Assembly (NCBI GenBank): GCA_947184155.2
Contig: CAMXCT020006468.1
Span: forward strand, 155,336-219,335
DNA: 64,000 bases
Direction: 5' to 3'
Origin: Cladocopium goreaui
Taxonomy: Eukaryota > Sar > Dinophyceae > Suessiales > Symbiodiniaceae
How positions within the stretch are numbered: position 1 is the stretch's first letter; the number at the start of each line of letters is the position of its first letter. A program made the translations under genes and the position numbers. Positions 1 to 64,000 of this stretch are shown here, in pieces. The notes beneath the pieces are model-generated. The model ran no database searches. It saw nothing but the letters and a program-made list of their open reading frames with translations, and was not told the DNA's origin.

Positions 1-565
1 CTGCCTGCACGACCAGTGGGCACCCCACAGAAACGACACTTAGCAGCACGAGGCGTGGACCTTGGTGGGGAGAAGACCGCTTTGTGGGCAATCTACCGAT
101 GGCACGTCACGAATTGGACGATTTTCAGTGACATGTGCATTTATAACATTTTATAACTTATAACTTGTAACATCATAACATCTTGCTTAGTTCATAACAT
201 CTTATGACTGTATGCATCAGAATAATGTGGACAAACGACTCTTCACAATGATCTTTGTTCTATTTTGACGCTACCCATCAGTTTTCAGGTCATGCTGCGC
301 AAAGAGCACCAGTGGTCGTGTCAGCCCGACTACTTATTTGGACAGCTGCGATGTTGAACACTGCGAGAGAAAACGCTCAAAGCAAAGCGTGACCAATCTC
401 AGTGAACGTGGCAGTGGCGGCACATGCGCTAGATGTCCTCCTTTTTTTGGCTCCCAGATAGGCAGCATTGTGTTTGACGAAGCCCATTTTTCGAGTCTGA
501 AAAAGAACAAAGCGGATCAAGACTGAAAAATGCCGCAGTGACTTCATTGAAGCGCAAAAATCATA

Positions 566-3500
566 GTTGCCAGGCTGGGTGGTGGTGCAGCTGGAATGAT
601 GGCTGCCATGACTGCAGGCTTTTTTTCCGGGACGGCCGGGGATGCGATGCTGAAATGTGGTGAAAAGATGTGGTTTCAGTCAGAGGAGTCAAATACCCTC
701 TGGTAAACTAACATAGCTATTGAAAATGGCCATTTATAGTGGATTTTCCCATTAAAAATGGTGATTTTTCATAGCTATGTTAAATTACCACAGGGTACCT
801 GGAGGCATTCCGCTGTGCCACAGGAAACTGCCGAATCTTGAGGCCTTTCTGCACTTGATGTCGCGATGTGAATTTCTGAATAACCCCTGCGCAAGCCGCA
901 CTGGTGATCTCTTGCTCCAGGTCCTGCATTCAAATCATGAGAAATCTTCCCATTCGTCTCCGAAAGTCGCTAGTCCCAGACTTTCCCAGACTTCCATAGG
1001 CTCCTTTGCCAAGCCCCTGGCTTCCTGGGAAGCTTTGGAAGCCGGGGGACAACTCAGCAGACTCACATAGCGCCATGGCCGCCATGGCGAGTGTCAGCCA
1101 CGCAAAGATGACTCTTCAGAGCCCACTCACGGGCATTTTGACTGCATTGGATTTCCACATATTTCCACCCTCCGAAATAGTGATCAATTCAAACGGTTGT
1201 ATGTTGATGTTGACCTTGGGAGGACAGGGAGACCATTCACGCTGCGGCAAAGGTCAAGTTGCACAGGATGGTCACAAGAGAAATCTCTCATGCTCTTTTT
1301 GGAACATTTTTCCCCCCTGGTGGGTGCTTCAGGCAGATCTTCCACAGCAGTAGACTATTATTCGACTTCTTACAGAATATACAGAATTACAGAATGTTGC
1401 AGAGAGGCATCACCTTTGTTCGTATAAGAACATTCTGACTGATCAACAGCTCTGTGTTTGAAAAATACAAAAACTCTGCGTACTTCATCCTTTCCCGAGT
1501 CCCCCTTGCTCCAAGGTGACTCCGTTGCTTGGATGCAACTCATTGTGGAGTGCGGAGTCGCCAGCGGCGTCTCCACCTGAGGCCCCTGAAGGACTTGATG
1601 TCAGTCACGTGGCGAAAGAAGTGCGAAAGCTGAAGAAGGCGCAGATGTTTTCCTGGGTCGCAAGCGTAGCGCCGTAGAGGTTGAAGCCCCAACTCAGTGC
1701 GCAGCTCACACCCTTGAGATCTTTGTCAGGTCTTGCGTGAGATCGAGGCTTTAGAAGACCGCTCCTCTGGAGGCATCGAAGAAATCTTGCGTTGTCTCTG
1801 AATCTTGGTGCGTGGGACAAGGGCTAACACCTTGCAAGGAGAGCAGCTGCTGGACTGCCAGCTGCTGAAGATGCAGAGAAAGACTGAGATTTTGGAGCCC
1901 AATCTGCAATTGGTTGGCGAGTTAGCTCTTGAACAAATCAAATCCAAGGCATTAGCCTGAGCAAGAGTCAAGCCTGAGGTGCTTTCAGCAGTTTTTGTGT
2001 TTTTTTTCGCCCAACTTCTGCAACAGTTGATTTAAGATCCAAATGGAAACTTGTCAACGAAGTCGCTTCTTCTTGGACTTTTACCTACGCCAAATGGGTG
2101 TGTCCGAAAATGGGATATACCATGAAAATCCATGAAATACCCACAGAACTTATAACTTATGACTTATGACATCTTATGACCATTTAAACAATTTTAAGCA
2201 GGGATCATGAGTCGTAATGATGAACCAGTGGAATGGGACACCCTATTCGTTGTGTTCTGAGGACAAGCTGGCTGATCTCACTGGATGGTCCTGACACGAC
2301 CCATCCGTGGGGATTCCTAAAGGCGAGGAGAGTTTTGGATGGGAAGCCTGGCAGGTGTCATTGCTAGTCGCGTTGGCAACGTCAGACTGAAGTTCAAACA
2401 AAACTGAGGGTACCCTCTGGTAAACTAACAGTTTGCTATTGAAAATGGCTATTTATAGTGGATTTTCCCATTAAAAATAGTGATTTTCCATAGCTATGTT
2501 AAATTACCAGAGGCTACAAAAAATGGTACAATCATGAATTGGTACTCATGGTACTCGTGGAACAACAGTTTGGTTGCTGAAAAAATATGATTGGTCAGAG
2601 TTCAAGACAGCATGGAACACTTCTGGGGAACTGACACAGGCCTGTGTGCGTATTCAGGAAAAGGAGTCTCAAGTCAGTATCTGGTCAATACACAGGGGAT
2701 TCATCAGCAATGCATTTCCCAACAGCTTTCAGAATCTCACAGTGGTTGGTATGGCAAAGCTCAGCCTAGGTGAGAAGCCCGATGCAAGATGTGCTCCTGT
2801 TCAGGGAATGTCCTTCAAAGATCTTCAAAGGGCAACTGATCCGCAAAATGGAAAGGTCGTTGGGCCATGAATCATGTCTCATTGTGAATTGTAGTATCAA
2901 GAGACATCAGGACCTGCAGCAGTTGCTATGCCCAGCGCCCCGAACTCCATTGGCTTCATTGAGCCGGATGTGTACAGTGTACAGCCGTGTACAGCGCAAA
3001 TAGCAGGAGTGCAAAATGCAAGGGATTGGATGAGATGGTATAGTCCGGTATAGTCATACAATATAACATAATATAATATAATACAATATAATATAATACA
3101 ATATAATATAATTTAATATAATATAGTTTAATATAATACAATATAATATAATATAATATAATATAATATAATATAGTTTAATATAATATAATATAATTTA
3201 ATATAATATAATTTAATATAATATAGCATAATATAAGATAATATAATATAATATAATACAATATAATATAATATAATATAATATAATTTAATATAATATA
3301 ATATAATATAATATAATTTAATATAATATAATATAATATAATATAATTTAATATAATATATTTTAATATAATATAATATAATTTAATATAATATAATATA
3401 ATATAATTTAATATAATATAATATAATATAATTTGATATAATATAATATAATATAATATGATATGATCATGCAAGTCATCTAAGTCATGGTACAGTCTGG

Positions 3501-6500
3501 CAGTGTGAAGATCCCGATTTTTGTTACCTGACTTGGCAGGGCGGCGGGGTCGTCCCGTGACTCTCTTGGAGAAGAACAGTGAGTTGGGGAAGAAGATCAG
3601 GACACGTCGCAGCGGTCGATGTTCTGTCATCCAGGTCAGTGAAGAGTGTAATTTTTCATGCAGGTTTCAGTAATTCCTGATTGAACCACTCAGATTGCTG
3701 CGAATCATCTTCGAATCACCAACAGAACGCCCGTGGTATGTCTTCATGATCTCCACAGTCGCATGGCGTCGCATGGCAGGATCAGTGGTGGGGGTCGCTG
3801 CAACTTCACCAACATCTCGGAGCGCGGTGCGCATGGCTGTGACCTGGTGACCTGGATTTCAGTTTCTTTGAGCATGGGGTACCCTCTGGTTATGTCAACA
3901 GTTTGCTATTGAAAATTGGAATTTTTAAGGGGGAAATCAAGTATTTCGACTGGGCCATTTTCAATAGCTTTTTGTATGTTTACCAGAGGGTAATTTTAAT
4001 GAAACCAAGATTAACAAAAAAAACATGTTTCCCATTGAAATACTGCATGTACATGTTTCCGTGGCCACAAATTGGGACCCAATTTTGGAGAAAGCGGTGT
4101 GGGTCACACTGGGACCCAGCAAATCTAGAGATTTCGGGGCTTTCGAGGAGAAACTTGACAGAGCCTACCATTCCTCACCGGTGATTGATGAGGCAGCAAC
4201 AGGGTCAGAGGTCTTCTGCATCTGACAGATGGGCCTGGGTCAAAGTGGTGCACTCCCTATATATATATATATATATGTTTGGTTTGGTTTTTTTTGGATA
4301 CCTGATCAACAACAGTGGAGGGGGTTCTAGGCTTATCCGGCAATGTTACGTTGGGTCCCCCTGGCAGGATTTTGCACAGTCCGATGGCAGCTTCTTCCAG
4401 AAGGCACAACTGGGTCTTTGCCAATCGGAACGTTGGAATAGTTGAATAGTTCCTTATTCCAATTATCATCAACTATTATCATATCATCCAATAGATATCA
4501 ATTGTCATCAATTATCATCCCAATTATCACAATGTTAGATATAAGATATCAATTATCATCAATTATCTCATATCATATATATATCATCCCCTGAGAACAA
4601 GCGCTTGTACATATCATATCATCCCTGGTTGTTTTGATCGCCTCCAAATCATCCAACTCGTTTTCGAGGCCTTTCGTCGATATCCTCCGGAAAAGTTCAT
4701 TGCCTTGGTGGAGTCCCACGGCATCAAGTGCCCTGGTTCTATCGGATAGGTTGGATCCCCTGGGTGTCCCCTGGGTGTCCCCTGGGTGTCCTTCAGGTCG
4801 TTCAGCTGCAGCGAGGTACCATGAAAAGAAGCTGGGACAACTCTTCTGCAACAAATCCGCGCGGCAGATTGTGGACATGCTTCAGCAGGAGTAGTGCCTC
4901 GGTGGTGAGGGGTGGCGAGGGGTGGCTCGAGCTCTGTCAAGCCGCAGATTTCATCTCAAGATAGGGTGGCATGTCCGATCCTAGGACCTAAGATTCCAGA
5001 ATGTTCCAGAATGTTCAACGTGTTTTTGTTTATCTTTTGTTGCTGAATTCCAGTGGGCCACCTGCGGCAGGAGTGTTTGGCTGCATCAGTGGAACTGTGC
5101 ACTGAAGCTGAGTGTTTGACGGTGGCTGCAGTGGATGCCGGGAAGCTACAGCCGTGATGCTGATGGTTGGTCAAGCTCATGGCTTCAGTAGTTATCCTTC
5201 ACTATGTCCACTGGTTTTGACCTGGTAAAAATGAGTTGCTGGTTTATGTTCCATTCTTTCTTCATGATGGTTGCGCTTGTATGATCTTGTATGACAATTT
5301 GGGGGACAGTAGACTGCTAGACTTGTAGGATGCAGCATGGAAAGCTGTGCTACTTCACAGTATGCAACCTGAACCAAATCAGCTTGAACCATCAACTGTT
5401 GTCCTTACGATGGGTGAAGATTCGTCAGTTCGGCAGCGGTTGAGAGGCGGTTGACACCACTTTCCCTGGAAAAAATGCATGCATGCATGCATACATACCT
5501 ACATACCTGCATACATACATGCATCTCCCCTGTTTGCATGTCTCACTTCGCTTGCATGGCACATGGGTGTCATGTCTCTACACCTGTTGCACTCGCATGA
5601 TGTGGTTGCTCCCCGGGCCATGGATCGTTCTTGCTGGTGTCTCCGGGTGCACTCTGTAGGGTCCTCGTGCTGCTCGCTATCGGATTGAATATTTGAAGTG
5701 TGACCCTGAGATCGCGCCAAAAAGTCGCCAGAGTGCCACAGACTGAGCACCAAGCATTCATCTGGTTGGTGGTTTCAAACATTTTTATTTTCCATAATAT
5801 ATGGGATGTCATCCTTCCCATTGACTTTCATATTTTTCAAGATGGCTAAAACCACCAACCAGTCATGCTTTGCAAGATGATCCGAAACTCATTTCGTGCC
5901 TAGGGATGACAAGAAGAAAGAGATCTATGCTGAGGCATTTGAGTAGCCGCCAATTGAGCACAATTGGAGTCGTAGCCAATTTGGCCATTTGGACGGCCAG
6001 CAAGTCTTATGGCACCGTGTTGTGCACCAGGCTGTGCTGGTGGCTTCTGGTGGATTGAGCTATGCCAGAAGTTGCGACTGCCTCAGCATTTTGAACACTT
6101 TCGCCATCTTTCGCCCAAGTTGAAGTCGTGGACCTCCTGAAATCCTCCAAGGTGGTGCTACTGACCTGGCTCATCGCATTGCTGACTCCTTCAACCTCAA
6201 GGCGGCTCGAATTGATAGTTGCGAAATAGATGATTCCAAGTGAATCCAATTGATTCAAATTGATTCAATAGCTTCAATCATATTTGATCTTCAACACGAA
6301 AATTCTTGCAGGTGACAGGCGTAAGACCAGGACTTGTACCACTCTTGCTTCCCTCCGACGCATGGACCAGGCGAATCTGTCCCAAGTCATTGGGTGCAGG
6401 GTGGGGTGAGGGTGGTACAACCAGGAATGGAATCGAGATGAAGGGGAACGCTCCTGCTAGAGAAACCCCAGAGCTGTAACCACTCTAGACTCTCACAGTG

Positions 6501-7503
6501 TCACACAGTTCCACTATTTAAAGATATTTAAAGCATGGAAAGATCATGGAAGTCTTCATTCTCTCAGCATGCAGCTTCCCGCGGCTACACCTCACTTGCC
6601 ACCTTGTGGCAGCCGTTCAGGAGCCTCACAGGTGTTTCTCTGGAGGTCCCCTGTGGCGCATGAGGGGTATCAATGGATATTACTGGGGGGTGCAGTTGGG
6701 ATTTTGAATGGCTGTAACTACGGCTATACGGCTATACCATGCTATACCCACTTCCGAATCCCATCTGGAACTGCACCCCCGTATATTCTGGTCGCAGCTT
6801 GTCATTTCTTAGTAGGGACTCGTCTTCCGCAGGTAGCTGCCTGCATGGGAAGCACCGTCTTTGATCCGGGCTCAGTACATCGTTTTTTTCAAAATGGCAC
6901 TGGAAGGTGCCACCAGGACATATTTGGAGGTGACATACCGTATCCCTCTGGTAAACTTTTACATAACTATGGAACATCACCATGCTATTAATGGGAAAAC
7001 TCACTATTTCTATGGCCATGTTCCAGTTCGCTTTTTGTATGTTTACCAGGCCGGGTATCTGGAGTGAAGAGATCTTGCAGGTGACCTCCGACCCGTCCTT
7101 GGCTTGGCTAAGTGTCGAGGTGGAGCGCATCCTGTTCACACACAAGGGCATCAGTGGTCCAGCGGCATCCAATGCATGTTTTTGAGCCGGAGAGTCGGTA
7201 TCAAAAGGTGTTTTTTACGAGTTCTAGAATCTGATTGGCGGTTTGGAACATGAATTTTTTGACCTTCCATAATATATATGGGATAATCCTTCCCATTGAC
7301 TTTCATATTTTTCAAGATTGTTAAAACCACCAACCAGATGAGTTCTAGAATGTTCTCCATGGTTTTGCCCAGCAATGTTTGTTTTTTTCCTACTTCTATG
7401 TTGCTTCATGCGGATGGCAGGTGCTTCAGGCTTCATCCTACTGGGAACACCATGCCGATGCCCACAAACCATTGGTCTTGGATGTGCTGCCTTACCTGAA
7501 AGA
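566..7503 (+). CDS. HI0933/BaiN-like FAD-dependent flavoprotein, multi-exon
   Basis: This is a split gene whose exons appear in family order. About 566-617 encodes the FAD-binding LGGGAAGMMAAM loop. About 3540-3634 encodes VTLLEKNSELGKKI and SGRC. About 4645-4733 encodes PPEKFIALVESHGIKC. About 4812-4893 encodes YHEKKLGQLFCNKSA. A weaker exon lies near 5071-5160 (ECLAASVEL). About 6031-6068 encodes VLVASGGLSYA, 6152-6210 GATDLAHRIADSF, 6572-6662 LWQPFRSLTGVSLEV, 7081-7163 ILFTHKGISGP, and 7420-7503 VLQASSYW followed by VLDVLPYL. These are the landmarks of the HI0933-like (PF03486) NAD(P)/FAD oxidoreductases. Family members are flavoproteins, often annotated as putative oxidoreductases; the substrate here is unknown. 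Donors include GT (after 3634) and an apparent GC (after 617). The C-terminal part with the second FAD motif was not found, so the gene may continue downstream or be incomplete. Exon borders are inferred. Confidence 0.82.
694..797 (+). repeat. MITE family 1, copy 1
   Basis: A 104-bp foldback element. It starts TACCCTCTGGTAAACTAAC and ends in the inverted equivalent, with an A/T-rich middle (GAAAATGGCC, TTCCCATTAAAAAT). The outermost TA at both ends fits a Tc1/mariner-type TA target site. It lies in the first long intron of the HI0933-like gene. Confidence 0.85.
1585..1975 (+). pseudogene. coding-like, helical stretch broken by frames, inside a large intron
   Basis: Three plus-strand segments in different frames look protein-coding. 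Near 1590-1660 one encodes a charged helix (HVAKEVRKLKKAQMFSW). Near 1730-1800 another encodes REIEALEDRSSGGIEEIL. Near 1818-1960 a third encodes QLLDCQLLKMQRKTEIL followed by ELALEQIKSKALA. They sit inside the intron between the first two exons of the HI0933-like gene, and none of them fits that family. They could be exons of a nested gene or a decayed retrocopy. I do not recognise the protein. Confidence 0.3.
2411..2516 (+). repeat. MITE family 1, copy 2
   Basis: A 106-bp copy with the 5' TACCCTCTGG end intact and a 3' end drifted to ACCAGAGGCTA. It lies in the same orientation as the first copy and in the same intron. Confidence 0.85.
3050..3475. repeat. TAATA-type AT microsatellite
   Basis: About 420 bp of imperfect TATAATATAATA units with sporadic variants (TTTAATATA, ACAATATA). 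It lies directly upstream of the second HI0933-like exon. Long reverse-strand frames across it encode only Tyr-Ile-Leu runs and are not genes. Confidence 0.95.
3880..3992 (+). repeat. MITE family 1, copy 3 (diverged)
   Basis: A 113-bp copy. Both ends are recognisable (TACCCTCTGG and TTTACCAGAGGGTA). The centre is diverged, with an inserted AAGGGGGAAATC stretch. Intronic in the HI0933-like gene. Confidence 0.75.
5462..5525. repeat. ATGC/ATAC microsatellite
   Basis: Short tetranucleotide tract mixing GCAT, ACAT and ACCT units. No coding signal. Confidence 0.85.
5762..5862 (+). repeat. MITE family 2, copy 1 (introner-like)
   Basis: A 101-bp element with inverted ends CTGGTTGGTGGTTT and AAAACCACCAACCAG. 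Its core contains TTCCATAATATATGGGAT and TTTCATATTTTTCAAGATGG. It is flanked flush by TCAT on both sides, a possible 4-bp target duplication. The 3' end supplies a ready CAG splice acceptor. It lies between exons of the HI0933-like gene. Confidence 0.8.
6941..7057 (-). repeat. MITE family 1, copy 4 (subfamily with CCGGGTA end)
   Basis: It begins TATCCCTCTGGTAAAC and ends GTTTACCAGGCCGGGTA. The middle is in reverse orientation to copy 1. The CCGGGTA end is shared with the copy at 18190, so the two form a subfamily. It lies in the intron just before the ILFTHKGISGP exon. Confidence 0.75.
7231..7337 (+). repeat. MITE family 2, copy 2 (introner-like)
   Basis: Inverted ends CTGATTGGCGGTTT and AAAACCACCAACCAG, with the same core as the 5762 copy. 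A near-identical 14-mer (ACGAGTTCTAGAAT / ATGAGTTCTAGAAT) abuts both sides. It lies between the SGP exon and the VLQASSYW exon of the HI0933-like gene. Confidence 0.8.
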
Positions 7504-7607
7504 GGAGACATGGTGTTCCTCTGACTGAATCCCGAGGGGGTACCGGTTTTCCATGCTGCTGATGACCTTGAAATCAGTTTCAACAGCAACCGTTAAGTTT
7601 TCTTCAT

Positions 7608-7695
7608 AGAATTGGATGATGGGAACATTTACAGGAAAGCCCTATATTTGATGGTAAAAACCATGGTTTCCTGTAAATTTTCCCTTAAACCAATC
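7608..7695. repeat. small foldback element
   Basis: The left arm GGGAACATTTACAGGAAAG and the right arm GTTTCCTGTAAATTTTCCC pair almost perfectly around about 35 nt. Probably a further MITE; only this copy was noticed. Confidence 0.5.
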
Positions 7696-7741
7696 CAGTG
7701 ATTTCTGCAGCGAGATCAAAGTTTTCTGCATGTCAAAAATC

Positions 7742-7812
7742 CAGGAGGAAGTGTTGGAGTGGCTCCAGCGGCGTGCAGAGAGCTGTCGGAAACGTCAGAG
7801 TCGCCGTCCCAT
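7742..7812 (+). CDS. possible exon, helical basic segment
   Basis: After an AATCCAG acceptor the plus strand reads EEVLEWLQRRAESCRKRQ and continues into RRPMFLG. The composition looks coding, and the position would suit a downstream exon of the HI0933-like gene. It cannot be assigned from motifs alone. Confidence 0.3.
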
Positions 7813-7899
7813 GTTTCTTGGCCCTTTGAGGGAGGGACTCTTGGGCTATCTTGGGCTTCTGAAATATTTGGATCTCTGGGGTGGCGAGCATGTCCTCCT

Positions 7900-9220
7900 T
7901 GCTCAGCCTTGCTCGATGATAATTTGAGGGCCAGACGTGGGCATTTGCGCACTTTTCTCCAATTCTGCGCAGATATTATATAGAGTTTGCCAATGTTTGC
8001 CACCGTTGGTTCAATTAAATAGCACTGCCACATGGCATCGCCATTTCAACTCCAGATCGGCTAAAAGGCTTTCAACTTCAGCTGTGTTTGCCCAGAGTTG
8101 CTGTCCTGGATTTGAAGGGTTGACAATGCAATTGCAGATTCAAGTGACTATTTTAGAGAGATCAACTTTCCCTGCATGACATCCATGGTGTATGCGCTGA
8201 GGCCGGCCAGTGAGGCAGGCTCTGTATGGTGGGACGATGAAGCAGAAACCTTGCCACCATAAGAGGAAAAAGTAGCCTTCCTTGTGATAACGCGCTGGAT
8301 CAAAAGTAGGGGAGGTACCACTCGACAGTTTTCAGCGATGCTCAACGATGCGGATTTCGGATGTTCAGCAACAAAAATGTCGCCAGGAACTCGCCCGGAA
8401 GCTGCCTCGACGCTTTGCCGACGGCTTCTGGAAGAACGAGGCATGATCAGCATGGCAACATTGGAACTTGGACCAAAGCCGAGCCGTAACCAGCCGTGTT
8501 TGTAGCAACCAGCCAACTCAGCCAACCATTTTTTCAGTTGACCACATCAAAGCCAACTTTGAGGCCAGCAAACACCTTGGAGTGCGCCCCAGATCTGGCC
8601 TGGAGGAGGGTTCCCACCCTTCGTTGCCAGGGTGCCTGTTCCACTTTCTAAGTGAACTTGCTCTAGAAGCCGACGCAGATCAGCTTCTTTTCAGATTTTT
8701 TCAGGATGTTGCAGGAACTCTTGAGGCTCAAGGTAATTTAGGAAGCACTTGGTGATGAAAAAAAGCCATTCTCCAGTGGTTTTTGTTTGCCTTCTCGACT
8801 GCAAAACTACTTGAACCAGTCCTTTTCAACCTGCACTGACAACCACACATTCGATCCGACCGTTCCTATGTCAACGCTCACACTCCAAACTGTTACCCCC
8901 CAACTCCCAAGCCTTTCAGCTCATGTACACCAAAAGCTGCTTAGCCAACAGATTTTCTTGGCACCGATTTGGTCCCCCAAAAGGGGGCTCCATGTATTCC
9001 TCTGTGCTGAAGAAATGGCGAGCTCGTGAAGCAGAAGAAGCGAAACTGCTGCGACCTGCTGATACACTCACCAGGAGCTTCGGGTCAAAACACTGCTGTA
9101 GCTGGCAACACAGATGGACAGCAGATCTCATAGCTATGCTTTTTTTTCTATGATTTTATCAAAATATAATCACCTTGAAATTCATGAAGATTCTGAAGAA
9201 AACATGAAGCCATCAATTTA
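7900..9220. other. no recognisable gene
   Basis: This stretch has short open frames on both strands. One plus-strand piece near 8923-9110 has a charged helix (LKKWRAREAEEAKLL) that could be exonic. I cannot identify a gene, repeat family or RNA here. Confidence 0.4.
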
Positions 9221-9223
9221 TCA

Positions 9224-9333
9224 TCATCAAGTCAATGGGAATTTCACTTACATAGGCCTTATATAGGCCTTATATATGGTAGGTACTTCCATTTTAGTAT
9301 CCTGAAATTCCCATTGATCAAGTTCCCTTTCTT
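9224..9333. repeat. foldback element with nested TATA palindrome
   Basis: The arms TCAATGGGAATTTCA and TGAAATTCCCATTGA flank a centre with duplicated AGGCCTTATATAGGCCTTAT. This is a MITE-like structure. No second copy was noticed in the window. Confidence 0.55.
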
Positions 9334-9406
9334 AAAGATGGCTGATATCCCATCCGCCCAGGAAGAAAGCAGATTGGATTTTACCCGCAGGTCATGGCCT
9401 GGACCC

Positions 9407-9482
9407 AGACCACGAGGTCTTGCTGCGTGTGCGGCAGCGCCTCAACGCTGCCAAGCGCTTGAAGGATTACACCTGGCATCAG
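9407..9482 (+). CDS. possible exon upstream of the EF-hand gene
   Basis: The plus strand reads HEVLLRVRQRLNAAKRLKDY and continues to TWHQ, ending at CATCAGTTT. The Arg/Leu-rich amphipathic helix looks coding. It may be an early exon of the EF-hand gene that follows. Confidence 0.35.
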
Positions 9483-9948
9483 TTTCTGGGATGGCTCGGA
9501 TGGCCAGGATGGCCTGGTGGTTTTGGGAATCCTCACTGGCAACAATTTTTGGCGAACGTGACATGTTGTGACTACGTGATTAACTGTGATTACACTGGTG
9601 CAATGCTGATGATGATGCCATTTTTTTGATGCCTGCAATGTTGTTGTATCCAAAGATCAACAGGATCCCTTTCGTACCTAAATTTATGCCTTTAAATATG
9701 CCGAATATGCCCTGGATGAAGCTCTGATTCGCTGCAGCTCCAAGATTAAATAGAAGCTGTTTATCTGGTATTATTGTGACATCAAGAGTGCAGGGCTTTG
9801 ATCTTGAAGGCCTTGCACTGAAGCTGCACCTCAGACTGTCCGACTTGAACAGGTCATGAACAGGTCATTGCTGTGTTTTACTATGGGTCTGGTCTTGTTT
9901 CGTGGTGTTTTCTTAGGGAGTTGCCGTTGTGCGTTGCCGTTGTGCGCC

Positions 9949-12127
9949 TTGGGTATCTGAGGCTCTTTGCTTTCTGCGACAAGGATCGGTCCGGTACCTT
10001 GGACTGGAAGGAGTTCAAGCACCTGGTGCGAGATACCTTGGCGGTGCCGCAAGAAGCCGTTGCCAAGCTTGAAGCGCTGCGCGCTGGGAACTGGTTGCTT
10101 CGTTGTTTTAAAAGCGTAGGAGAACATAGGATAACAGTAAAGGAACCTTTCCCAACACGGGATTGAAATTAGGGGGAATCCATGGGAATCCCAAAAAATT
10201 GCATGACATGGCCAGGCCATAGGGGGGGATCAACATCGTTCACAGGTTTGTGATGCGGACATGATGCAGCTCTTTCGCAGCATCGACCAGGTGCATCTTA
10301 AATGTGGGACCACAATTTTTTAGTACACAAAAGTTGGGTTGGGTTGATCCATGCTGAGTCACTATCTGCTAGAACATGACGAAGATTTGTGGCTTTTGGG
10401 GGCCATCTTGGGTCCAAAGTTTTGACCCATAGCGCCCCATTAGTGATGGTCACAAGGTGAAGACATATTTTTTTCTGTTACTGTCGAAGAAATTGTGTTC
10501 GGAGCCTGGAGCTTGGGGGGTTTCAGTGATTCTTGGGCGTTTCCAAGTAGTACCCTCTGGTAAACTAACATAACTATGGAAAATCACTATTTTTTATGGG
10601 AAAATCCACTATAAATGGCCATTTTCAATAGCTATGTTAGTCATTACCAGAGGGTACCGGATACTGTGGAGGATCCTCACACAGCGCCTTAGATTTTTCG
10701 CGGCCAGGTGGAAGGTCAGGGAAAAGGGAGCCAATTGGTTGATCTCAGCCACTCAGCATGACACGTGGCAATCTTTTCAATGGAAAAAGCCATGAAAGTT
10801 TTGTTCGAATCAAAACGGTCACTGAGGTGACCTTGAAACATCCCTCTTTTTCCTCCATTTTCCCTATGGAAACCGCAGGTGTCTTGGTGATTTCACTGGC
10901 AGTTGAGGTGAGCTGCTCCACTACTTGGCCAGAGGGCAACTGGATCCCGAGGTGTTGGCAGCGCGAGCGCAGCAGCGGGTGGAGCGTGTCAGACGGAATA
11001 TCCAATTGGCCTTCGTGCACCTTTGATGATACATTTCAATACATTTCACGGATTTTCCCAGTAGATTTTGGACATATTTTTGGACATTTTTGGACCTCTT
11101 GCAGCACTTGGATGATCATTTGGAGGATGATATATGGTAAGTATTTCAGCATGGATGGTCATGGATGGTTGGTATGTAACTGTCTTAGTTCTGGGGCTAT
11201 CCCGTTCGGGAGTGGGTCAGAATTCCGAATCATGATCAGCTACTAGGCTACTAGTGTTTTCCGACTGGGATGGTCACGCCGGAGCTCACATTTGGACCTA
11301 AATAGCTATGCATTGCTAAGGAAACTGGAGCTCACGAACTCTGATGCCCGTCACATGTTCCACCGGATTGACATGGATACTTCCAACCGGGTGCCTCAGT
11401 TGCTATGTTGATCACGTTAGGCAGATCTCCATGCTTCATCAATGTGCTGAAAGCATCACCAAGCAACGAGGTCAGGTCGCCAACGCAACGCGTTTGTTTT
11501 TCTCGTTGGCTCATCAGGTCTCCCCCTTTGAGTTCGAGGAGTTCGTTCGAGGTAGACTGCAGTTGTCTCATTGGGATGTGATGCCTGCAGACCTAAAGGA
11601 CCTGGCTGATTTCGATTGGTATGGTATTTTGATGATATTTTTTAATGATATGTATGATATGCATGTTTTATCTACAGGAAAACTTATATATTAATATATA
11701 TATATACATATTATATATGATATGTATGTTCTATCCACAAAACTCACCTCGATCTGAGCAGCAAATGCTGCAAATGGATTGTAGTCCTTGATGGCAGTGG
11801 TTGCTTCCATGTTGCGAGGAATTTTATAACTTCCTTGACCATGATGGCGATGGCATCGATATGTACGAGTTCACGGACTACGTCCAAAGGGTCAATAAGA
11901 CAAAGAAGACGTTGGGTGCGCAAAACATGGCCCGAGCCAGTTCTGGACCTCTGTTTCGGCGAAAGCAAAGGACTTTCAAGGATCAGTTGGTTCAGGATTT
12001 GGAGAATGGCAGCAATGGTGGCAGAAGCATGCCAAACTTGAACCTTACCTCTTCATTCGTGAACGTTGGGCGGCAAAAGCGTCCAACCAACCGCTTCGCA
12101 GCGTCTGGCATGTCAATTTTGGCATAG
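9949..12127 (+). CDS. EF-hand calcium-binding protein, multi-exon
   Basis: Exons seen by eye: about 9949-10082, loop DKDRSGTLDWKEF (complete EF-hand); 10246-10290, DMMQLFRSIDQ, the entering helix of a second hand; about 10908-11014, ELLHYLARGQLDPEVL; 11321-11390 ending HRIDMDTSNR and 11518-11618 starting VSPFEFEEF, which splice to a full loop with D, D, S and E at the ligand positions; 11819-12127, loop DHDGDGIDMYEF (complete EF-hand) and a basic tail. The architecture resembles four-EF-hand calcium sensors with a C-terminal extension. No kinase or other enzymatic domain was seen in these exons. The second loop is incomplete, so an exon may have been missed. Intron 10291-10907 holds a family 1 MITE. 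The stop at 12125 may be bypassed if splicing continues to the exons downstream. Confidence 0.82.
10551..10656 (-). repeat. MITE family 1, copy 5
   Basis: A 106-bp copy with both ends intact (TACCCTCTGG and CCAGAGGGTA), in reverse orientation to copy 1. It lies in an intron of the EF-hand gene. Confidence 0.87.
11690..11735. repeat. AT-dinucleotide microsatellite
   Basis: Short TATATA tract inside the last intron of the EF-hand gene. Confidence 0.8.
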
Positions 12128-12399
12128 CCAAGTTGGCATCAGCTGAGGAAACTCAAGCAGCAAAGGTAAAAAGCCTTGGAACGTGGGTCAGGGGCCACCT
12201 CCGAGACCAGAGAATTTCAACATGATTCCACAGGTTCAATCATTGCATCGAAATCTGGGCTATGGACTCACTATTTACATGAAGTCATTAAGTGTCATTA
12301 AGCGTCATTGAGTGTAAGATAAAGCATCTATTTCAGTGTTAAATAACTGATTCGGCTTACAACCATCTGGTAAATAAATGATAAATAACCATTAAGATA

Positions 12400-12800
12400 A
12401 ACATCAATAACCATATATTAACCATATATTAACCATATATTAGCCATATATTAGCCATATATTAGCCATAGATTAACCATAGATTAACCATAGATTAACC
12501 ATAGATTAATAAGATACATCAACTTCAGTGGAGCCTCATTTCAGTCTTTGCGGAGCTGGAACTTTTCGCGTCAGGACTTGGAGTCTTCGGCCTTGCAGCG
12601 ATTGGCATCGCTTCTGAAGCGCTGGGAGGTGGGCATATGTTAGCTATGAGAGGCATGAGATTTTGACTTGGTGCATATAGAATATATTAAGAAATATTCA
12701 TTATTGATATATATATATATACTGTATATAACACTATAATTAACTATAATTATATATATATATGTATATATATATGTATACACATACTATTCATACATCA
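12400..12800. repeat. CCATATATTAA tandem repeats and AT tracts
   Basis: At 12410-12510 about ten units of CCATATATTAA/CCATAGATTAA occur in tandem. At 12700-12790 TATATA-rich DNA follows. Between them lies the exon at 12545-12628. Confidence 0.8.
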
Positions 12801-13272
12801 TACATTCATAAATCGTTTGTGAAAGTCATCCACTCCGGAACGAATTAAGTCGCCAGGTGAAAGTCATCGGTACCGAGGGATACCCGAAGGCTCGGAATGC
12901 CTAGCAGGTGGCATGAAACCTGTCCTCCCGAACCCTGGGAATCATGGTTTAGATATAGGGAATCATCCCAAAATGGGAACATACCTCAAGATTCAGGTTT
13001 ATGAAATATATTAATTTACCCAGATATTGCAATCAAAGACTGAAAAAAGATGTGACTCAGTTGGCCAACCAGCGATTTTTGCGGATGCACTGATTGATGC
13101 ACTTAGACTCAGCCGTATTGACAGTGCAACCTTTCTCAACACTGATAGGCTGAAGTCACATGTGGTGGAGTCAGTACGGAGGAGCTTTCCGCAGGGCCCT
13201 CGAGAACGGCGAATTTCTGCACCAAACCTGACTTGTTTGCGCAACGAAGCTTGTGGGGTGCCTGCAGAATGA
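12545..13272 (+). CDS. 3' exons, C-terminal extension of the EF-hand gene or a separate gene
   Basis: Exon 12545-12628 follows TTTCAG and encodes SLRSWNFSRQDLESSALQRL and SLLKRWE, with a GT donor. Terminal exon 13024-13272 follows TTTACCCAG. It encodes a helical, basic segment including IFADALIDALRLSRID, ends in ISAPNLTCL and GVPAE, and stops at 13270-13272. The PNL-type Ser/Arg-rich tail resembles the SMPNLNLTSSF tail of the preceding EF-hand exon. It is therefore either an alternative 3' end or a related neighbour. No domain recognised. Confidence 0.5.
12902..13023 (+). repeat. MITE family 3, copy 1 (left end lost)
   Basis: Shares AAACCTGTCCTCCCGAA, CCTGGGAAT, GGGAATCATCCC and the right end AATTTACCCAGAT with the element at 22584. 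Its right terminus coincides with the CAG acceptor of the exon starting at 13024. Confidence 0.7.
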
Positions 13273-13800
13273 TGCAATACCGGCAAGACCTAGTTGGGTA
13301 GTGTTGGGTAAATAGCTCATGATATCTCGTGATGCTCTGATTTGGCATTTGCATCACAGACTTCTGGATCCCCCAAAACAATCGAAATCGACCTTGCCGA
13401 AGTGGAGCAAGGACGAGACCATGGAGTGCAAAAGGCAACCAGGACTCTTCTTCATTGGAGAGGCAGGCAAAAAAAGGGGTCAATTTAGCGATTTGCCAAC
13501 GTTCCCTTTGAGACACAGGAGGTTGAACACCGGGCAAGCAAGCACCATTTCGATGCAGTGTGTTTATTTTACTGGTGCAAAACGCAGGGAATTTTCGGGA
13601 ATGATCCACAATAACTATCAATAATCATCCCAGCAACCCCCAGCAACCCATCCATTTCCTACTAAGCAAAAAAACTTACTGGTGCTTAGTTATTAGTTAA
13701 TTATTACAATTGGACATGTTTTAATGGTTTTTACCAGTAACTTATTTTCATTGTCGCCAATTGGTTTCAGTATATAATATATAAGTTATTTTCATAACAT

Positions 13801-13999
13801 TAAACTAACAGTTTGCTATTGAAAATGGCCATTTATAGTGAGTTTTCCCATTAAACATGCTGATCAATGGATGATTAATCTGGTAAACTAACAGTTTGCT
13901 ATGGAAAATGGCCATTGAAATAGTGAGTTTTCCCATTAAAAATTGTGATTTTCCATAGTTTTCCATGGTTTTCCCATTAAAAATGGTGATTTTCCATAG
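13801..13999 (+). repeat. MITE family 1, two truncated copies in tandem
   Basis: 13801-13858 and about 13879-13999 both contain TAAACTAACAGTTTGCTA and TTCCCATTAAA segments. They lack the TACCCTCTGG and GAGGGTA ends. They look like internally deleted or recombined copies. Confidence 0.75.
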
Positions 14000-15540
14000 T
14001 AAAAACACCTGGTTCATTGGATCCAGAGCCAGGCGGTTGACGTCACAGGATGGCTGGGAGGTACCTTGGACGATGGTGACCCCAATTTTGAAGCTCGATC
14101 TATGGCTCAACATTTCGTTTGATTTGTTGGAATACTCAGGGAATAAACTTGATCATCTTAATTTCGAAGTATCTTGGATTCTCAAAGTCTAAAGCAAGGG
14201 TTTCAGTTATATTAAACTTTGGGCAAGCTTGCCTTTACCGTCTTCCTGGCCATGAGCCATCACGAAAGTGAACATGGTTACAGCACGCAGTTATCCGAGC
14301 TATCCTGATCAGACTTGACAGTACGCAACTTCCTCGTCACGTACATCGCAGAGGTTTTTCGATTTACCCTTCGGCCACTCCACTGGTGATCGCCCCCGAT
14401 TCCGTGGGTTACCCTGATCATCTGAGGTAATTGACAAACCGATGGACCCCCATTTTTGTCAATTTTGAGACGCCCATGTAGCTCATGTTTTTTTTTGGCT
14501 CACGGTCCGCATGAGGTTACAATTTCCAATGGGCCTGGGCCTCCGGCTTTGCTGCCGGCGCCGTGTCCCTTGGCGATTTTTGGATGACATGGGATGACAA
14601 TTTTGCCCAGGAATCCCTTGGAATAGACCCCATGGCATGTCGACTATGGCGGATTTCCAGCCAGGTGCTGACCTGGGCCATTGGCGACAAATAGCTGCTG
14701 TGCGATGGGTATCTCACCGTGGTGACTGGCACAGTGACAGAGTAGCAAACACCAGAATAGTAATCTCTTTGATATCCCTGAGCTGCCAAACAATATCAAA
14801 CAATGTAGAGAACATCAGTTTTGTGAACCTAGTTCTGCTGTTTTTCTGAACGCTGACGCGTTCCATGACAATTGCACCCACCAAGAATCCTTTGGTTTGG
14901 ATTTGCGTCAAGGATTCCAATGTGTGATGATTGTAGCCATGGTATGCCATGGTTTACATTCACGAGACAGCACGTCCTGCGCCCTTGCGAGCTGTTTTTT
15001 TTTGGCCGAAACGCTGGAAGAACAAGCTGCATCCTTTTGTGGAGCAAGACAATATATGCACCGATAAAGACATCGGACCCCGTCGCCATATATTGGGAAT
15101 GTCATCATCCCAACTGACTAACTCCATGATTTTTCAGAGGGGTAGGTTGAAACCACCAACCAGCTATGGATCATGATTTATTTTCCATATGGGATGTCAT
15201 CCTCCCCACGAACGCCAACATTTTTCATGGTGAAATTGCCATGGCGTGACGACTCAATTCCTGATACAGGAGCCCCTGTTTTCGGTGGTTGGGTGGCTGT
15301 CGGAACAAGGTTGATACCATGGATACCTAGATTACCCTAGGATACCCAAATTGCGTAAATGATAGTAAAGCATGAGAATATCTGATCATGCTGGATCTTT
15401 CTTGGGCCTTCCAGCTTAGATACACAGGCTGTAAAGTGACCCATAGGCTGCATCCGCTACAATTCTGGAGGGTTCAGGAAGACTTCTCAAGATATCTGTA
15501 ACTTCTGGTGCACAGGGAAGTAGCTCAGTAGCAGAGGATG
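14000..15540. other. gene-poor stretch, possible exon at 14540-14695
   Basis: Mostly non-coding by eye. One plus-strand frame around 14540-14695 (GFAAGAVSLGDFWMTWDD) could be exonic but has no recognisable domain. Partial family 2 MITE sequence occupies about 15078-15230. Confidence 0.3.
15078..15230 (+). repeat. MITE family 2, truncated copies
   Basis: 15078-15163 retains CATATATTGGGAATGTCATC and the right end GAAACCACCAACCAG but has lost the left arm. Directly after it, 15168-15225 repeats the family core (TTTATTTTCCATATGGGATG) without ends. Confidence 0.65.
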
Positions 15541-15554
15541 CCATTCTGGATGTC

Positions 15555-16767
15555 AGAGGGATCGTTTGGAAAAGGACACAATGTCACAACCAGTGACCCA
15601 AGAGCTTAAACAGTACGGTCCTGAGGGTCTGAAAGATCTTGCTGGTAAGAGAGCCTGAATGAAGAGACATTCCCTGTTTGATTAGACTTGACCATCCTTC
15701 AATATTCCACCATCGACTTTGGTGAAGAAATTAAACGACAACCCAGCATCAACTGGGATGCTTTGGAATTTCAAAACTCTGAAGCGGTAAGATGCTGTAC
15801 GATCTGTTTCACGAGACTTTCTGGCGGGATTCCATGCTTTTCTGGACTTTTCTGCCTTGTTTTGTGATTTTACTATATTTTACTATCAGTTTCACAGGCA
15901 TCCATCGCATCTATAAGCATCACATCCGTGACATCCATGGTATCGGCATCACATCCATGGTATCCGCAGCGGGGCTCCTCTCGTTGTCGTTTTTTCGCTT
16001 CGCGTCGAGGGACACCCCGCGTGATGGAGATGCCGACGGCATCAGCCCCGGCTTTGAGGGATTCCGCCTTACCTGTTGCTGTGACAGGCGGTTTGGGTGA
16101 GGCATCAAATAAGCAGCATGTGTGTTTCAATGTTTTCCTTCCGAGTGGGAGGTTTGCCACTATCTCCTGCTTGAGCACAGAGACTCTGAAGGGGCTTCAG
16201 CTGCAAATTGCTGCACTTCTGGGCCTAAAAGCAGCAAACCCCCTTTGTGATGGCATACCTCTTTTACATTTTTTTCGGCCTACATTCAGCGAATTCAGCA
16301 GCCTCCTTTGTCTGGACACACTTGCGGCAGAACTTCAAGGGTGCAGTGTTCAAGTCTTGCAACAAGAACATCCAGACTGGTGTCGACACAGATGCTTTTT
16401 CAGGCACTCGCCGGCCATGGACTGGGACATTGAAGAGGAGATCACAGAATGGCTCTGGCTTTTTTCCAATGGGCAGTTCAGGTACCTGCGGCACAGATAT
16501 TTTTGGAATGAGGGAGTGCACACCTGGATCTGTAAACTTGGTGAAGTCGACAGGGAGGAGTTTGAAGGTATCGGTTCCTGGCGTTGCGTTTTGTTGGAAG
16601 GTGGAGGGGACAGTTCTCTGGAGGAGGTCGTCACGCTTGAGGGCACGGCAAAGACGTGGCATCAGTCAAGTCGAGACCAAAATGCCTATCTGCAGCGTAA
16701 GATCCGGATGACTTTTCCAAAGGCGACCCTGCTGCAGAACTATGAGAGCATATTCTTGGATCCGTAG
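15555..16767 (+). CDS. protein with ubiquitin-like domain, three exons
   Basis: Exon 1, about 15555-15644, encodes RDRLEKDTMSQPVTQELKQY and ends at a GTAAGA donor. Exon 2, 15686-15786, follows ATTAG, encodes LTILQYSTIDFGEEIKR and INWDALEFQ, and again ends at GTAAGA. Exon 3, 15898-16767, follows TTTCACAG and runs open to a TAG at 16765. Near 16110-16210 it encodes a beta-grasp-like segment (FNVFLPSGRFATISC, then TLKGLQLQIAALLGL), like the ubiquitin-like N-terminal modules common in dinoflagellate proteins. The rest is an uncharacterised acidic/aromatic region (WDIEEEITEWLWLFSNGQF) of about 110 residues ending FPKATLLQNYESIF. Function unknown. A role in ubiquitin-type protein contacts is only suggested. 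Confidence 0.6.
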
Positions 16768-17387
16768 CCGGCGTTGCCCTCTGAATTTTCGGCACCTTGT
16801 GCAGGTTCCAATTTTTGAGAATTCAGGATTCCAATTTCCAATGCACAAGGCCCCTTTGAAGAGATTCAGGACACGCGTCAGTTGCATGCACTCATTATCC
16901 CCTCAGTCCTAGCTGGTCCTAGCCTACTTGATCAGGCCAATGGCGCAATAGCCATCTGCCGCTGATACTGTGGACAGAATGGATGGCCTCATTGCTTTCG
17001 AGTTTTGTCCTTTGTGTGCTACGGACTGGGAGATCTGAAAAGCAGAGGGAAATGAGGGAAGGGGTCCTTGAGGGCAACTTTCAAAGAGCATGAGTAGGAA
17101 CAAGTTTCAAAAGAAATGATGGGATGGCTCATTCTTTATCCTACAAAGAAAAGTGGTAAAACTGAGTGAACAACTACACTTCTGAACTATATATGTAGTA
17201 GACAGGAAAAAACCTTCTTTATCCTTACGAAAACAGCTGTGATTGCACCTCAATATCAGCAGTATGGAAACTCAAGTTCATCCTGCCCATGCGAATGTGA
17301 GGCATAGTTCCGCATGCTTGGAAGATGTCTACTGCTCTTGATTAAAGCATAGTCTGTGTGTTTCTTTTATTGATGATTGCTGTAGGA

Positions 17388-19760
17388 TTACGATGGAGAT
17401 GCACGGAGCACAGAAACACCACGAAACGTCGTTGCAACGTATAGATTCTGTGCAGCGATGCCAGGAAGATCTGACCAAAATGCAGCTGTTCTCCTCGAGG
17501 ATGAAGACGCCAACAACACACCAGGTACCAAGCTGCAGCTGCCAGATCTTCAAACATCAAGATCATCAAGTTGAACATACTTGAACATACTTGAACATAG
17601 CCTGTGACATAGTTGAACAACTTGAAGTTCACCATTTTTTGGGTGATCATTCCATATTTCAGGGATGGATTTTCTGACTCTGACGGTTTTTTTTTGCGGT
17701 TGAAATCATCCGCTTTCCGTTGCCGCAGCTGCCGCAGCTGCCAGGTGATGTTGGCGGCTTCGGAGCTGGGGCCATACATCCCAGGCATCGGCCAGGCATA
17801 TCACACCTCCGTGCTCATTGACAACGAAGAGTCCAGCAGCCCAGGGGATCAAAACGTGGGAAAATATGGGAAAATTACCCTCTGGTAAACTAACATAGCT
17901 ATTGAAAATGGCCGTTTATAGTGGATTTACCCATTAAAAATAGTGATTTTCCATAGTTAGGTTAGTTTACCAGAGGGTACAGTCATCATATAGTCAGATC
18001 ATGTCATATCCATTATGGTCATAGTCATGATATAGCTATATAGTCACTATTTTTCTCAAGCCGTTGTCAACGCGCCACATACCATGTTTTTTTTTGGGAT
18101 GCGCATCCATGAATCCCAGCGAGTTTTTCATGGTTGAGTTATTGGTGCTATGACAAACGGGGATATCATGGGAAAGCAACTAAAATGGCTACCCTCTGGT
18201 AAACTAACGTAACTATGGAAAGATCCACCATGCTATTCATGGGTAAATCCACTCTTTCTATGGCCATTTTCAATAGCAAACTGTTAGTTTACCAGGCCGG
18301 GTATGTAATGGAAAAATACTCAGCAGTACTGAGATGGGACATAAGAAGCAAACTTAGGGCGTGATGTGACCATAGAGGACCGATAGGAGAGTCCGGTCAG
18401 CTCTGTTCACAACGCAAATGCACAGTGACATGAGGTACCAGTTTGATGGCAGTGGCATTTGCGTGAGCCAGAATCTCAGAGAAACATGTCTAGTTCTTCC
18501 TTCGATGCTGAATTCTCATCCCCGAGCGTGCTTCCTCCAATGCGCAAGTCCAGTAGCAAAGCCAAGAACTACAACTGCCCTCAAGAACCTTCAAATGAGG
18601 CTTTTAGGCTTTATGTGCCGTTTATTGAGTCCTTGAGTCCAAAAATCGTGGTCCGAGAAAACTCGTTGGGTATCCTTGGTTCTGTTGTGGTGGCACGTGC
18701 CATGATTTGTTGCTGTTTTTTTTTTTCCGGTGGGCGCCTTCAGGACAAAGCTGAGCATACCAAGAATACCCATTGTCACATCATAATAAAAGTTCCATTA
18801 TTACCAAGATTTGTTCCATCATAATAAAAGTTCCATAATAAAAGTTCCATTATCACATCATAATAAGAATACCCAGATCATAATAATATAATTTGTTCCT
18901 GATTTGGCCAAAGTCAGTTTTACCAAGCCAAATCATCATCTCCGGAACCCGTTTTTTAGTGTCACTGTGAAGTTCGCCCGACCCAGCAATGAAAGGAGAG
19001 CGAAATGGCCATGCTTTTGTGAATGACCAGCCCCGAGCACCCATAAGACAAAGAGCATGAATATATTTTTTTCAGAGTTGCAACAACATTTACACAGACA
19101 AGATTACTTAGATGGGCCATGGGATTAGCGATTCCTGGTTAGTAAGTGGGGATTTGTTACCCCCAAACAATCCCAATGAAATAATCCATTTACTAACTAG
19201 TTAACTAACTCCATGGCCCATCTAAGTAGAATAATTCATCATTGGAACGGAACCCCAACGGACCTAACCAGCCGCTGCAGCTTCAGGTCGTGGCCTTTCA
19301 AGCCACCAGCGCTTTACACGTGGCCATGAGTTGATTTTCGTAGGACACACGCTTCAAAGCCCCAAGGTCCGTGGGGCGAAGTTGTGGGGACAGCGACTGT
19401 GAAGCTGCCAAGGCTACTTTCTAAAAATGGATCAGGAGTTACCGGCCCTACAAATTGCTTCGCAATCCAGCAACTTGCTCGGTGAAGCTACCTCCAAGCA
19501 AGTGCATCAGAACCTTTTGGAAGCCTTCAGAATTCGGTTTCAACAGCCACTTGTGCATCTGGGCCTTCCCCATTCCTCCCTTTCCTCCCATTCTCACCGT
19601 GGCTTTGTGGAGGCCATGGTCGCACTGCTAGCGGCGCACTTCCAGCCTGGCAGCTACGATCTTCTGCGAAAGAATTGCAACTCATTCTCTAGCCCTTTGA
19701 CTGATTTAGCATGCTTTCCTCTAGCCATCATCCTTCAGAAGGACTCATACGATCTCAAAT
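17388..19760 (+). CDS. PPPDE/DESI-type thiol peptidase, multi-exon
   Basis: Exon about 17388-17520 encodes a helical N-terminal part (HHETSLQRIDSVQRCQEDL). Exon from about 17741 encodes MLAASELGPYIPGIGQ then AYHTSVLIDNEE, where the His of HTSV is the family's catalytic His. A small exon around 18437-18457 adds FDGSGIC. About 19287-19360 encodes RGHELIFVGHTLQSPK. Exon ending about 19715 encodes AMVALLAAHF, YDLLRKNCNSFS and LTDL, where Cys in NCNSFS is the catalytic Cys. PPPDE proteins (PF05903) are deubiquitinating or deSUMOylating isopeptidases. Order and spacing of the His and Cys blocks fit the family. The large intron between them holds two family 1 MITEs and the 19106 foldback. The open frame from 19427 to 19762 spans the last block. 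Exon borders are inferred and the 3' end is uncertain. Confidence 0.65.
17876..17979 (+). repeat. MITE family 1, copy 7
   Basis: A 104-bp copy, both termini perfect (TACCCTCTGGTAAACTAAC and GTTTACCAGAGGGTA). Intronic in the PPPDE gene. Confidence 0.9.
18190..18303 (-). repeat. MITE family 1, copy 8 (CCGGGTA subfamily)
   Basis: A 114-bp copy, reverse orientation. It starts TACCCTCTGGTAAACTAAC and ends AGTTTACCAGGCCGGGTA, like the copy at 6941. Intronic in the PPPDE gene. Confidence 0.87.
18775..18900. repeat. CATAATAAAAGTTCCAT short tandem repeat
   Basis: Three to four imperfect copies of ATCATAATAAAAGTTCCAT with spacer variants, in the PPPDE intron. Confidence 0.7.
19106..19227. repeat. MITE-like element with perfect 17-bp inverted ends
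   Basis: Left end ACTTAGATGGGCCATGG and right end CCATGGCCCATCTAAGT are exact inverted repeats 122 bp apart. The inside contains further inverted GGTTAGTAAGT / TTACTAACTAG segments. It lies in the PPPDE gene intron. Confidence 0.8.
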
Positions 19761-20070
19761 GACTCATTGGGGAAATCAACGGCAAATTCCCAAAGACCAC
19801 CACAGGAGGCAATGTGTGGCCAGACAAATTTCAGTTTTGTATGTTTTGTGTCCATTCAATACTTGACACGCAGCGAGATTAGCGTCGAAGGTTGCGCGCT
19901 GCATTACTTGCTGGAAGCATCGAGTCTTGGCTTTCGGGATTCTGTCTCCATTGGATCCTCTGTTGGCCTGTTGGGCTTGGTTAGAGCATTTTGGCATATT
20001 TTGGCATCAAGCACCCACGGTGCAACGTATATGGTAGCAGCGATCATGCTTAAGTGACTTAAGTGCTTAG

Positions 20071-20443
20071 GGCTGCTGAAAGATGTTGAGAGAAAGGAGG
20101 TCGATCTGGAGTCACAGATGTCAAAATTTGAGCGTTCCAAGTTGCTGCCTATGCTATTGGTGAAACTTCAGCAATGGTGGCGGTCCAATCCGAGGATGGA
20201 TTCCAAGTACTCCTGCATGGAATCTATGGTTCAGAATGTGAACAACTACATCAATTTAGTTGCTTGCTCAGGGTGCGGAGTCCGTGAGTCTGTGCTTCAG
20301 CCTATTTCGGCCTTGATGCTATGGCCAGAAGCCTTGGCATCTGAGGTTTCTTTGGTCATGCCCGGGTATCAGCCCAATCCTTTCGCTGAAGGTTTCGGTC
20401 GCAAACTTAGCCAAATTTCTGGATCACCAGGGAGGCCAATCTG
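20071..20443 (+). CDS. hypothetical terminal exon downstream of the PPPDE gene
   Basis: After a TGCTTAG acceptor the frame is open for about 120 codons. It reads LLKDVERKEVDLESQMSKF, then LLVKLQQWWRSNPRMDS and NNYINLVACSGCGV, and ends in GRPI. An N-terminal helix is followed by a small Cys-containing part. It may be the 3' end of the PPPDE gene or a separate gene. No domain recognised. Confidence 0.45.
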
Positions 20444-21000
20444 ACGAGATTTATGGACATGTTACATGAATTGATATGATAAGATATGATCTACGTATAT
20501 CGTATACATTGTTTAGTCAAGCATCTCTGTCAGCGAGTGCATTCTGACTTACACGTCTCATCGGTGGTTCTGTGAGTTTTCACGAAGCCTGTGCAGCCTG
20601 TGCAGACGTTGAGCTGGTGCGCCGCGACATCACGCTACAAAAGCATGTTCCACGAGGACCAACCGACCAACGGGCACCAACCCTTTGGGTGATGAGGATC
20701 TTCCTTTGAATCCAAGTTATTTTGGCTAGTTGCTTTGATCTGAACTTGAGGAAAACAGAGAAATGAGACCAACTGAAGCAGATAGCCGCTAGCGAAGTCT
20801 GATTTATGCATCCCATTCCTGGCTCAAGTTACCTACCCGAGTTACCCTACCCAAACTCGAGTTGTTGTGATTTCGCTCTCGCCATGTCGGCCCCAAAACT
20901 CTGGCGCCAGTTTTCCCGGTGTTTCACTCACTATGTGTGGAACCAATTGCAATCCAGGACTAGGATTTCTCTTCCAAGCTACTGCAGCAGGAACTACTGA

Positions 21001-22014
21001 TTGCCAATGTTGCAGCCCGGCTGTAGCGCCTGTATAGTACTTGTGTCGGGAGTCACAGAACCTTATTCCTACACGCCTGTAGTCCCACTTCCTGCTGGCT
21101 ATGCCCTCCTACGCGGACCGTATTGGAGGTGCGAAGGCTATGATCCAACCCTGAGAAGGGGTCTTACTATTGATCAATGTAAAGAGTCTTGTGCAAGCCC
21201 AAGCTTTGAGGGGTTGATATTCACCCGCAACCATCGACCAGGCGGTACTGTAGTGGTTGCTGGTGCTGCAGCAACTTGGACGAAGAGCAAGACACCGTTA
21301 CTCAATGGTCCTTGTATGGACCTGTCTCAGCACCACCAGCCCTGGAGCTGTCATTGGTGACCCACACATCACGACTTTTGACGGCCAACGCTACACCCAT
21401 ATTAAGCAGGGCACCTTTTCGCTGTGGCACTTCTCAGGTGTGGAGACGGACTTTCATTCAGAAGAGATTGCCGGAACCAAGAAGCTTCCTGTTGATTGGC
21501 AAGTCTACGCACACTCTGACTTGTCGATGAGAAGCGAGCCCTTTATGAAGGACTGCAGTCCTTCATAAAGGGCTCGCTTCTCATCGACAACTCAGGAGGA
21601 TTTGCGCGACAAATGCTTGAGATCACAGGACTGTAAGTGGAAACAAGTGGCCAAACCACAACATGAATGTCCAAATCTCCATGAAATGGAAGTCGCTCTC
21701 TATGCTGCAGACGTGAACAAGCAGCTTCGTACCTTCAGCGAAGTTGATGAACACCGAGCATTCCTTGGCCTGATAATACAGTCACACGGCTGTGATACTG
21801 AAAAAGCATGGGCATTTGAGAGAGGATGGGACAAAGAACGTATACTCGTTGGTGGTTTGGAACATGAATTTTATTTTCCGTATATGGGATAATCATCCCA
21901 ACTGACGAACTCATATTTTCCAGGGGGTAGGTATACCACCAACCAGTATACCGTTTTGAAGATTGCATTTATGATTGCCTGGGCGCTGGCTGTGCCGGCC
22001 TAAGACATATTATA
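21001..22014 (+). CDS. secreted-type protein with PAN-like and von Willebrand D-like domains, exonic
   Basis: The 5' part encodes WRCEGYDPTLRRGLTIDQC and CKESCASPSFEG, resembling a Cys-rich PAN/apple module. Near 21355 the frame gives GDPHITTFDGQRY and GTFSLWHFSG, the start of a VWD domain. The exon ends FARQMLEITG at a GTAAGT donor (21633). The next exon, about 21709-21839, encodes VNKQLRTFSEVDEH and ends GWDKE. Removing the 107-nt repeat intron 21840-21946 joins this to YRFEDCIYDCLGAGCAG, the Cys cluster expected near the end of a VWD domain. VWD proteins are usually extracellular or adhesive. Frames change between the PAN-like and VWD parts, and a 70-bp palindrome interrupts the VWD exon, so this copy may be damaged. 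No signal peptide was identified. Confidence 0.6.
21521..21590. repeat. perfect 70-bp palindrome inside the VWD exon
   Basis: Two 35-bp arms meet with no spacer: TTGTCGATGAGAAGCGAGCC and onward is the exact reverse complement of the right arm ending GCTTCTCATCGACAA. The right arm reads in frame with the rest of the VWD domain (GSLLIDNSGGFARQ). The left arm brings a stop after MKDCSPS. Confidence 0.95.
21840..21946 (+). repeat. MITE family 2, copy serving as a whole intron
   Basis: The element carries CGTTGGTGGTTTGG at the left and ACCACCAACCAG at the right, with the family core between. GTATAC occurs at both edges. Taken as an intron with GT at 21840 and AG at 21946, it splices the VWD reading frame cleanly. 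Confidence 0.7.
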
Positions 22015-22059
22015 TAAGTTAATAGAAGTGTCGCCGTTAATATATAGTACCGACATATG

Positions 22060-22199
22060 CAGGTCAAAGTTCGGAAGCCTTCCAAATCAAACAGCATCCA
22101 GTGGTTTGCTGAGCCACAGGACCCAAGGAGAGGCAAAGCCGTGCTTGGAACCTCGTGCGGCGCTTGCGGATGGCTGCCAGGTGCCACAAAGCATGGAAC
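22060..22199 (+). CDS. Cys-containing exon, possibly of the VWD gene
   Basis: Follows CATATGCAG and ends before GTAATTC. It encodes VKVRKPSKSNSIQWFAEPQD and SCGACGWLPGATKHGT. Its position and Cys content fit a further exon of the VWD-type gene. No separate domain recognised. Confidence 0.4.
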
Positions 22200-22583
22200 A
22201 TGTAATTCATGTACCTTCTTTCCCGTGAAAGTGAAAGGGTGTTGTAAAGAATATCATTTTTGCATATTTTTTTGCATCCGTTTGTTTTGGTATCTGAGGT
22301 ATTTGTTTGTATCTGAATGAGCTATCAGCTATCATCAGCTATCTATTTCTTGGTTCTTCCATAGCTTTTCCCCATGATCTGCCGCCAGGAAAGCCAAGGC
22401 CGGCGGGGAATTACTCCGCCAGGTCCTGTGTGGCTCCAAGACCTCGCTACTTGGAGTCGTGATTAACCAAGGGGGGTGCCCTGATGGAAGATTTCCGAAA
22501 CAAGATGGGTCTGAGAAAAAAATATATATATATTTAATGGTGATTATTATGATCATACCTTATATTCATAGTTATTTATATAT

Positions 22584-22713
22584 GTCTGGGTAAATTTCAT
22601 CACGACCGAAACCTGTCCTCCCGAAGCCTGGGAATAATCGCTAGTTTTTGGGGAATTATCCCAATATGGTCTTATTTCAGGTTAGTGAAAAAAATATAAT
22701 TTGCCCAGATATG
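22584..22713 (+). repeat. MITE family 3, copy 2
   Basis: Left end TCTGGGTAAATTT and right end AATTTGCCCAGA are inverted repeats. The inside shares AAACCTGTCCTCCCGAAG, CCTGGGAAT and CAGGTTAGTGAAA with the copy at 12902. Confidence 0.75.
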
Positions 22714-22739
22714 TGTGAAAAAATGGGAACAAAACAGGA

Positions 22740-23452
22740 AGATGATGGAAACTCATGATTAAATGATGAGGTATATATGATTCATGGATTTAAATGTATA
22801 TTATACATGATATGATTCATATGTATACATACACAATAATGTATATATATATATAGATATACTCCATGAAATGGCATGTAGTGTGGAGAAACGATGATGA
22901 ACCAGTGAACAGAACGGGCTACAGTATGTACAGCCAATTTTCAGACAACGCCAAATGGGGATTGAAGCCAAGAAGAAATCGGACGTTGGCCAATCCTGCG
23001 GCTGCCTCCTGCAAGATGCAGGATTTGAGGGGGTTCCTAATTTTGGTGTACTTCAGGCAGATAATGCTTGCAATCCACCTCAAAAGGTTTAAACTTTCCT
23101 TGTAGCGTCTTGACAGTGAGCATCTTCAAAACTAGAGGCTGTGTTTTCTGCAAACTCTTCACTGATGCATTACACAATTATAATTATATTACACAAGCGA
23201 TTACCAGTACGCAACTAGAATGATTATACACAATTATACATTACTACATTCCATTATATTGTACTAAATCATATTACATAAATTACTAACTAAATAAATC
23301 GATAACAAACTAACTAACTAAATCATATTACTAAATAAATCTGTTATATAAATGATTTAGTTAGTATTACTAATTACTATATTACTAAATCATTTTAATT
23401 AGCTATAATATTTTAATATACCATATGATATTAATTAAAAAATATATATATA
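22740..23452. other. AT-rich non-coding stretch before the retroelement
   Basis: TATATA, ACTAACTAAATAAAT and related short repeats dominate from 22750 to 22860 and from 23160 to 23452. A short frame at 22866-23105 shows no recognisable feature. Confidence 0.6.
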
Positions 23453-23571
23453 TATGTATGCATCGTGTTTGGCAGGCACTGGGTGTGCATTATCATTAGG
23501 GTGAGTATGTAAGCTGATGAATCCATTTTGGCTCAAGTCTGAGCCAAACTGGCTTCATCGTTCTTTCTTTT
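23453..23571 (+). repeat. split direct repeat A1
   Basis: A 119-bp unit from TATGTATGCATCG to TTCTTTCTTTT, identical to 33047-33165. It contains a spliced-leader-like 15-mer and a 9-bp hairpin (TTTGGCTCA/TGAGCCAAA, loop AGTC). Confidence 0.93.
23523..23537 (+). other. dinoflagellate spliced-leader relic in repeat A1
   Basis: CCATTTTGGCTCAAG equals the last 15 nt of the conserved 22-nt dinoflagellate trans-spliced leader (recalled from the literature). The same 15-mer lies at 33117-33131 in A2. It forms the left arm of a hairpin with the inverted TGAGCCAAA just downstream. Confidence 0.75.
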
Positions 23572-23687
23572 GTTGGGGTACCCACACCACTTCTAGGGAG
23601 TTACCCTAGGTTCAGTGGTTTCTCGTTCCTCTACTAGGGCGCTACCCTAGAGTACAGAGGTTACGAAGGTGGGAGGTCACCCCCTCG

Positions 23688-24515
23688 ATGCCAAGGGCCT
23701 CCATCGTCGTTCGGCCCGGTTGGAATGAGGCGGCCCACACGGATGTGGAGCTGCTTCATGCGGCTGCCTACTACGAGTTCAAGACGCACGTGGAGAGCCT
23801 ACTCCAGCGGGGCTTGGTGGCAGAGGCCACCCGACTGTGGGCGTCCGTGTGCCAAATTGATCATTTCCCCCCACATCCAATTGGGTTGGGGGTGCAGGGA
23901 CTTCCCCCTTTCAGACGGTCACCTTGTATGGAAGAAAACTGTAGGAGGTGTACTGAGTATCAGGGAGGATTCAAGTTCCCTTGGATCGGCACATGGAACA
24001 GCTCAGCTGTCTTGGCTCTGCCCGGGAGTGACCCGCGGCGTGCGTGGCAATCCTACTATGATCGCCTGGGCGAGGCGAAGCTGGATTTGCTACTCATCGA
24101 GCCGCTGCGGACTCATTGGACGGCTCGGGACTTTGCGCCGGACAACATCTTTGGCTTGGTCGCCTTCATCGAGCACAATGCCGATAGCATGGTCGACCTC
24201 ACCGAACTTTGGGATGTGTGGAGGACCTGGCAATCCCCACAGCGTGGATGGAGGGACCCATCCTTGGTGCCCATCCCGGCTGACCTGGTTGCGTGGAGAG
24301 CACCACGGGCCAGAGCAGTCCGGTCGTTATGGGGTTGGCTTGGTGCCATGGAGGCTGGGGAGGAACCCTTGCCACCTTGCAATGCTTGTGGACTGCCGAC
24401 ACCTGAGCTCTGTGAGCGATGCTTCTCCTCCGTGTGCAGCACCTGTCCACCCTCCCAGTGTCCAGGATGTCACCCCGTCTTGCGTCGAGACCCATATGCA
24501 GCAGCTGCGGCCTAG
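23688..24515 (+). CDS. retroelement ORF 1: Cys-rich protein of unknown role
   Basis: A 275-residue frame beginning MPRASIVVRPGWNEAAH. This is the real frame here; the overlapping +1 frame that later encodes the recombinase has shadow-like composition until about 24450. A helical N-terminal half (ELLHAAAYYEFKTHVESLL) is followed by a Trp-rich middle. The C-terminal cluster CNACGLPTPELCERC, CSTC, CPGC can bind zinc. It overlaps the recombinase frame by tens of bases, so a +1 frameshift or re-initiation could link them. A nucleic-acid-binding Gag-like role is possible but unproven. Confidence 0.6.
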   Translation: MPRASIVVRPGWNEAAHTDVELLHAAAYYEFKTHVESLLQRGLVAEATRLWASVCQIDHFPPHPIGLGVQGLPPFRRSPCMEENCRRCTEYQGGFKFPWIGTWNSSAVLALPGSDPRRAWQSYYDRLGEAKLDLLLIEPLRTHWTARDFAPDNIFGLVAFIEHNADSMVDLTELWDVWRTWQSPQRGWRDPSLVPIPADLVAWRAPRARAVRSLWGWLGAMEAGEEPLPPCNACGLPTPELCERCFSSVCSTCPPSQCPGCHPVLRRDPYAAAAA

Positions 24516-27477
24516 TGATGTTTGTTTGTCACCTGATGATATTGAGGTTTGGTCTGCAGTTTCAGGCCCAGCCCGTACGCTCCAAACCTTGGCAGCGGTG
24601 GTGTCAGGCGTCGCCATGGCGTACCACCCAGGTGCCTACGCGGTGCAGGCTGCTGGTGAGGCTCCACCTTGTGCAGAGACGGCGATGGAGAGGGTGGCAT
24701 CCACTCGTGTTGACCAGTGGCGAGCTCAATGGGGACTACATGATGAGACTGACTTCGCATATGCGTTTGCCTCCTATGACAGCGCAGTTGCACATGGAGG
24801 ACACCATGTGGCAGACGCGTGGTTGCAAGCGCGATCCAAGACTGCCGAAGCTGACCTCATCCCTCAAGCGGCTGCCGTGGCTGAGAGCTCGGGTTCCAGA
24901 GATCGGCCAACGACATGGCCTGCGCCCAAGGCGTCCATGATGAAGAAGAGCAAGATGGTCCAAGCTCTTCGAGTCAGGCCAGGCCCAGACCAACCAGAGA
25001 CGGTGCTGCTACGAGCTGCGGCATTGAGGAAGGCCTTTTCTCAGGCCAAGGTCATGCGTCCTCAAGGGGAGTTGACCCCGGAGAGGTACGCTCAGTGGCA
25101 GGATGCTCTGGATACTTTGTCTAAGCGGAAGGTCACAGAGGCCGAAGGAGCGACGGTGGTGAACGCCCTGAAGTCTTGGGCTGAGTTGCGGGCCTACATG
25201 GAGCAGAAGGACCGCTTGTTCCCACCGGATGCATTGGACCTCTATGGCTTCTTGCAGAATGGCACGTCGGGGCCTTACCGAGCCTTTCACTCCTTGAAGT
25301 GGTTCTCCAAACATGGTCGGTTGCAATGGGACTTCAGTGATGTACCAGTCCCAGCTCGTAAGAATCCACCCAAACAGGCAAACCCAGAACAGGCTGTTGC
25401 AGTTGAGCCCCCAATGATTGCAGCGCTTGAAGAGAAGATTCAATCGTTGTATGAAGCAGGGGACCCGCGTTGGAGGGGCTTACTGTCCAGCTGGCTGGTT
25501 ACCTTTGGTGTCCTGCGATACCAGCACATCATGCGTGCCAGGCCAGTCAAAGTGACCCCTAGCTCCTTTCATGGCTACTGCACGAAGGGGAAGCAGAAGG
25601 CCAACAGGGGCGGGTTCTCCTTCAGCATTCCGGCCACATTCGTCAACGGATGGGCTTGGGGCTCGGCCCTATTCAGGGACTACAGCAGTCTGGATAAGGC
25701 TAAGCAAGCAACCTCAGGGTTGTGCTTTGATGCGGAGGGCACCGCATACACATTGAAGTTCGTCAACGAGCTCAATCGTGAGGTCTTTGAGCACTTGGTC
25801 CAGAATACAGAGGATTTGTCTTCCTACTCCTGGCGGCGAGCAGCACCTACAGTGGGCACTCTGATGAAGCTGACGCCTCTCGAGCTATGCTCATTGGGGG
25901 ACTGGGCAGATCGTTCCCAGATCCCAAAGGAGGCGACAATGCCTATGCACTACAGTGCAGCTAGGTACGAGTCTTCATTGAGGACCAAACACATTGTGCG
26001 GCTGGCTATGGAGAAGCTGCTTGCCCATGAGTCATGGGAGACCATCCCAACGGAGACCTACGCTGAGGCCCTGGAGTATGCGCGCCAGAACGTAGACAAG
26101 GTGCTGAAGCAGGAATCCAGGGTCATTTGGGCAGCTCCTTTGACGAAGGCTGAGATGCAGGCGCGCTTCCAGCTGTCGGAGGCGCTCAAGCTCAAGGCCG
26201 CGGCCAAGCGAGAAGAGGCACAATCCAAGGGTGGCCTGTCTGCGATGCCGGCATCTCTCAATGGGAAGGTGCTGAGCGCATTCATGAAGAATGGGGCACC
26301 CATTTGTGGAGCTTTTCAGACAAGGTCTTGCCCCCTGGAGAAGGAAGTGTGCCCTGGTCGCCATGCATGCGCCATTCTGCGCAAAGCTGGACGAGTTTGC
26401 GGTGGAGGCCATCCGGCATGTGAATGCCACGACAAGAAGTTCATCAAGGTGGAGGAGATGACTGGCGAAGGGCCTGGTTCGGGATCTGCTAAGGCCAAGC
26501 CTACTAGCAAATCCACGGAGGAGCGACCTCCGGAGCCAGCTGCCCCTCCTAAGGCGTCAGTGAGGCGCCCACGGTCCCCACAAGGGCCGCCGTCTAAGGC
26601 ACCGCCAGCGAAGAAGGCCAAAGCAGCCCCAGCTCCACCTCCTGCGCCATTACCAGCCCTGGTGACTAGTTCGGAAGAAGAAGAAGTCGAAGTTGAGGAG
26701 GAGGACCTTCCGATTCCAGAGGCACTGGATACTCGAGGGCCCGACCAGAAGTTCGACAGGTTGGCGACAGTCCACGGCAAGACAGCGGAGAGCCCGAGCC
26801 TTATTTATCAGAATAGGGCAGGGGGCAAGCTGTGGCTGAGTGGAATTCCAACCAGGAACACGGCAAACCGCTTTCCAAAGGGAGTTACCCTTCAGATTGC
26901 GTGCATGGCCGAAGCCCCATCATCCAGAGGAGGAGTGGTGCTCACAGATGCCCTATTGAAACACTTGTGTGTGGCCCATGGCGGTTGGAGGAACAGGGAC
27001 TTTGAAGAAGTCTGGCCTTTGCTGCGCAATACGATGTATGCAGGCGAGTCGGCCTTGATCCATTGCCTATCAGGGCGCCACCGAGCAGGTGTTGGGGGCT
27101 GTGTGTTCCGTGCGCTGCTAGCCCAGGAGAGCTGGGATGTTGCAGTGGCCTACGTGAAGAGCTGCAGGCGCTCGTTGGACATTCCGGGGATCATCAATGA
27201 AACGGGTATGAGGTCGTGGGTAGACACGACTCTCAGGACCAGCTCCCTCAGGAACCCGTTCCCAGAGCCCTGCGGCTACATTGCGACACTGCGTTCAAAG
27301 GTTCATTTGGAGCTCAACAACGGCCAGACCCTCTGCTCCCACAAGCAATCTGCCGAGCGTGCAATCCGCTTGGTGAAGCCAATGACGACGCAGGACATGA
27401 GGGAGGCCATGGCTTGGGGCCGCGCTTTTTGTGACGGTTGTTTGGTGCGAGCAGCAGCGAGCTGGCATCCACGCTGA
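24456..27477 (+). CDS. retroelement ORF 2: tyrosine recombinase + C3H-like zinc module + phosphatase-like domain
   Basis: The frame is open from 23725 but looks coding only from about 24450. A plausible internal start is the ATG at 24616 in GTCGCCATGGCG. Counting residues from 23725: Arg598 in TFGVLRYQHI, Lys621 in YCTKGKQK, Arg704 in SYSWRRAAPT (usual His replaced by Tyr), Trp727 in LGDWAD, and Tyr743 or Tyr748 in MPMHYSAARY. This is the R-K-(H/Y)xxR-W-Y set of tyrosine recombinases. Residues about 861-905 hold ICGAFQTRSCPLEKEVC, GRHAC and CGGGHPACEC. A Pro/Lys/Glu linker follows. Then a dual-specificity-phosphatase-like region: KLWLSGIPT, then ALIHCLSGRHRAG with Cys1114 and Arg1120 (CX5R), then VAYVKSCRRSLD. 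A Cys-containing tail ends at 27477. The phosphatase's role is unknown. Confidence 0.8.
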
Positions 27478-27900
27478 CCTTGTCAGGAGTGGCGCACCAG
27501 AATTCATTTGAATAAGAGACGCACAGGGCCGATTTTGGTAAGCTGATCAATGTGGTCCATAGCTTGCCCGTAGGCTAACATGCATTTGAACCATTTGAGA
27601 GTTTGACTTCTGCGTGGAAAAAGGCCCTCTCAACATCCGGGAGGATGAAGTCATGATAGGCTGTGATAACTAGTCTTACCGGTATGTCATGAGGTAGCTT
27701 ACACAGGTATCTGTGAGGACAAGCTACATGATGTGTGCCGGGGATAGAGACTAGGATGCAGTCTGTCGTACCCCTGAGGAACAGGGGAGTTCTTGTCTTA
27801 CCCCCCCCGTCACCTCCTTCTGTCCCTGGATGGCAGGTGATGTGCAGCATGCGGGAGGCATGTTTGGGGGTGAGCAGCTTTGAATGTTCAAGTCATACAA
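27478..27900. other. intergenic spacer of the retroelement
   Basis: Between the recombinase stop and the Gag-like start. The Gag frame is formally open from 27735, but similarity of composition to the rest begins near the ATG at 27918. C-runs (CCCCCCCGTC) occur at 27802-27812. Confidence 0.5.
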
Positions 27901-27917
27901 GGAGTTACCTTGAGAAA

Positions 27918-29124
27918 ATGACTAGTATTCGATTGGTTCCGGTGGAGAGTACCACCATTCAGGAAACCATGGAGTCTTTAGGGCTGAATTTTTCGTTGGA
28001 CCCCGTTGTGACCAAGGCGTTGTTGGCCACCAAGATTCAGAACTTGGAGGAGTTTCGGTTCCTCTTTGAGGATGAGTCGAAAGTCGACACGTTCTTGGCC
28101 AAGTTGCAACTCGGTGATGATAGGTTGATTCAAGGCTCTAGGTTGCGCAGAGCTTGGACTGCCGTGACTCTGTACTACAAGAACCAGGACCAGGATAGGT
28201 CCAAGATCAGTGTCAGCGATCTTGATACCATGTTGGCTGACACAGAGTTGCGTGATGTCAAATCCAACTTCTGGGTTCGGTATCGGATGAGATTCCCACC
28301 AGAGATTCATCCAGCCGATGCCACGCTCTCTCGCATCAGCAGGGAGCTCTCCAAGCGGATGCTGTGTGTTTATAATTTGTGGAAAGTTCGCACTTTGCAG
28401 TACCAGCTCCACACGACTCAGAAGAAGAGGAAGCTGGCAGAAGGGCTCTACACCGAAGAGGCTGAGGACGAGGACAGGATCCCTCATGACTGGGAGAACT
28501 ATCTGGATCGTCTTCTTACTTTGCTGGTCGCATATGCCATGGCGGGAGTGACCCCCAGGGCTAATGTGCGGGATGCCTCGGCGGAAAAGACCCTTGGCGC
28601 TGACTCGACAACCTTTGTGGAGGTGCCGCTGGACGTGGTCATGCAATATTTCTACAGAGCGAAGCGTCAGTCCAGTGCACTGCCGTTGTCACAGAGGTTG
28701 GCTTGGCTCGAAGCCCGTGACCTTGAGGATCGTTCCGATTGGGTGGCCAAGTTTCGGGAATCATCCAAGTCCTTGGGGGAGGTCATCAAGGAGACCAGTG
28801 TGGCACGTGATGCCCATTGGGTACCACATGCGGTGCCCGGGGCTCCCAAGGCAGAGGCGAGCAAGCCCACCACAGTAGCTGCGACAGCAGTCCAGCCACC
28901 ATCCCAGTTTGCGTTGGGCAAGCCGGTTAGTGGCAAGAAGGTGGCCAAGGTGATGCGCGATGGCTCCAAGATTTGTCAGGCTTTCCAACATGGACAGTGC
29001 AAGAACCCCAAAAGCTCCTTCCCCCCAAGGCCAGCACAAGTGTGGCATCGTGGTTCGTGGTGAACGCATTTGTGGTATGCCGGGGCATGGAGCTATCCAA
29101 TGTCGGGCGAAGATTTCGCCATGA
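27918..29124 (+). CDS. retroelement ORF 3: Gag-like protein with a frame break in its zinc module
   Basis: The likely start is the ATG at 27918 (MTSIRLVPVESTT); an in-frame upstream ATG lies at 27735. The protein is helical and charged (KALLATKIQNLEEFRFLF, LSRISRELSKRMLCVYNLW, KKRKLAEGLYTEEAEDED). Its C-terminus carries KICQAFQHGQC. In the original frame it then runs into WHRGSW and stops at 29063. In the +1 frame the expected remainder appears (GQHKCGIVVRGERICG, then GHGAIQC) up to a TGA at 29122. So a shift at the C-run 29021-29026, or a sequence error, splits a C3H-like module. That module matches the one in the recombinase ORF (same Cys/His spacing, GRxCG core). A capsid/nucleic-acid-binding role is inferred. 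Confidence 0.65.
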
Positions 29125-30459
29125 CGGGGCCCAGCGGGAGAGGCGGGCACTTCTGCTGGGCAGGATGAGGCAAGACCCGTAGACAGAGTTGACTGTCAGC
29201 TGCCACGGATGGCGGACCTTTATGCGAGGCTTTATGCGGGGCCTAATACACCACTGTCCAAAGCCTTTATCTTTTGTGGTTGGGAGACCATTTCAGTGGA
29301 TTGGATGTTGGATAGGAGTCATGACCTATCCAACAGCCTCAGGCAGCAATCGCTGCATGAGCAGTTGCAGTCCGTGTGCTTCATCGCAGCAGCTTTGGAT
29401 TGCTCCACCAAGAGCCGCGCGAGGGAAATTCCGCGGGATTTTGGTGATGGGCGCCCACCACCCCGACCGTTGCGGTCTGAGCAGCACCCGCTGGGTCTAC
29501 CTGAGTTGACAGGTTCTCAGCAGACAAGGGTGGAGCAGGATAATGCGGCTGCGAGCTTTGTACTGTCTGAGATTGATCAGTTGGTGGACAGGGGTGGTGG
29601 CTCAGTCCGCGAGAACCCATACAACAGCCTCCATTGGTGGACACCGGATGAGGTGGCGATGTGGGAGAGCGGTCGCTGGTCTGACCAGCGGTATTCAGCC
29701 TGCTGTTTTGGTGGTGCGAGATCGAAGCTGCAGCGGTTGCGCCACAACATTGCAGAGATCGCTCAATGGCCTCGAGCTGACTGCAACCATTTCCATGACC
29801 CCCAGGAATGGGAACCTTGGGTCCAGAATGGTAAGCGCCACTTCCCTTCAGCTGAGGAATCCGAGTATACAGCAGAGCTCTGTTTTGCGATTGCCACGGC
29901 AGTTTCGTGGTGGGCAGTGCGTGTCGGACACGCCAAGCTCTATGTGCCGAGGTCCCCGTCGCCGAGTTGTACGGGGCATCGGGATCATTGGCTTGACCTC
30001 GATCCCAGAGCACTTCGGGAGTGGGCTATGACCCCACTGGCCATCAGCCTGGGTTTGAGGCCTTTGGACACAGCTGAAGCGGCTAGGGTGCCCACGAGAG
30101 CATGTGTCGAAGATGTTTTGCAACAGGGCGCACTTCCCCCCGGTCACGTGTATGTGGGGCTTGGCAGTCATAACCACCGCCTATCGACCACCAAGTGGAA
30201 GTCTCCATGGCAGGTGGGCGTGAATTGCACCCCTCAAGACTGGGTTCCCTATTACGTCCAGTACATCAGGGAGACACTCTGGTGCGAGTTGGATGAGCTC
30301 GAGGGAGCAGTGCTGGTCTGTGATTGCCCCGCAGCCCAAACTTGTGAGGCCGACCTCCTGGCCGGGTTGATTTTTGATCGCTTGAGTGAGCAGGGCCAGC
30401 GGAGTGCCCCACAGGTGGTCCAAGGTCATTCTGGCAGGGGTCACCAGGGAGTTACCTGA
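29125..30459 (+). CDS. retroelement ORF 4: cytosine-methyltransferase-like + DUF4326-like protein
   Basis: Open from the TGA at 29122, first ATG at 29209. Counting from there: FIFCGWETISVDWM (motif I/II-like), a degenerate motif IV at Cys65 (DCSTKSRAREIP instead of the usual PC), ENP at 135-137 within RENPYNSLHWW (motif VI-like), then FGGARSKLQRLRHN and a Cys-His segment typical of phage-type C5 methyltransferases. From about residue 314, VYVGLGSHNHR, TKWKSPWQVG, YYVQYIRETL and VLVCDCPAAQTCEADLLAGL follow the pattern of the DUF4326 family. Dinoflagellate retrotransposons are known to have captured DNA methyltransferases (de Mendoza and colleagues, 2018). Activity of this degenerate version is uncertain. 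Confidence 0.65.
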   Translation, partial: RGPAGEAGTSAGQDEARPVDRVDCQLPRMADLYARLYAGPNTPLSKAFIFCGWETISVDWMLDRSHDLSNSLRQQSLHEQLQSVCFIAAALDCSTKSRAREIPRDFGDGRPPPRPLRSEQHPLGLPELTGSQQTRVEQDNAAASFVLSEIDQLVDRGGGSVRENPYNSLHWWTPDEVAMWESGRWSDQRYSACCFGGARSKLQRLRHNIAEIAQWPRADCNHFHDPQEWEPWVQNGKRHFPSAEESEYTAELCFAIATAVSWWAVRVGHAKLYVPRSPSPSCTGHRDHWLDLDPRALREWAMTPLAISLGLRPLDTAEAARVPTRACVEDVLQQGALPPGHVYVGLGSHNHRLSTTKWKSPWQVGVNCTPQDWVPYYVQYIRETLWCELDELEGAVLVCDCPAAQTCEADLLAGLIFDRLSEQGQRSAPQVVQGHSGRGHQGVT

Positions 30460-32793
30460 TGTGTCCTCTTGTCAAGTGTAGCGCAGGCTACAGGCATCCC
30501 CTTCGGGCCATTTTACATTCTGCAGGGGTCCTTGGCGTTAGCGTTCAAGAAGCTGTACCCAGGCGAGTGGTTCGAGGGAGTTGCCATCCCCTTTGTGGAG
30601 GACTTAGTGAACCAGCACCCACTTGACCTGTTTGTGCGATGGCGCCACCAACAAGGGCTGGACATGGAGGGCAGCTGTAACCCGGTGTTGGCAGCCCCTT
30701 CAGTGCGGCAGAAGATGAGGACGGCAGAAGGGCAGCAGGTGGGAGCGATCAACCACAGAGCGGCGCTGGCCCCCCTTCTGCCCTTTCACCTTCAGCCAGA
30801 CCAGCACTTTGAGCAAGCCCTTCAGCTCAGCATGCAACAGTTGCCTACTGAAGGGCTTCCCATGTTGGATGAGGATCTGAGGTTTGCTGCATCTTTCTCT
30901 AGCCTGCCAGGAGTTGACCTGCGCAGGTTGCGAGAGCGCGCCATGGGCATCCTATCTGAGATGAAGAGACGGTGGAGCTCGATCACGGCCCATTTGAGAC
31001 GCAAACAGACTGAGGCCATCAGGACGGCAACAATGCAGCGTGACATCGGCTTCACTGCAATTCTACTTCTTGTAGCCAATTGGGGTGACGTGACACTGCC
31101 AGCAGGCCTGTGTATGGGGCTTCCTGCAGTGGGTTACGCGCCACCATATGGCATTTTTCCTGAACAGGTTGCCACACGTTTGACAAGAGAGGAGGTACTC
31201 CAGGACTGGCAGAGCCACAACCAGACCATTTTGGCTCGGCTCAAGCCAGGTGCCGATGATGAGTTTTTGTTGCAGCAAAGCCTTAAAGATGCTGAGAAGG
31301 GTTTTTGTGGGTCGCCCATGACTGCAGAGGAACTGCAGCGTTGTCTGGGTGCGGAACCCTACCGATTGATCCCGCGGTGCGTCATCACACAATCCTCGGG
31401 GAAGCAACGAGTGATTGACGACGCCTATGTTGGCTTGCAATCTGAGCGTTCCAGTGATGCAAACAAGCTCACCCTCTGCTCAGCGTTGCGACCGGCCCAA
31501 CACCTGCAGTATGCCTACGCCTTTGGGAGGTCACCCAACTGGGAGGCAGAAGAATGGGAGTCGGGAGGTGAGGATTGGCCGGACGCCTATCGTTTTTGCC
31601 CTATGAGTTGGGATGAGGCCTTATGCTGCATTGTGGCTTTCTTCCATCATGAATGGCAACAACCAGCGTTTATGATTTATACAGGTTTGCTATTTGGTCT
31701 TCCTCTTGCGGTCACATCATTCAATCGATACAGTCGTTTTGTGGAGGCTTTATCACGTCGATTTGCCTTTTGTTTGACCAGTCTGTATTTTGATGATGCT
31801 CACTTGACAGACCGCAAATCGTGCCGGGGATCAGGTCAGAGAGCTTTGCAGACTCTCAACACCCTTTTGGGTACACCATTTTCCGAGGAGAAATGTCAGA
31901 AGATGCAGAGTACCGGCACATTTTTGGGCCTGGATCATGACTTCAGTCAAGTCCATTTGAAGGGTCTGGTTCAGTTTTGGGCCCGTGAACGCATCGAGAC
32001 CAAGCTGCTTCATCTCATGCAAACTGCCGAGGAATCCGGCAAACTGCAACCAGGGGTGGCAGCCAAGCTCTACGGTATCGCCAACTTCTTTGAGCTTGGC
32101 GTGTGGGGGCGTATTGGCTGCGGTGGCTTGGCCCCAATCAAGCACAGACAGCAGGAGCGCTCTTCAGAGTTAACTGAGGAGTTGCGCCAGAGCTTTGACC
32201 TGCTACGCACTGTCATCACCACCCGTCCCTCTCGCCACATTGAGATCTGGCCACATGCAGGGCTCCGCTTCCTCGCTGCTTCGGATGCTGCGTTGGAGAG
32301 CCCAGGTCAGGGGACTGGGGGCTTTTTGGTGGTGTGGCATGACGATCACAGGCAACGTAGGGAAGCATTTGTTTCTCTCATTCCCCCATTGGTGTACAGC
32401 CTATGGGAGCCTGGTGACAAGAAGATTGCCCAGTTAGAGCTGCTGCAAGTGCTCTATGCCTTGTTTTCTCGGCCGGCCAGATTTCGAGGCCGACGAGGGC
32501 TCTGGTTCATCGATAACACGGCAGCGTTGATGGCATTGATCCGAGGTCGTTCTGACAATGCGGATTTAGAGCATATGTCACGGTTGATCCATATTACTCT
32601 TTTTGGTCTTAAGGCTTGGTTTTTCTGGGAGTGGATCCCTAGCAAGGCCAACTGGTCTGATGAGATCAGCCGTGAAGGCCTCCAGGCAACATGGCACAAA
32701 CGCCATGGGTTCACCACGCATTTTGCATTTTTCCCCTTCGAGATTTGGTCTCTACCACTTCCCGCGTTTCTTCGGGTTGTGGAGTTTCTCTGA
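30460..32793 (+). CDS. retroelement ORF 5: reverse transcriptase-RNase H
   Basis: In the same frame as ORF 4 and separated from it by a single TGA (30457-30459). The open frame starts at 30460, with a TTG at 30469 and no nearby ATG. Counting from 30469: RVIDDAYVGL, motif A-like EDWPDAYRFCPM (Asp372), motif B-like FGLPLAVTSFNRYSRF, motif C LYFDDAHLTD (440-443). The RNase H part has ASDAALESPGQGTGGF, an acidic LELLQVLYAL helix, FIDNTAALMALIRG and WIPSKANWSDEISREG, so the four acidic residues are all visible. It stops at 32791-32793, just before repeat B1. This is the DIRS-type RT with adjoining RNase H. Lack of an ATG suggests readthrough from ORF 4. Confidence 0.85.
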   Translation, partial: CVLLSSVAQATGIPFGPFYILQGSLALAFKKLYPGEWFEGVAIPFVEDLVNQHPLDLFVRWRHQQGLDMEGSCNPVLAAPSVRQKMRTAEGQQVGAINHRAALAPLLPFHLQPDQHFEQALQLSMQQLPTEGLPMLDEDLRFAASFSSLPGVDLRRLRERAMGILSEMKRRWSSITAHLRRKQTEAIRTATMQRDIGFTAILLLVANWGDVTLPAGLCMGLPAVGYAPPYGIFPEQVATRLTREEVLQDWQSHNQTILARLKPGADDEFLLQQSLKDAEKGFCGSPMTAEELQRCLGAEPYRLIPRCVITQSSGKQRVIDDAYVGLQSERSSDANKLTLCSALRPAQHLQYAYAFGRSPNWEAEEWESGGEDWPDAYRFCPMSWDEALCCIVAFFHHEWQQPAFMIYTGLLFGLPLAVTSFNRYSRFVEALSRRFAFCLTSLYFDDAHLTDRKSCRGSGQRALQTLNTLLGTPFSEEKCQKMQSTGTFLGLDHDFSQVHLKGLVQFWARERIETKLLHLMQTAEESGKLQPGVAAKLYGIANFFELGVWGRIGCGGLAPIKHRQQERSSELTEELRQSFDLLRTVITTRPSRHIEIWPHAGLRFLAASDAALESPGQGTGGFLVVWHDDHRQRREAFVSLIPPLVYSLWEPGDKKIAQLELLQVLYALFSRPARFRGRRGLWFIDNTAALMALIRGRSDNADLEHMSRLIHITLFGLKAWFFWEWIPSKANWSDEISREGLQATWHKRHGFTTHFAFFPFEIWSLPLPAFLRVVEFL

Positions 32794-32815
32794 GTGCTTT
32801 GGGATGAAGTGCATT

Positions 32816-33049
32816 GGGAGAGATTCAACCTGTGTAGCCTCCTGAGTTTACAGGAGCGCGGAACAGGGTGTACGGATCCAACCAGTGCTGCTGTGCAGGA
32901 GACTACCTGCACAGCGTTCCAAAGCACTATCCTGCGAGGAGCAGGTTGAGACCGCACGAAGAGTTTGGGAAGAAAAAGCCATGCGGATGTGAGCCTGGAC
33001 ACAGTGAACCGTTTAAGTGTATATGCTTTACATCTCACAACTAATGTAT
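32816..33049 (+). repeat. split direct repeat B1
   Basis: A 234-bp unit from GGGAGAGATTCAACC to CAACTAATGTAT. It matches 33280-33513 except for one base (GAAAAAGCC versus GAAAAAACC). It overlaps A2 by 3 nt at the TGTATGTATG junction. Confidence 0.93.
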
Positions 33050-33165
33050 GTATGCATCGTGTTTGGCAGGCACTGGGTGTGCATTATCATTAGGGTGAGT
33101 ATGTAAGCTGATGAATCCATTTTGGCTCAAGTCTGAGCCAAACTGGCTTCATCGTTCTTTCTTTT
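33047..33165 (+). repeat. split direct repeat A2
   Basis: Identical 119-bp copy of A1, including the spliced-leader 15-mer (33117-33131) and its hairpin. Confidence 0.93.
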
Positions 33166-33279
33166 CCCTCCCTTCCCTCCCTATGAGGTAGGACTCCGGT
33201 GGAGTATCCTCCCTTGTAGGGGATCACATCATTGAGGATGCTGATGTCTACGTGGAGTCCCACGACTGTAGCACTGGGC
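33166..33279. other. spacer between A2 and B2
   Basis: A 114-bp pyrimidine-rich then mixed segment (CCCTCCCTTCCCTCCC at the left) that is not repeated elsewhere in the element. The region downstream of A1 (TGTTGGGGTACCC) is different. Confidence 0.7.
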
Positions 33280-33513
33280 GGGAGAGATTCAACCTGTGTA
33301 GCCTCCTGAGTTTACAGGAGCGCGGAACAGGGTGTACGGATCCAACCAGTGCTGCTGTGCAGGAGACTACCTGCACAGCGTTCCAAAGCACTATCCTGCG
33401 AGGAGCAGGTTGAGACCGCACGAAGAGTTTGGGAAGAAAAAACCATGCGGATGTGAGCCTGGACACAGTGAACCGTTTAAGTGTATATGCTTTACATCTC
33501 ACAACTAATGTAT
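33280..33513 (+). repeat. split direct repeat B2, right end of the element
   Basis: A 234-bp copy of B1 ending CTAATGTAT and running directly into a (TA)n tract that is the flank. Confidence 0.93.
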
Positions 33514-33537
33514 ATATATATAATAGTTACTATATTA

Positions 33538-33570
<33 letters not shown>

Positions 33571-33882
33571 TACTATATTAATTAGTTATAATATATATAT
33601 ATATACTAATTACTAAATATCGAATGATTTCCAGTCCTTTTTGTTCAGCCCCCGCAGATTCGCCAAGGCCAGCAGAGCCTGAGTCAACCTGGAGCGCTGA
33701 GCTCTGATGCGCTGTCCCCAGTGGTTGAGACCCCGCCTGGCTGATTTCTATGGTTTTAGGAGGTTACATGATATATATATATATATATATAATATGATAC
33801 GATATTATTTGATATAATATAGTATAATATAATGTAATATTCATTACATTAGATTGAACGCGCAATGGCGGAAATTTTCACA
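33514..33882. other. AT microsatellites with a short unique segment
   Basis: (TA)n tracts at 33511-33612 and 33772-33850 surround about 150 bp of unique GC-richer DNA (33620-33770) with no coding feature seen. Confidence 0.6.
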
Positions 33883-34335
33883 TCAGCCACTCAGCCACTC
33901 AGCCACTCTGGCAGAGCCACTCAGCCACTCAGCCACTCTGAGTGACTGAGTGGCTGAGTGGCTGCTCCAGCCACTCTGGCAGAGTGACTGAGTGGCTGAG
34001 TGGCTGCTCCAGCCACTCTGGCAGAGTGACTGAGTGGCTGAGTGGCTGCTCCAGCCACTCTGGCAGAGTGGCTGAGTGGCTGAGTGGTCTGGCAGAGTAA
34101 CTGAGTGGCTGAGTGGCTGCTCCTCCAGCCACTCCGGCAGAGTGGCTGAGTGTCTGAGTGGCTGCTCCTCCAGCCTCTCCGGCAGAGTGGCTGAGTGGCT
34201 GAGTGGCTGCGTCGGCCACTCTGGCAGAGTGGCTGAGTGGCTGAGTGGCTGCTCCAGCCACTCTGGCAGAGTGGCTGAGTGGCTGCATCAGCCACTCTGG
34301 CACAGCGGCTGAGTGGCTGAGTGGCTGCGGCAGAG
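33883..34335. repeat. minisatellite with tRNA A-box-like unit, left block
   Basis: About ten units of roughly 36-48 bp with core GAGTGGCTGAGTGGCTG, separated by CCAGCCACTCTGGCAGAGTG, itself a hairpin (CCACTCT/AGAGTGG). GGCAGAGTGGCTGAGTGG closely resembles the 5' part of tRNA-Leu/Ser, including the A-box TGGCTGAGTGG. Reading frames across it encode only Ala-Thr-Gln-Pro-Leu-Ser repeats. Confidence 0.85.
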
Positions 34336-34443
34336 TCATCAATCAATGAAATGGACGGATAAAGTTTTAAACATTTCAATATCCAAGCAAGAGTATATGA
34401 CATTGACAGCAACTTGATTTACAAACATAACCCTGTAACCACA

Positions 34444-34748
34444 TATACACTTTGAACCATAACCTGAAATCACTTAAAAAGAAAGAGAGTGGTGATGAAC
34501 TCTACAAGTTCAGGATTGGAAACAACTATTACAACGACTATTTGGTGAGCAAAGAATGGCTATGGTGTGCTGTAACCAGAGCAACAGATTTCAATAATGT
34601 ATATTTTTCAAAAATGATACAGCCGACGAAGATATGTTTAAGAATTTGGTAGTTAACTATTTTAAAAACAAGGTTGAAGGTCACAAAGGACAAGACAGAA
34701 AAGGAGGAAGAGAAATAGTTGATGAATACATTGATGAACATGTTTGAA
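34444..34748 (+). pseudogene. C-terminal fragment of a viral-type superfamily 1 helicase
   Basis: The plus strand reads FRIGNNYYNDYLVSKEWLW then CAVTRATDFNNVYFSKM. WCAVTRATDFNNVYF resembles the terminal TRA motif (motif VI region) of UvrD/Pif1-like helicases. After a frame shift near 34615 the sequence goes on as DMFKNLVVNYFKNKVEGHKG and GGREIVDEYIDEHV. The upstream helicase core is missing. Linkage of such a tail to the HNH-like zinc module just downstream suggests the two were one protein. Confidence 0.5.
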
Positions 34749-34749
34749 G

Positions 34750-34914
34750 ATGTTCAAGGGTTGTTGTGCAAAGTGTGGAGTTAAATTTAATCTTGATACC
34801 AGAGGTGGCAAATTATCAAGTAACTTTACGGCGCAGAGAGGTGATAATGGACTGTGCCATTCTATTGACAACAGCGAGGCTTATTGTTGCCACTGCAATT
34901 CTTCTTCACATTAG
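34750..34914 (+). pseudogene. HNH-like zinc module, probably the end of the helicase protein
   Basis: The frame from ATG 34750 has 54 codons. It reads MFKGCCAKCGVKFNLDTRGG, then FTAQRGDNGLCHS, SIDNSEAYCCHCNSSSH and TAG. CxxC, an R-x-DN-x-x-x-H-like core and a closing CCHCN are arranged as in HNH/endonuclease VII-like folds of large DNA viruses. It lies one frame away from the preceding remnant, so a single indel separates them. Confidence 0.5.
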
Positions 34915-34950
34915 ATTTTTTCAAAATAATAAACTTAATAAAATATTGGT

Positions 34951-35868
34951 ATGAGTAAGCAAGAAATCATGGGAAACATATATTTTTATAAAGCAGGGTT
35001 TGGTTCCAAAAACACTACTTTGAAGGATGCAAGAGAGAAAGACAAATCTATTACTATGAAAGATGTTGAAGATTTTTTTCGAAAAGAGTGTAGAGATAAA
35101 AATGAACCCGAGAGGCTATAACAGCTTTGTTGTTCCACATAACAATCATAGATACCAAGTTGATATATTCTATATTTCCAAAAAAGATTTAAAGGTAAAA
35201 CAAAGATACAGAGCTGGATTAGTCTGTATTGATTGTTTGAGTAAGTATGCTGTCGTAGTCCCAGTAAGAAGGAAAGAGACAGGCAGTGTTATTCAAGGAA
35301 CAAAGAAAGCGATAGAGAAGATGGCAAAGAAACCTGAAATCATATACACCGACGACGAGAAAGCTATAGCAAGTGGTGAATTCCAAGCATATGTAGAAAG
35401 CGAAGGCCGAATTGTATAGGACAAGAGGCCATCCTGCTTTTGCCGAGCGTTTTACAAACAACTTTTAAAGACACATTATGCAAAAGAGTTGAGAACGATG
35501 AAAATAATAAAAACACAAATATACAATGGATAGACTACATAGATGAAATTGTGTTAACTTACAATAATAAAGATGTGCATTCCGCTACTGGTCAAACACC
35601 GTATAAAGCCAGAGATACAGACAATGAATTCAAGTCAAGATTAAACATTGCAATGAAAGCAAAGAAACAGAGGCTCTATCCTGAACTATTTGTGGGAGAC
35701 AAAGTAAAAAACAAAAGGAAGAAAGCAACAACGGAGAAGGAGAGAACCTCACACTTTTTGAAAGGTGAGTATACCGTAGAGTCCATTGATGAAAAATTGA
35801 ATCAAACATATTATACATTAGAAGGATACAATAGACCACTATTGAGGCATGAATTGCTGAACATATAA
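34951..35868 (+). pseudogene. Polinton-like-virus type DDE (rve) integrase with frame breaks
   Basis: The start ATG at 34951 (MSKQEIMGNIYFYKAGFG) stays open to 35121. The same protein continues one frame over from about 35100 (PRGYNSFVVPHNNHRYQVDI), to 35419. Two more frame changes around 35415-35450 carry it through RGHPAFAERFTNNF to a final frame ending at 35868 with RPLLRHELLNI. The catalytic triad is visible: Asp in YQVDIFYI, Asp in IIYTDDEKAI, Glu in AFAERF. Further family signatures are TYNNKDVHSATGQTPYKAR and VGDKVKNKRKKATTEKERTS. It would encode about 300 residues if intact, the usual length. Such integrases insert Polinton/PLV DNA. At least three frame breaks make it non-functional as read. 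Confidence 0.75.
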
Positions 35869-35938
35869 ATTACCATTTATAGGAAATCTACTTAAAGGAA
35901 TATTATGTATATATATATATTATATATATATTAGCGAA

Positions 35939-36521
35939 ATGTCATTCAGTGATACAAGTAGTGAACGTGAAATCAATCAAGAAGAATACATCAAACAAAA
36001 AATCTTAAGCTGTAAATGTAGTGAATATGCAACAGTAAAATGAATTATAAAAAGTAATTTTACCGATGGTATTGGTAATAAAATTTGTGAATATGTAGCC
36101 TGTAAAAGTTGCTCAAATATAATGAGTCATTTTGATTCAATTGAAAAAACCCTTGTGACGATGATGATATTGATGAACAAATTCAAATTTACGTTTATAA
36201 TACTTTAGTGAATGAAATTCCAGATGATAAAATGAATTTTGTATTAAGTGAAAAAAAGATAAGACATTATCAAGATTGTGGACAAGGATTGAAAAATGTT
36301 GTAACAATTCATATTCTACGGTTGCATTCTGCATGTTAGAAATGAATATTAATGATGCTGATTGTATGGATGATAACTTTAATAATGAAACCTTTATAGA
36401 TTGCTTAAGAAACATATTGTTGCATATCAAAGACAATGAACAGTTTATTGGAAATACAATTATTGACGAGAATAAGTTTGACAAAGTGTATGAAAGAATA
36501 CAACAAGGAATTTATATTTGA
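35939..36521 (+). pseudogene. unknown Cys-containing gene of the AT-rich island
   Basis: From ATG 35939 the frame reads MSFSDTSSEREINQEEYIKQ and CKCSEYATVK, meets a TGA at 36041, then continues SNFTDGIGNKICEYVACKSC. After frame changes a plausible end is MNINDADCMDDNFNNETF, IDCLRNILLHIKDNEQF and KVYERIQQGIYI at 36521. The Cys pairs suggest zinc binding. Family not recognised. Confidence 0.4.
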
Positions 36522-36614
36522 ATCCCATAAACTTTCATATCAGATAATATGTTTTTTTTTAATATGGCATAAGGAAATACACTTAAAATTGAAAGGACAA
36601 TACCTTATAATAGT

Positions 36615-36956
36615 ATGGAGAGTAGAAAGTGCACAAAGTGTAAGAAAAACAAAACTGGTGACGAGTTCAATGGAATGAATAGAATGTGTATTGAATGCTT
36701 GGACAAACAAAAGGAGAGTAACAAAGTATATAATCAAAAGGAAGTATTCTGAGACATTTGCCAACGGAATGTGAAACAATGCAGGTTGTCCAAACATGTC
36801 AAAACCGACTGGCATTCCAGCAAGGAAAAACTCAAAAAGGAAGAAGAGAAAAAACAAACATATATGGAGGAATACTTAAAAGATGATGAAGCCAGAATTG
36901 CAAAATTGAAACAAATCTGGAAAACCATTACACCAAAAAACTTTAAAAGACTTTAA
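36615..36956 (+). pseudogene. viral-type zinc-finger protein interrupted by one TGA
   Basis: The frame from ATG 36615 starts MESRKCTKCKKNKTGDEFNG and CIECLDKQKESNKVYNQKEV, then TGA at 36750, then DICQRNVKQCRLSKHVKTDW with HSSKEKLKK and a long Lys/Glu coiled tail to TAA at 36954. An N-terminal CxxC...CxxC knuckle and a C2H2 finger with long charged helices are typical of small proteins in PLVs and giant viruses. The TGA sits where the first Cys of the C2H2 finger should be. The rest of the frame is intact, so one point mutation explains it. Confidence 0.55.
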
Positions 36957-37513
36957 CCCCATATTTTTTCATATCATAATATATGAACATTTATGATTCG
37001 AACATAGGAATGTTAGACGTGGATGATTTAGATTTATGATATTATTTTATAATAATATATTATGATAAAATATTATGATGAAACTTTATGATATGAATTT
37101 ATGTGATGATGGATGATGATGAAATGATGTGGGATGATGTATGAAATTATGTGGTCTTATTTTGTGTTGATACTGTGATGAAATGATATGAACTGTTGTG
37201 ACCTTAGGTGTGTTTGTGTCTAGCTATATCTACATATATATATATATATATATAATTTATTTAATAACATACATATATGAAAACATTGGAACTATAACCA
37301 AATGTCTCATTCCTTTCGCCATGATGATCCGCAGGGACCCACAGAGCGAACCCCTTTAACACAAATGATTAATGACTTCTTTCTCACAACCCTTTAACAC
37401 AGATGTTTGCCTGTTTGCCTAAGATTCCATTCAACCCATAAGAATATATGCCCCAGTGCCTGGATAAATAAAGGAAGGGGCCCTAAATTAGCATAAAACC
37501 TCACTTGAGATAC
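36957..37513. other. AT-rich non-coding flank of the island
   Basis: AT-rich up to about 37290, with a (TA)n tract at 37225-37265, then more balanced DNA with two ACAACCCTTTAACACA-like segments (37350-37400). No gene seen. Confidence 0.5.
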
Positions 37514-37545
37514 TACCCAGACCTAAGAAAAATTAGGTCTGGGTA
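37514..37545. terminator. perfect 13-bp hairpin at the edge of the AT-rich island
   Basis: TACCCAGACCTAA, loop GAAAAA, TTAGGTCTGGGTA. It is terminator-like in shape, but its TACCCAGA ends also resemble the ends of MITE family 3, so it may be a tiny foldback element. Confidence 0.4.
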
Positions 37546-37570
37546 ATATTGCTTACACTCCAATGGCTCT

Positions 37571-37715
37571 CCAGCCACTCAGCCACTCAGCCGCTCAGAG
37601 TGGCTGAGTGGCTGAGTGGCTGCGTCAGCCGCTCTAACAGAGTGGCTGAGTGGCTGAGTGGCTGGTCCAGCCTCTCTGGCAGAGTGGCTGAGTGGCTGAG
37701 TGGCTGCTTCGATTT
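37571..37715. repeat. minisatellite with tRNA A-box-like unit, right block
   Basis: Three units of the same GAGTGGCTGAGTGGCTG minisatellite as at 33883, here with GCGTCAGCCGCTCTAACAGA and GGTCCAGCCTCTCTGGCAGA spacers. It matches the left block on the other side of the viral-type island. Confidence 0.85.
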
Positions 37716-37737
37716 CGCGAGCCGTGTTGCACATCCA

Positions 37738-37938
37738 GTCTTATATTATATAATATTATATTTTATTATATTATGTTTTATTATATTATGTTTTATTATA
37801 TTATGTTTTATTATATTATGTTTTATTATATTATATTATATTATTTTGTATTTATATTATATTATATTATGTTGTATTATATTATATCATATTATATCAT
37901 ATTATATCATATTATATCATATTATATCATATTATATC
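37738..37938. repeat. TTATA/ATATC microsatellite, copia target
   Basis: Units TTATATTATG then ATTATATCAT in tandem. The last ATATC before the LTR (37934-37938) is the left target duplication. The array resumes after the 3' LTR. Confidence 0.9.
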
Positions 37939-38124
37939 TGATCAGATATGTGTACAGTATAGACCATGTTACATGTAGTACATATGTTTGTATATGTGCT
38001 GCAGCCATTTTAGCCATTTTAGCCATTTTAGTGCTTTTAGCTACCTTCGAGCTAACCGAGTGAAAAGGTGCTGAACAGTGCTCAGGAGTGTTCATCAGAT
38101 TTAAGAGCCCAATTTCTCTGTTCA
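37939..38124 (+). repeat. copia 5' LTR
   Basis: Begins TGATCAGATATGTG and ends TTTCTCTGTTCA. It contains TAGCCATTTT units in tandem (38008-38031). Same length as the 3' LTR, and identical by eye. Confidence 0.95.
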
Positions 38125-38352
38125 TGGTAGGCGGAGCTTAGGTTCTGATACCCAGCTGTGAATGTGTAGGTGTCGACGCCGAGCTGTCTCTGCTCTGGCG
38201 CGCTCACCTCGTGCCAACTGGAAAAGGTTGACACTCAAGCTCCTGAAAATCAGGAAAATCCAAAGGTACTTCCATAATCTGGGAGTGCATCTCCAACAGT
38301 ATCCAAGGGTTCTCTTGAATCAGGTCTCAAAGCACCTGAAGAACGACTAAGG

Positions 38353-40288
38353 ATGGCTCAGCAACAGCAGCCACCTCAGCAACCAGGCACTCCACCAGCA
38401 CCAGCACAAGGACAGACCAACGGTCCCAACATGTCCCAGATGGTTATGCAGATGATGGCCCAATTGACTCAGGGTCAGGCGCAGTTGAATCAGGCAATGA
38501 CCGAGGCTATGAACCAGCAGCTACAGATCAACAGAAATGTTGAGAGGTCTGTTGAGTACAAAGACAGATCAGAGTTGAAAGGCATACCCAAACCTGATAA
38601 GTTCACTGGAGCATCAGGCACTTGGGATAGTTGGTGGTACAAGTTTAAGACTTGGGTTGAAAGTTGCCACAAGAATGCTGTGAAGATTGTGGCACAAGTT
38701 GAATCTCAGTGTGACAAAGAGATCACTGAGTCAGGTCTAGAAGTAGACTTTGATGAAGGCGCCGAGCTTGTTTCAGCTCAGGCTCGACAAGCCCTCATAT
38801 CATTGACTGAGGGAGAAGCGTTGGAAATTGTCAAGAACACATCTCGTGGTAGCCACTTTGGCCTAGAAGCCATGAGACGACTGTTGTGCAAATATGATCC
38901 TCAAAATCCTCAAGCTAATTCAGCCTTGTTGAAAAAGGTTCTGCATCCAAGTCAATGCAGTCTTGATAAGCTTCGAGAAGGGCTTGAGAGTTGGGAGAAC
39001 TTGAAAAGAAAGTATGAAGACAGGAGGAAGAAACCACTTGAAGACGACATCTGCAGGAGTTGTCTGCAGCAAATGTGTCCCAACAAGCTGCAAGATCATT
39101 TGGGACTTGCAGGCTTCGAGATTGACCACGTATGACCAGGTGAAAGCTGAAGTTTTGGCCTATCTCGAGAATGTCGAGACCAGGAAAGAAGCAAAATCAG
39201 GAGCCGTTCCCATGGATGTGGATTCCCTTGCTAAGGGTAAGGGAAAAGGAAAACATGACAAAGGGAAAGGCAAAGGTAAGTCCAAAGGTAAAGACAAAGG
39301 AAAGAGTCAGTCTTCGTCTTGGTCAAACAATTCATACCACAAGGGTTCTTGGAACAATCAGTCTTGGAATCAGCAGTCTTGGTATAAACAAAACACCAAT
39401 GACTCCAAGAGCAAAGGGAAAGGCAAGAAAGGTCAAGACAAAGGTAAAGGTACAGGTGATCAAGGTAAAGGTCGCAAAGTTGCCAATGTTGAGTCTGATA
39501 CTTGGGCTCTAGAGCAACCTGCAGCAACTGCCACTGGTGATCAACCTGAACCTGAACTCACAGCGCTGTTTACCTTGGAAGACGCTATGCCGCCTAAGTC
39601 TGAAGCTCAAGAGGAATCACCTCGTCGTGGTCGAAGTCCAAGGAGAGCTACACTCCAAGCACCTTCAAGGAGCACTGTGACCAGGAGCGCTATGGTGATG
39701 GCTCAGAGTGCTTTGGCATCAGCTTCTGGGTCCAACAAGGAGCTTTTCAGTAAGATGATTGCTCAGGCTGAGAGCGCTGTCAAAGATGCTCAGGACAAAG
39801 GGCTCCAAGCAAATCAGGCCCTTAAGGAACGCCAAGAAACCCTGGACAAGTTGAAGAAAGAGGCAGCCCAGCATCAGAAAGAGGCCAAAGAGGCAATGGC
39901 CAAAGTGAGGGCAGAAGGCTGTGCCGCTTCAGCACCGGTTGCACCCTCTCGTCGGTTGCAAGCCGACCTAGATGCTGGAGTACATGCAAGAGCTGCCAAG
40001 AAAGCAGAAAAGAGTAGGAAGAGAGCTGCTAGTCATCGAGCAGCCACTGCACAAGAGAGAACAGCTAGCTTCAAGAACTATGAGCTGGCAACCCATGGAC
40101 AAGCCAAACCTGACAAGTGGGACCAGGAGGACATTGGAGATCTTCCTGAACCTCCCAAGGCAAGAAAGTTGGAACCCAAGCGCCATAGAGGAGGACATCA
40201 CAGGTCTGAAAGACGAAGGGCAGATGAAGCTAGAAAGAAGGCCAACGAGGACAAGATGAAGGAGATGAGCAAAGAAGGAATCCCATAA
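38353..40288 (+). pseudogene. copia Gag region (frame break near 39115)
   Basis: ATG 38353 starts a Gln/Pro-rich leader (MAQQQQPPQQPGT), then a Gag-like helical domain with the typical GIPKPDKFTG and WDSWWYKFKTWV segments, running to 39135. From about 39115 the sequence continues one frame over (TYDQVKAEVLAYLENVETRK) into Gly-Lys repeats (KGKGKHDKGKGKGKS), a Ser/Trp/Asn stretch and an alanine-rich coiled coil, to a TAA at 40286. There is no CCHC knuckle; the Gly-Lys tract probably binds nucleic acid, as in other dinoflagellate copia Gags. It would form the particle shell. Confidence 0.85.
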
Positions 40289-41377
40289 TGGATTCATGAC
40301 AAGTTCGAGATTTCCTTTGAAGAAACCACTGATGAGTGTGAATTTGCCAACAGACTTGAGAAGCTGAAGACCGATCCTGAAGTTCTCAGCAGGTTGGACA
40401 ACGTCTTGAAGGAGGCCTATGAGAAGGTTTATGGTGAAATTCCAACATCTGAAGAGGCTGAATCAGATGAATTACCATACAATCAGGAACCTGCACCAGG
40501 CATGGAAGACGTAGTTCATCATTGGGAGACTTCCTCTCGAGAGCTCATGTCATTCAAGGAGTTGCACGAGAAGTCCAAAACTGTTTCCAACAAAGGACAT
40601 CCCTATGTGAAGTGCCAGGCATGTGGAAAGGCACTGAACTCCATGAGTCTTGCAAGCTTTTGGCAACATGTGGAGAGCAAGAATTGCTATCCTCAACACG
40701 CCCTGGAGTTTCGGAAGAAAGAACACTTTCAAGCAAAGGCTGAAAGAGAAGCAAAGGCTGAAGGGGAAGCATCCAAGAAGCGCCCCATTGATGATGCAGA
40801 AGCCAAAGATGAGAAAAAGCGCCAAGAGATTGCTAAGGATGAAGAAAAGAAGAAGCGCAAGCAGCACTTTGAGGAGCACTATGGGCGCTTCAGGCACCAG
40901 GGTAAAGATGATTTGAAGCCTGAAGTGAAGAAGATCCCCAAGAGGCCAGAGGAGAAAGAGAAGGAGAGATCAGAGAAGGAGGATGACAAGTCACCCAGCA
41001 GGGCACCAATTGAGCTGAAGTCCATATCCCCATCGAGAGCGCCTCAGGACAGCCGGGCTGATTCAGCCCAGGCGTCCAAGGCCAAGGGGAAAATCAGCAC
41101 AGGTGCCAAGAGATTCTTGGAAAAGGCAGTGCGTGAAGCTGCCAACTTTACGGAAAGAAAAGTCAGGAAAGAAAAGTCAGGAAGAAGAAGGAGAAGTCAC
41201 CATCTCCCAAGCTCAGGGAGCATTCACCAGGAGGAGGAGTTCGATCAGATTCCAACCTCGACTTCCTGGGAAGTTTGGCATCTCCGGTGGATACCATTGT
41301 TTAGGCCACCGTTGACTCAGGGGCTGCAACCAGTTGCCTACCCAAGGAGATGGCACAGTCTTTGGAGTTGGCTATGA
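40289..41377 (+). pseudogene. copia linker between Gag and protease, in frame with Gag after one stop
   Basis: Directly after the TAA at 40286 the same frame goes on (FEISFEETTDECEFANRLEK) and is open to 41377. It encodes a segment with CQACGKALNSMSLASFWQH (CxxC...H, possible zinc site) and a Lys/Glu-rich coiled coil. The last part shifts frame before the protease. Role unknown. Confidence 0.7.
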
Positions 41378-41694
41378 CGCCTGTGGACGAGAAGCCGTTT
41401 ACCAATGCATCAGGACAACCAGTCCAGGTGCACGGCATATGCAACCCCATGGTGACAATGGGTGAGAAAGGAGGCCCACAAGTCAAAGGTGTGGGACAGT
41501 TCCGGGCAATGGATGTGGCAAAGCCATTGCTATCTGTGTCCAAGCTGGTTGAGAAAGGCTGGACAGTGACCTTCGGCCCCAAAGGATCGTTCCTGCAAAG
41601 AGGAGCCAAGAAGGTACCAATCACAATGACTGGAGGAGTCTTCATAGTAGCCATGGATTTTCATGGGCAGCCCATAGAAGGGTTGAAGGCGTAA
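41311..41694 (+). pseudogene. copia aspartic protease domain
   Basis: The frame reads VDSGAATSCLPKEMAQSLEL from 41311, with DSG as the retroviral-type aspartic protease active site. It continues MDVAKPLLSVSKLVEKGWTV and PITMTGGVFIVAMDF. It would cleave the polyprotein. A TAG lies just upstream in this frame (41302), and the preceding coding is in another frame. Confidence 0.8.
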
Positions 41695-41699
41695 GTCCT

Positions 41700-44600
41700 G
41701 TGGAAACCGCAGAGAGCACAGGTAGTGGAGATGATGAACCGGGCAGTAGTAAGCTAGGTTCTCAAGCACTACCAACTGCAGCAGCGCCGACGCAGAGAGA
41801 AAAAGAAGAACATTTTGTCAGCCATTATCCTTTTAGGAGTTGGTGTGAACATTGCATTCGAGGTAAAGCAAAGGCAATGAGACATGTCAAAGTAGATCAT
41901 TCAGATGAAACAGTTCCTGTGATCTCAGCTGACTATTGTTTCATGAATTCAGTGGATGACACTGTCATCACAGAGGAAGTGCAGAAAAAGCATGCACCAG
42001 TTTTGATAGTACATGATCGGTGGTCCAAGTTGACCTACGCACACGCTTTGCCGTACAAGGGAGTTACCCAAGGTCCTATTGGATCTAAGTGTCTTTTGAA
42101 TGACCTTAAGAAGTTTGGGTACCCCAAGATGGTCATGAGATATGACCCAGAGCCGGCACTCAACTCCGTAGTTGAGGCAGCCAAGAATGGTTTTGACAAA
42201 CAGTTGGTTTTGGAAAAAGTTCCCAAAGGAGTCTCAGAATCCAAAGGGGAAATTGAAAGAGCAGTTCAAGCTATTGAATCTCAATCCAGGACACTCAGAA
42301 GTGCCTTGGAGACAAGCTATGGAAGAAAGGTGCCAGACGACCACCCAGTTTTGACATGGTTGGTTGAACATGCTAGCACCACTTACAATTTGTTTCACAG
42401 ATCATTGGAAGTCAAAGATGGGAAGACACCGTACTCTAGACACCGTGGTCATGAGTGGAAAGTGTCATTACCACCGTTTGGGGAAACAATTGAATTCCTC
42501 AAAAGAGGTCACAAGTTTGAACAAAGATGGCACCAAGGAGTTTTCTTGGGAGCCAAAGACAATACCACTGAAAAGATAGTGGGGAATGCATCAGGTGTTT
42601 TCACTGTGCAAAGCATTCGACGCAAGAGTGCGGACGACAGATATGATGTCGAAACGTTGATGTCAGTCACTGGGGTTCCTTGGGATCCCCAGGCATCAAA
42701 AAGAGATGACATTTTGCTTCCTCAGATTGTTGAGGGAGATCAGCAGCCACTGGCGCCATCAGTGCCAGTTGAGCCACCAAAGAAGTCGACAAGACGACTT
42801 TACATCACCAAACGTGATTTGGACAAGTATGGCTACACCGCCGGTTGTGTCGCCTGTGATGCCACTAGAATTGGCAAAAGAGGCACTGGAGTTCATCACA
42901 CTCCTGCCTGCAGAGAAAGGATGGAACGTCTGCTTCAAGCAGAAGAGGGCAACCTGAGAGTAGCCCAACATACAGCCAAGGTTGATTCTGAAATCACTGG
43001 TCAGAAACTGGAAGTGTCCGAAGAAGGCACCCAGATCCTTTATGGATATTCAAGTGAGAGACCACAAGGAGTCCCTCAAGGTTTCAAGGTGTTTGCACGC
43101 CTTGACAAGAATGCAAGGTATCTCAAGGGTACTATGCCAGAAGGTCCCAACTGGGATAACGTCTGGTGGAGAGTCACCAGAGAGTTCAAGACAGGAGACA
43201 TGATTAAGTCTGAACCAATAGATCCTAACTTAGGAGAAGACGTCATCAACGCACCGTTGATTGATGACACAGGTATCGTTACCGAGCTGTGGTATTCTGC
43301 CACAGGGGAATCAGCGCCAAGTTTGCCAACTACTGGACCTGATGTAGTACAAGCTTCTACAGCCGGTCCAATGCAGAGACCAGCTGTACAAGATCCTACT
43401 GCAACTGGAGTAGGAGCTAGTGTAAGCTCAGCCTCAGCCAAGAGGGCAGGAGGCGAACAAGAAGAAAGGTCACGCAAGAGGTTGGAAATGTCACCAACCA
43501 AAGGTCAGAAAAGACCTGCAGACTCAGGAGGCGAAACGTCAAAACCCAAAGACAGCCGAGCTGCTTCAGCTCAGGCGTCTAAGGGCACCAAGCGGCCACC
43601 TGAGAATGAGAGACCAGATGACATGGATGATATAGACCAATGTCTTATGAACCTGATCATGGAAGATCGGGAGAGGTATCTTCAGTCCATTGAAGGTGAA
43701 GAAGAACCAGTTTGTGAAGAGACAATTCCTCTTCCACCGGAGTTGGAAGATGAAGCAGCTACATGGTATTATTATGATGATATCAGTGGAAAGATTTTAG
43801 ACAGCAAAGGTGTAGAACAAGCCAGAAAAGATGAGGTCGAAATCATTGAAAGTTTTCCAGTTTGGGAAAAGATTCCCAGACACAAGATGCCCAAAGGGGT
43901 ACGCACCATTGGAACACGATGGGTAGATGTCAACAAGCAGGATGAAGAGAATCCACTTTATAGAAGTAGGTTAGTAGCTCAAGAAGTCAAGAAGGGCTCA
44001 GGTTTTGATGAGTTCTTCGCAGCCATGCCCAGTTTGTCTGCTTTGAAGATGCTAGTTACAATAGCCGTGACGTTTCAGTTGCCAGACGCTGGAAAAGCTG
44101 TCAAGGAAGCCTATCGCAAGCGTAGACTTCTAGGATTCCTGGATGTGAAACGCGCTCACTTTTATTCAGATGCGACGCGCGAGATTTACGTGGAGCTTCC
44201 TGCAGAAGCAAAGAAGCCTGGAGAAGATGTGGTAGGAAGATTGCTCAAGTCATTGTATGGAACCAGAGATGCACCTCTCAACTGGGAGTTGCAGATACAG
44301 AAGGTCATGTTGGCCTTAGGTTTCAAGCAAGGAAAAAGCAATCCATGCATATACTACCATGCAGGCCGAGACCTCAGAACTGTTGTACATGGAGATGATT
44401 TTACAACAGCAGGAACATTTGACAACATCAAATGGCTTCATGAAGAGCTGTCAAAGAAGTGGAAATGTGTGGAACGTGGTATTTTAGGACCACCAGGAAC
44501 ACCAAACACCATCCAGGACATCAGAGTCCTGAACAGAATTATCACATGGAAGGAGAATGGAATTTGGTGGGAACCAGATGCACGTCACGCAGAGTTGGTG

Positions 44601-45074
44601 ATTGATTTACTCGGAGATGGTCCCCGAGGAGCCAAAGTCAAGACACCACTTGCCAAAGGATCAGTGGAAGATCTTAAGGATGCCGCTGTTTTTCTCAACG
44701 ATGAAGAAGCAACCCAGTATAGATCAGTTGCAATGCGAGCAGCTTATTTGGCACAAGACCGACCAGATCTGCAAGTAGCAACAAGATCTTTAGCACAAGG
44801 GCTACAACGACCAACTACCAGCCACATGCTTATGCTCAAAAGAGTTGCACGATACCTCAGGTATCGACCACGCATGGCACAATTCTTTCCTCATCAGAAC
44901 AAACTCAGTCCATTTGTGATGTGGTCTGATGCTGACCACGCTGGATGCGTGAAGACGAGGAAGAGCGTGTCAGGAGGCGTCTTGATGGCCGGTGGTTGTT
45001 GTATCAAGACTTATTCCAAGGACAAGGAGTTGTTAGTCTTTCGTCTGGAGAGAGTGAGTATTACGCTCTTGTGA
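41700..45074 (+). CDS. copia integrase-reverse transcriptase, start of RNase H
   Basis: A 1124-residue open frame. His38, His42, Cys49 and Cys52 (SHYPFRSWCEHC) form the zinc-binding head of integrase. Catalytic acids lie in VISADYCFMN, MRYDPEPALNS and SESKGEIERAV. RT has LDVKRAHFYSD, LKSLYGTRDAPLNWE and VHGDDFTTAG (Asp899, Asp900; HGDD instead of the common YVDD). RNase H starts with VMWSDADHAGCVKTRKSVSG. Near 45030 the frame leaves the RNase H sequence and stops at 45074. Length and order fit copia Pol apart from this end. Confidence 0.92.
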   Translation: METAESTGSGDDEPGSSKLGSQALPTAAAPTQREKEEHFVSHYPFRSWCEHCIRGKAKAMRHVKVDHSDETVPVISADYCFMNSVDDTVITEEVQKKHAPVLIVHDRWSKLTYAHALPYKGVTQGPIGSKCLLNDLKKFGYPKMVMRYDPEPALNSVVEAAKNGFDKQLVLEKVPKGVSESKGEIERAVQAIESQSRTLRSALETSYGRKVPDDHPVLTWLVEHASTTYNLFHRSLEVKDGKTPYSRHRGHEWKVSLPPFGETIEFLKRGHKFEQRWHQGVFLGAKDNTTEKIVGNASGVFTVQSIRRKSADDRYDVETLMSVTGVPWDPQASKRDDILLPQIVEGDQQPLAPSVPVEPPKKSTRRLYITKRDLDKYGYTAGCVACDATRIGKRGTGVHHTPACRERMERLLQAEEGNLRVAQHTAKVDSEITGQKLEVSEEGTQILYGYSSERPQGVPQGFKVFARLDKNARYLKGTMPEGPNWDNVWWRVTREFKTGDMIKSEPIDPNLGEDVINAPLIDDTGIVTELWYSATGESAPSLPTTGPDVVQASTAGPMQRPAVQDPTATGVGASVSSASAKRAGGEQEERSRKRLEMSPTKGQKRPADSGGETSKPKDSRAASAQASKGTKRPPENERPDDMDDIDQCLMNLIMEDRERYLQSIEGEEEPVCEETIPLPPELEDEAATWYYYDDISGKILDSKGVEQARKDEVEIIESFPVWEKIPRHKMPKGVRTIGTRWVDVNKQDEENPLYRSRLVAQEVKKGSGFDEFFAAMPSLSALKMLVTIAVTFQLPDAGKAVKEAYRKRRLLGFLDVKRAHFYSDATREIYVELPAEAKKPGEDVVGRLLKSLYGTRDAPLNWELQIQKVMLALGFKQGKSNPCIYYHAGRDLRTVVHGDDFTTAGTFDNIKWLHEELSKKWKCVERGILGPPGTPNTIQDIRVLNRIITWKENGIWWEPDARHAELVIDLLGDGPRGAKVKTPLAKGSVEDLKDAAVFLNDEEATQYRSVAMRAAYLAQDRPDLQVATRSLAQGLQRPTTSHMLMLKRVARYLRYRPRMAQFFPHQNKLSPFVMWSDADHAGCVKTRKSVSGGVLMAGGCCIKTYSKDKELLVFRLERVSITLL

Positions 45075-45400
45075 GCGGTGCCAGCAATTTGCTGGGAGAA
45101 GTTTCAACCGCCAAAGACTGGGGTTTGCAACCTGAGAGTGAAGTTTTCATGGATGCAAGTGCAGGAATAGCAATGGGTTCACGTAGAGGATTAGGCAAGG
45201 CCAAGCACGTGGATACTCAATACCATTGGGTACAAGACCGCGTTGCCAAGCGCTACTTTCGGCTGAAGAAGGTCGACACTGGCGATATGCTTGCCGACGT
45301 CTTGACGAAACCCGTCATAGAGGAGAAAATGAACAAGGCACTGCGGAATATGAACTTTCACTTTCTGGAAGGTGAACATCACCTGACACTGAAGGCATAG
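45027..45400 (+). pseudogene. copia RNase H C-terminal part, shifted frame
   Basis: The frame with VSLSSGESEYYALVSGASN, then AGIAMGSRRGLGKAKHVDTQ, HWVQDRVAKRYF and DMLADVLTKPV is the expected end of copia RNase H (SSGESEYYA, KHVDTQYHW, DVLTKP). It lies one frame off the main Pol frame, so a 1- or 2-nt indel near 45030 breaks the enzyme in this copy. Confidence 0.88.
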
Positions 45401-45497
45401 ATGGCTTGAGTCGTGGCTATGCTCCGCTGTACATATCAAAACTCGCCTAGTTCAAAACACTTGGACTCACCGTGCCTCCGAACAGGCTCGGGAGGCG

Positions 45498-45683
45498 TGA
45501 TCAGATATGTGTACAGTATAGACCATGTTACATGTAGTACATATGTTTGTATATGTGCTGCAGCCATTTTAGCCATTTTAGCCATTTTAGTGCTTTTAGC
45601 TACCTTCGAGCTAACCGAGTGAAAAGGTGCTGAACAGTGCTCAGGAGTGTTCATCAGATTTAAGAGCCCAATTTCTCTGTTCA
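45498..45683 (+). repeat. copia 3' LTR
   Basis: 186 bp, same sequence as the 5' LTR by eye, followed by the ATATC target duplication (45684-45688). Confidence 0.95.
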
Positions 45684-45795
45684 ATATCATATTATATCAT
45701 ATTATATCATATTATATCATATTATATCATAGTATATCATATTATATCATATTATATCATATTATATCATATTACATCATATTATACTACGTTAT
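45684..45795. repeat. ATATCATATT microsatellite, right half of the copia target
   Basis: Continuation of the array that precedes the 5' LTR, confirming insertion inside one microsatellite. Confidence 0.92.
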
Positions 45796-45939
45796 TTAAT
45801 AATATAAACATAAATAGAGACATATAAATAAATATAATTATGAATATAAATATAACCAATTGTCATTACATATCTGGATATGACATATATGATGTGTATA
45901 TGTATATATAAATGCATTATATATGGATGTGTATATATG

Positions 45940-46535
45940 GTCCCGCCCGGCACCCGGCAACCCCCCCCAACGCTATCCCCCCCCAGCCCCCCCAGCAACC
46001 CCCCACGGGGATGGCTAGTGCTGGCCTCGTGCCACCTTTGCACTACACAACAGGATACCTCCATGCAGTGTTCACTACTGTTTTTTTTTTATATGCCCAT
46101 ACAATCTATTTACATCTATTTACAACGTATTACTGCCAATCAAGTACCTTTATAGTAGCCATATACTAGCTACTATCAAGATCTCATGTGCTATACATAC
46201 GTGCTAGCCACATACTACCTATACACTATCTACATGATACCTCTATAACACCCCACCCATCCCACAGGGGGGGGCAGGGGTTAAGTAGACCCTAGATGGA
46301 TCTTTTACATGCTGGCCACATACGACCCACTTACTGCCTTACATCCTAGTTGTCCCAGTGACACACTACCCAGCCCGCACCCACCCCACAGGGGGGGGCG
46401 GGGGTAAAGTAGACCCTACATCGATCATACATATGCTACGCGACATGTCAACTACATCCTACACAAAGCCTCCAACATACAGCGTACATACAGGACCATG
46501 ACCATGGTGGGGGCAGGGGGGTTGCAGGGCTGAGC
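45940..46535. repeat. C/G-run-rich tandem repeat region
   Basis: Runs of C (CCCCCCCC) near 45960-46010. Then an imperfect repeat of about 125 bp at 46250-46310 and 46375-46435, each with CCCACAGGGGGGGG and AGTAGACCCTA. CACCCGGCAAC also recurs near 47710. No gene seen. Confidence 0.65.
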
Positions 46536-46539
46536 CCTA

Positions 46540-46601
46540 TATATATATATATATACAATTATATACACATGTATATATACACATGTATATATATATATAT
46601 A

Positions 46602-46635
<34 letters not shown>

Positions 46636-46910
46636 CAAACGAGCGAGCGAGCGAACGAACGAACGAACGTACGTATGTACGTATATGCGTACATGCGTAC
46701 ATGCATACATGCATACATGCATACATGCATACCTACGCACGTACGTACGTACATACATGCATGCATACATACATACATATACATATATATATACACAAAA
46801 TGTGTATATATATATATAATATAATGTAATTTAATGTAACGCAATGCAATGCAATGCAGTGTAGTGCAATGTAATGTAATGTATGTATATATACACTCAA
46901 TACATATAGA
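46540..46910. repeat. complex tetranucleotide microsatellite
   Basis: TATA, ACAT, GAGC, GAAC, GTAC and GCAT units follow each other, then AATGTAATGC units. Frames through it encode Tyr-Ile-His-Thr runs and are not genes. Confidence 0.92.
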
Positions 46911-49700
46911 CAGTGGATATGTATAGATATCTATATAATATACTTACCAAGTGCATATATTATGTGTAAATGCATTGCCTGTACGGACCCGTGGTGCATT
47001 GGTTTGCATCCTCCCACACGGGTAGGCCAGCACCACGAATGACGACAAGGAGTGAGTAGAAGATGGATTTCCAGAGATGTGTTTTTACCTCCGAACAGAG
47101 AAGAACTAGGCCCAAAGGCTTTGAACGGGGGGTGCCGCATGTTTGGAAATGCCTCAATCGTTGCACAGGCGTGACACTTTGAGGCCTGACGTGCCAGCTG
47201 TTTAGTTCCCCTGTTTTTTTTGCATCGGGCCTTCAGAATCGCACAGCAATCCATTTCATATGCCCCTAAATCCAACTGGCACACACGGAAACCAAGGATT
47301 GAGATCTTGCGGCAAGTGCTCCTTGGGAGTTCATTTTGTGGAAACGTGTGTTGTGTTTCTTTGGCCAGTATTTCCCCCATCCGATGATTCGACTGGAAGC
47401 TGCTGTGTTTGGCTGTTGATAAAGGGGCCCTGTGTAACACAGCTAGGACCGTCAGGATCTTGAAGTAGGTTGGAAGCAGAAATTTGATTGGAATTCAGCT
47501 CACGCGGAACTCCACTCTATTGGCATTTTCTGAAGTCACTCTGTTGGTATCAGCTGTGGAAGATGAAGAAAGGTCATCTGGGGTTCCCTGGGGCTGTTGG
47601 TGTCCCAAAGCCCAGAAGAAAAGGCTGAATTTCACATCCCTCGCGCTGTCTCTAGTGCTGAATTCTCATACTGAGCGGCTGAGCGGTTTGCTGTAGGCCG
47701 GGTACACTCGCACCCGGCAACCTGAACTCATCAGCTTTTGGAAGTGATAAGATGTCGTCAAGCCACCTAGGCTTTAAGTTTAGGAAACTTTTGAATTTTG
47801 CACATGGGTCACACTGCACATTTGCACAATTTTACACGTTCTTACACATATGTACTATTTGGCATTTGCACATGCATTTTCTGGATTTGGCACACAATAC
47901 ACACACAATATATATATATATATACACATGTATATACGTTGTATGTCTATGATAGATAAACACCATACACATGTGTTTTATATATATATATATATTAATG
48001 CGCATACATTTGCAGCTCACAAGAGAACACAAATTGTATCTATGTCTATGTCTATGGTTATGTCATGCTATGTCTATCTCTATAGATACATATCCATCTA
48101 CCCACATACATATATATATATATATTATATTATATATTATATATTATATATTATATATTATATATTATATATTATATATTATATATTATATATTATATAT
48201 TATATATAAATCACATACATGCACATATCATATGACATTTCCATGTTGCAGATCTCTAGACAGTATTCTTCTGCCACCTTCTTATCACATCATGGCGTCG
48301 ACTTGTTGAGATTCAGCCCCTGGCAACACTTGCACTGGGAGCGGCGGCGCGGATTTTTTTTTGAGCTTCCAGATGGGTCCAACTAAGTACACCTTGAACC
48401 ACCAGAATGAGCAAACGTTTACTTCTAAAAAGAAATGCTTCATGCTTCAAAAGGGCTCCACCCCATTGTATTAGTCTACTTTGAGTGGACCCGTTTTCCA
48501 TTCTCGTATTCTCACGCAGACTTCTCCGACAGAACCGAACCTGGACTTTGGATTAGCTAGTTGTCTCCATTCTTCCGGGCTTGTTGACCACCAAAGGTTG
48601 AACGTGCCATGCTGTTTCGTGATGAAACAGCAATCAAAGGTTGAAGGGGAAAACATTGAATTATTGTTGAGGACAACCATGTGAAAGTAGGAATGTCGTT
48701 CATTTGGGGCACTTGTCTCACTTGGTCAACATGCAAAGGTGACTGGATTGTTCGGGCAGCAGCAGTTGCCAAACCCATGAAAAGCGCAAGAGAGCTTGTG
48801 TGCAGCAGGGAGTGTGTTTAGGAAGTGGCTTTTTAAGTGCCATCTTCTGGTTCATTCTCAGTGGTTTAAACACAATGTGCTAAACTGCAATGAACACTGC
48901 ATGACAACGTGTTCAACATGTTCCTGAGCCCTGCAAAGTCGCGCAAGTGCACGGTCAAGAGCCGTTTTGAAAAAGAAATTAGGCTCGACTCCTGTGAGTG
49001 TCAGCTTACCTCCATGTTCCAGGATGTCCAAGTAGTCACTAAGTAGTCCAAGCAGTCCAAGGATCAAGTAGTTTAAGGCATACATAGTGCCACTATCATA
49101 GTGCTCCTTGTTCCAGACGTGGCGCCGTGCGTCAAAAAGATTGAGCTCAGGGGCCTGGATGGGCAGCCGGTTCCGCCAGCGTTTGGTTCATGGTGGAGGA
49201 GCAGATAACTCAGATAACCTGTAGCGACTGAACATACTGAAGCAAGAAATTTCTCTTGGCAGCCTTTGTAACTATAGGAACTTCATAGGAACTTCTTGCT
49301 GACAAACATAGACACTTGTTGCTGCGCCAAGTGAATCCTTAAGTCATTTTGAACGTTGGACAGCCGCAAGTTGATGGGACTCACACGAACCAAACGAAGT
49401 GCCCCGAGTTTTACTCCAGTGCGTCAAAGGAATCTCAAGGTAGAAAGCACTTATGTCTCTGTAAGACGTGGGTACATCGAAGACATCACGCTGTAATGTC
49501 ACAGTGAACTGCCTGTTCGAGGGACAGAGAGGTACCAAAACGTCTTTGCATCGAAATACATTCGAAATACATTCTGCCATCCAAAGCTCTTGACTTTGGA
49601 TTCAATATAACATGCTCGATCATGCTTGTGCCACCCTGACTGGCCAGTCATCATTTGTAGCTATTTCCAGTGGCTCAGCAGCCATGTCGATAGGATCAAT
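46911..49700. other. no confident gene; AT microsatellites at 47905-48005 and 48108-48215
   Basis: Short frames occur on both strands (for example minus 46931-47440) without recognisable domains. TATAT and TATATTATAT arrays occupy the stated stretches. Any exons here could not be assigned. Confidence 0.5.
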
Positions 49701-51340
49701 GCCGACGCAGCCCTACATGGGTTGCTTGTCTTTGACCATCTGGCAGTGTGATTGCATTTTTGGATGAATCGATTGGAGGAAAGATGGCCATCTTTGTCTG
49801 CAGTCTCTGTATTTTTTCAACCAGCAGAAGTCCAACTGTGCATTGCCGCTGGATCCCGATGATTTTTCAGCAACATAGCCTGGATCTCAGCTTAGGCCCA
49901 CCTGGAATGCAAGTTGGGCGGAGACCTCAGTGGATTCAAAACATTCAAACAGGGATGGTTCGGCCCCCTTTAGCCTTTTGCATACCCAAGGCTGGGTGGT
50001 CAGTCTCGCCGACCCAAGTTGGCAAAGTGGGGATCTTTTCAATTCTGCTCGGATTTCCTGGCTGCATCCCATTGCAATGAAAAACCAGACCCCAGGAGGT
50101 GATTTTCGCTTTGCCCAGTGTTTACCTAACATGTACATTTTGGTGATTTTTGGTCATCACCTGGTATTCAGCCAAAATCCCAAGTTGATGTTTCATATTG
50201 TTTCATTAGATAAAACCCCTCATGTTTCATTAGTTTACCACAAAGTTGTGGCTTCATTGCCAGGCGCATGGGTCCTACGCAGATTTCGCCAGGCACAAGC
50301 ACCAAGTGGCTGGGCACTTGGCGTTGTTGGATTAGTTCCTGGGACGGCACGGAAAAAAACGGCGCACACGGCGCACACGGCGCACTAGGCAGGGGGGAGC
50401 TCAGTCCATATCTCAGCTGAACCTTGCCAGCTTGCCAGCTTGCCAGCTTGCCATGTGGAGGAACCTATAGGCGTCTTGCTGAAGCAGCACATTTGCAGCG
50501 TTGCATACATCTCAGGATCGCAGTTTGAGCTGTTTCTGCAAGGTTTGACCCGACTTTCCCGAAACCGGCTGGCCAGAAGGAAAGTTGGGGTCTCAACCAA
50601 TTTATGAGATCAACGTGCATTGTACAGGTAGATCATGGTAGATTGGTAGATCATTTGCCATTCACTTGCCGAATGCCCCAGGGATGGATTGTATTGGGTG
50701 ATAGATCTTCATGCTTGAGATGTCGATGGCAGCGCTGCAACAAATCAGGCTTTGTGATGTCGGAGCCAGAGATAGAAGAAAGAGATTGCCGCCTGGTGCA
50801 ATTTTGCAAATTTCATGGTTGCTTGTTGCCCCCTTCCAGACCAAACGGCGGGGGCAGCGCGAAGGAAAGCAATCTTTGATAAAGCACTGCCTACCTTGTT
50901 TGGTAAGATCATGTCCTTGCTAACTCGCCCTTTCGCATGCCATAAAAAAAAATGCATCAGTTTTGACAGCTCTGACAACCGAAGAACACTGCTTTCTTTG
51001 CGGTGTTTGTGTTCAGCAAAGTTCTGATCGTTGAACGAATCCGATTCTTTTGAAGTCACTGCGGCATGACTGCCAGAGGACCATAAACTGTCCTGGGCCA
51101 CCCGTTTTTTTTCCGAGTTAGACTTTCAGCCGGGTCTTGGGGTCTCTCATGGCAGGTTGCAGCGGCTACTGTTGCCGCTGGATCAGTGATCATTTGGTGC
51201 GGATGCCTTTGAATTCACGAAGGGATTTGCTGATGTTCTTACCTCATCGAAAATTGCAAGCCGCAAAAGCAGCTGAAGTACTTTCTGAGGGCTCGGTGCC
51301 AGCATTTTCCAAAACTGAAATGCGAATGGAATGGTTTTTT
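49701..51340. other. no confident gene
   Basis: One plus-strand segment near 49815-49882 (LYFFNQQKSNCALPLDPDDF, then a stop) could be a terminal exon. Otherwise only short frames. Short tandem repeats lie at 50356-50386 (GGCGCACAC) and 50425-50455 (CAGCTTGC). Confidence 0.35.
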
Positions 51341-51350
51341 TGATGTTTTT

Positions 51351-52008
51351 TTGCTGGCCATCCCAAGTCATCTTAGCCAGGCCAAGCTGGGCTTGTTGCT
51401 GGTGGCCTTGGGTGTCTTCGTGCTGACTGTCTTGGAACGAGCGCCCAGGGGACCTGGAACCCGGAGGAACCCGGAGGAACCTGGTTCGCGAACCCCAATG
51501 ACCACCAGCCACTGGCTCGAGCGCCTAGGCCTTGGTCGCCGGACTCAACACCTTGTCATCCAATGCGCCGCTTGGATGATAGCAGACAGCTTGTGATAGC
51601 GACAGCATGTTGATAGGGTGCATCAACGTGATCCAATATGTGTACCACTACATGAGATTCTGTTTCGTATGATCATTTTACAACAAAAGTCACCATCTTG
51701 ACCATCTTGATGGAAGAGCAAATTGTGCACATCTTTTTGCAGCCACAGTTACACAGTTCTCTTAGGTTTTTCTACTACTCAAAGTTTGCATGGGAACAAT
51801 GGTTTCCCAGCTTCTTCGTCATCATGGCCTGAGTCTCAGTCATTCAGCGCTTGCACCAGCAATCACCAGCAATGCCTGACACCAGCAGGCAGCCTGACTG
51901 GCCCAGGTGGTGCTGATGTTGCTGAGCCTCGTAGCGATGGCCACGGTCTTCTTTGCTGGTTTCATCAGTGGCCTGTTGCGCAATGTGCTGTGGTTTCACC
52001 AGGGATGG
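51351..52008 (+). CDS. possible membrane-protein exons
   Basis: After CAG near 51378 the plus strand encodes LGLLLVALGVFVLTVLERA, a clear transmembrane helix followed by a basic Pro/Arg-rich stretch. Near 51900-52005 another frame encodes VVLMLLSLVAMATVFFAGF and SGLLRNVLWFHQGW, a second helix, ending at a TAG. Both may belong to one small membrane protein. No family recognised. Confidence 0.4.
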
Positions 52009-53186
52009 TAGCGGAGGATGGAGGAATCTGTCAGCTTTGTGAAATTTCTCCGTAGAACTGATCAATGTCCTGAAACGCTGCACAGAAGGCTGCACAGAAA
52101 GCACTGCACCAGTTCCAATAGGAGTTTTGCCCAAATTTTTTGGAGTCCAGTGACATTATCCAAACATGTAGCCGTACCAGCTTCATTCCACCAGGACATA
52201 CATCGGGCCTTGTTCTTATCTTTGGATAAGTGTCAAAACATAGCCCAATATTGAAAAATCTAGTACTGTTGTCCTGGCCCAGTCATAACACGAAAAGGCC
52301 TTCTCAATCATGAAACCTGAAGCATAGCCTAGGTTTCGTGGAGAAGAGGCGCCACTTGTGTCATGGGCCTGTGAATCACGAGCTAACCCATGGCATTGAG
52401 CTTGTTGAGCCTGTAGCCTTTCAGATTGTGTTAGGGCTCTGGTCCGAGCGTTCTACATCTCTACTCTGACTCTGGGCGCCATCATGTTGAGCTTAGCTTT
52501 GCCAGAGCCTGAGATCTATATTGGCAGGGCAGCAATATCAGCAATCGCTGGAATCGCTGGTCATCATTGACTGAAGAGCCTTGGGATACCAAAGGGGGAT
52601 GAATGAACAATAATGAACATCCATATTTGCTGCTGTTCGGGTTTCCCCAGGTTTTGACACATCCCCAGGGGGCCGTAAAAAAATGAGGTTTTGCTGGCTT
52701 TATGGCAACAGGGCAAAGCCCTACGTCATTCGAGCTGGAAACTTGCTTTGCCAGGAGCCAGAGAGAGTTTTTTTCATCCCAAAACTTGATAAAACTTAAG
52801 TGTCAAAGCACGCTTCGTCCTTATACTCATTACTTTACTGACTTTACTATCTTTACTTCGAATGGTCGTGAAGAAGGCATATTCCACAGTCTGTGACAAG
52901 GAGAAAGTGTGAAAGAAGTTAATTAAAGAAGTTAATTAAAGAAGTTCTCCAAACCAAATGGTGATCAGAGAAGTACAACATTTTCAGCACATTTATGCAA
53001 GTGATGTATAGATGGGTGAATTGGGGTTTGCCCAAATTTGAGATTGAAATCATTTCTTGTGTTCAGATACGTTTAGCTCTTTCCAGGACCCAAAGATTTG
53101 GCACTGCAGTGTCCAGAACCTGGCTGTGTGATGTCCTTGTGCGGCCATGGAAGAACTGTAGTTGTGATTAGTTGTGATGATTCGGG

Positions 53187-53272
53187 GGGCGGTGCTGAAC
53201 CAGAAGCTTGTGGCAGAGGGTCATTTCAATGTTTTGGATGATGCTTCTACAATTCCAAAACATGTTGTTTGT
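53187..53272 (+). CDS. possible exon
   Basis: The plus strand reads LNQKLVAEGHFNVLDDASTI then PKHVVCT before a GTATCC donor. The composition is coding-like. It probably belongs to the same gene as the terminal exon at 53600. Confidence 0.4.
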
Positions 53273-53599
53273 ACAGTATCCATCAGAGTGTACACCCTGC
53301 AGACGAGCATTTCGAGGCTACGTAGGACTCAGTAGGACTCACGAACTTATTGCATTCCAGTCATTTCCTGTCACAACATGCTGGCACTCGCAGCATGGTC
53401 TCAAGAATGACATCCTCAGGGCAGCTCTCTGCGGACCTTGACGGAGAAGAACAAGACGGAAGGGTGCGCCAGCATTGAACGATGAATAAAGTCCTCCTTT
53501 GAAGATGACGGGGCTGATTGCTTCTTGTAATGTTGCATTATGTTGCATTACAGTCTCTGGCTCACATAAATTGAGGGGTTCCAAGTTCATTCCAGAGAG

Positions 53600-53755
53600 C
53601 AGAAGTTTTGCAGAGACAGAGACTCCCTTTTGACAAACTTCAAGCTGACCAGGCGGCTACCAGAATTCGAAGTGATCGAGGCAGCTTCAGACCTCCTGGA
53701 GTTCCTTCGGGCAGCTTTAAAGCAGAATTCTAATCCAGCTGATTGGGACCTTTGA
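53600..53755 (+). CDS. terminal exon of an unidentified gene
   Basis: One frame reads RDRDSLLTNFKLTRRLPEF then EVIEAASDLLEFLRAALK and ends NPADWDL at a TGA (53753-53755). The amphipathic helix and clean stop suggest a real C-terminus. No domain recognised. Confidence 0.5.
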   Translation, partial: QKFCRDRDSLLTNFKLTRRLPEFEVIEAASDLLEFLRAALKQNSNPADWDL

Positions 53756-54952
53756 AGCACCCCCGCAATTTGTGAATTCATATAGGCTCTATCCTTGCAT
53801 TATGTCTATCCCAGGCAGTATTTTAGCAGAAGGTGCTGAGCTGGTTGCTCTCGCTCAAATGACTTGACTGGTGTTCATATGGTTTTAGTACCATGACTTG
53901 CTAGCCAGCAACTGTGTAAAGCTTCTCAACCACCGTTGGATCTTGCATCTACAGTACGTTCAAATTTCACCTTTTTGTGATTTCATTTGGCAAGACATGA
54001 TGCAGGGCAAGGCCGAAGTCCCGATCACCAAAACAATGGCAATCCAAATTTGACCAGGGAACGATGTAGCAAAGAAAGAGAGACTGTAAACCACATGCAG
54101 TGCAGACAAGGTTGCAAGCCAGATCTTGGAGATCGTTGGTAGATATTGGTACCCTGGTTCTTGTCAGACCACTGTAACATGTGCCATTCTTTAAACCCGC
54201 TTCTCTGACTGGGAGGAGAAGCGTTTCCATCCAGGACCAGATTTAGTTCAGGGATGTTCAGGGAATACCGGAGGAAAGCTGAAGGACTTTGGACCAGACA
54301 TGCCACACCAGATGGGGATGTCTGCTTGGAATCCACATTGAATGCTGGGAAGATCTGGGAAGGTGAATCGGCAGTGAGACCATGATGTCCATAAAAATCC
54401 TGCTGTTCATGTGCCCAATCAAGAGAGGTCTTCATATCATCGCTTGTTTCGCAAAGTGTGGCAAGGATTCTGTGACCATGTCACATATGAAATACATATC
54501 ATACAGTCTCTTCTCTTCAAACATCAAACCTTTCGTGGCCGCACAGTCTCAAGAATCGAATTCGCCGGGCGGGTAGTGAACCACTGGCCGTCGCGACCGT
54601 CGCGGGCGTACAGAGCCGGATGGCTTCAGCGTCGTCAGCGTCAGCGTCCCATGACACATCCCAAGCCTCCCAAGCACCTGGTGCCAGTGGAGCCAGTGGA
54701 GCCAGTGAAGCCAGTGGACCATGGGCCTTGGCGTTGACCAGTGCCCTTGACTGGGCCAAGGAGCCAAGAGAAGCTGAATCAGCGCAGCGGACACCGCCGA
54801 GGTCGAGTCGAAAGAGACGTCGTTACTTGACGTTGTGATTCTAGTCTAGTGATGAACTGGAATGAAGTGGCACAGTTCACACATTTTACACAGTTCACAC
54901 ATTTCACACATCACTTTAGTCTTCAAATGTCTTCAAACTTTCTGACTTTCAA

Positions 54953-55290
54953 GGTGATGAGCCTGTAGGCCATTACGATGTTTTGGGCATTGCTCGCGCA
55001 GCAAGCAACGTGGAAATTCGTGTGGCATATCGCAAGGGAGCATTGCAAACGCATCCAGACACTCGGCACCTTTGAGTCGGAATTGACTTGAAAGAGCCTT
55101 CGGGCTGCTTTCACATCCTATGAGGATAGCATAGGATAGCTAGTCAGCTAAGCATGTTGGAAAGCATGCTTACGGCACGTGCGATAGACGTTTCGCTGAG
55201 GATAAAGGTGGAGACCCAGAGGAGTTCAAAAAGCTCGTGGCCGCCTTCGAAGTCCTCTCTGATCTCAAGAAACGAGGAGATTTACACTGA
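54953..55290 (+). CDS. DnaJ/J-domain protein, two J-domain exons
   Basis: Exon about 54953-55067 follows TTTCAAG and encodes EPVGHYDVLGIARAASNVEI then AYRKGALQTHPD, i.e. helices I-II and the HPD motif that stimulates Hsp70 ATPase. About 55185-55290 encodes KGGDPEEFKKLVAAFEVLSD and LKKRGDL, the third helix (feAfevLsD...R) of the same domain, ending at TGA or spliced on. The intervening 120 bp is an intron. A following frame (DYDQVLQQTASRD) near 55440-55518, after TTCGCAG, is a likely next exon. J-domain co-chaperones are numerous in dinoflagellates; the client is unknown. Confidence 0.72.
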
Positions 55291-55438
55291 AGGGGTCGTC
55301 ATGCTTCAGATGCTTCAGGTGATCCCAACTTGATTGGGCAACACAAGATGCTTGGTTGAGACATTTCAAAGATTTTCAAAGTTTCATAGAACAAGGTTGC
55401 CAAGGGTTTGAGCTTCGCACAGTTTTTTTTTTTCGCAG

Positions 55439-55635
55439 GAGACTACGACCAAGTGCTGCAGCAGACAGCTAGCCGGGATGGCTTGGGTGCCAGCCAGTCA
55501 CAAGCTGAGGTCCACCAGGTGGGTCCCAGTAGATCCAAAGTCCTTCAGGGTGAAGAATCTCAGCTGCAGCAGCTGCAGCAGCTGCAGCTGCAGACTGGAT
55601 CGGATCAGGATCAGATGATATCAGGTGGGAGCTGA
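55439..55635 (+). CDS. possible third exon of the J-domain gene, Gln-rich
   Basis: Starts after a pyrimidine tract and GCAG. It reads DYDQVLQQTASRDGLGASQS and continues to a GTGGGT donor at about 55520, or stays open to 55635 through a CAGCTG repeat that encodes Gln-Leu runs. Assigned to the J-domain gene by position only. Confidence 0.4.
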
Positions 55636-55639
55636 CTTA

Positions 55640-57700
55640 AGCAGAACTACCATGACAACCTCAGTGAAAAATTTGGGAAACGGTTTTCCATGCCACTGGA
55701 ATCACAGGAAGTGAAGATTTTCAGAGAGAAAGGATGGGGCTAAAGGTGATGGTGATGTTGGATGTGCCATGCTGAACTTTCCAATGCTCCGAACCCATCC
55801 GAACCCGAGGCACGTATCATGGAACTGGACTTGATCTCCACAGCACTGAAGCAGGGCTCGAACGCTTGGGCTTCATCGCTGGAGGCTCCTGCACGAGCAT
55901 CTATATCATCTATGATTTGTAGTAGACTTCATGTCATGTCATGTTAGCTTCGTGAACATTGGCCACAGCAGTAGTGAGCGATCAGAAATGCTGCAGAACT
56001 CAGGTTGCGAGCTCAGAAGTTCTCCAAATGTTGGCTGCCCAACTGGCACCCAACAGCAGGAAGAAGGTGCCAGCTGAGGCAGCTGAGGCCGGGCAGGGCT
56101 TGATGCAGATCTGAATTTCCTGTAGATCTGTAGATGGTTCTAAACATTTCAAGCATTTCAAGCCTCAGAATTTGATAAATTTGAAGGGCCGGATTCTGAT
56201 TCTTTGGATGGGATTGCTGTGAGTTTCTGGAACAGTGTTTTCAGCCTATGCTCAGGATGATGTGGAAGGACCTCCGCGGAAAGTAGAAGCTCCAGAGGGT
56301 CTACCACCAGGCAGAGCTTACTGAGGGATGCTGTGATGCCCAAATCCTGTCAGTGATGCTGGTGCTCATCTTATACCTGACGCAGTGTGAGTTCAGGCTG
56401 GGAATGCTTTGAGCAGACCTACAAGTCAGGTTGGAGCCACACTTGTGGTGCTTAGTGTTGCTGCACGTCGACTGCATGTTGCAAGATCAATTGGAATACC
56501 TTTCAGCTATGAAGAGACCTGTTAGATCCTGGCAATTCTGGTTCATTTAGCATGCACTTTTTCTTTGATTTCAATCCAATGAGACAGCTGCAGGAGTGCT
56601 GAAGGGCAGAAAGTACTATCGCTTTGCGAGTCCTTGGGGTGCAAAGGGCTTTATGTCGCTTTGGCGAGACACGTCGCAGATTCACAAGACATGCGTATGA
56701 ATTGTTGGTATTTGTTGGTGGCTAAATGGGGGAGCATTGACCACTCATTGAAATTCAGATTTGAGCTATCCCTCAGGATGCCCTGATCTAGACCACGATA
56801 CACCACGATACACCAACTTTTCCCGCAAGTGCCACCAGCTTCCAGCAGCTTCCACCAGCTCCACAGCTGAGGTCCGTGAAGGCGGCTGTCCGCGCGGATG
56901 CGGAGCACCACGGCCACGATGGCCTGGAGGCGGCGCGGCGCTGGGAGGCGCGGAAGGCCGAGAAGGCGCCGAGCGCAGCCCGCCCTGAAAGCATCCGCAC
57001 CGAGCAGAGGAGTCACTGGGCGAAGCTTCAGTCCGAATCCGTGGGATCCGTGGGATCCGTGGGATCCGTTGGATCTTGGTTGATTTTGTTGGGACTCTGC
57101 AGAATCTTTGGGAAACCATTGGGCCCTTCCAAAAATCAACCATTGGGAATCAGATGGGAATCAACCAATGGTGAGTTGGGAATCTAAAGATTTTTGACAA
57201 ACTGAGAACTCACCATTGGGCCCTTCCTTTAAAAGCGTGGCAGACTGGGGTGTTGAGTGGTGATGTTCGGCAAGGCGGCCGACTTGTGAGGTGTCTATGC
57301 AGCTCGTGCCAGCAATGGTGTTGTGAGGCACGCGGGTTGACATGATGATCATGATTTCACCAGAGTCACTATAGAGATCCAGTCACAAAAAATTGGGGTA
57401 AGGTTTCAAGGGAAAGCTGTGGAGAGCCTCGCAGCTGAAGGTACTTCGTCCAACTGAGCTACAGCTCTTTCACCATCAGGACAGGCCGCACTCTGGTCTT
57501 GGCCAAAGCCATCGATTGGCACATTGCGTTGACTCAGGCAGGACCCGACAGGGCCATTCTAAAGCAACATAAAGCAACTAAGATTCTGTCGGAGCTAGAC
57601 TGATCAGATTCCACAATGCGGCCCCAACAGGCAAGCAAATGGAGAGCCACATCCAATTTTTAGTTCAGTATTCTCCAAGAGATATATATGTATTAGTCGT
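55640..57700. other. gene-poor stretch with short GC-rich frames
   Basis: Open frames on both strands around 56761-57187 come from GC-rich sequence with GGGATCCGT triplication (57045-57080). A tRNA-like half (minus strand, about 57446-57476) has a TAGCTCAGTTGG A-box but no T-arm. No gene assigned. Confidence 0.4.
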
Positions 57701-58005
57701 ATTGTTGTGTTTCACCTCAGAATTTTCCATTTTTTGTTGATTTTTGCATCTTCAATGAATCATCTTCAATTTGTGCATTTGCCTCAATGCATCTCCGTGC
57801 CACATCCCAAACCCCCCTGGATTACTCTGACATCCTCGGATCAGACAGTGGCAGCCGCCTCTGCGCGTCTACGGAACGAAACAAGATCCAACCCGATGCC
57901 CCTGACAACCACGGAGCTGAAAAAACTGCTGCAGCAACTTGGCTGTCGATTTTTCCCAGAAGCATCTCCGATGCTTGGGTTCTCGTTTAGCTTACTTTGC
58001 CACGG

Positions 58006-58720
58006 GGGGAGCGATACGGACGCGACGACATGGTGGACGGATGGGAAACCGTGGGAAATAGCTTGGGGAGAGCTCCGTTGGGAGGAAGCCACATAGTGGA
58101 AAGCAGAGCTGTTGGCACGGGTTTTCACAAATTCCATCAATGCGATTGTCCCGAAAAACTGCGCGCCCAAGACTTTTCAAGTGGTTTGCAAACGTTGGGC
58201 GAGGCGACATGTATAGCTGCGTTGGCAGGGAGCGACACCAAAAAATGCACAGCTGTTGGCACGGGTTTTTCAGGACAAATTTCATCACTACCTTTGTCCC
58301 GAAAAACTGTGCGCCCAAGACCAGCCAAAGTTTCCAAACCGGGCCATGGGACATGCATAGCTTCGTTGGCAGGGAGCAAGACTAAAAGAGCAGAGCTGTT
58401 GGCACGGATTTTTCACGACAAATTCCATCAACGTGATTGTCCCGAAAAACTGGTGTCAAAGACTTCCCAAACGGTGTCTAAACGCTGGGCAAAGGATAAA
58501 GGGACATGCCAGACATGCATGGGAAAAAGTTCCTTGCTGGAGGGGTTTTCATATTGCACGGCGTTCTGTCCGTCGATGCTTGGTTTTCGCTCCCTTGGCA
58601 GCGAAGCAAACTAAACGAGAACCCAAGCATAGGATATGCATCAGCGTGAACGGACAGGTGGGGAAATAGCTTGGGAAGAGCTCTGCTGGGAGGGAGCGGC
58701 GCTGAAAATGCGGAGCTGTT
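58006..58720 (+). repeat. three 144-bp tandem repeats between flanking copies of a shared segment
   Basis: Units start at AGCTGTTGGCACGG near 58107, 58251 and 58395, exactly 144 bp apart, each with TTGTCCCGAAAAACTG and GCTTCGTTGGCAGGGAG-like segments. A segment GGGAAATAGCTTGGG followed by GAGCTC occurs before (about 58049) and after (about 58660) the array. Because 144 is divisible by three, one plus frame (57997-58614) stays open and encodes a 48-residue repeat; whether it is translated is unknown. Confidence 0.8.
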
Positions 58721-58727
58721 CGCAGGG

Positions 58728-61235
58728 CTTACACAGAGCAGCTTTTACGCAGAGGAGCTTTACACAGAGAAGCTTTACACGGAGGATCTTTTACACAGAG
58801 AAGCTTGTGAACAGGGAAGACTTTACACACAGAGTCTTTTACACAGAGAAAATTTTACACAGGAAAGGTTTTACACAGAGAAGCTTTTACACAGAGAAGT
58901 CTTTATACAGAGTAGTCTTGGCACAGAGAAGCTTGCACACACAGAGGCTTTTACACAGAGAGGCCTTTTACACAGCAGTTTTACACAGAGTAGCTTTTAC
59001 ACGGAAAAGCTTGTACGCGCAGACACAGAGAAGTCTTTACACAGAGGAGCTTTTACACAGAGAAGCTTGTACACACAGTGGAGCTTTTACACACAGCTGC
59101 TTTTATACAAAGAAACTTTTACACAGAGCAGCTTTTACACACAGAAACGTTTACACACAGAGGAGCTTTACACACAGAAGCCTCCACGCACAGAAGCTTT
59201 TACGCAGAGCAGCTTTTACACAGAGAAGTCTTTACACAGAGAAGTCCTGACACAGACAAGCTCGTACACACCGAGGCTTTTACAGAGGGAAGTCTTTTAC
59301 ACAGAGAAGTCTTTACACAGAGGAGCTTTTACACAGAGAAGTCTTTCTTACACAAAGGAGATTTACACACAGAAACTTTTACACACAGACACGATCAGAC
59401 ACGTTTACACACAGGAAGTTTTACACACAGAAGCGTTTACGGCGCACTGAAGCTTTTACACAGAGCGGCTTTTACACAAAAAAGCCTTTACACACAGAAG
59501 TTTTTACACACAGAGGCTTTTGCACAAGGAAGCTTTTACACAGGAAAGCTTTTACACACAGAAGCTTTTACACAGACAGAGAAACTTTTTTCACCGAGAA
59601 GTCTTACACAGAGGGAGCTTTTATGCACAGATAGGTTTGCACAGATAAGTCTTACACAGAGGAGTTTTTGCACACAAAGTTTTTACGCACAAAAATCGTT
59701 TACGCACAGAGGAGCTTCACACACAGAAGCTTTTACACGCAGAAGCTTCTGCACGGGAACGCCTTTACACAGAGAAGCTCTTACACACAGAAGCTTTTAC
59801 ACAGAAGTTTTCACACAAAAAAGCCTTTACACAGAAAAACTTTGACACACAGACGCGTTTACACAGAGGAGTCTTGACACAAGGATGCGTTTACACACAG
59901 AAGCCTTTACGCACAGAAGCTTTTTGCACAGAGTAGCTTTTACACAGAGAAGTCTTTACACAGAGAAGTCTTGACACAGAAAAGCCTGTACACACAGAGG
60001 CTTTTACAGAGAGAAGCCTTTTATACAGAGAAGTCTTGACACAGAGGGGCTTTTACACAGAGAAGTCCCTACACAAGGAGATTTACGCACACAAGCTTTT
60101 ACACACAGACACTTTCCCACACAGAAGGTTTTACAAATAGAGGCTCTTACGGCGCGCAGAAACTTTTACACAGAAGCTTTTGCACAAAAAAGCCTTTACA
60201 CAGAGAAGATTTTACACAATTTTGCACAAGGAAACTTTTACACAGGAAAGCTTTTACACAAAGAAGCTTTTACACACAGAAGCCTTTTACACCGAGAAGT
60301 CTTACACAGAGGAGCTTTTACGCACAGACGCGGTTACACAGAGAAGCGTTTACACACAGAGGAGCTTTTGCACACCGAAGCCTTTTACGCACAGAACCTT
60401 TTGCACAGAGTAGCTTTTACACAGAGAAGTCTTACACAGAGAAGCTTTTACGCACAGACGCGTTTACACAGAGAAGTCTTTACACAGAGGAGCTTTTGCA
60501 CACAGAATCTTTGTACACACAGACGCGTTCACACACAGAAGGTTTTACAAACAGACAACTTCACTACGGCGCACAGGACTTTTACATAGAGCAGCTTTTA
60601 CGCAGCGAAATTTGTACACACAGGGGAGCTTTTATGCACAGAAGTTTTTACACAAATAATTTTTTATACACAGGAGCTTTTGCACACAAAAACTTTTACA
60701 CACAGAAACTTTTACACACAGAAACTTTTACACAAAAGACACCTTTACACAGAGGAGCTTTTACACACAGACGGGTTTACACAGAGGAGTCTTTACACAC
60801 GGGGGGGCTTGCACAGGGAAGCTTTTACACACAGAATCTTTTACATAGAGAAGCTTGCACACACAGGGGCTTTTACACAAAGAAACCTTTTACACAGAAC
60901 AGTTTTTTCACAGAGGAACTTTTACACAAAGGAACTTTTACCCAGAGAAGCTTGCACACTCAGACTTTTATACAGAGAAACTTTTACACAGAGAAACTTT
61001 TACACACAGAAACTTTTACACAAAAAATCCGCAACACAGAGGAGCTTTTACACACAGAAACTTTTAAACAAAAAACCTTTACACAGAGAAATTTTCACCC
61101 ACAAAAGCTTTTACGTACAATTTTTTTTTCACAGAAAACCTTTACACAGAGGAATTTTTATACCAAGAAACTTGTACGCACAGACGCGTTTACACAGTAG
61201 TTTTTACTCATAGAAACTTTTGCACGGAGAAGTCT
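58728..61235 (+). repeat. 2.5-kb tract of a 16-bp repeat (TTTTACACAGAGAAGC)
   Basis: Roughly 150 imperfect copies of TTTTACACAGAGAAGC and variants (TTTACACACAGAAGC, TTTACACAGAGGAGC). With a 16-bp period the plus strand cycles through three frames, giving a 16-residue peptide repeat (FYTEKLLHREAFTQRS), and long stretches are free of stops in each plus frame. No start context, conserved domain or splice signal supports translation. The reverse strand contains TAA in nearly every unit. Confidence 0.9.
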
Positions 61236-62220
61236 TTACCCATCTTTTATCATGTTTCATTTTCATTATCATTCACCATCTGTCATCTTCATATCTTCGT
61301 TTTCATGCTCTTCTGGTCACCTCCCTCCGTCGTTTAGTTTTCATTTCGCACAGTGTTCTGTCCGTCCACGCTCCTAGCTGACACAGCATGCTGTGGTGAA
61401 TTGCAGCCTTTGATACCATCAGTGCGCACGATGTTTCAGTAAAGATCTTACGTCGATTTCTTGCAGAGCACAGCTGCCCACACCACATTTAAAAAAAAAA
61501 CGTGCTGTGCCGTCTTGCTTTTGGGTTCTCTGGCCCACCTTGTTTCTGATATTTCAGAGCAGAATTCAGAAGTTATACATACTTAGACCATGTTATACCA
61601 CTGAGATAGTGACAACACAAGCAAATCAATGTTCCATTGTCTTTTGGTTAGCCACTTTTCTTTTCTGTTGGGGGTTGTCCATGGTGCGGGAAAGTACTGG
61701 CCGTTGCTCAGGTTGGAACCTGAGATTTCTCTAGCTTTTAGGTCCTCCTTTCATTCGAAGCTTGGCGCAGTCTATTCCCCGACGTCACGCGTTTTGGAGA
61801 TGGCAGTCAAAATGTGCCTTGACCACTGGAAAGGGATGGCCAGGGATGGCTTGGAAAACTGGATTTCCAGGTCCAAAATCGGTGAGCATCTCAATATGCC
61901 GGAGCAAAATTGTCTAAAGGGAGCCAATTTCTGCAATCAGTTTCTTTTTTTAATCCGAGCAACAACGCCGCTGGTCAAGTGACAAGATGAAAAGTAGTTG
62001 CAGGTGGATGTGAGTAGGGCAGAAGCAGCACTCAAACACAACTTCTGCTATTTTTGTCACTTTTATGCTCACAACAAAAGACCAGACAGCTCTATTGGAT
62101 CAGCATTGTGACGCTAAGTTGAGTGTGCCAAATCTAAGGCAACAGCGATTTCGGACATTTGTGAAGAGGAGACCTGATTCCCTTTGTTGGAGATATGGAC
62201 ATTGGCCATTCAACTGCATG
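61236..62220. other. no confident gene
   Basis: A plus-strand frame at 61629-61982 includes LGAVYSPTSRVLEMAVKMCL and CLDHWKGMARDGLENWI, which could be exonic, but no domain is recognised. Nothing else supportable. Confidence 0.35.
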
Positions 62221-62221
62221 T

Positions 62222-62690
62222 TAATATATAGATAATTATAGATAATGATAGACTAGATAAATAATGAATAAAATAAATAAATAAATAAGTAAATGAATGA
62301 ATGAATGCATCCATGCATGCATGCATGAATGCATGAATGCATAAATACATAAAGGAATAGATAAATAAATGCATACATAAATACACGAATAACCGAATAC
62401 ATAAATAGATAGATAAATGAATAAATAATAAACATGAATAGAGAAGTAAGTAAATACATAAATGAACAAATTAGTGAATTCAAAAATAGATAGATAGGTA
62501 AATGAATGATAAATAAATACACAAATAAATGCATGAATACATAGATAATTAAATATATGAATATATGAACACATGCATAAATAGATATACATGAATATAT
62601 AAATCAATAATCAAAAAAGTACATGAATAAATCAAATCAAAAAATGAGCACATAAACACATAAATCAATACAGTAATTTATATATGTTGG
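62222..62690. repeat. AAAT/GAAT/CATG tetranucleotide microsatellite
   Basis: About 470 bp of ATAAATAA, ATGAATGA and CATGCATG units. Reverse frames encode Tyr-Leu-Phe-Ile runs only. Confidence 0.93.
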
Positions 62691-63144
62691 CTTCTTTGTG
62701 AAGTGCCGATCCTATTGAACTTGCGGTTTGGGCTTCATCTCTGCCGTTGTGTTCGATTCCAGGAGCAACTTGAGCAAGGAGACCTTGAAAGCATTCCAAG
62801 TGTCTGCCCTCCAAGAGGCGCCGGAGATGGCATGGGGGATGGGCCAAGACCTATGAAATTTCCATATGACTGAAATAACCATCCAGCTATGCCAGCTATT
62901 TTAGGGTAGGGTTCCAGGATTTTGACTCATAACCACACTGTATAAAGCAGTAGACATTAGGAGAGGAATGCTAGACCAGCTTTTCTGCTTTACAGGCTAT
63001 GCAGCTTCATCAGACATATTGCTTTTGGCTGCCGGATGCTGCCGGTATGGGATGACTACACATCAGTTTCTGCATGTTCCTCGCACATGTAGAGCACACC
63101 AAACACAACTTCATGAGGATCTTCGAGGCTCAAGTTGCTCCAGC

Positions 63145-63258
63145 TCACCCTGCAGGTCTCCGCGCAGGAGCGCGAGAGGGTGGGACTTCAGCGACAACTT
63201 TTGCGAGCTCCATGGCTGCAGCGGGCATGGAATGTGTCGTCTTGATGGTTGGAATCAG
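63145..63258 (+). CDS. possible exon with EGF-like motif
   Basis: The plus strand reads DFSDNFCELHGCSGHGMCRL then DGWNQ and a TGA. CxxxxCSGHGxC is the middle of an EGF-like module (GHG.C). Only part of the Cys pattern is present, so it would need a following exon. Surrounding frames are short. Confidence 0.35.
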
Positions 63259-63763
63259 TGAATGGCCACATGGCTATGCTGCTTGAATGTAGAAGTGGTT
63301 GGAGTGTGTGTTCTACTTGCATGGCTATACTTATCCTATGTTTACTTTGTTTACCTGCTGGATCCTGCTTGCATACAGCACTTCTGTAGACGTAACGGGA
63401 GGTTGATCCTGGTTTCTCCGTTTCTTTGTGACTCAGGCAGTGCACAGCGAACTTCGGTCGCGTGGCTTCGATCTCCACGAGATCAAAGCAATGAATCTGC
63501 CATTGAACTCCGCGGCTCGAGACCCCATGCAACTAGAGGCTGGGATGGAACATGGAACGAATGGTGGTTGATGGTGGTTGTAGGAGTTGTAGGAGTCTGG
63601 TGGCCAAAAAGTTGTGGTATCACGCAGCTGGCTGTGAAGTGATGCAACTGTTACCTGCGGATATCTCCGCAGGTTGCTGGTGCTGACCAATCACCAGGCA
63701 TGGTTTCTATGCTGAGAGGTTGACTTGCGAAGTCGCGCCCTGCAGATGTAGATATTGTTCCTC

Positions 63764-63770
63764 TCCCTTG

Positions 63771-63807
<37 letters not shown>

Positions 63808-63808
63808 G
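63764..63808. repeat. (ATC)n microsatellite
   Basis: About 14 ATC triplets in tandem. No associated gene seen in the last 200 bases of the window. Confidence 0.95.
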
Positions 63809-64000
63809 CAAAAATCAACAACTGATTCTCGTAGTAATCATGATAATGATAGTGACAATCAGAATGACAATCATCGGGAATCCAGTATCCAGAGAACCCC
63901 AGCTCCTAAAAAAGGATGCAAAGTGCTATGACCAGCATGGGTCGGACCAAAGATGCAGAAACTGCTAACAATATCATTCTATTTTCATCAACACTGGGTG

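What the first reader, a model, noticed from the sequence alone, without database searches (positions are those of the whole stretch)
26780..27477. Protein-phosphatase-like CX5R domain fused to a retroelement tyrosine recombinase
Seen: downstream of the recombinase residues and a zinc module, the same frame carries ALIHCLSGRHRAG (Cys1114, Arg1120), preceded by KLWLSGIPT and followed by VAYVKSCRRSLD, in the order and spacing of dual-specificity phosphatases. Established: HCX5R is the protein tyrosine phosphatase signature and forms the phosphocysteine loop. I know of no DIRS/Ngaro element with such a domain. Inference: it could dephosphorylate host signalling, RNA 5' ends (some DSP-like enzymes act on RNA caps) or the recombinase's own products. 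The RNA 5'-end option is attractive because the element also carries a spliced-leader relic.
Basis: partly seen in the sequence, partly recalled or inferred. Interest (0 to 1): 0.9.

Follow-up and report, generated by a model that had tools for sequence, protein, structure and literature searches.

The report
Phosphatase-fold domain in algal retroelement recombinase
A jumping gene of what looks like a dinoflagellate alga carries, fused behind its putative recombinase, a phosphatase-fold domain that selection has kept intact, although its active site lacks parts that normally let such enzymes turn over quickly.

Summary
The host is a split-direct-repeat retroelement (A1-ORFs-B1-A2-B2, 23450-33517) with at least five related groups in this genome. 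All 86 fetched loci (80 distinct places) keep Cys and Arg. Within groups, and between the two closest, domain dN/dS is 0.015-0.102; the recombinase region's is 0.028-0.064.
It is not a textbook DSP. After the P-loop Arg comes Ala, Gly or once Val, never Ser/Thr. The usual acid Asp is His here, and Asp in 11 of 68 rows. In human PRL phosphatases the Ala gives a long-lived phosphocysteine, stable for weeks when the Asp is also lost. I predict a slow or single-turnover phosphate-accepting domain, with plain phosphate binding the main rival. The RNA-cap idea gained no support. The Pol ORF also carries DUF4326, placed by others in the rhodanese-phosphatase superfamily.

The parts
23450..23571 (+). 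A1 copy of the split direct repeat (left end of the element)
   Evidence: 122 nt, 99% identical to A2
24616..27477 (+). ORF1, 953 aa: recombinase-like region, CCCH zinc module, linker, CX5R domain, C-terminal CHCC module
   Evidence: Open frame; ATG matches starts of relatives P0011, P0014, P0015
25408..26124 (+). Tyrosine-recombinase-like region (GVLRY, KGKQ, YSWRR, LGDW, HY)
   Evidence: Residues invariant in 4 of 4 relatives; named from recalled motifs, no profile hit
26245..26448 (+). CCCH-type zinc module
   Evidence: Cys/His pattern seen by eye, kept in most aligned relatives
26743..27267 (+). DSP-fold CX5R domain (model covers 26746-27270)
   Evidence: Profile, AlphaFold2, fold search, dN/dS
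27061..27084 (+). P-loop H-C-L-S-G-R-H-R, Cys817 and Arg823
   Evidence: H, C, G, R, H, R invariant in 43 of 43 open copies in this genome; codons vary synonymously
27268..27474 (+). C-terminal CHCC module (CSHK ... CDGC), possible zinc ribbon
   Evidence: Conserved in relatives; lowest or near-lowest dN/dS of ORF1 in several comparisons
27732..29063 (+). ORF2 (stop to stop), Gag candidate with a second CCCH-like stretch
   Evidence: Open frame; a similar 400-aa ORF in group C (L064); no Pfam hit at E<=10
29125..32793 (+). Pol frame: DUF4326, reverse transcriptase, probable RNase H; interrupted by a stop at 30457-30459
   Evidence: DUF4326 2.1e-5, RVT_1 6e-6 but below its cut-off; RNase H by eye only
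30133..30363 (+). DUF4326 domain
   Evidence: 25.5 bits against cut-off 25; 31.5 bits in group C
32816..33053 (+). B1 repeat
   Evidence: 238 nt, 99% identical to B2
33044..33165 (+). A2 repeat
33280..33517 (+). B2 repeat (right end of the element)

Best explanation
Shown: the recombinase ORF of a split-direct-repeat retroelement ends in a DSP-fold domain whose phosphate-binding loop (H-C-x-x-G-R-H-R) is intact and under purifying selection in related element groups. Inferred: the loop still accepts phosphate on Cys817, but because both residues that speed release are absent (Ser/Thr after the Arg; acid Asp), the phosphocysteine is long-lived, as in PRL/PTP4A phosphatases. The domain would then act once or slowly, removing a phosphate from, or clamping, a phosphorylated host or element partner while zinc modules on both sides hold nucleic acid. 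The basic Arg-His in the loop suggests a highly anionic ligand (inference).
Confidence: 0.4

Rival explanations
1. Non-catalytic phosphate-binding module: the P-loop recognises a phosphorylated protein or nucleic-acid end and tethers the recombinase complex; no phosphate is transferred.
For: Acid Asp and Ser/Thr missing; extra conserved Arg and His in the loop (Arg 64 of 66, His 60 of 64); flanking zinc modules.
Against: Cys itself is almost never lost (64 of 65 rows; 43 of 43), which pure binding would not require.
Confidence: 0.27
2. Ordinary multiple-turnover phosphatase acting on host signalling proteins, with another residue (for example His) replacing the Asp.
For: DSP fold and intact Cys/Arg; His at the acid place in 33 of 43 copies here; nearest solved relatives are protein phosphatases.
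Against: Acid position is His, Tyr or Val between groups of one genome, so no single substitute is conserved; no Ser/Thr after Arg in 64 of 64 rows.
Confidence: 0.15
3. Nucleic-acid or nucleotide end phosphatase (RNA 5' end, DNA end, or ADP-ribose phosphates) used in replication, integration or counter-defence, possibly together with DUF4326.
For: Sits with zinc modules and a recombinase-like region; the same element carries DUF4326, proposed by others to act on terminal phosphates of ADP-ribose (PMC9503650 passages); RNA triphosphatases of the cysteine class may not need the Asp (recalled).
Against: No capping-type phosphatase among the rows shown (not an exclusion); the Thr after Arg that I recall for that class is absent.
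Confidence: 0.15
4. Chance CX5R motif without a phosphatase fold, or decayed passenger sequence.
For: Single-sequence searches are weak and below cut-offs; a first model from 7 sequences failed (pLDDT 49.6).
Against: Profile, model and fold search agree; dN/dS far below 1 while shifted frames give 0.95-4.42 for the domain.
Confidence: 0.01

Closest known systems
SymbioDIRS-Dnmt3 elements (de Mendoza et al. 2018, PMC5890265; passages seen)
   Same: Dinoflagellate tyrosine-recombinase retroelements with A-coding-B-A-B repeats and a captured enzyme domain under purifying selection; two ORF orders reported
   Different: Captured domain there is a DNA methyltransferase in Pol; 'phosphatase' does not occur in that main text. 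Here a DSP-fold domain is in the recombinase ORF
Ngaro-like, PAT-like and VIPER-like elements (PMC6681497, PMC8547959; passages seen)
   Same: Split direct repeats A1-[ORFs]-B1-A2-B2, RT
   Different: Recombinase-like ORF comes first here; DSP-fold domain and DUF4326 are additional; 'phosphatase' not in either main text
PRL/PTP4A phosphatases (PMC10040874, PMC12192612; passages seen)
   Same: CX5R loop followed by Ala
   Different: No C-terminal prenylation motif; acid Asp mostly missing; different loop residues (GRHR); best sequence match is DUSP22
DUSP22, DUSP10, DUSP28, PTPMT1 (solved DSPs)
   Same: Fold and CX5R spacing
   Different: 14-18% identity in the structural alignments for DUSP28 and PTPMT1 about 13-18%; catalytic Asp and Ser/Thr missing here
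RapZ C-terminal domain
   Same: Short G-[KR]-H-R motif (PapZ_C matches 4 of 29 members, best E=0.0023)
   Different: Profile comparison with E. coli RapZ gives probability 3.7% over 35 columns: motif likeness only

Membership tests
Cysteine-based (DSP-like) phosphatase fold superfamily | HCX5R loop with Gly at Cys+3 | tested here: met
   27061-27084; 43 of 43 copies
Cysteine-based (DSP-like) phosphatase fold superfamily | DSP fold | tested here: met
Pfam DSPc (PF00782) as curated | Score above the curated cut-off | tested here: not met
   Window 12.4 and 13 bits against 33.5; highest bit score seen 22.9 (P0053); 22 of 29 members match at E<=1
Classical catalytically complete DSP | General-acid Asp in the loop before the P-loop helix | tested here: not met
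   His in the window; Asp in 11 of 68 rows; position assigned by alignment and model secondary structure
Classical catalytically complete DSP | Ser/Thr after the P-loop Arg | tested here: not met
   0 of 64 rows; Ala 35, Gly 8 of 43
PRL/PTP4A | Ala after the P-loop Arg | tested here: met
   Gly in group C
PRL/PTP4A | C-terminal prenylation motif | tested here: not met
   ORF1 ends ...AASWHPR
PRL/PTP4A | Burst kinetics, long-lived phosphocysteine | not testable with these tools
   Needs protein
Split-direct-repeat tyrosine-recombinase retroelement (Ngaro/PAT-like) | A1-ORFs-B1-A2-B2 repeats | tested here: met
Split-direct-repeat tyrosine-recombinase retroelement (Ngaro/PAT-like) | Reverse transcriptase | tested here: met
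   RVT_1 6e-6, 26.5 bits, below the 29.6 cut-off; YFDD-like box by eye
Split-direct-repeat tyrosine-recombinase retroelement (Ngaro/PAT-like) | Tyrosine recombinase | tested here: inconclusive
   Candidate residues conserved but no PDB or Pfam recombinase match
Split-direct-repeat tyrosine-recombinase retroelement (Ngaro/PAT-like) | Placement in an RT/RH tree | not tested
   -
RNA 5'-triphosphatase of the capping type | Activity on RNA 5' ends | not testable with these tools
   No such chain among the rows shown, which does not exclude it

The most novel reading that the evidence does not exclude
A retroelement encodes a phosphocysteine-forming switch: a DSP-fold domain that takes one phosphate and holds it, fused to its recombinase, and pairs it with a second domain of the rhodanese-phosphatase superfamily (DUF4326) in Pol, so that phosphate removal (from a host defence signal, an ADP-ribose product or a nucleic-acid end) is part of the element's own cycle.
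Probability: 0.22. Interest if true: 0.92.

Novelty: new variant of a known kind. Interest (0 to 1): 0.72.

Why it matters
Captured enzymes in retroelements show what a selfish element needs from, or must defeat in, its host. A cysteine-phosphatase fold kept by selection in the recombinase ORF, with a second phosphatase-superfamily domain in Pol, suggests that a phosphate signal or end matters to this element. The missing release residues make a sharp, cheap prediction (burst kinetics or a stable phosphocysteine) that can be tested on a single purified domain of about 175 residues. I found no description in print in six targeted searches of a library that holds only open-licence PubMed Central papers.

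Tried and rejected
First AlphaFold2 job with 7 sequences of 244 residues failed (pLDDT 49.6, pTM 0.38); a 29-sequence, 175-residue alignment worked. Rejected: RapZ kinship and Pfam AMG1_II (E=0.003-0.005, below cut-off, only 3 of 7 and 3 of 29 members). NCBIfam gave only weak mixed hits (best E=0.003). Viral and GTDB contig scans found no relative. The DUF4326 region found nothing in the PDB by sequence. My first group B mixed two copies (L034, L038) that belong with group A by their recombinase region; figures were recomputed, and one search is superseded for A and B. Absence of the domain behind the recombinase was looked for: 4 of 16 chosen places with a recombinase match but no listed domain match could be fetched, and 4 of 4 have the domain; the other 12 were not examined. 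Capping enzymes and PFA-DSPs are not in the rows shown, which proves nothing.

Between distant groups synonymous sites are near saturation and the ratio is not informative (domain: A-C 0.281, A-D 0.279, C-D 0.300). Pairs are pooled and not independent, and copies were chosen for open frames over 600 residues (43 of 50 fetched loci L002-L051).

Full report
Observation. The window frame 23638-27477 holds the described motifs. The likely start is the ATG at 24616, giving a 953-residue ORF1 with Cys817 and Arg823. Alone, the segment scores below every Pfam cut-off: AMG1_II 0.0052, Y_phosphatase3 0.028, DSPc 0.14, and best PDB match DUSP22 at 0.14.

Relatives. Of 104 aligned rows from 97 proteins, 62 have both catalytic columns and 60 keep Cys and Arg; the two exceptions (P0026, P0039) look decayed. 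P0015 lacks two loop residues, and the raw sequences of P0019 and P0031 carry one and three extra loop residues that the profile columns hide. The divergent P0078 and P0079 keep the CCCH module upstream.

Homology to phosphatases. Profiles of 7, 14 and 29 sequences against the PDB put DUSP22 first each time, at E=0.0093, 8.5e-6 and 2.1e-6. Of 29 members, 22 match Pfam DSPc at E<=1, best 1.6e-5.

Active site. In the 104-row alignment: Cys 64 of 65, His before it 62 of 65, Gly 66 of 67, Arg at +4 64 of 66, His at +5 60 of 64, catalytic Arg 62 of 64, next residue Ala 63 and Val 1 of 64. The acid position 29 before Cys is Asp in 11, His 23, Ser 20, others 14 of 68. In this genome's 43 open copies the acid position is His 33, Tyr 8, Val 2 and the residue after Arg is Ala 35, Gly 8. 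PRL phosphatases share the Ala; their phosphocysteine is long-lived, and without the Asp as well it is reported stable for weeks (passages).

Genome and selection. The own genome holds 152 listed domain matches, with only 150 of 301 candidates scored, so this is a lower bound. All 82 fetched loci keep Cys and Arg; six places were fetched twice, so 76 distinct; four more agree. They were found by similarity to the domain, not at random. Codon comparisons of 43 open copies, regrouped as A 28, B 5, C 8 and D 2, give dN/dS for domain and recombinase region: A-A 0.102 and 0.034; A-B 0.025 and 0.052; B-B 0.015 and 0.045; C-C 0.083 and 0.064; D-D 0.044 and 0.028. The domain is thus constrained about as the recombinase region, less in A-A, C-C and D-D, more in A-B and B-B. 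A-B synonymous differences are high (pS 0.58 in the domain), so that ratio is rough. Reading the same DNA in shifted frames gives 0.95-4.42 for the domain (first grouping). The catalytic Arg uses five codons among 43 copies.

Element. Repeats A1 23450-23571, B1 32816-33053, A2 33044-33165, B2 33280-33517, pairs 99% alike, match the split-direct-repeat plan (passages). Pol carries DUF4326 and RT, and so does group C, with DUF4326 at 2.9e-7. Iyer et al. place DUF4326 in the rhodanese-phosphatase superfamily and propose action on ADP-ribose phosphates (passages). The recombinase name rests on conserved residues and element context only.

Is the domain integral? A recombinase-region search listed 150 matches. 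By eye, 16 places had no listed domain partner nearby; 4 could be fetched and 4 of 4 have the domain, one with a deletion before the P-loop. No element of this lineage without the domain was seen, but 12 were not examined.

Verdict. Complete DSP chemistry is contradicted by two missing residues. The most likely working mode is slow or single phosphate acceptance on Cys817, with plain phosphate binding next.

Noticed in passing
window 30133-30363; L064 5801-8500: DUF4326 in the Pol frame ahead of the reverse transcriptase, conserved in the distant group C (C-D-C-P-x4-C-E-A-D in both). A second phosphatase-superfamily domain in one retroelement.
   Followed up: partly
window 23516-23559 and 33110-33153: Inside both A repeats lies a 20-bp inverted repeat (18 of 20 paired, 4-nt loop); one arm holds 15 nt identical to the recalled 3' end of the dinoflagellate spliced leader and the other arm resembles it too. 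Possible recombination site built from the leader, or a relic.
   Followed up: partly
window 23610-24515; L064 168-1061: An upstream ORF of about 300 aa in another frame, with a Cys-rich C-terminus, looks conserved between the window's group and group C (by eye).
   Followed up: no
window 26245-26448 and about 28960-29120: ORF1 and ORF2 each carry a similar CCCH-like module, possibly an internal duplication; in the window ORF2 the frame appears disturbed there.
   Followed up: no
L064-L070 and similar loci of group C: Many group C places share an ORF1 split upstream of the P-loop (184-aa end piece), as if a broken copy had been multiplied.
   Followed up: partly
window 30457-30459: The window copy's Pol frame is interrupted by one in-frame stop, although its repeats are 99% alike.
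   Followed up: no
window 38278-45074: A Copia-type element with RVT_2 (1.1e-19) in several frames.
   Followed up: partly
window 58729-61237; 33940-34328; 37596-37707: A long 16-bp minisatellite that leaves open frames by chance, and a 42-bp satellite in two places.
   Followed up: no
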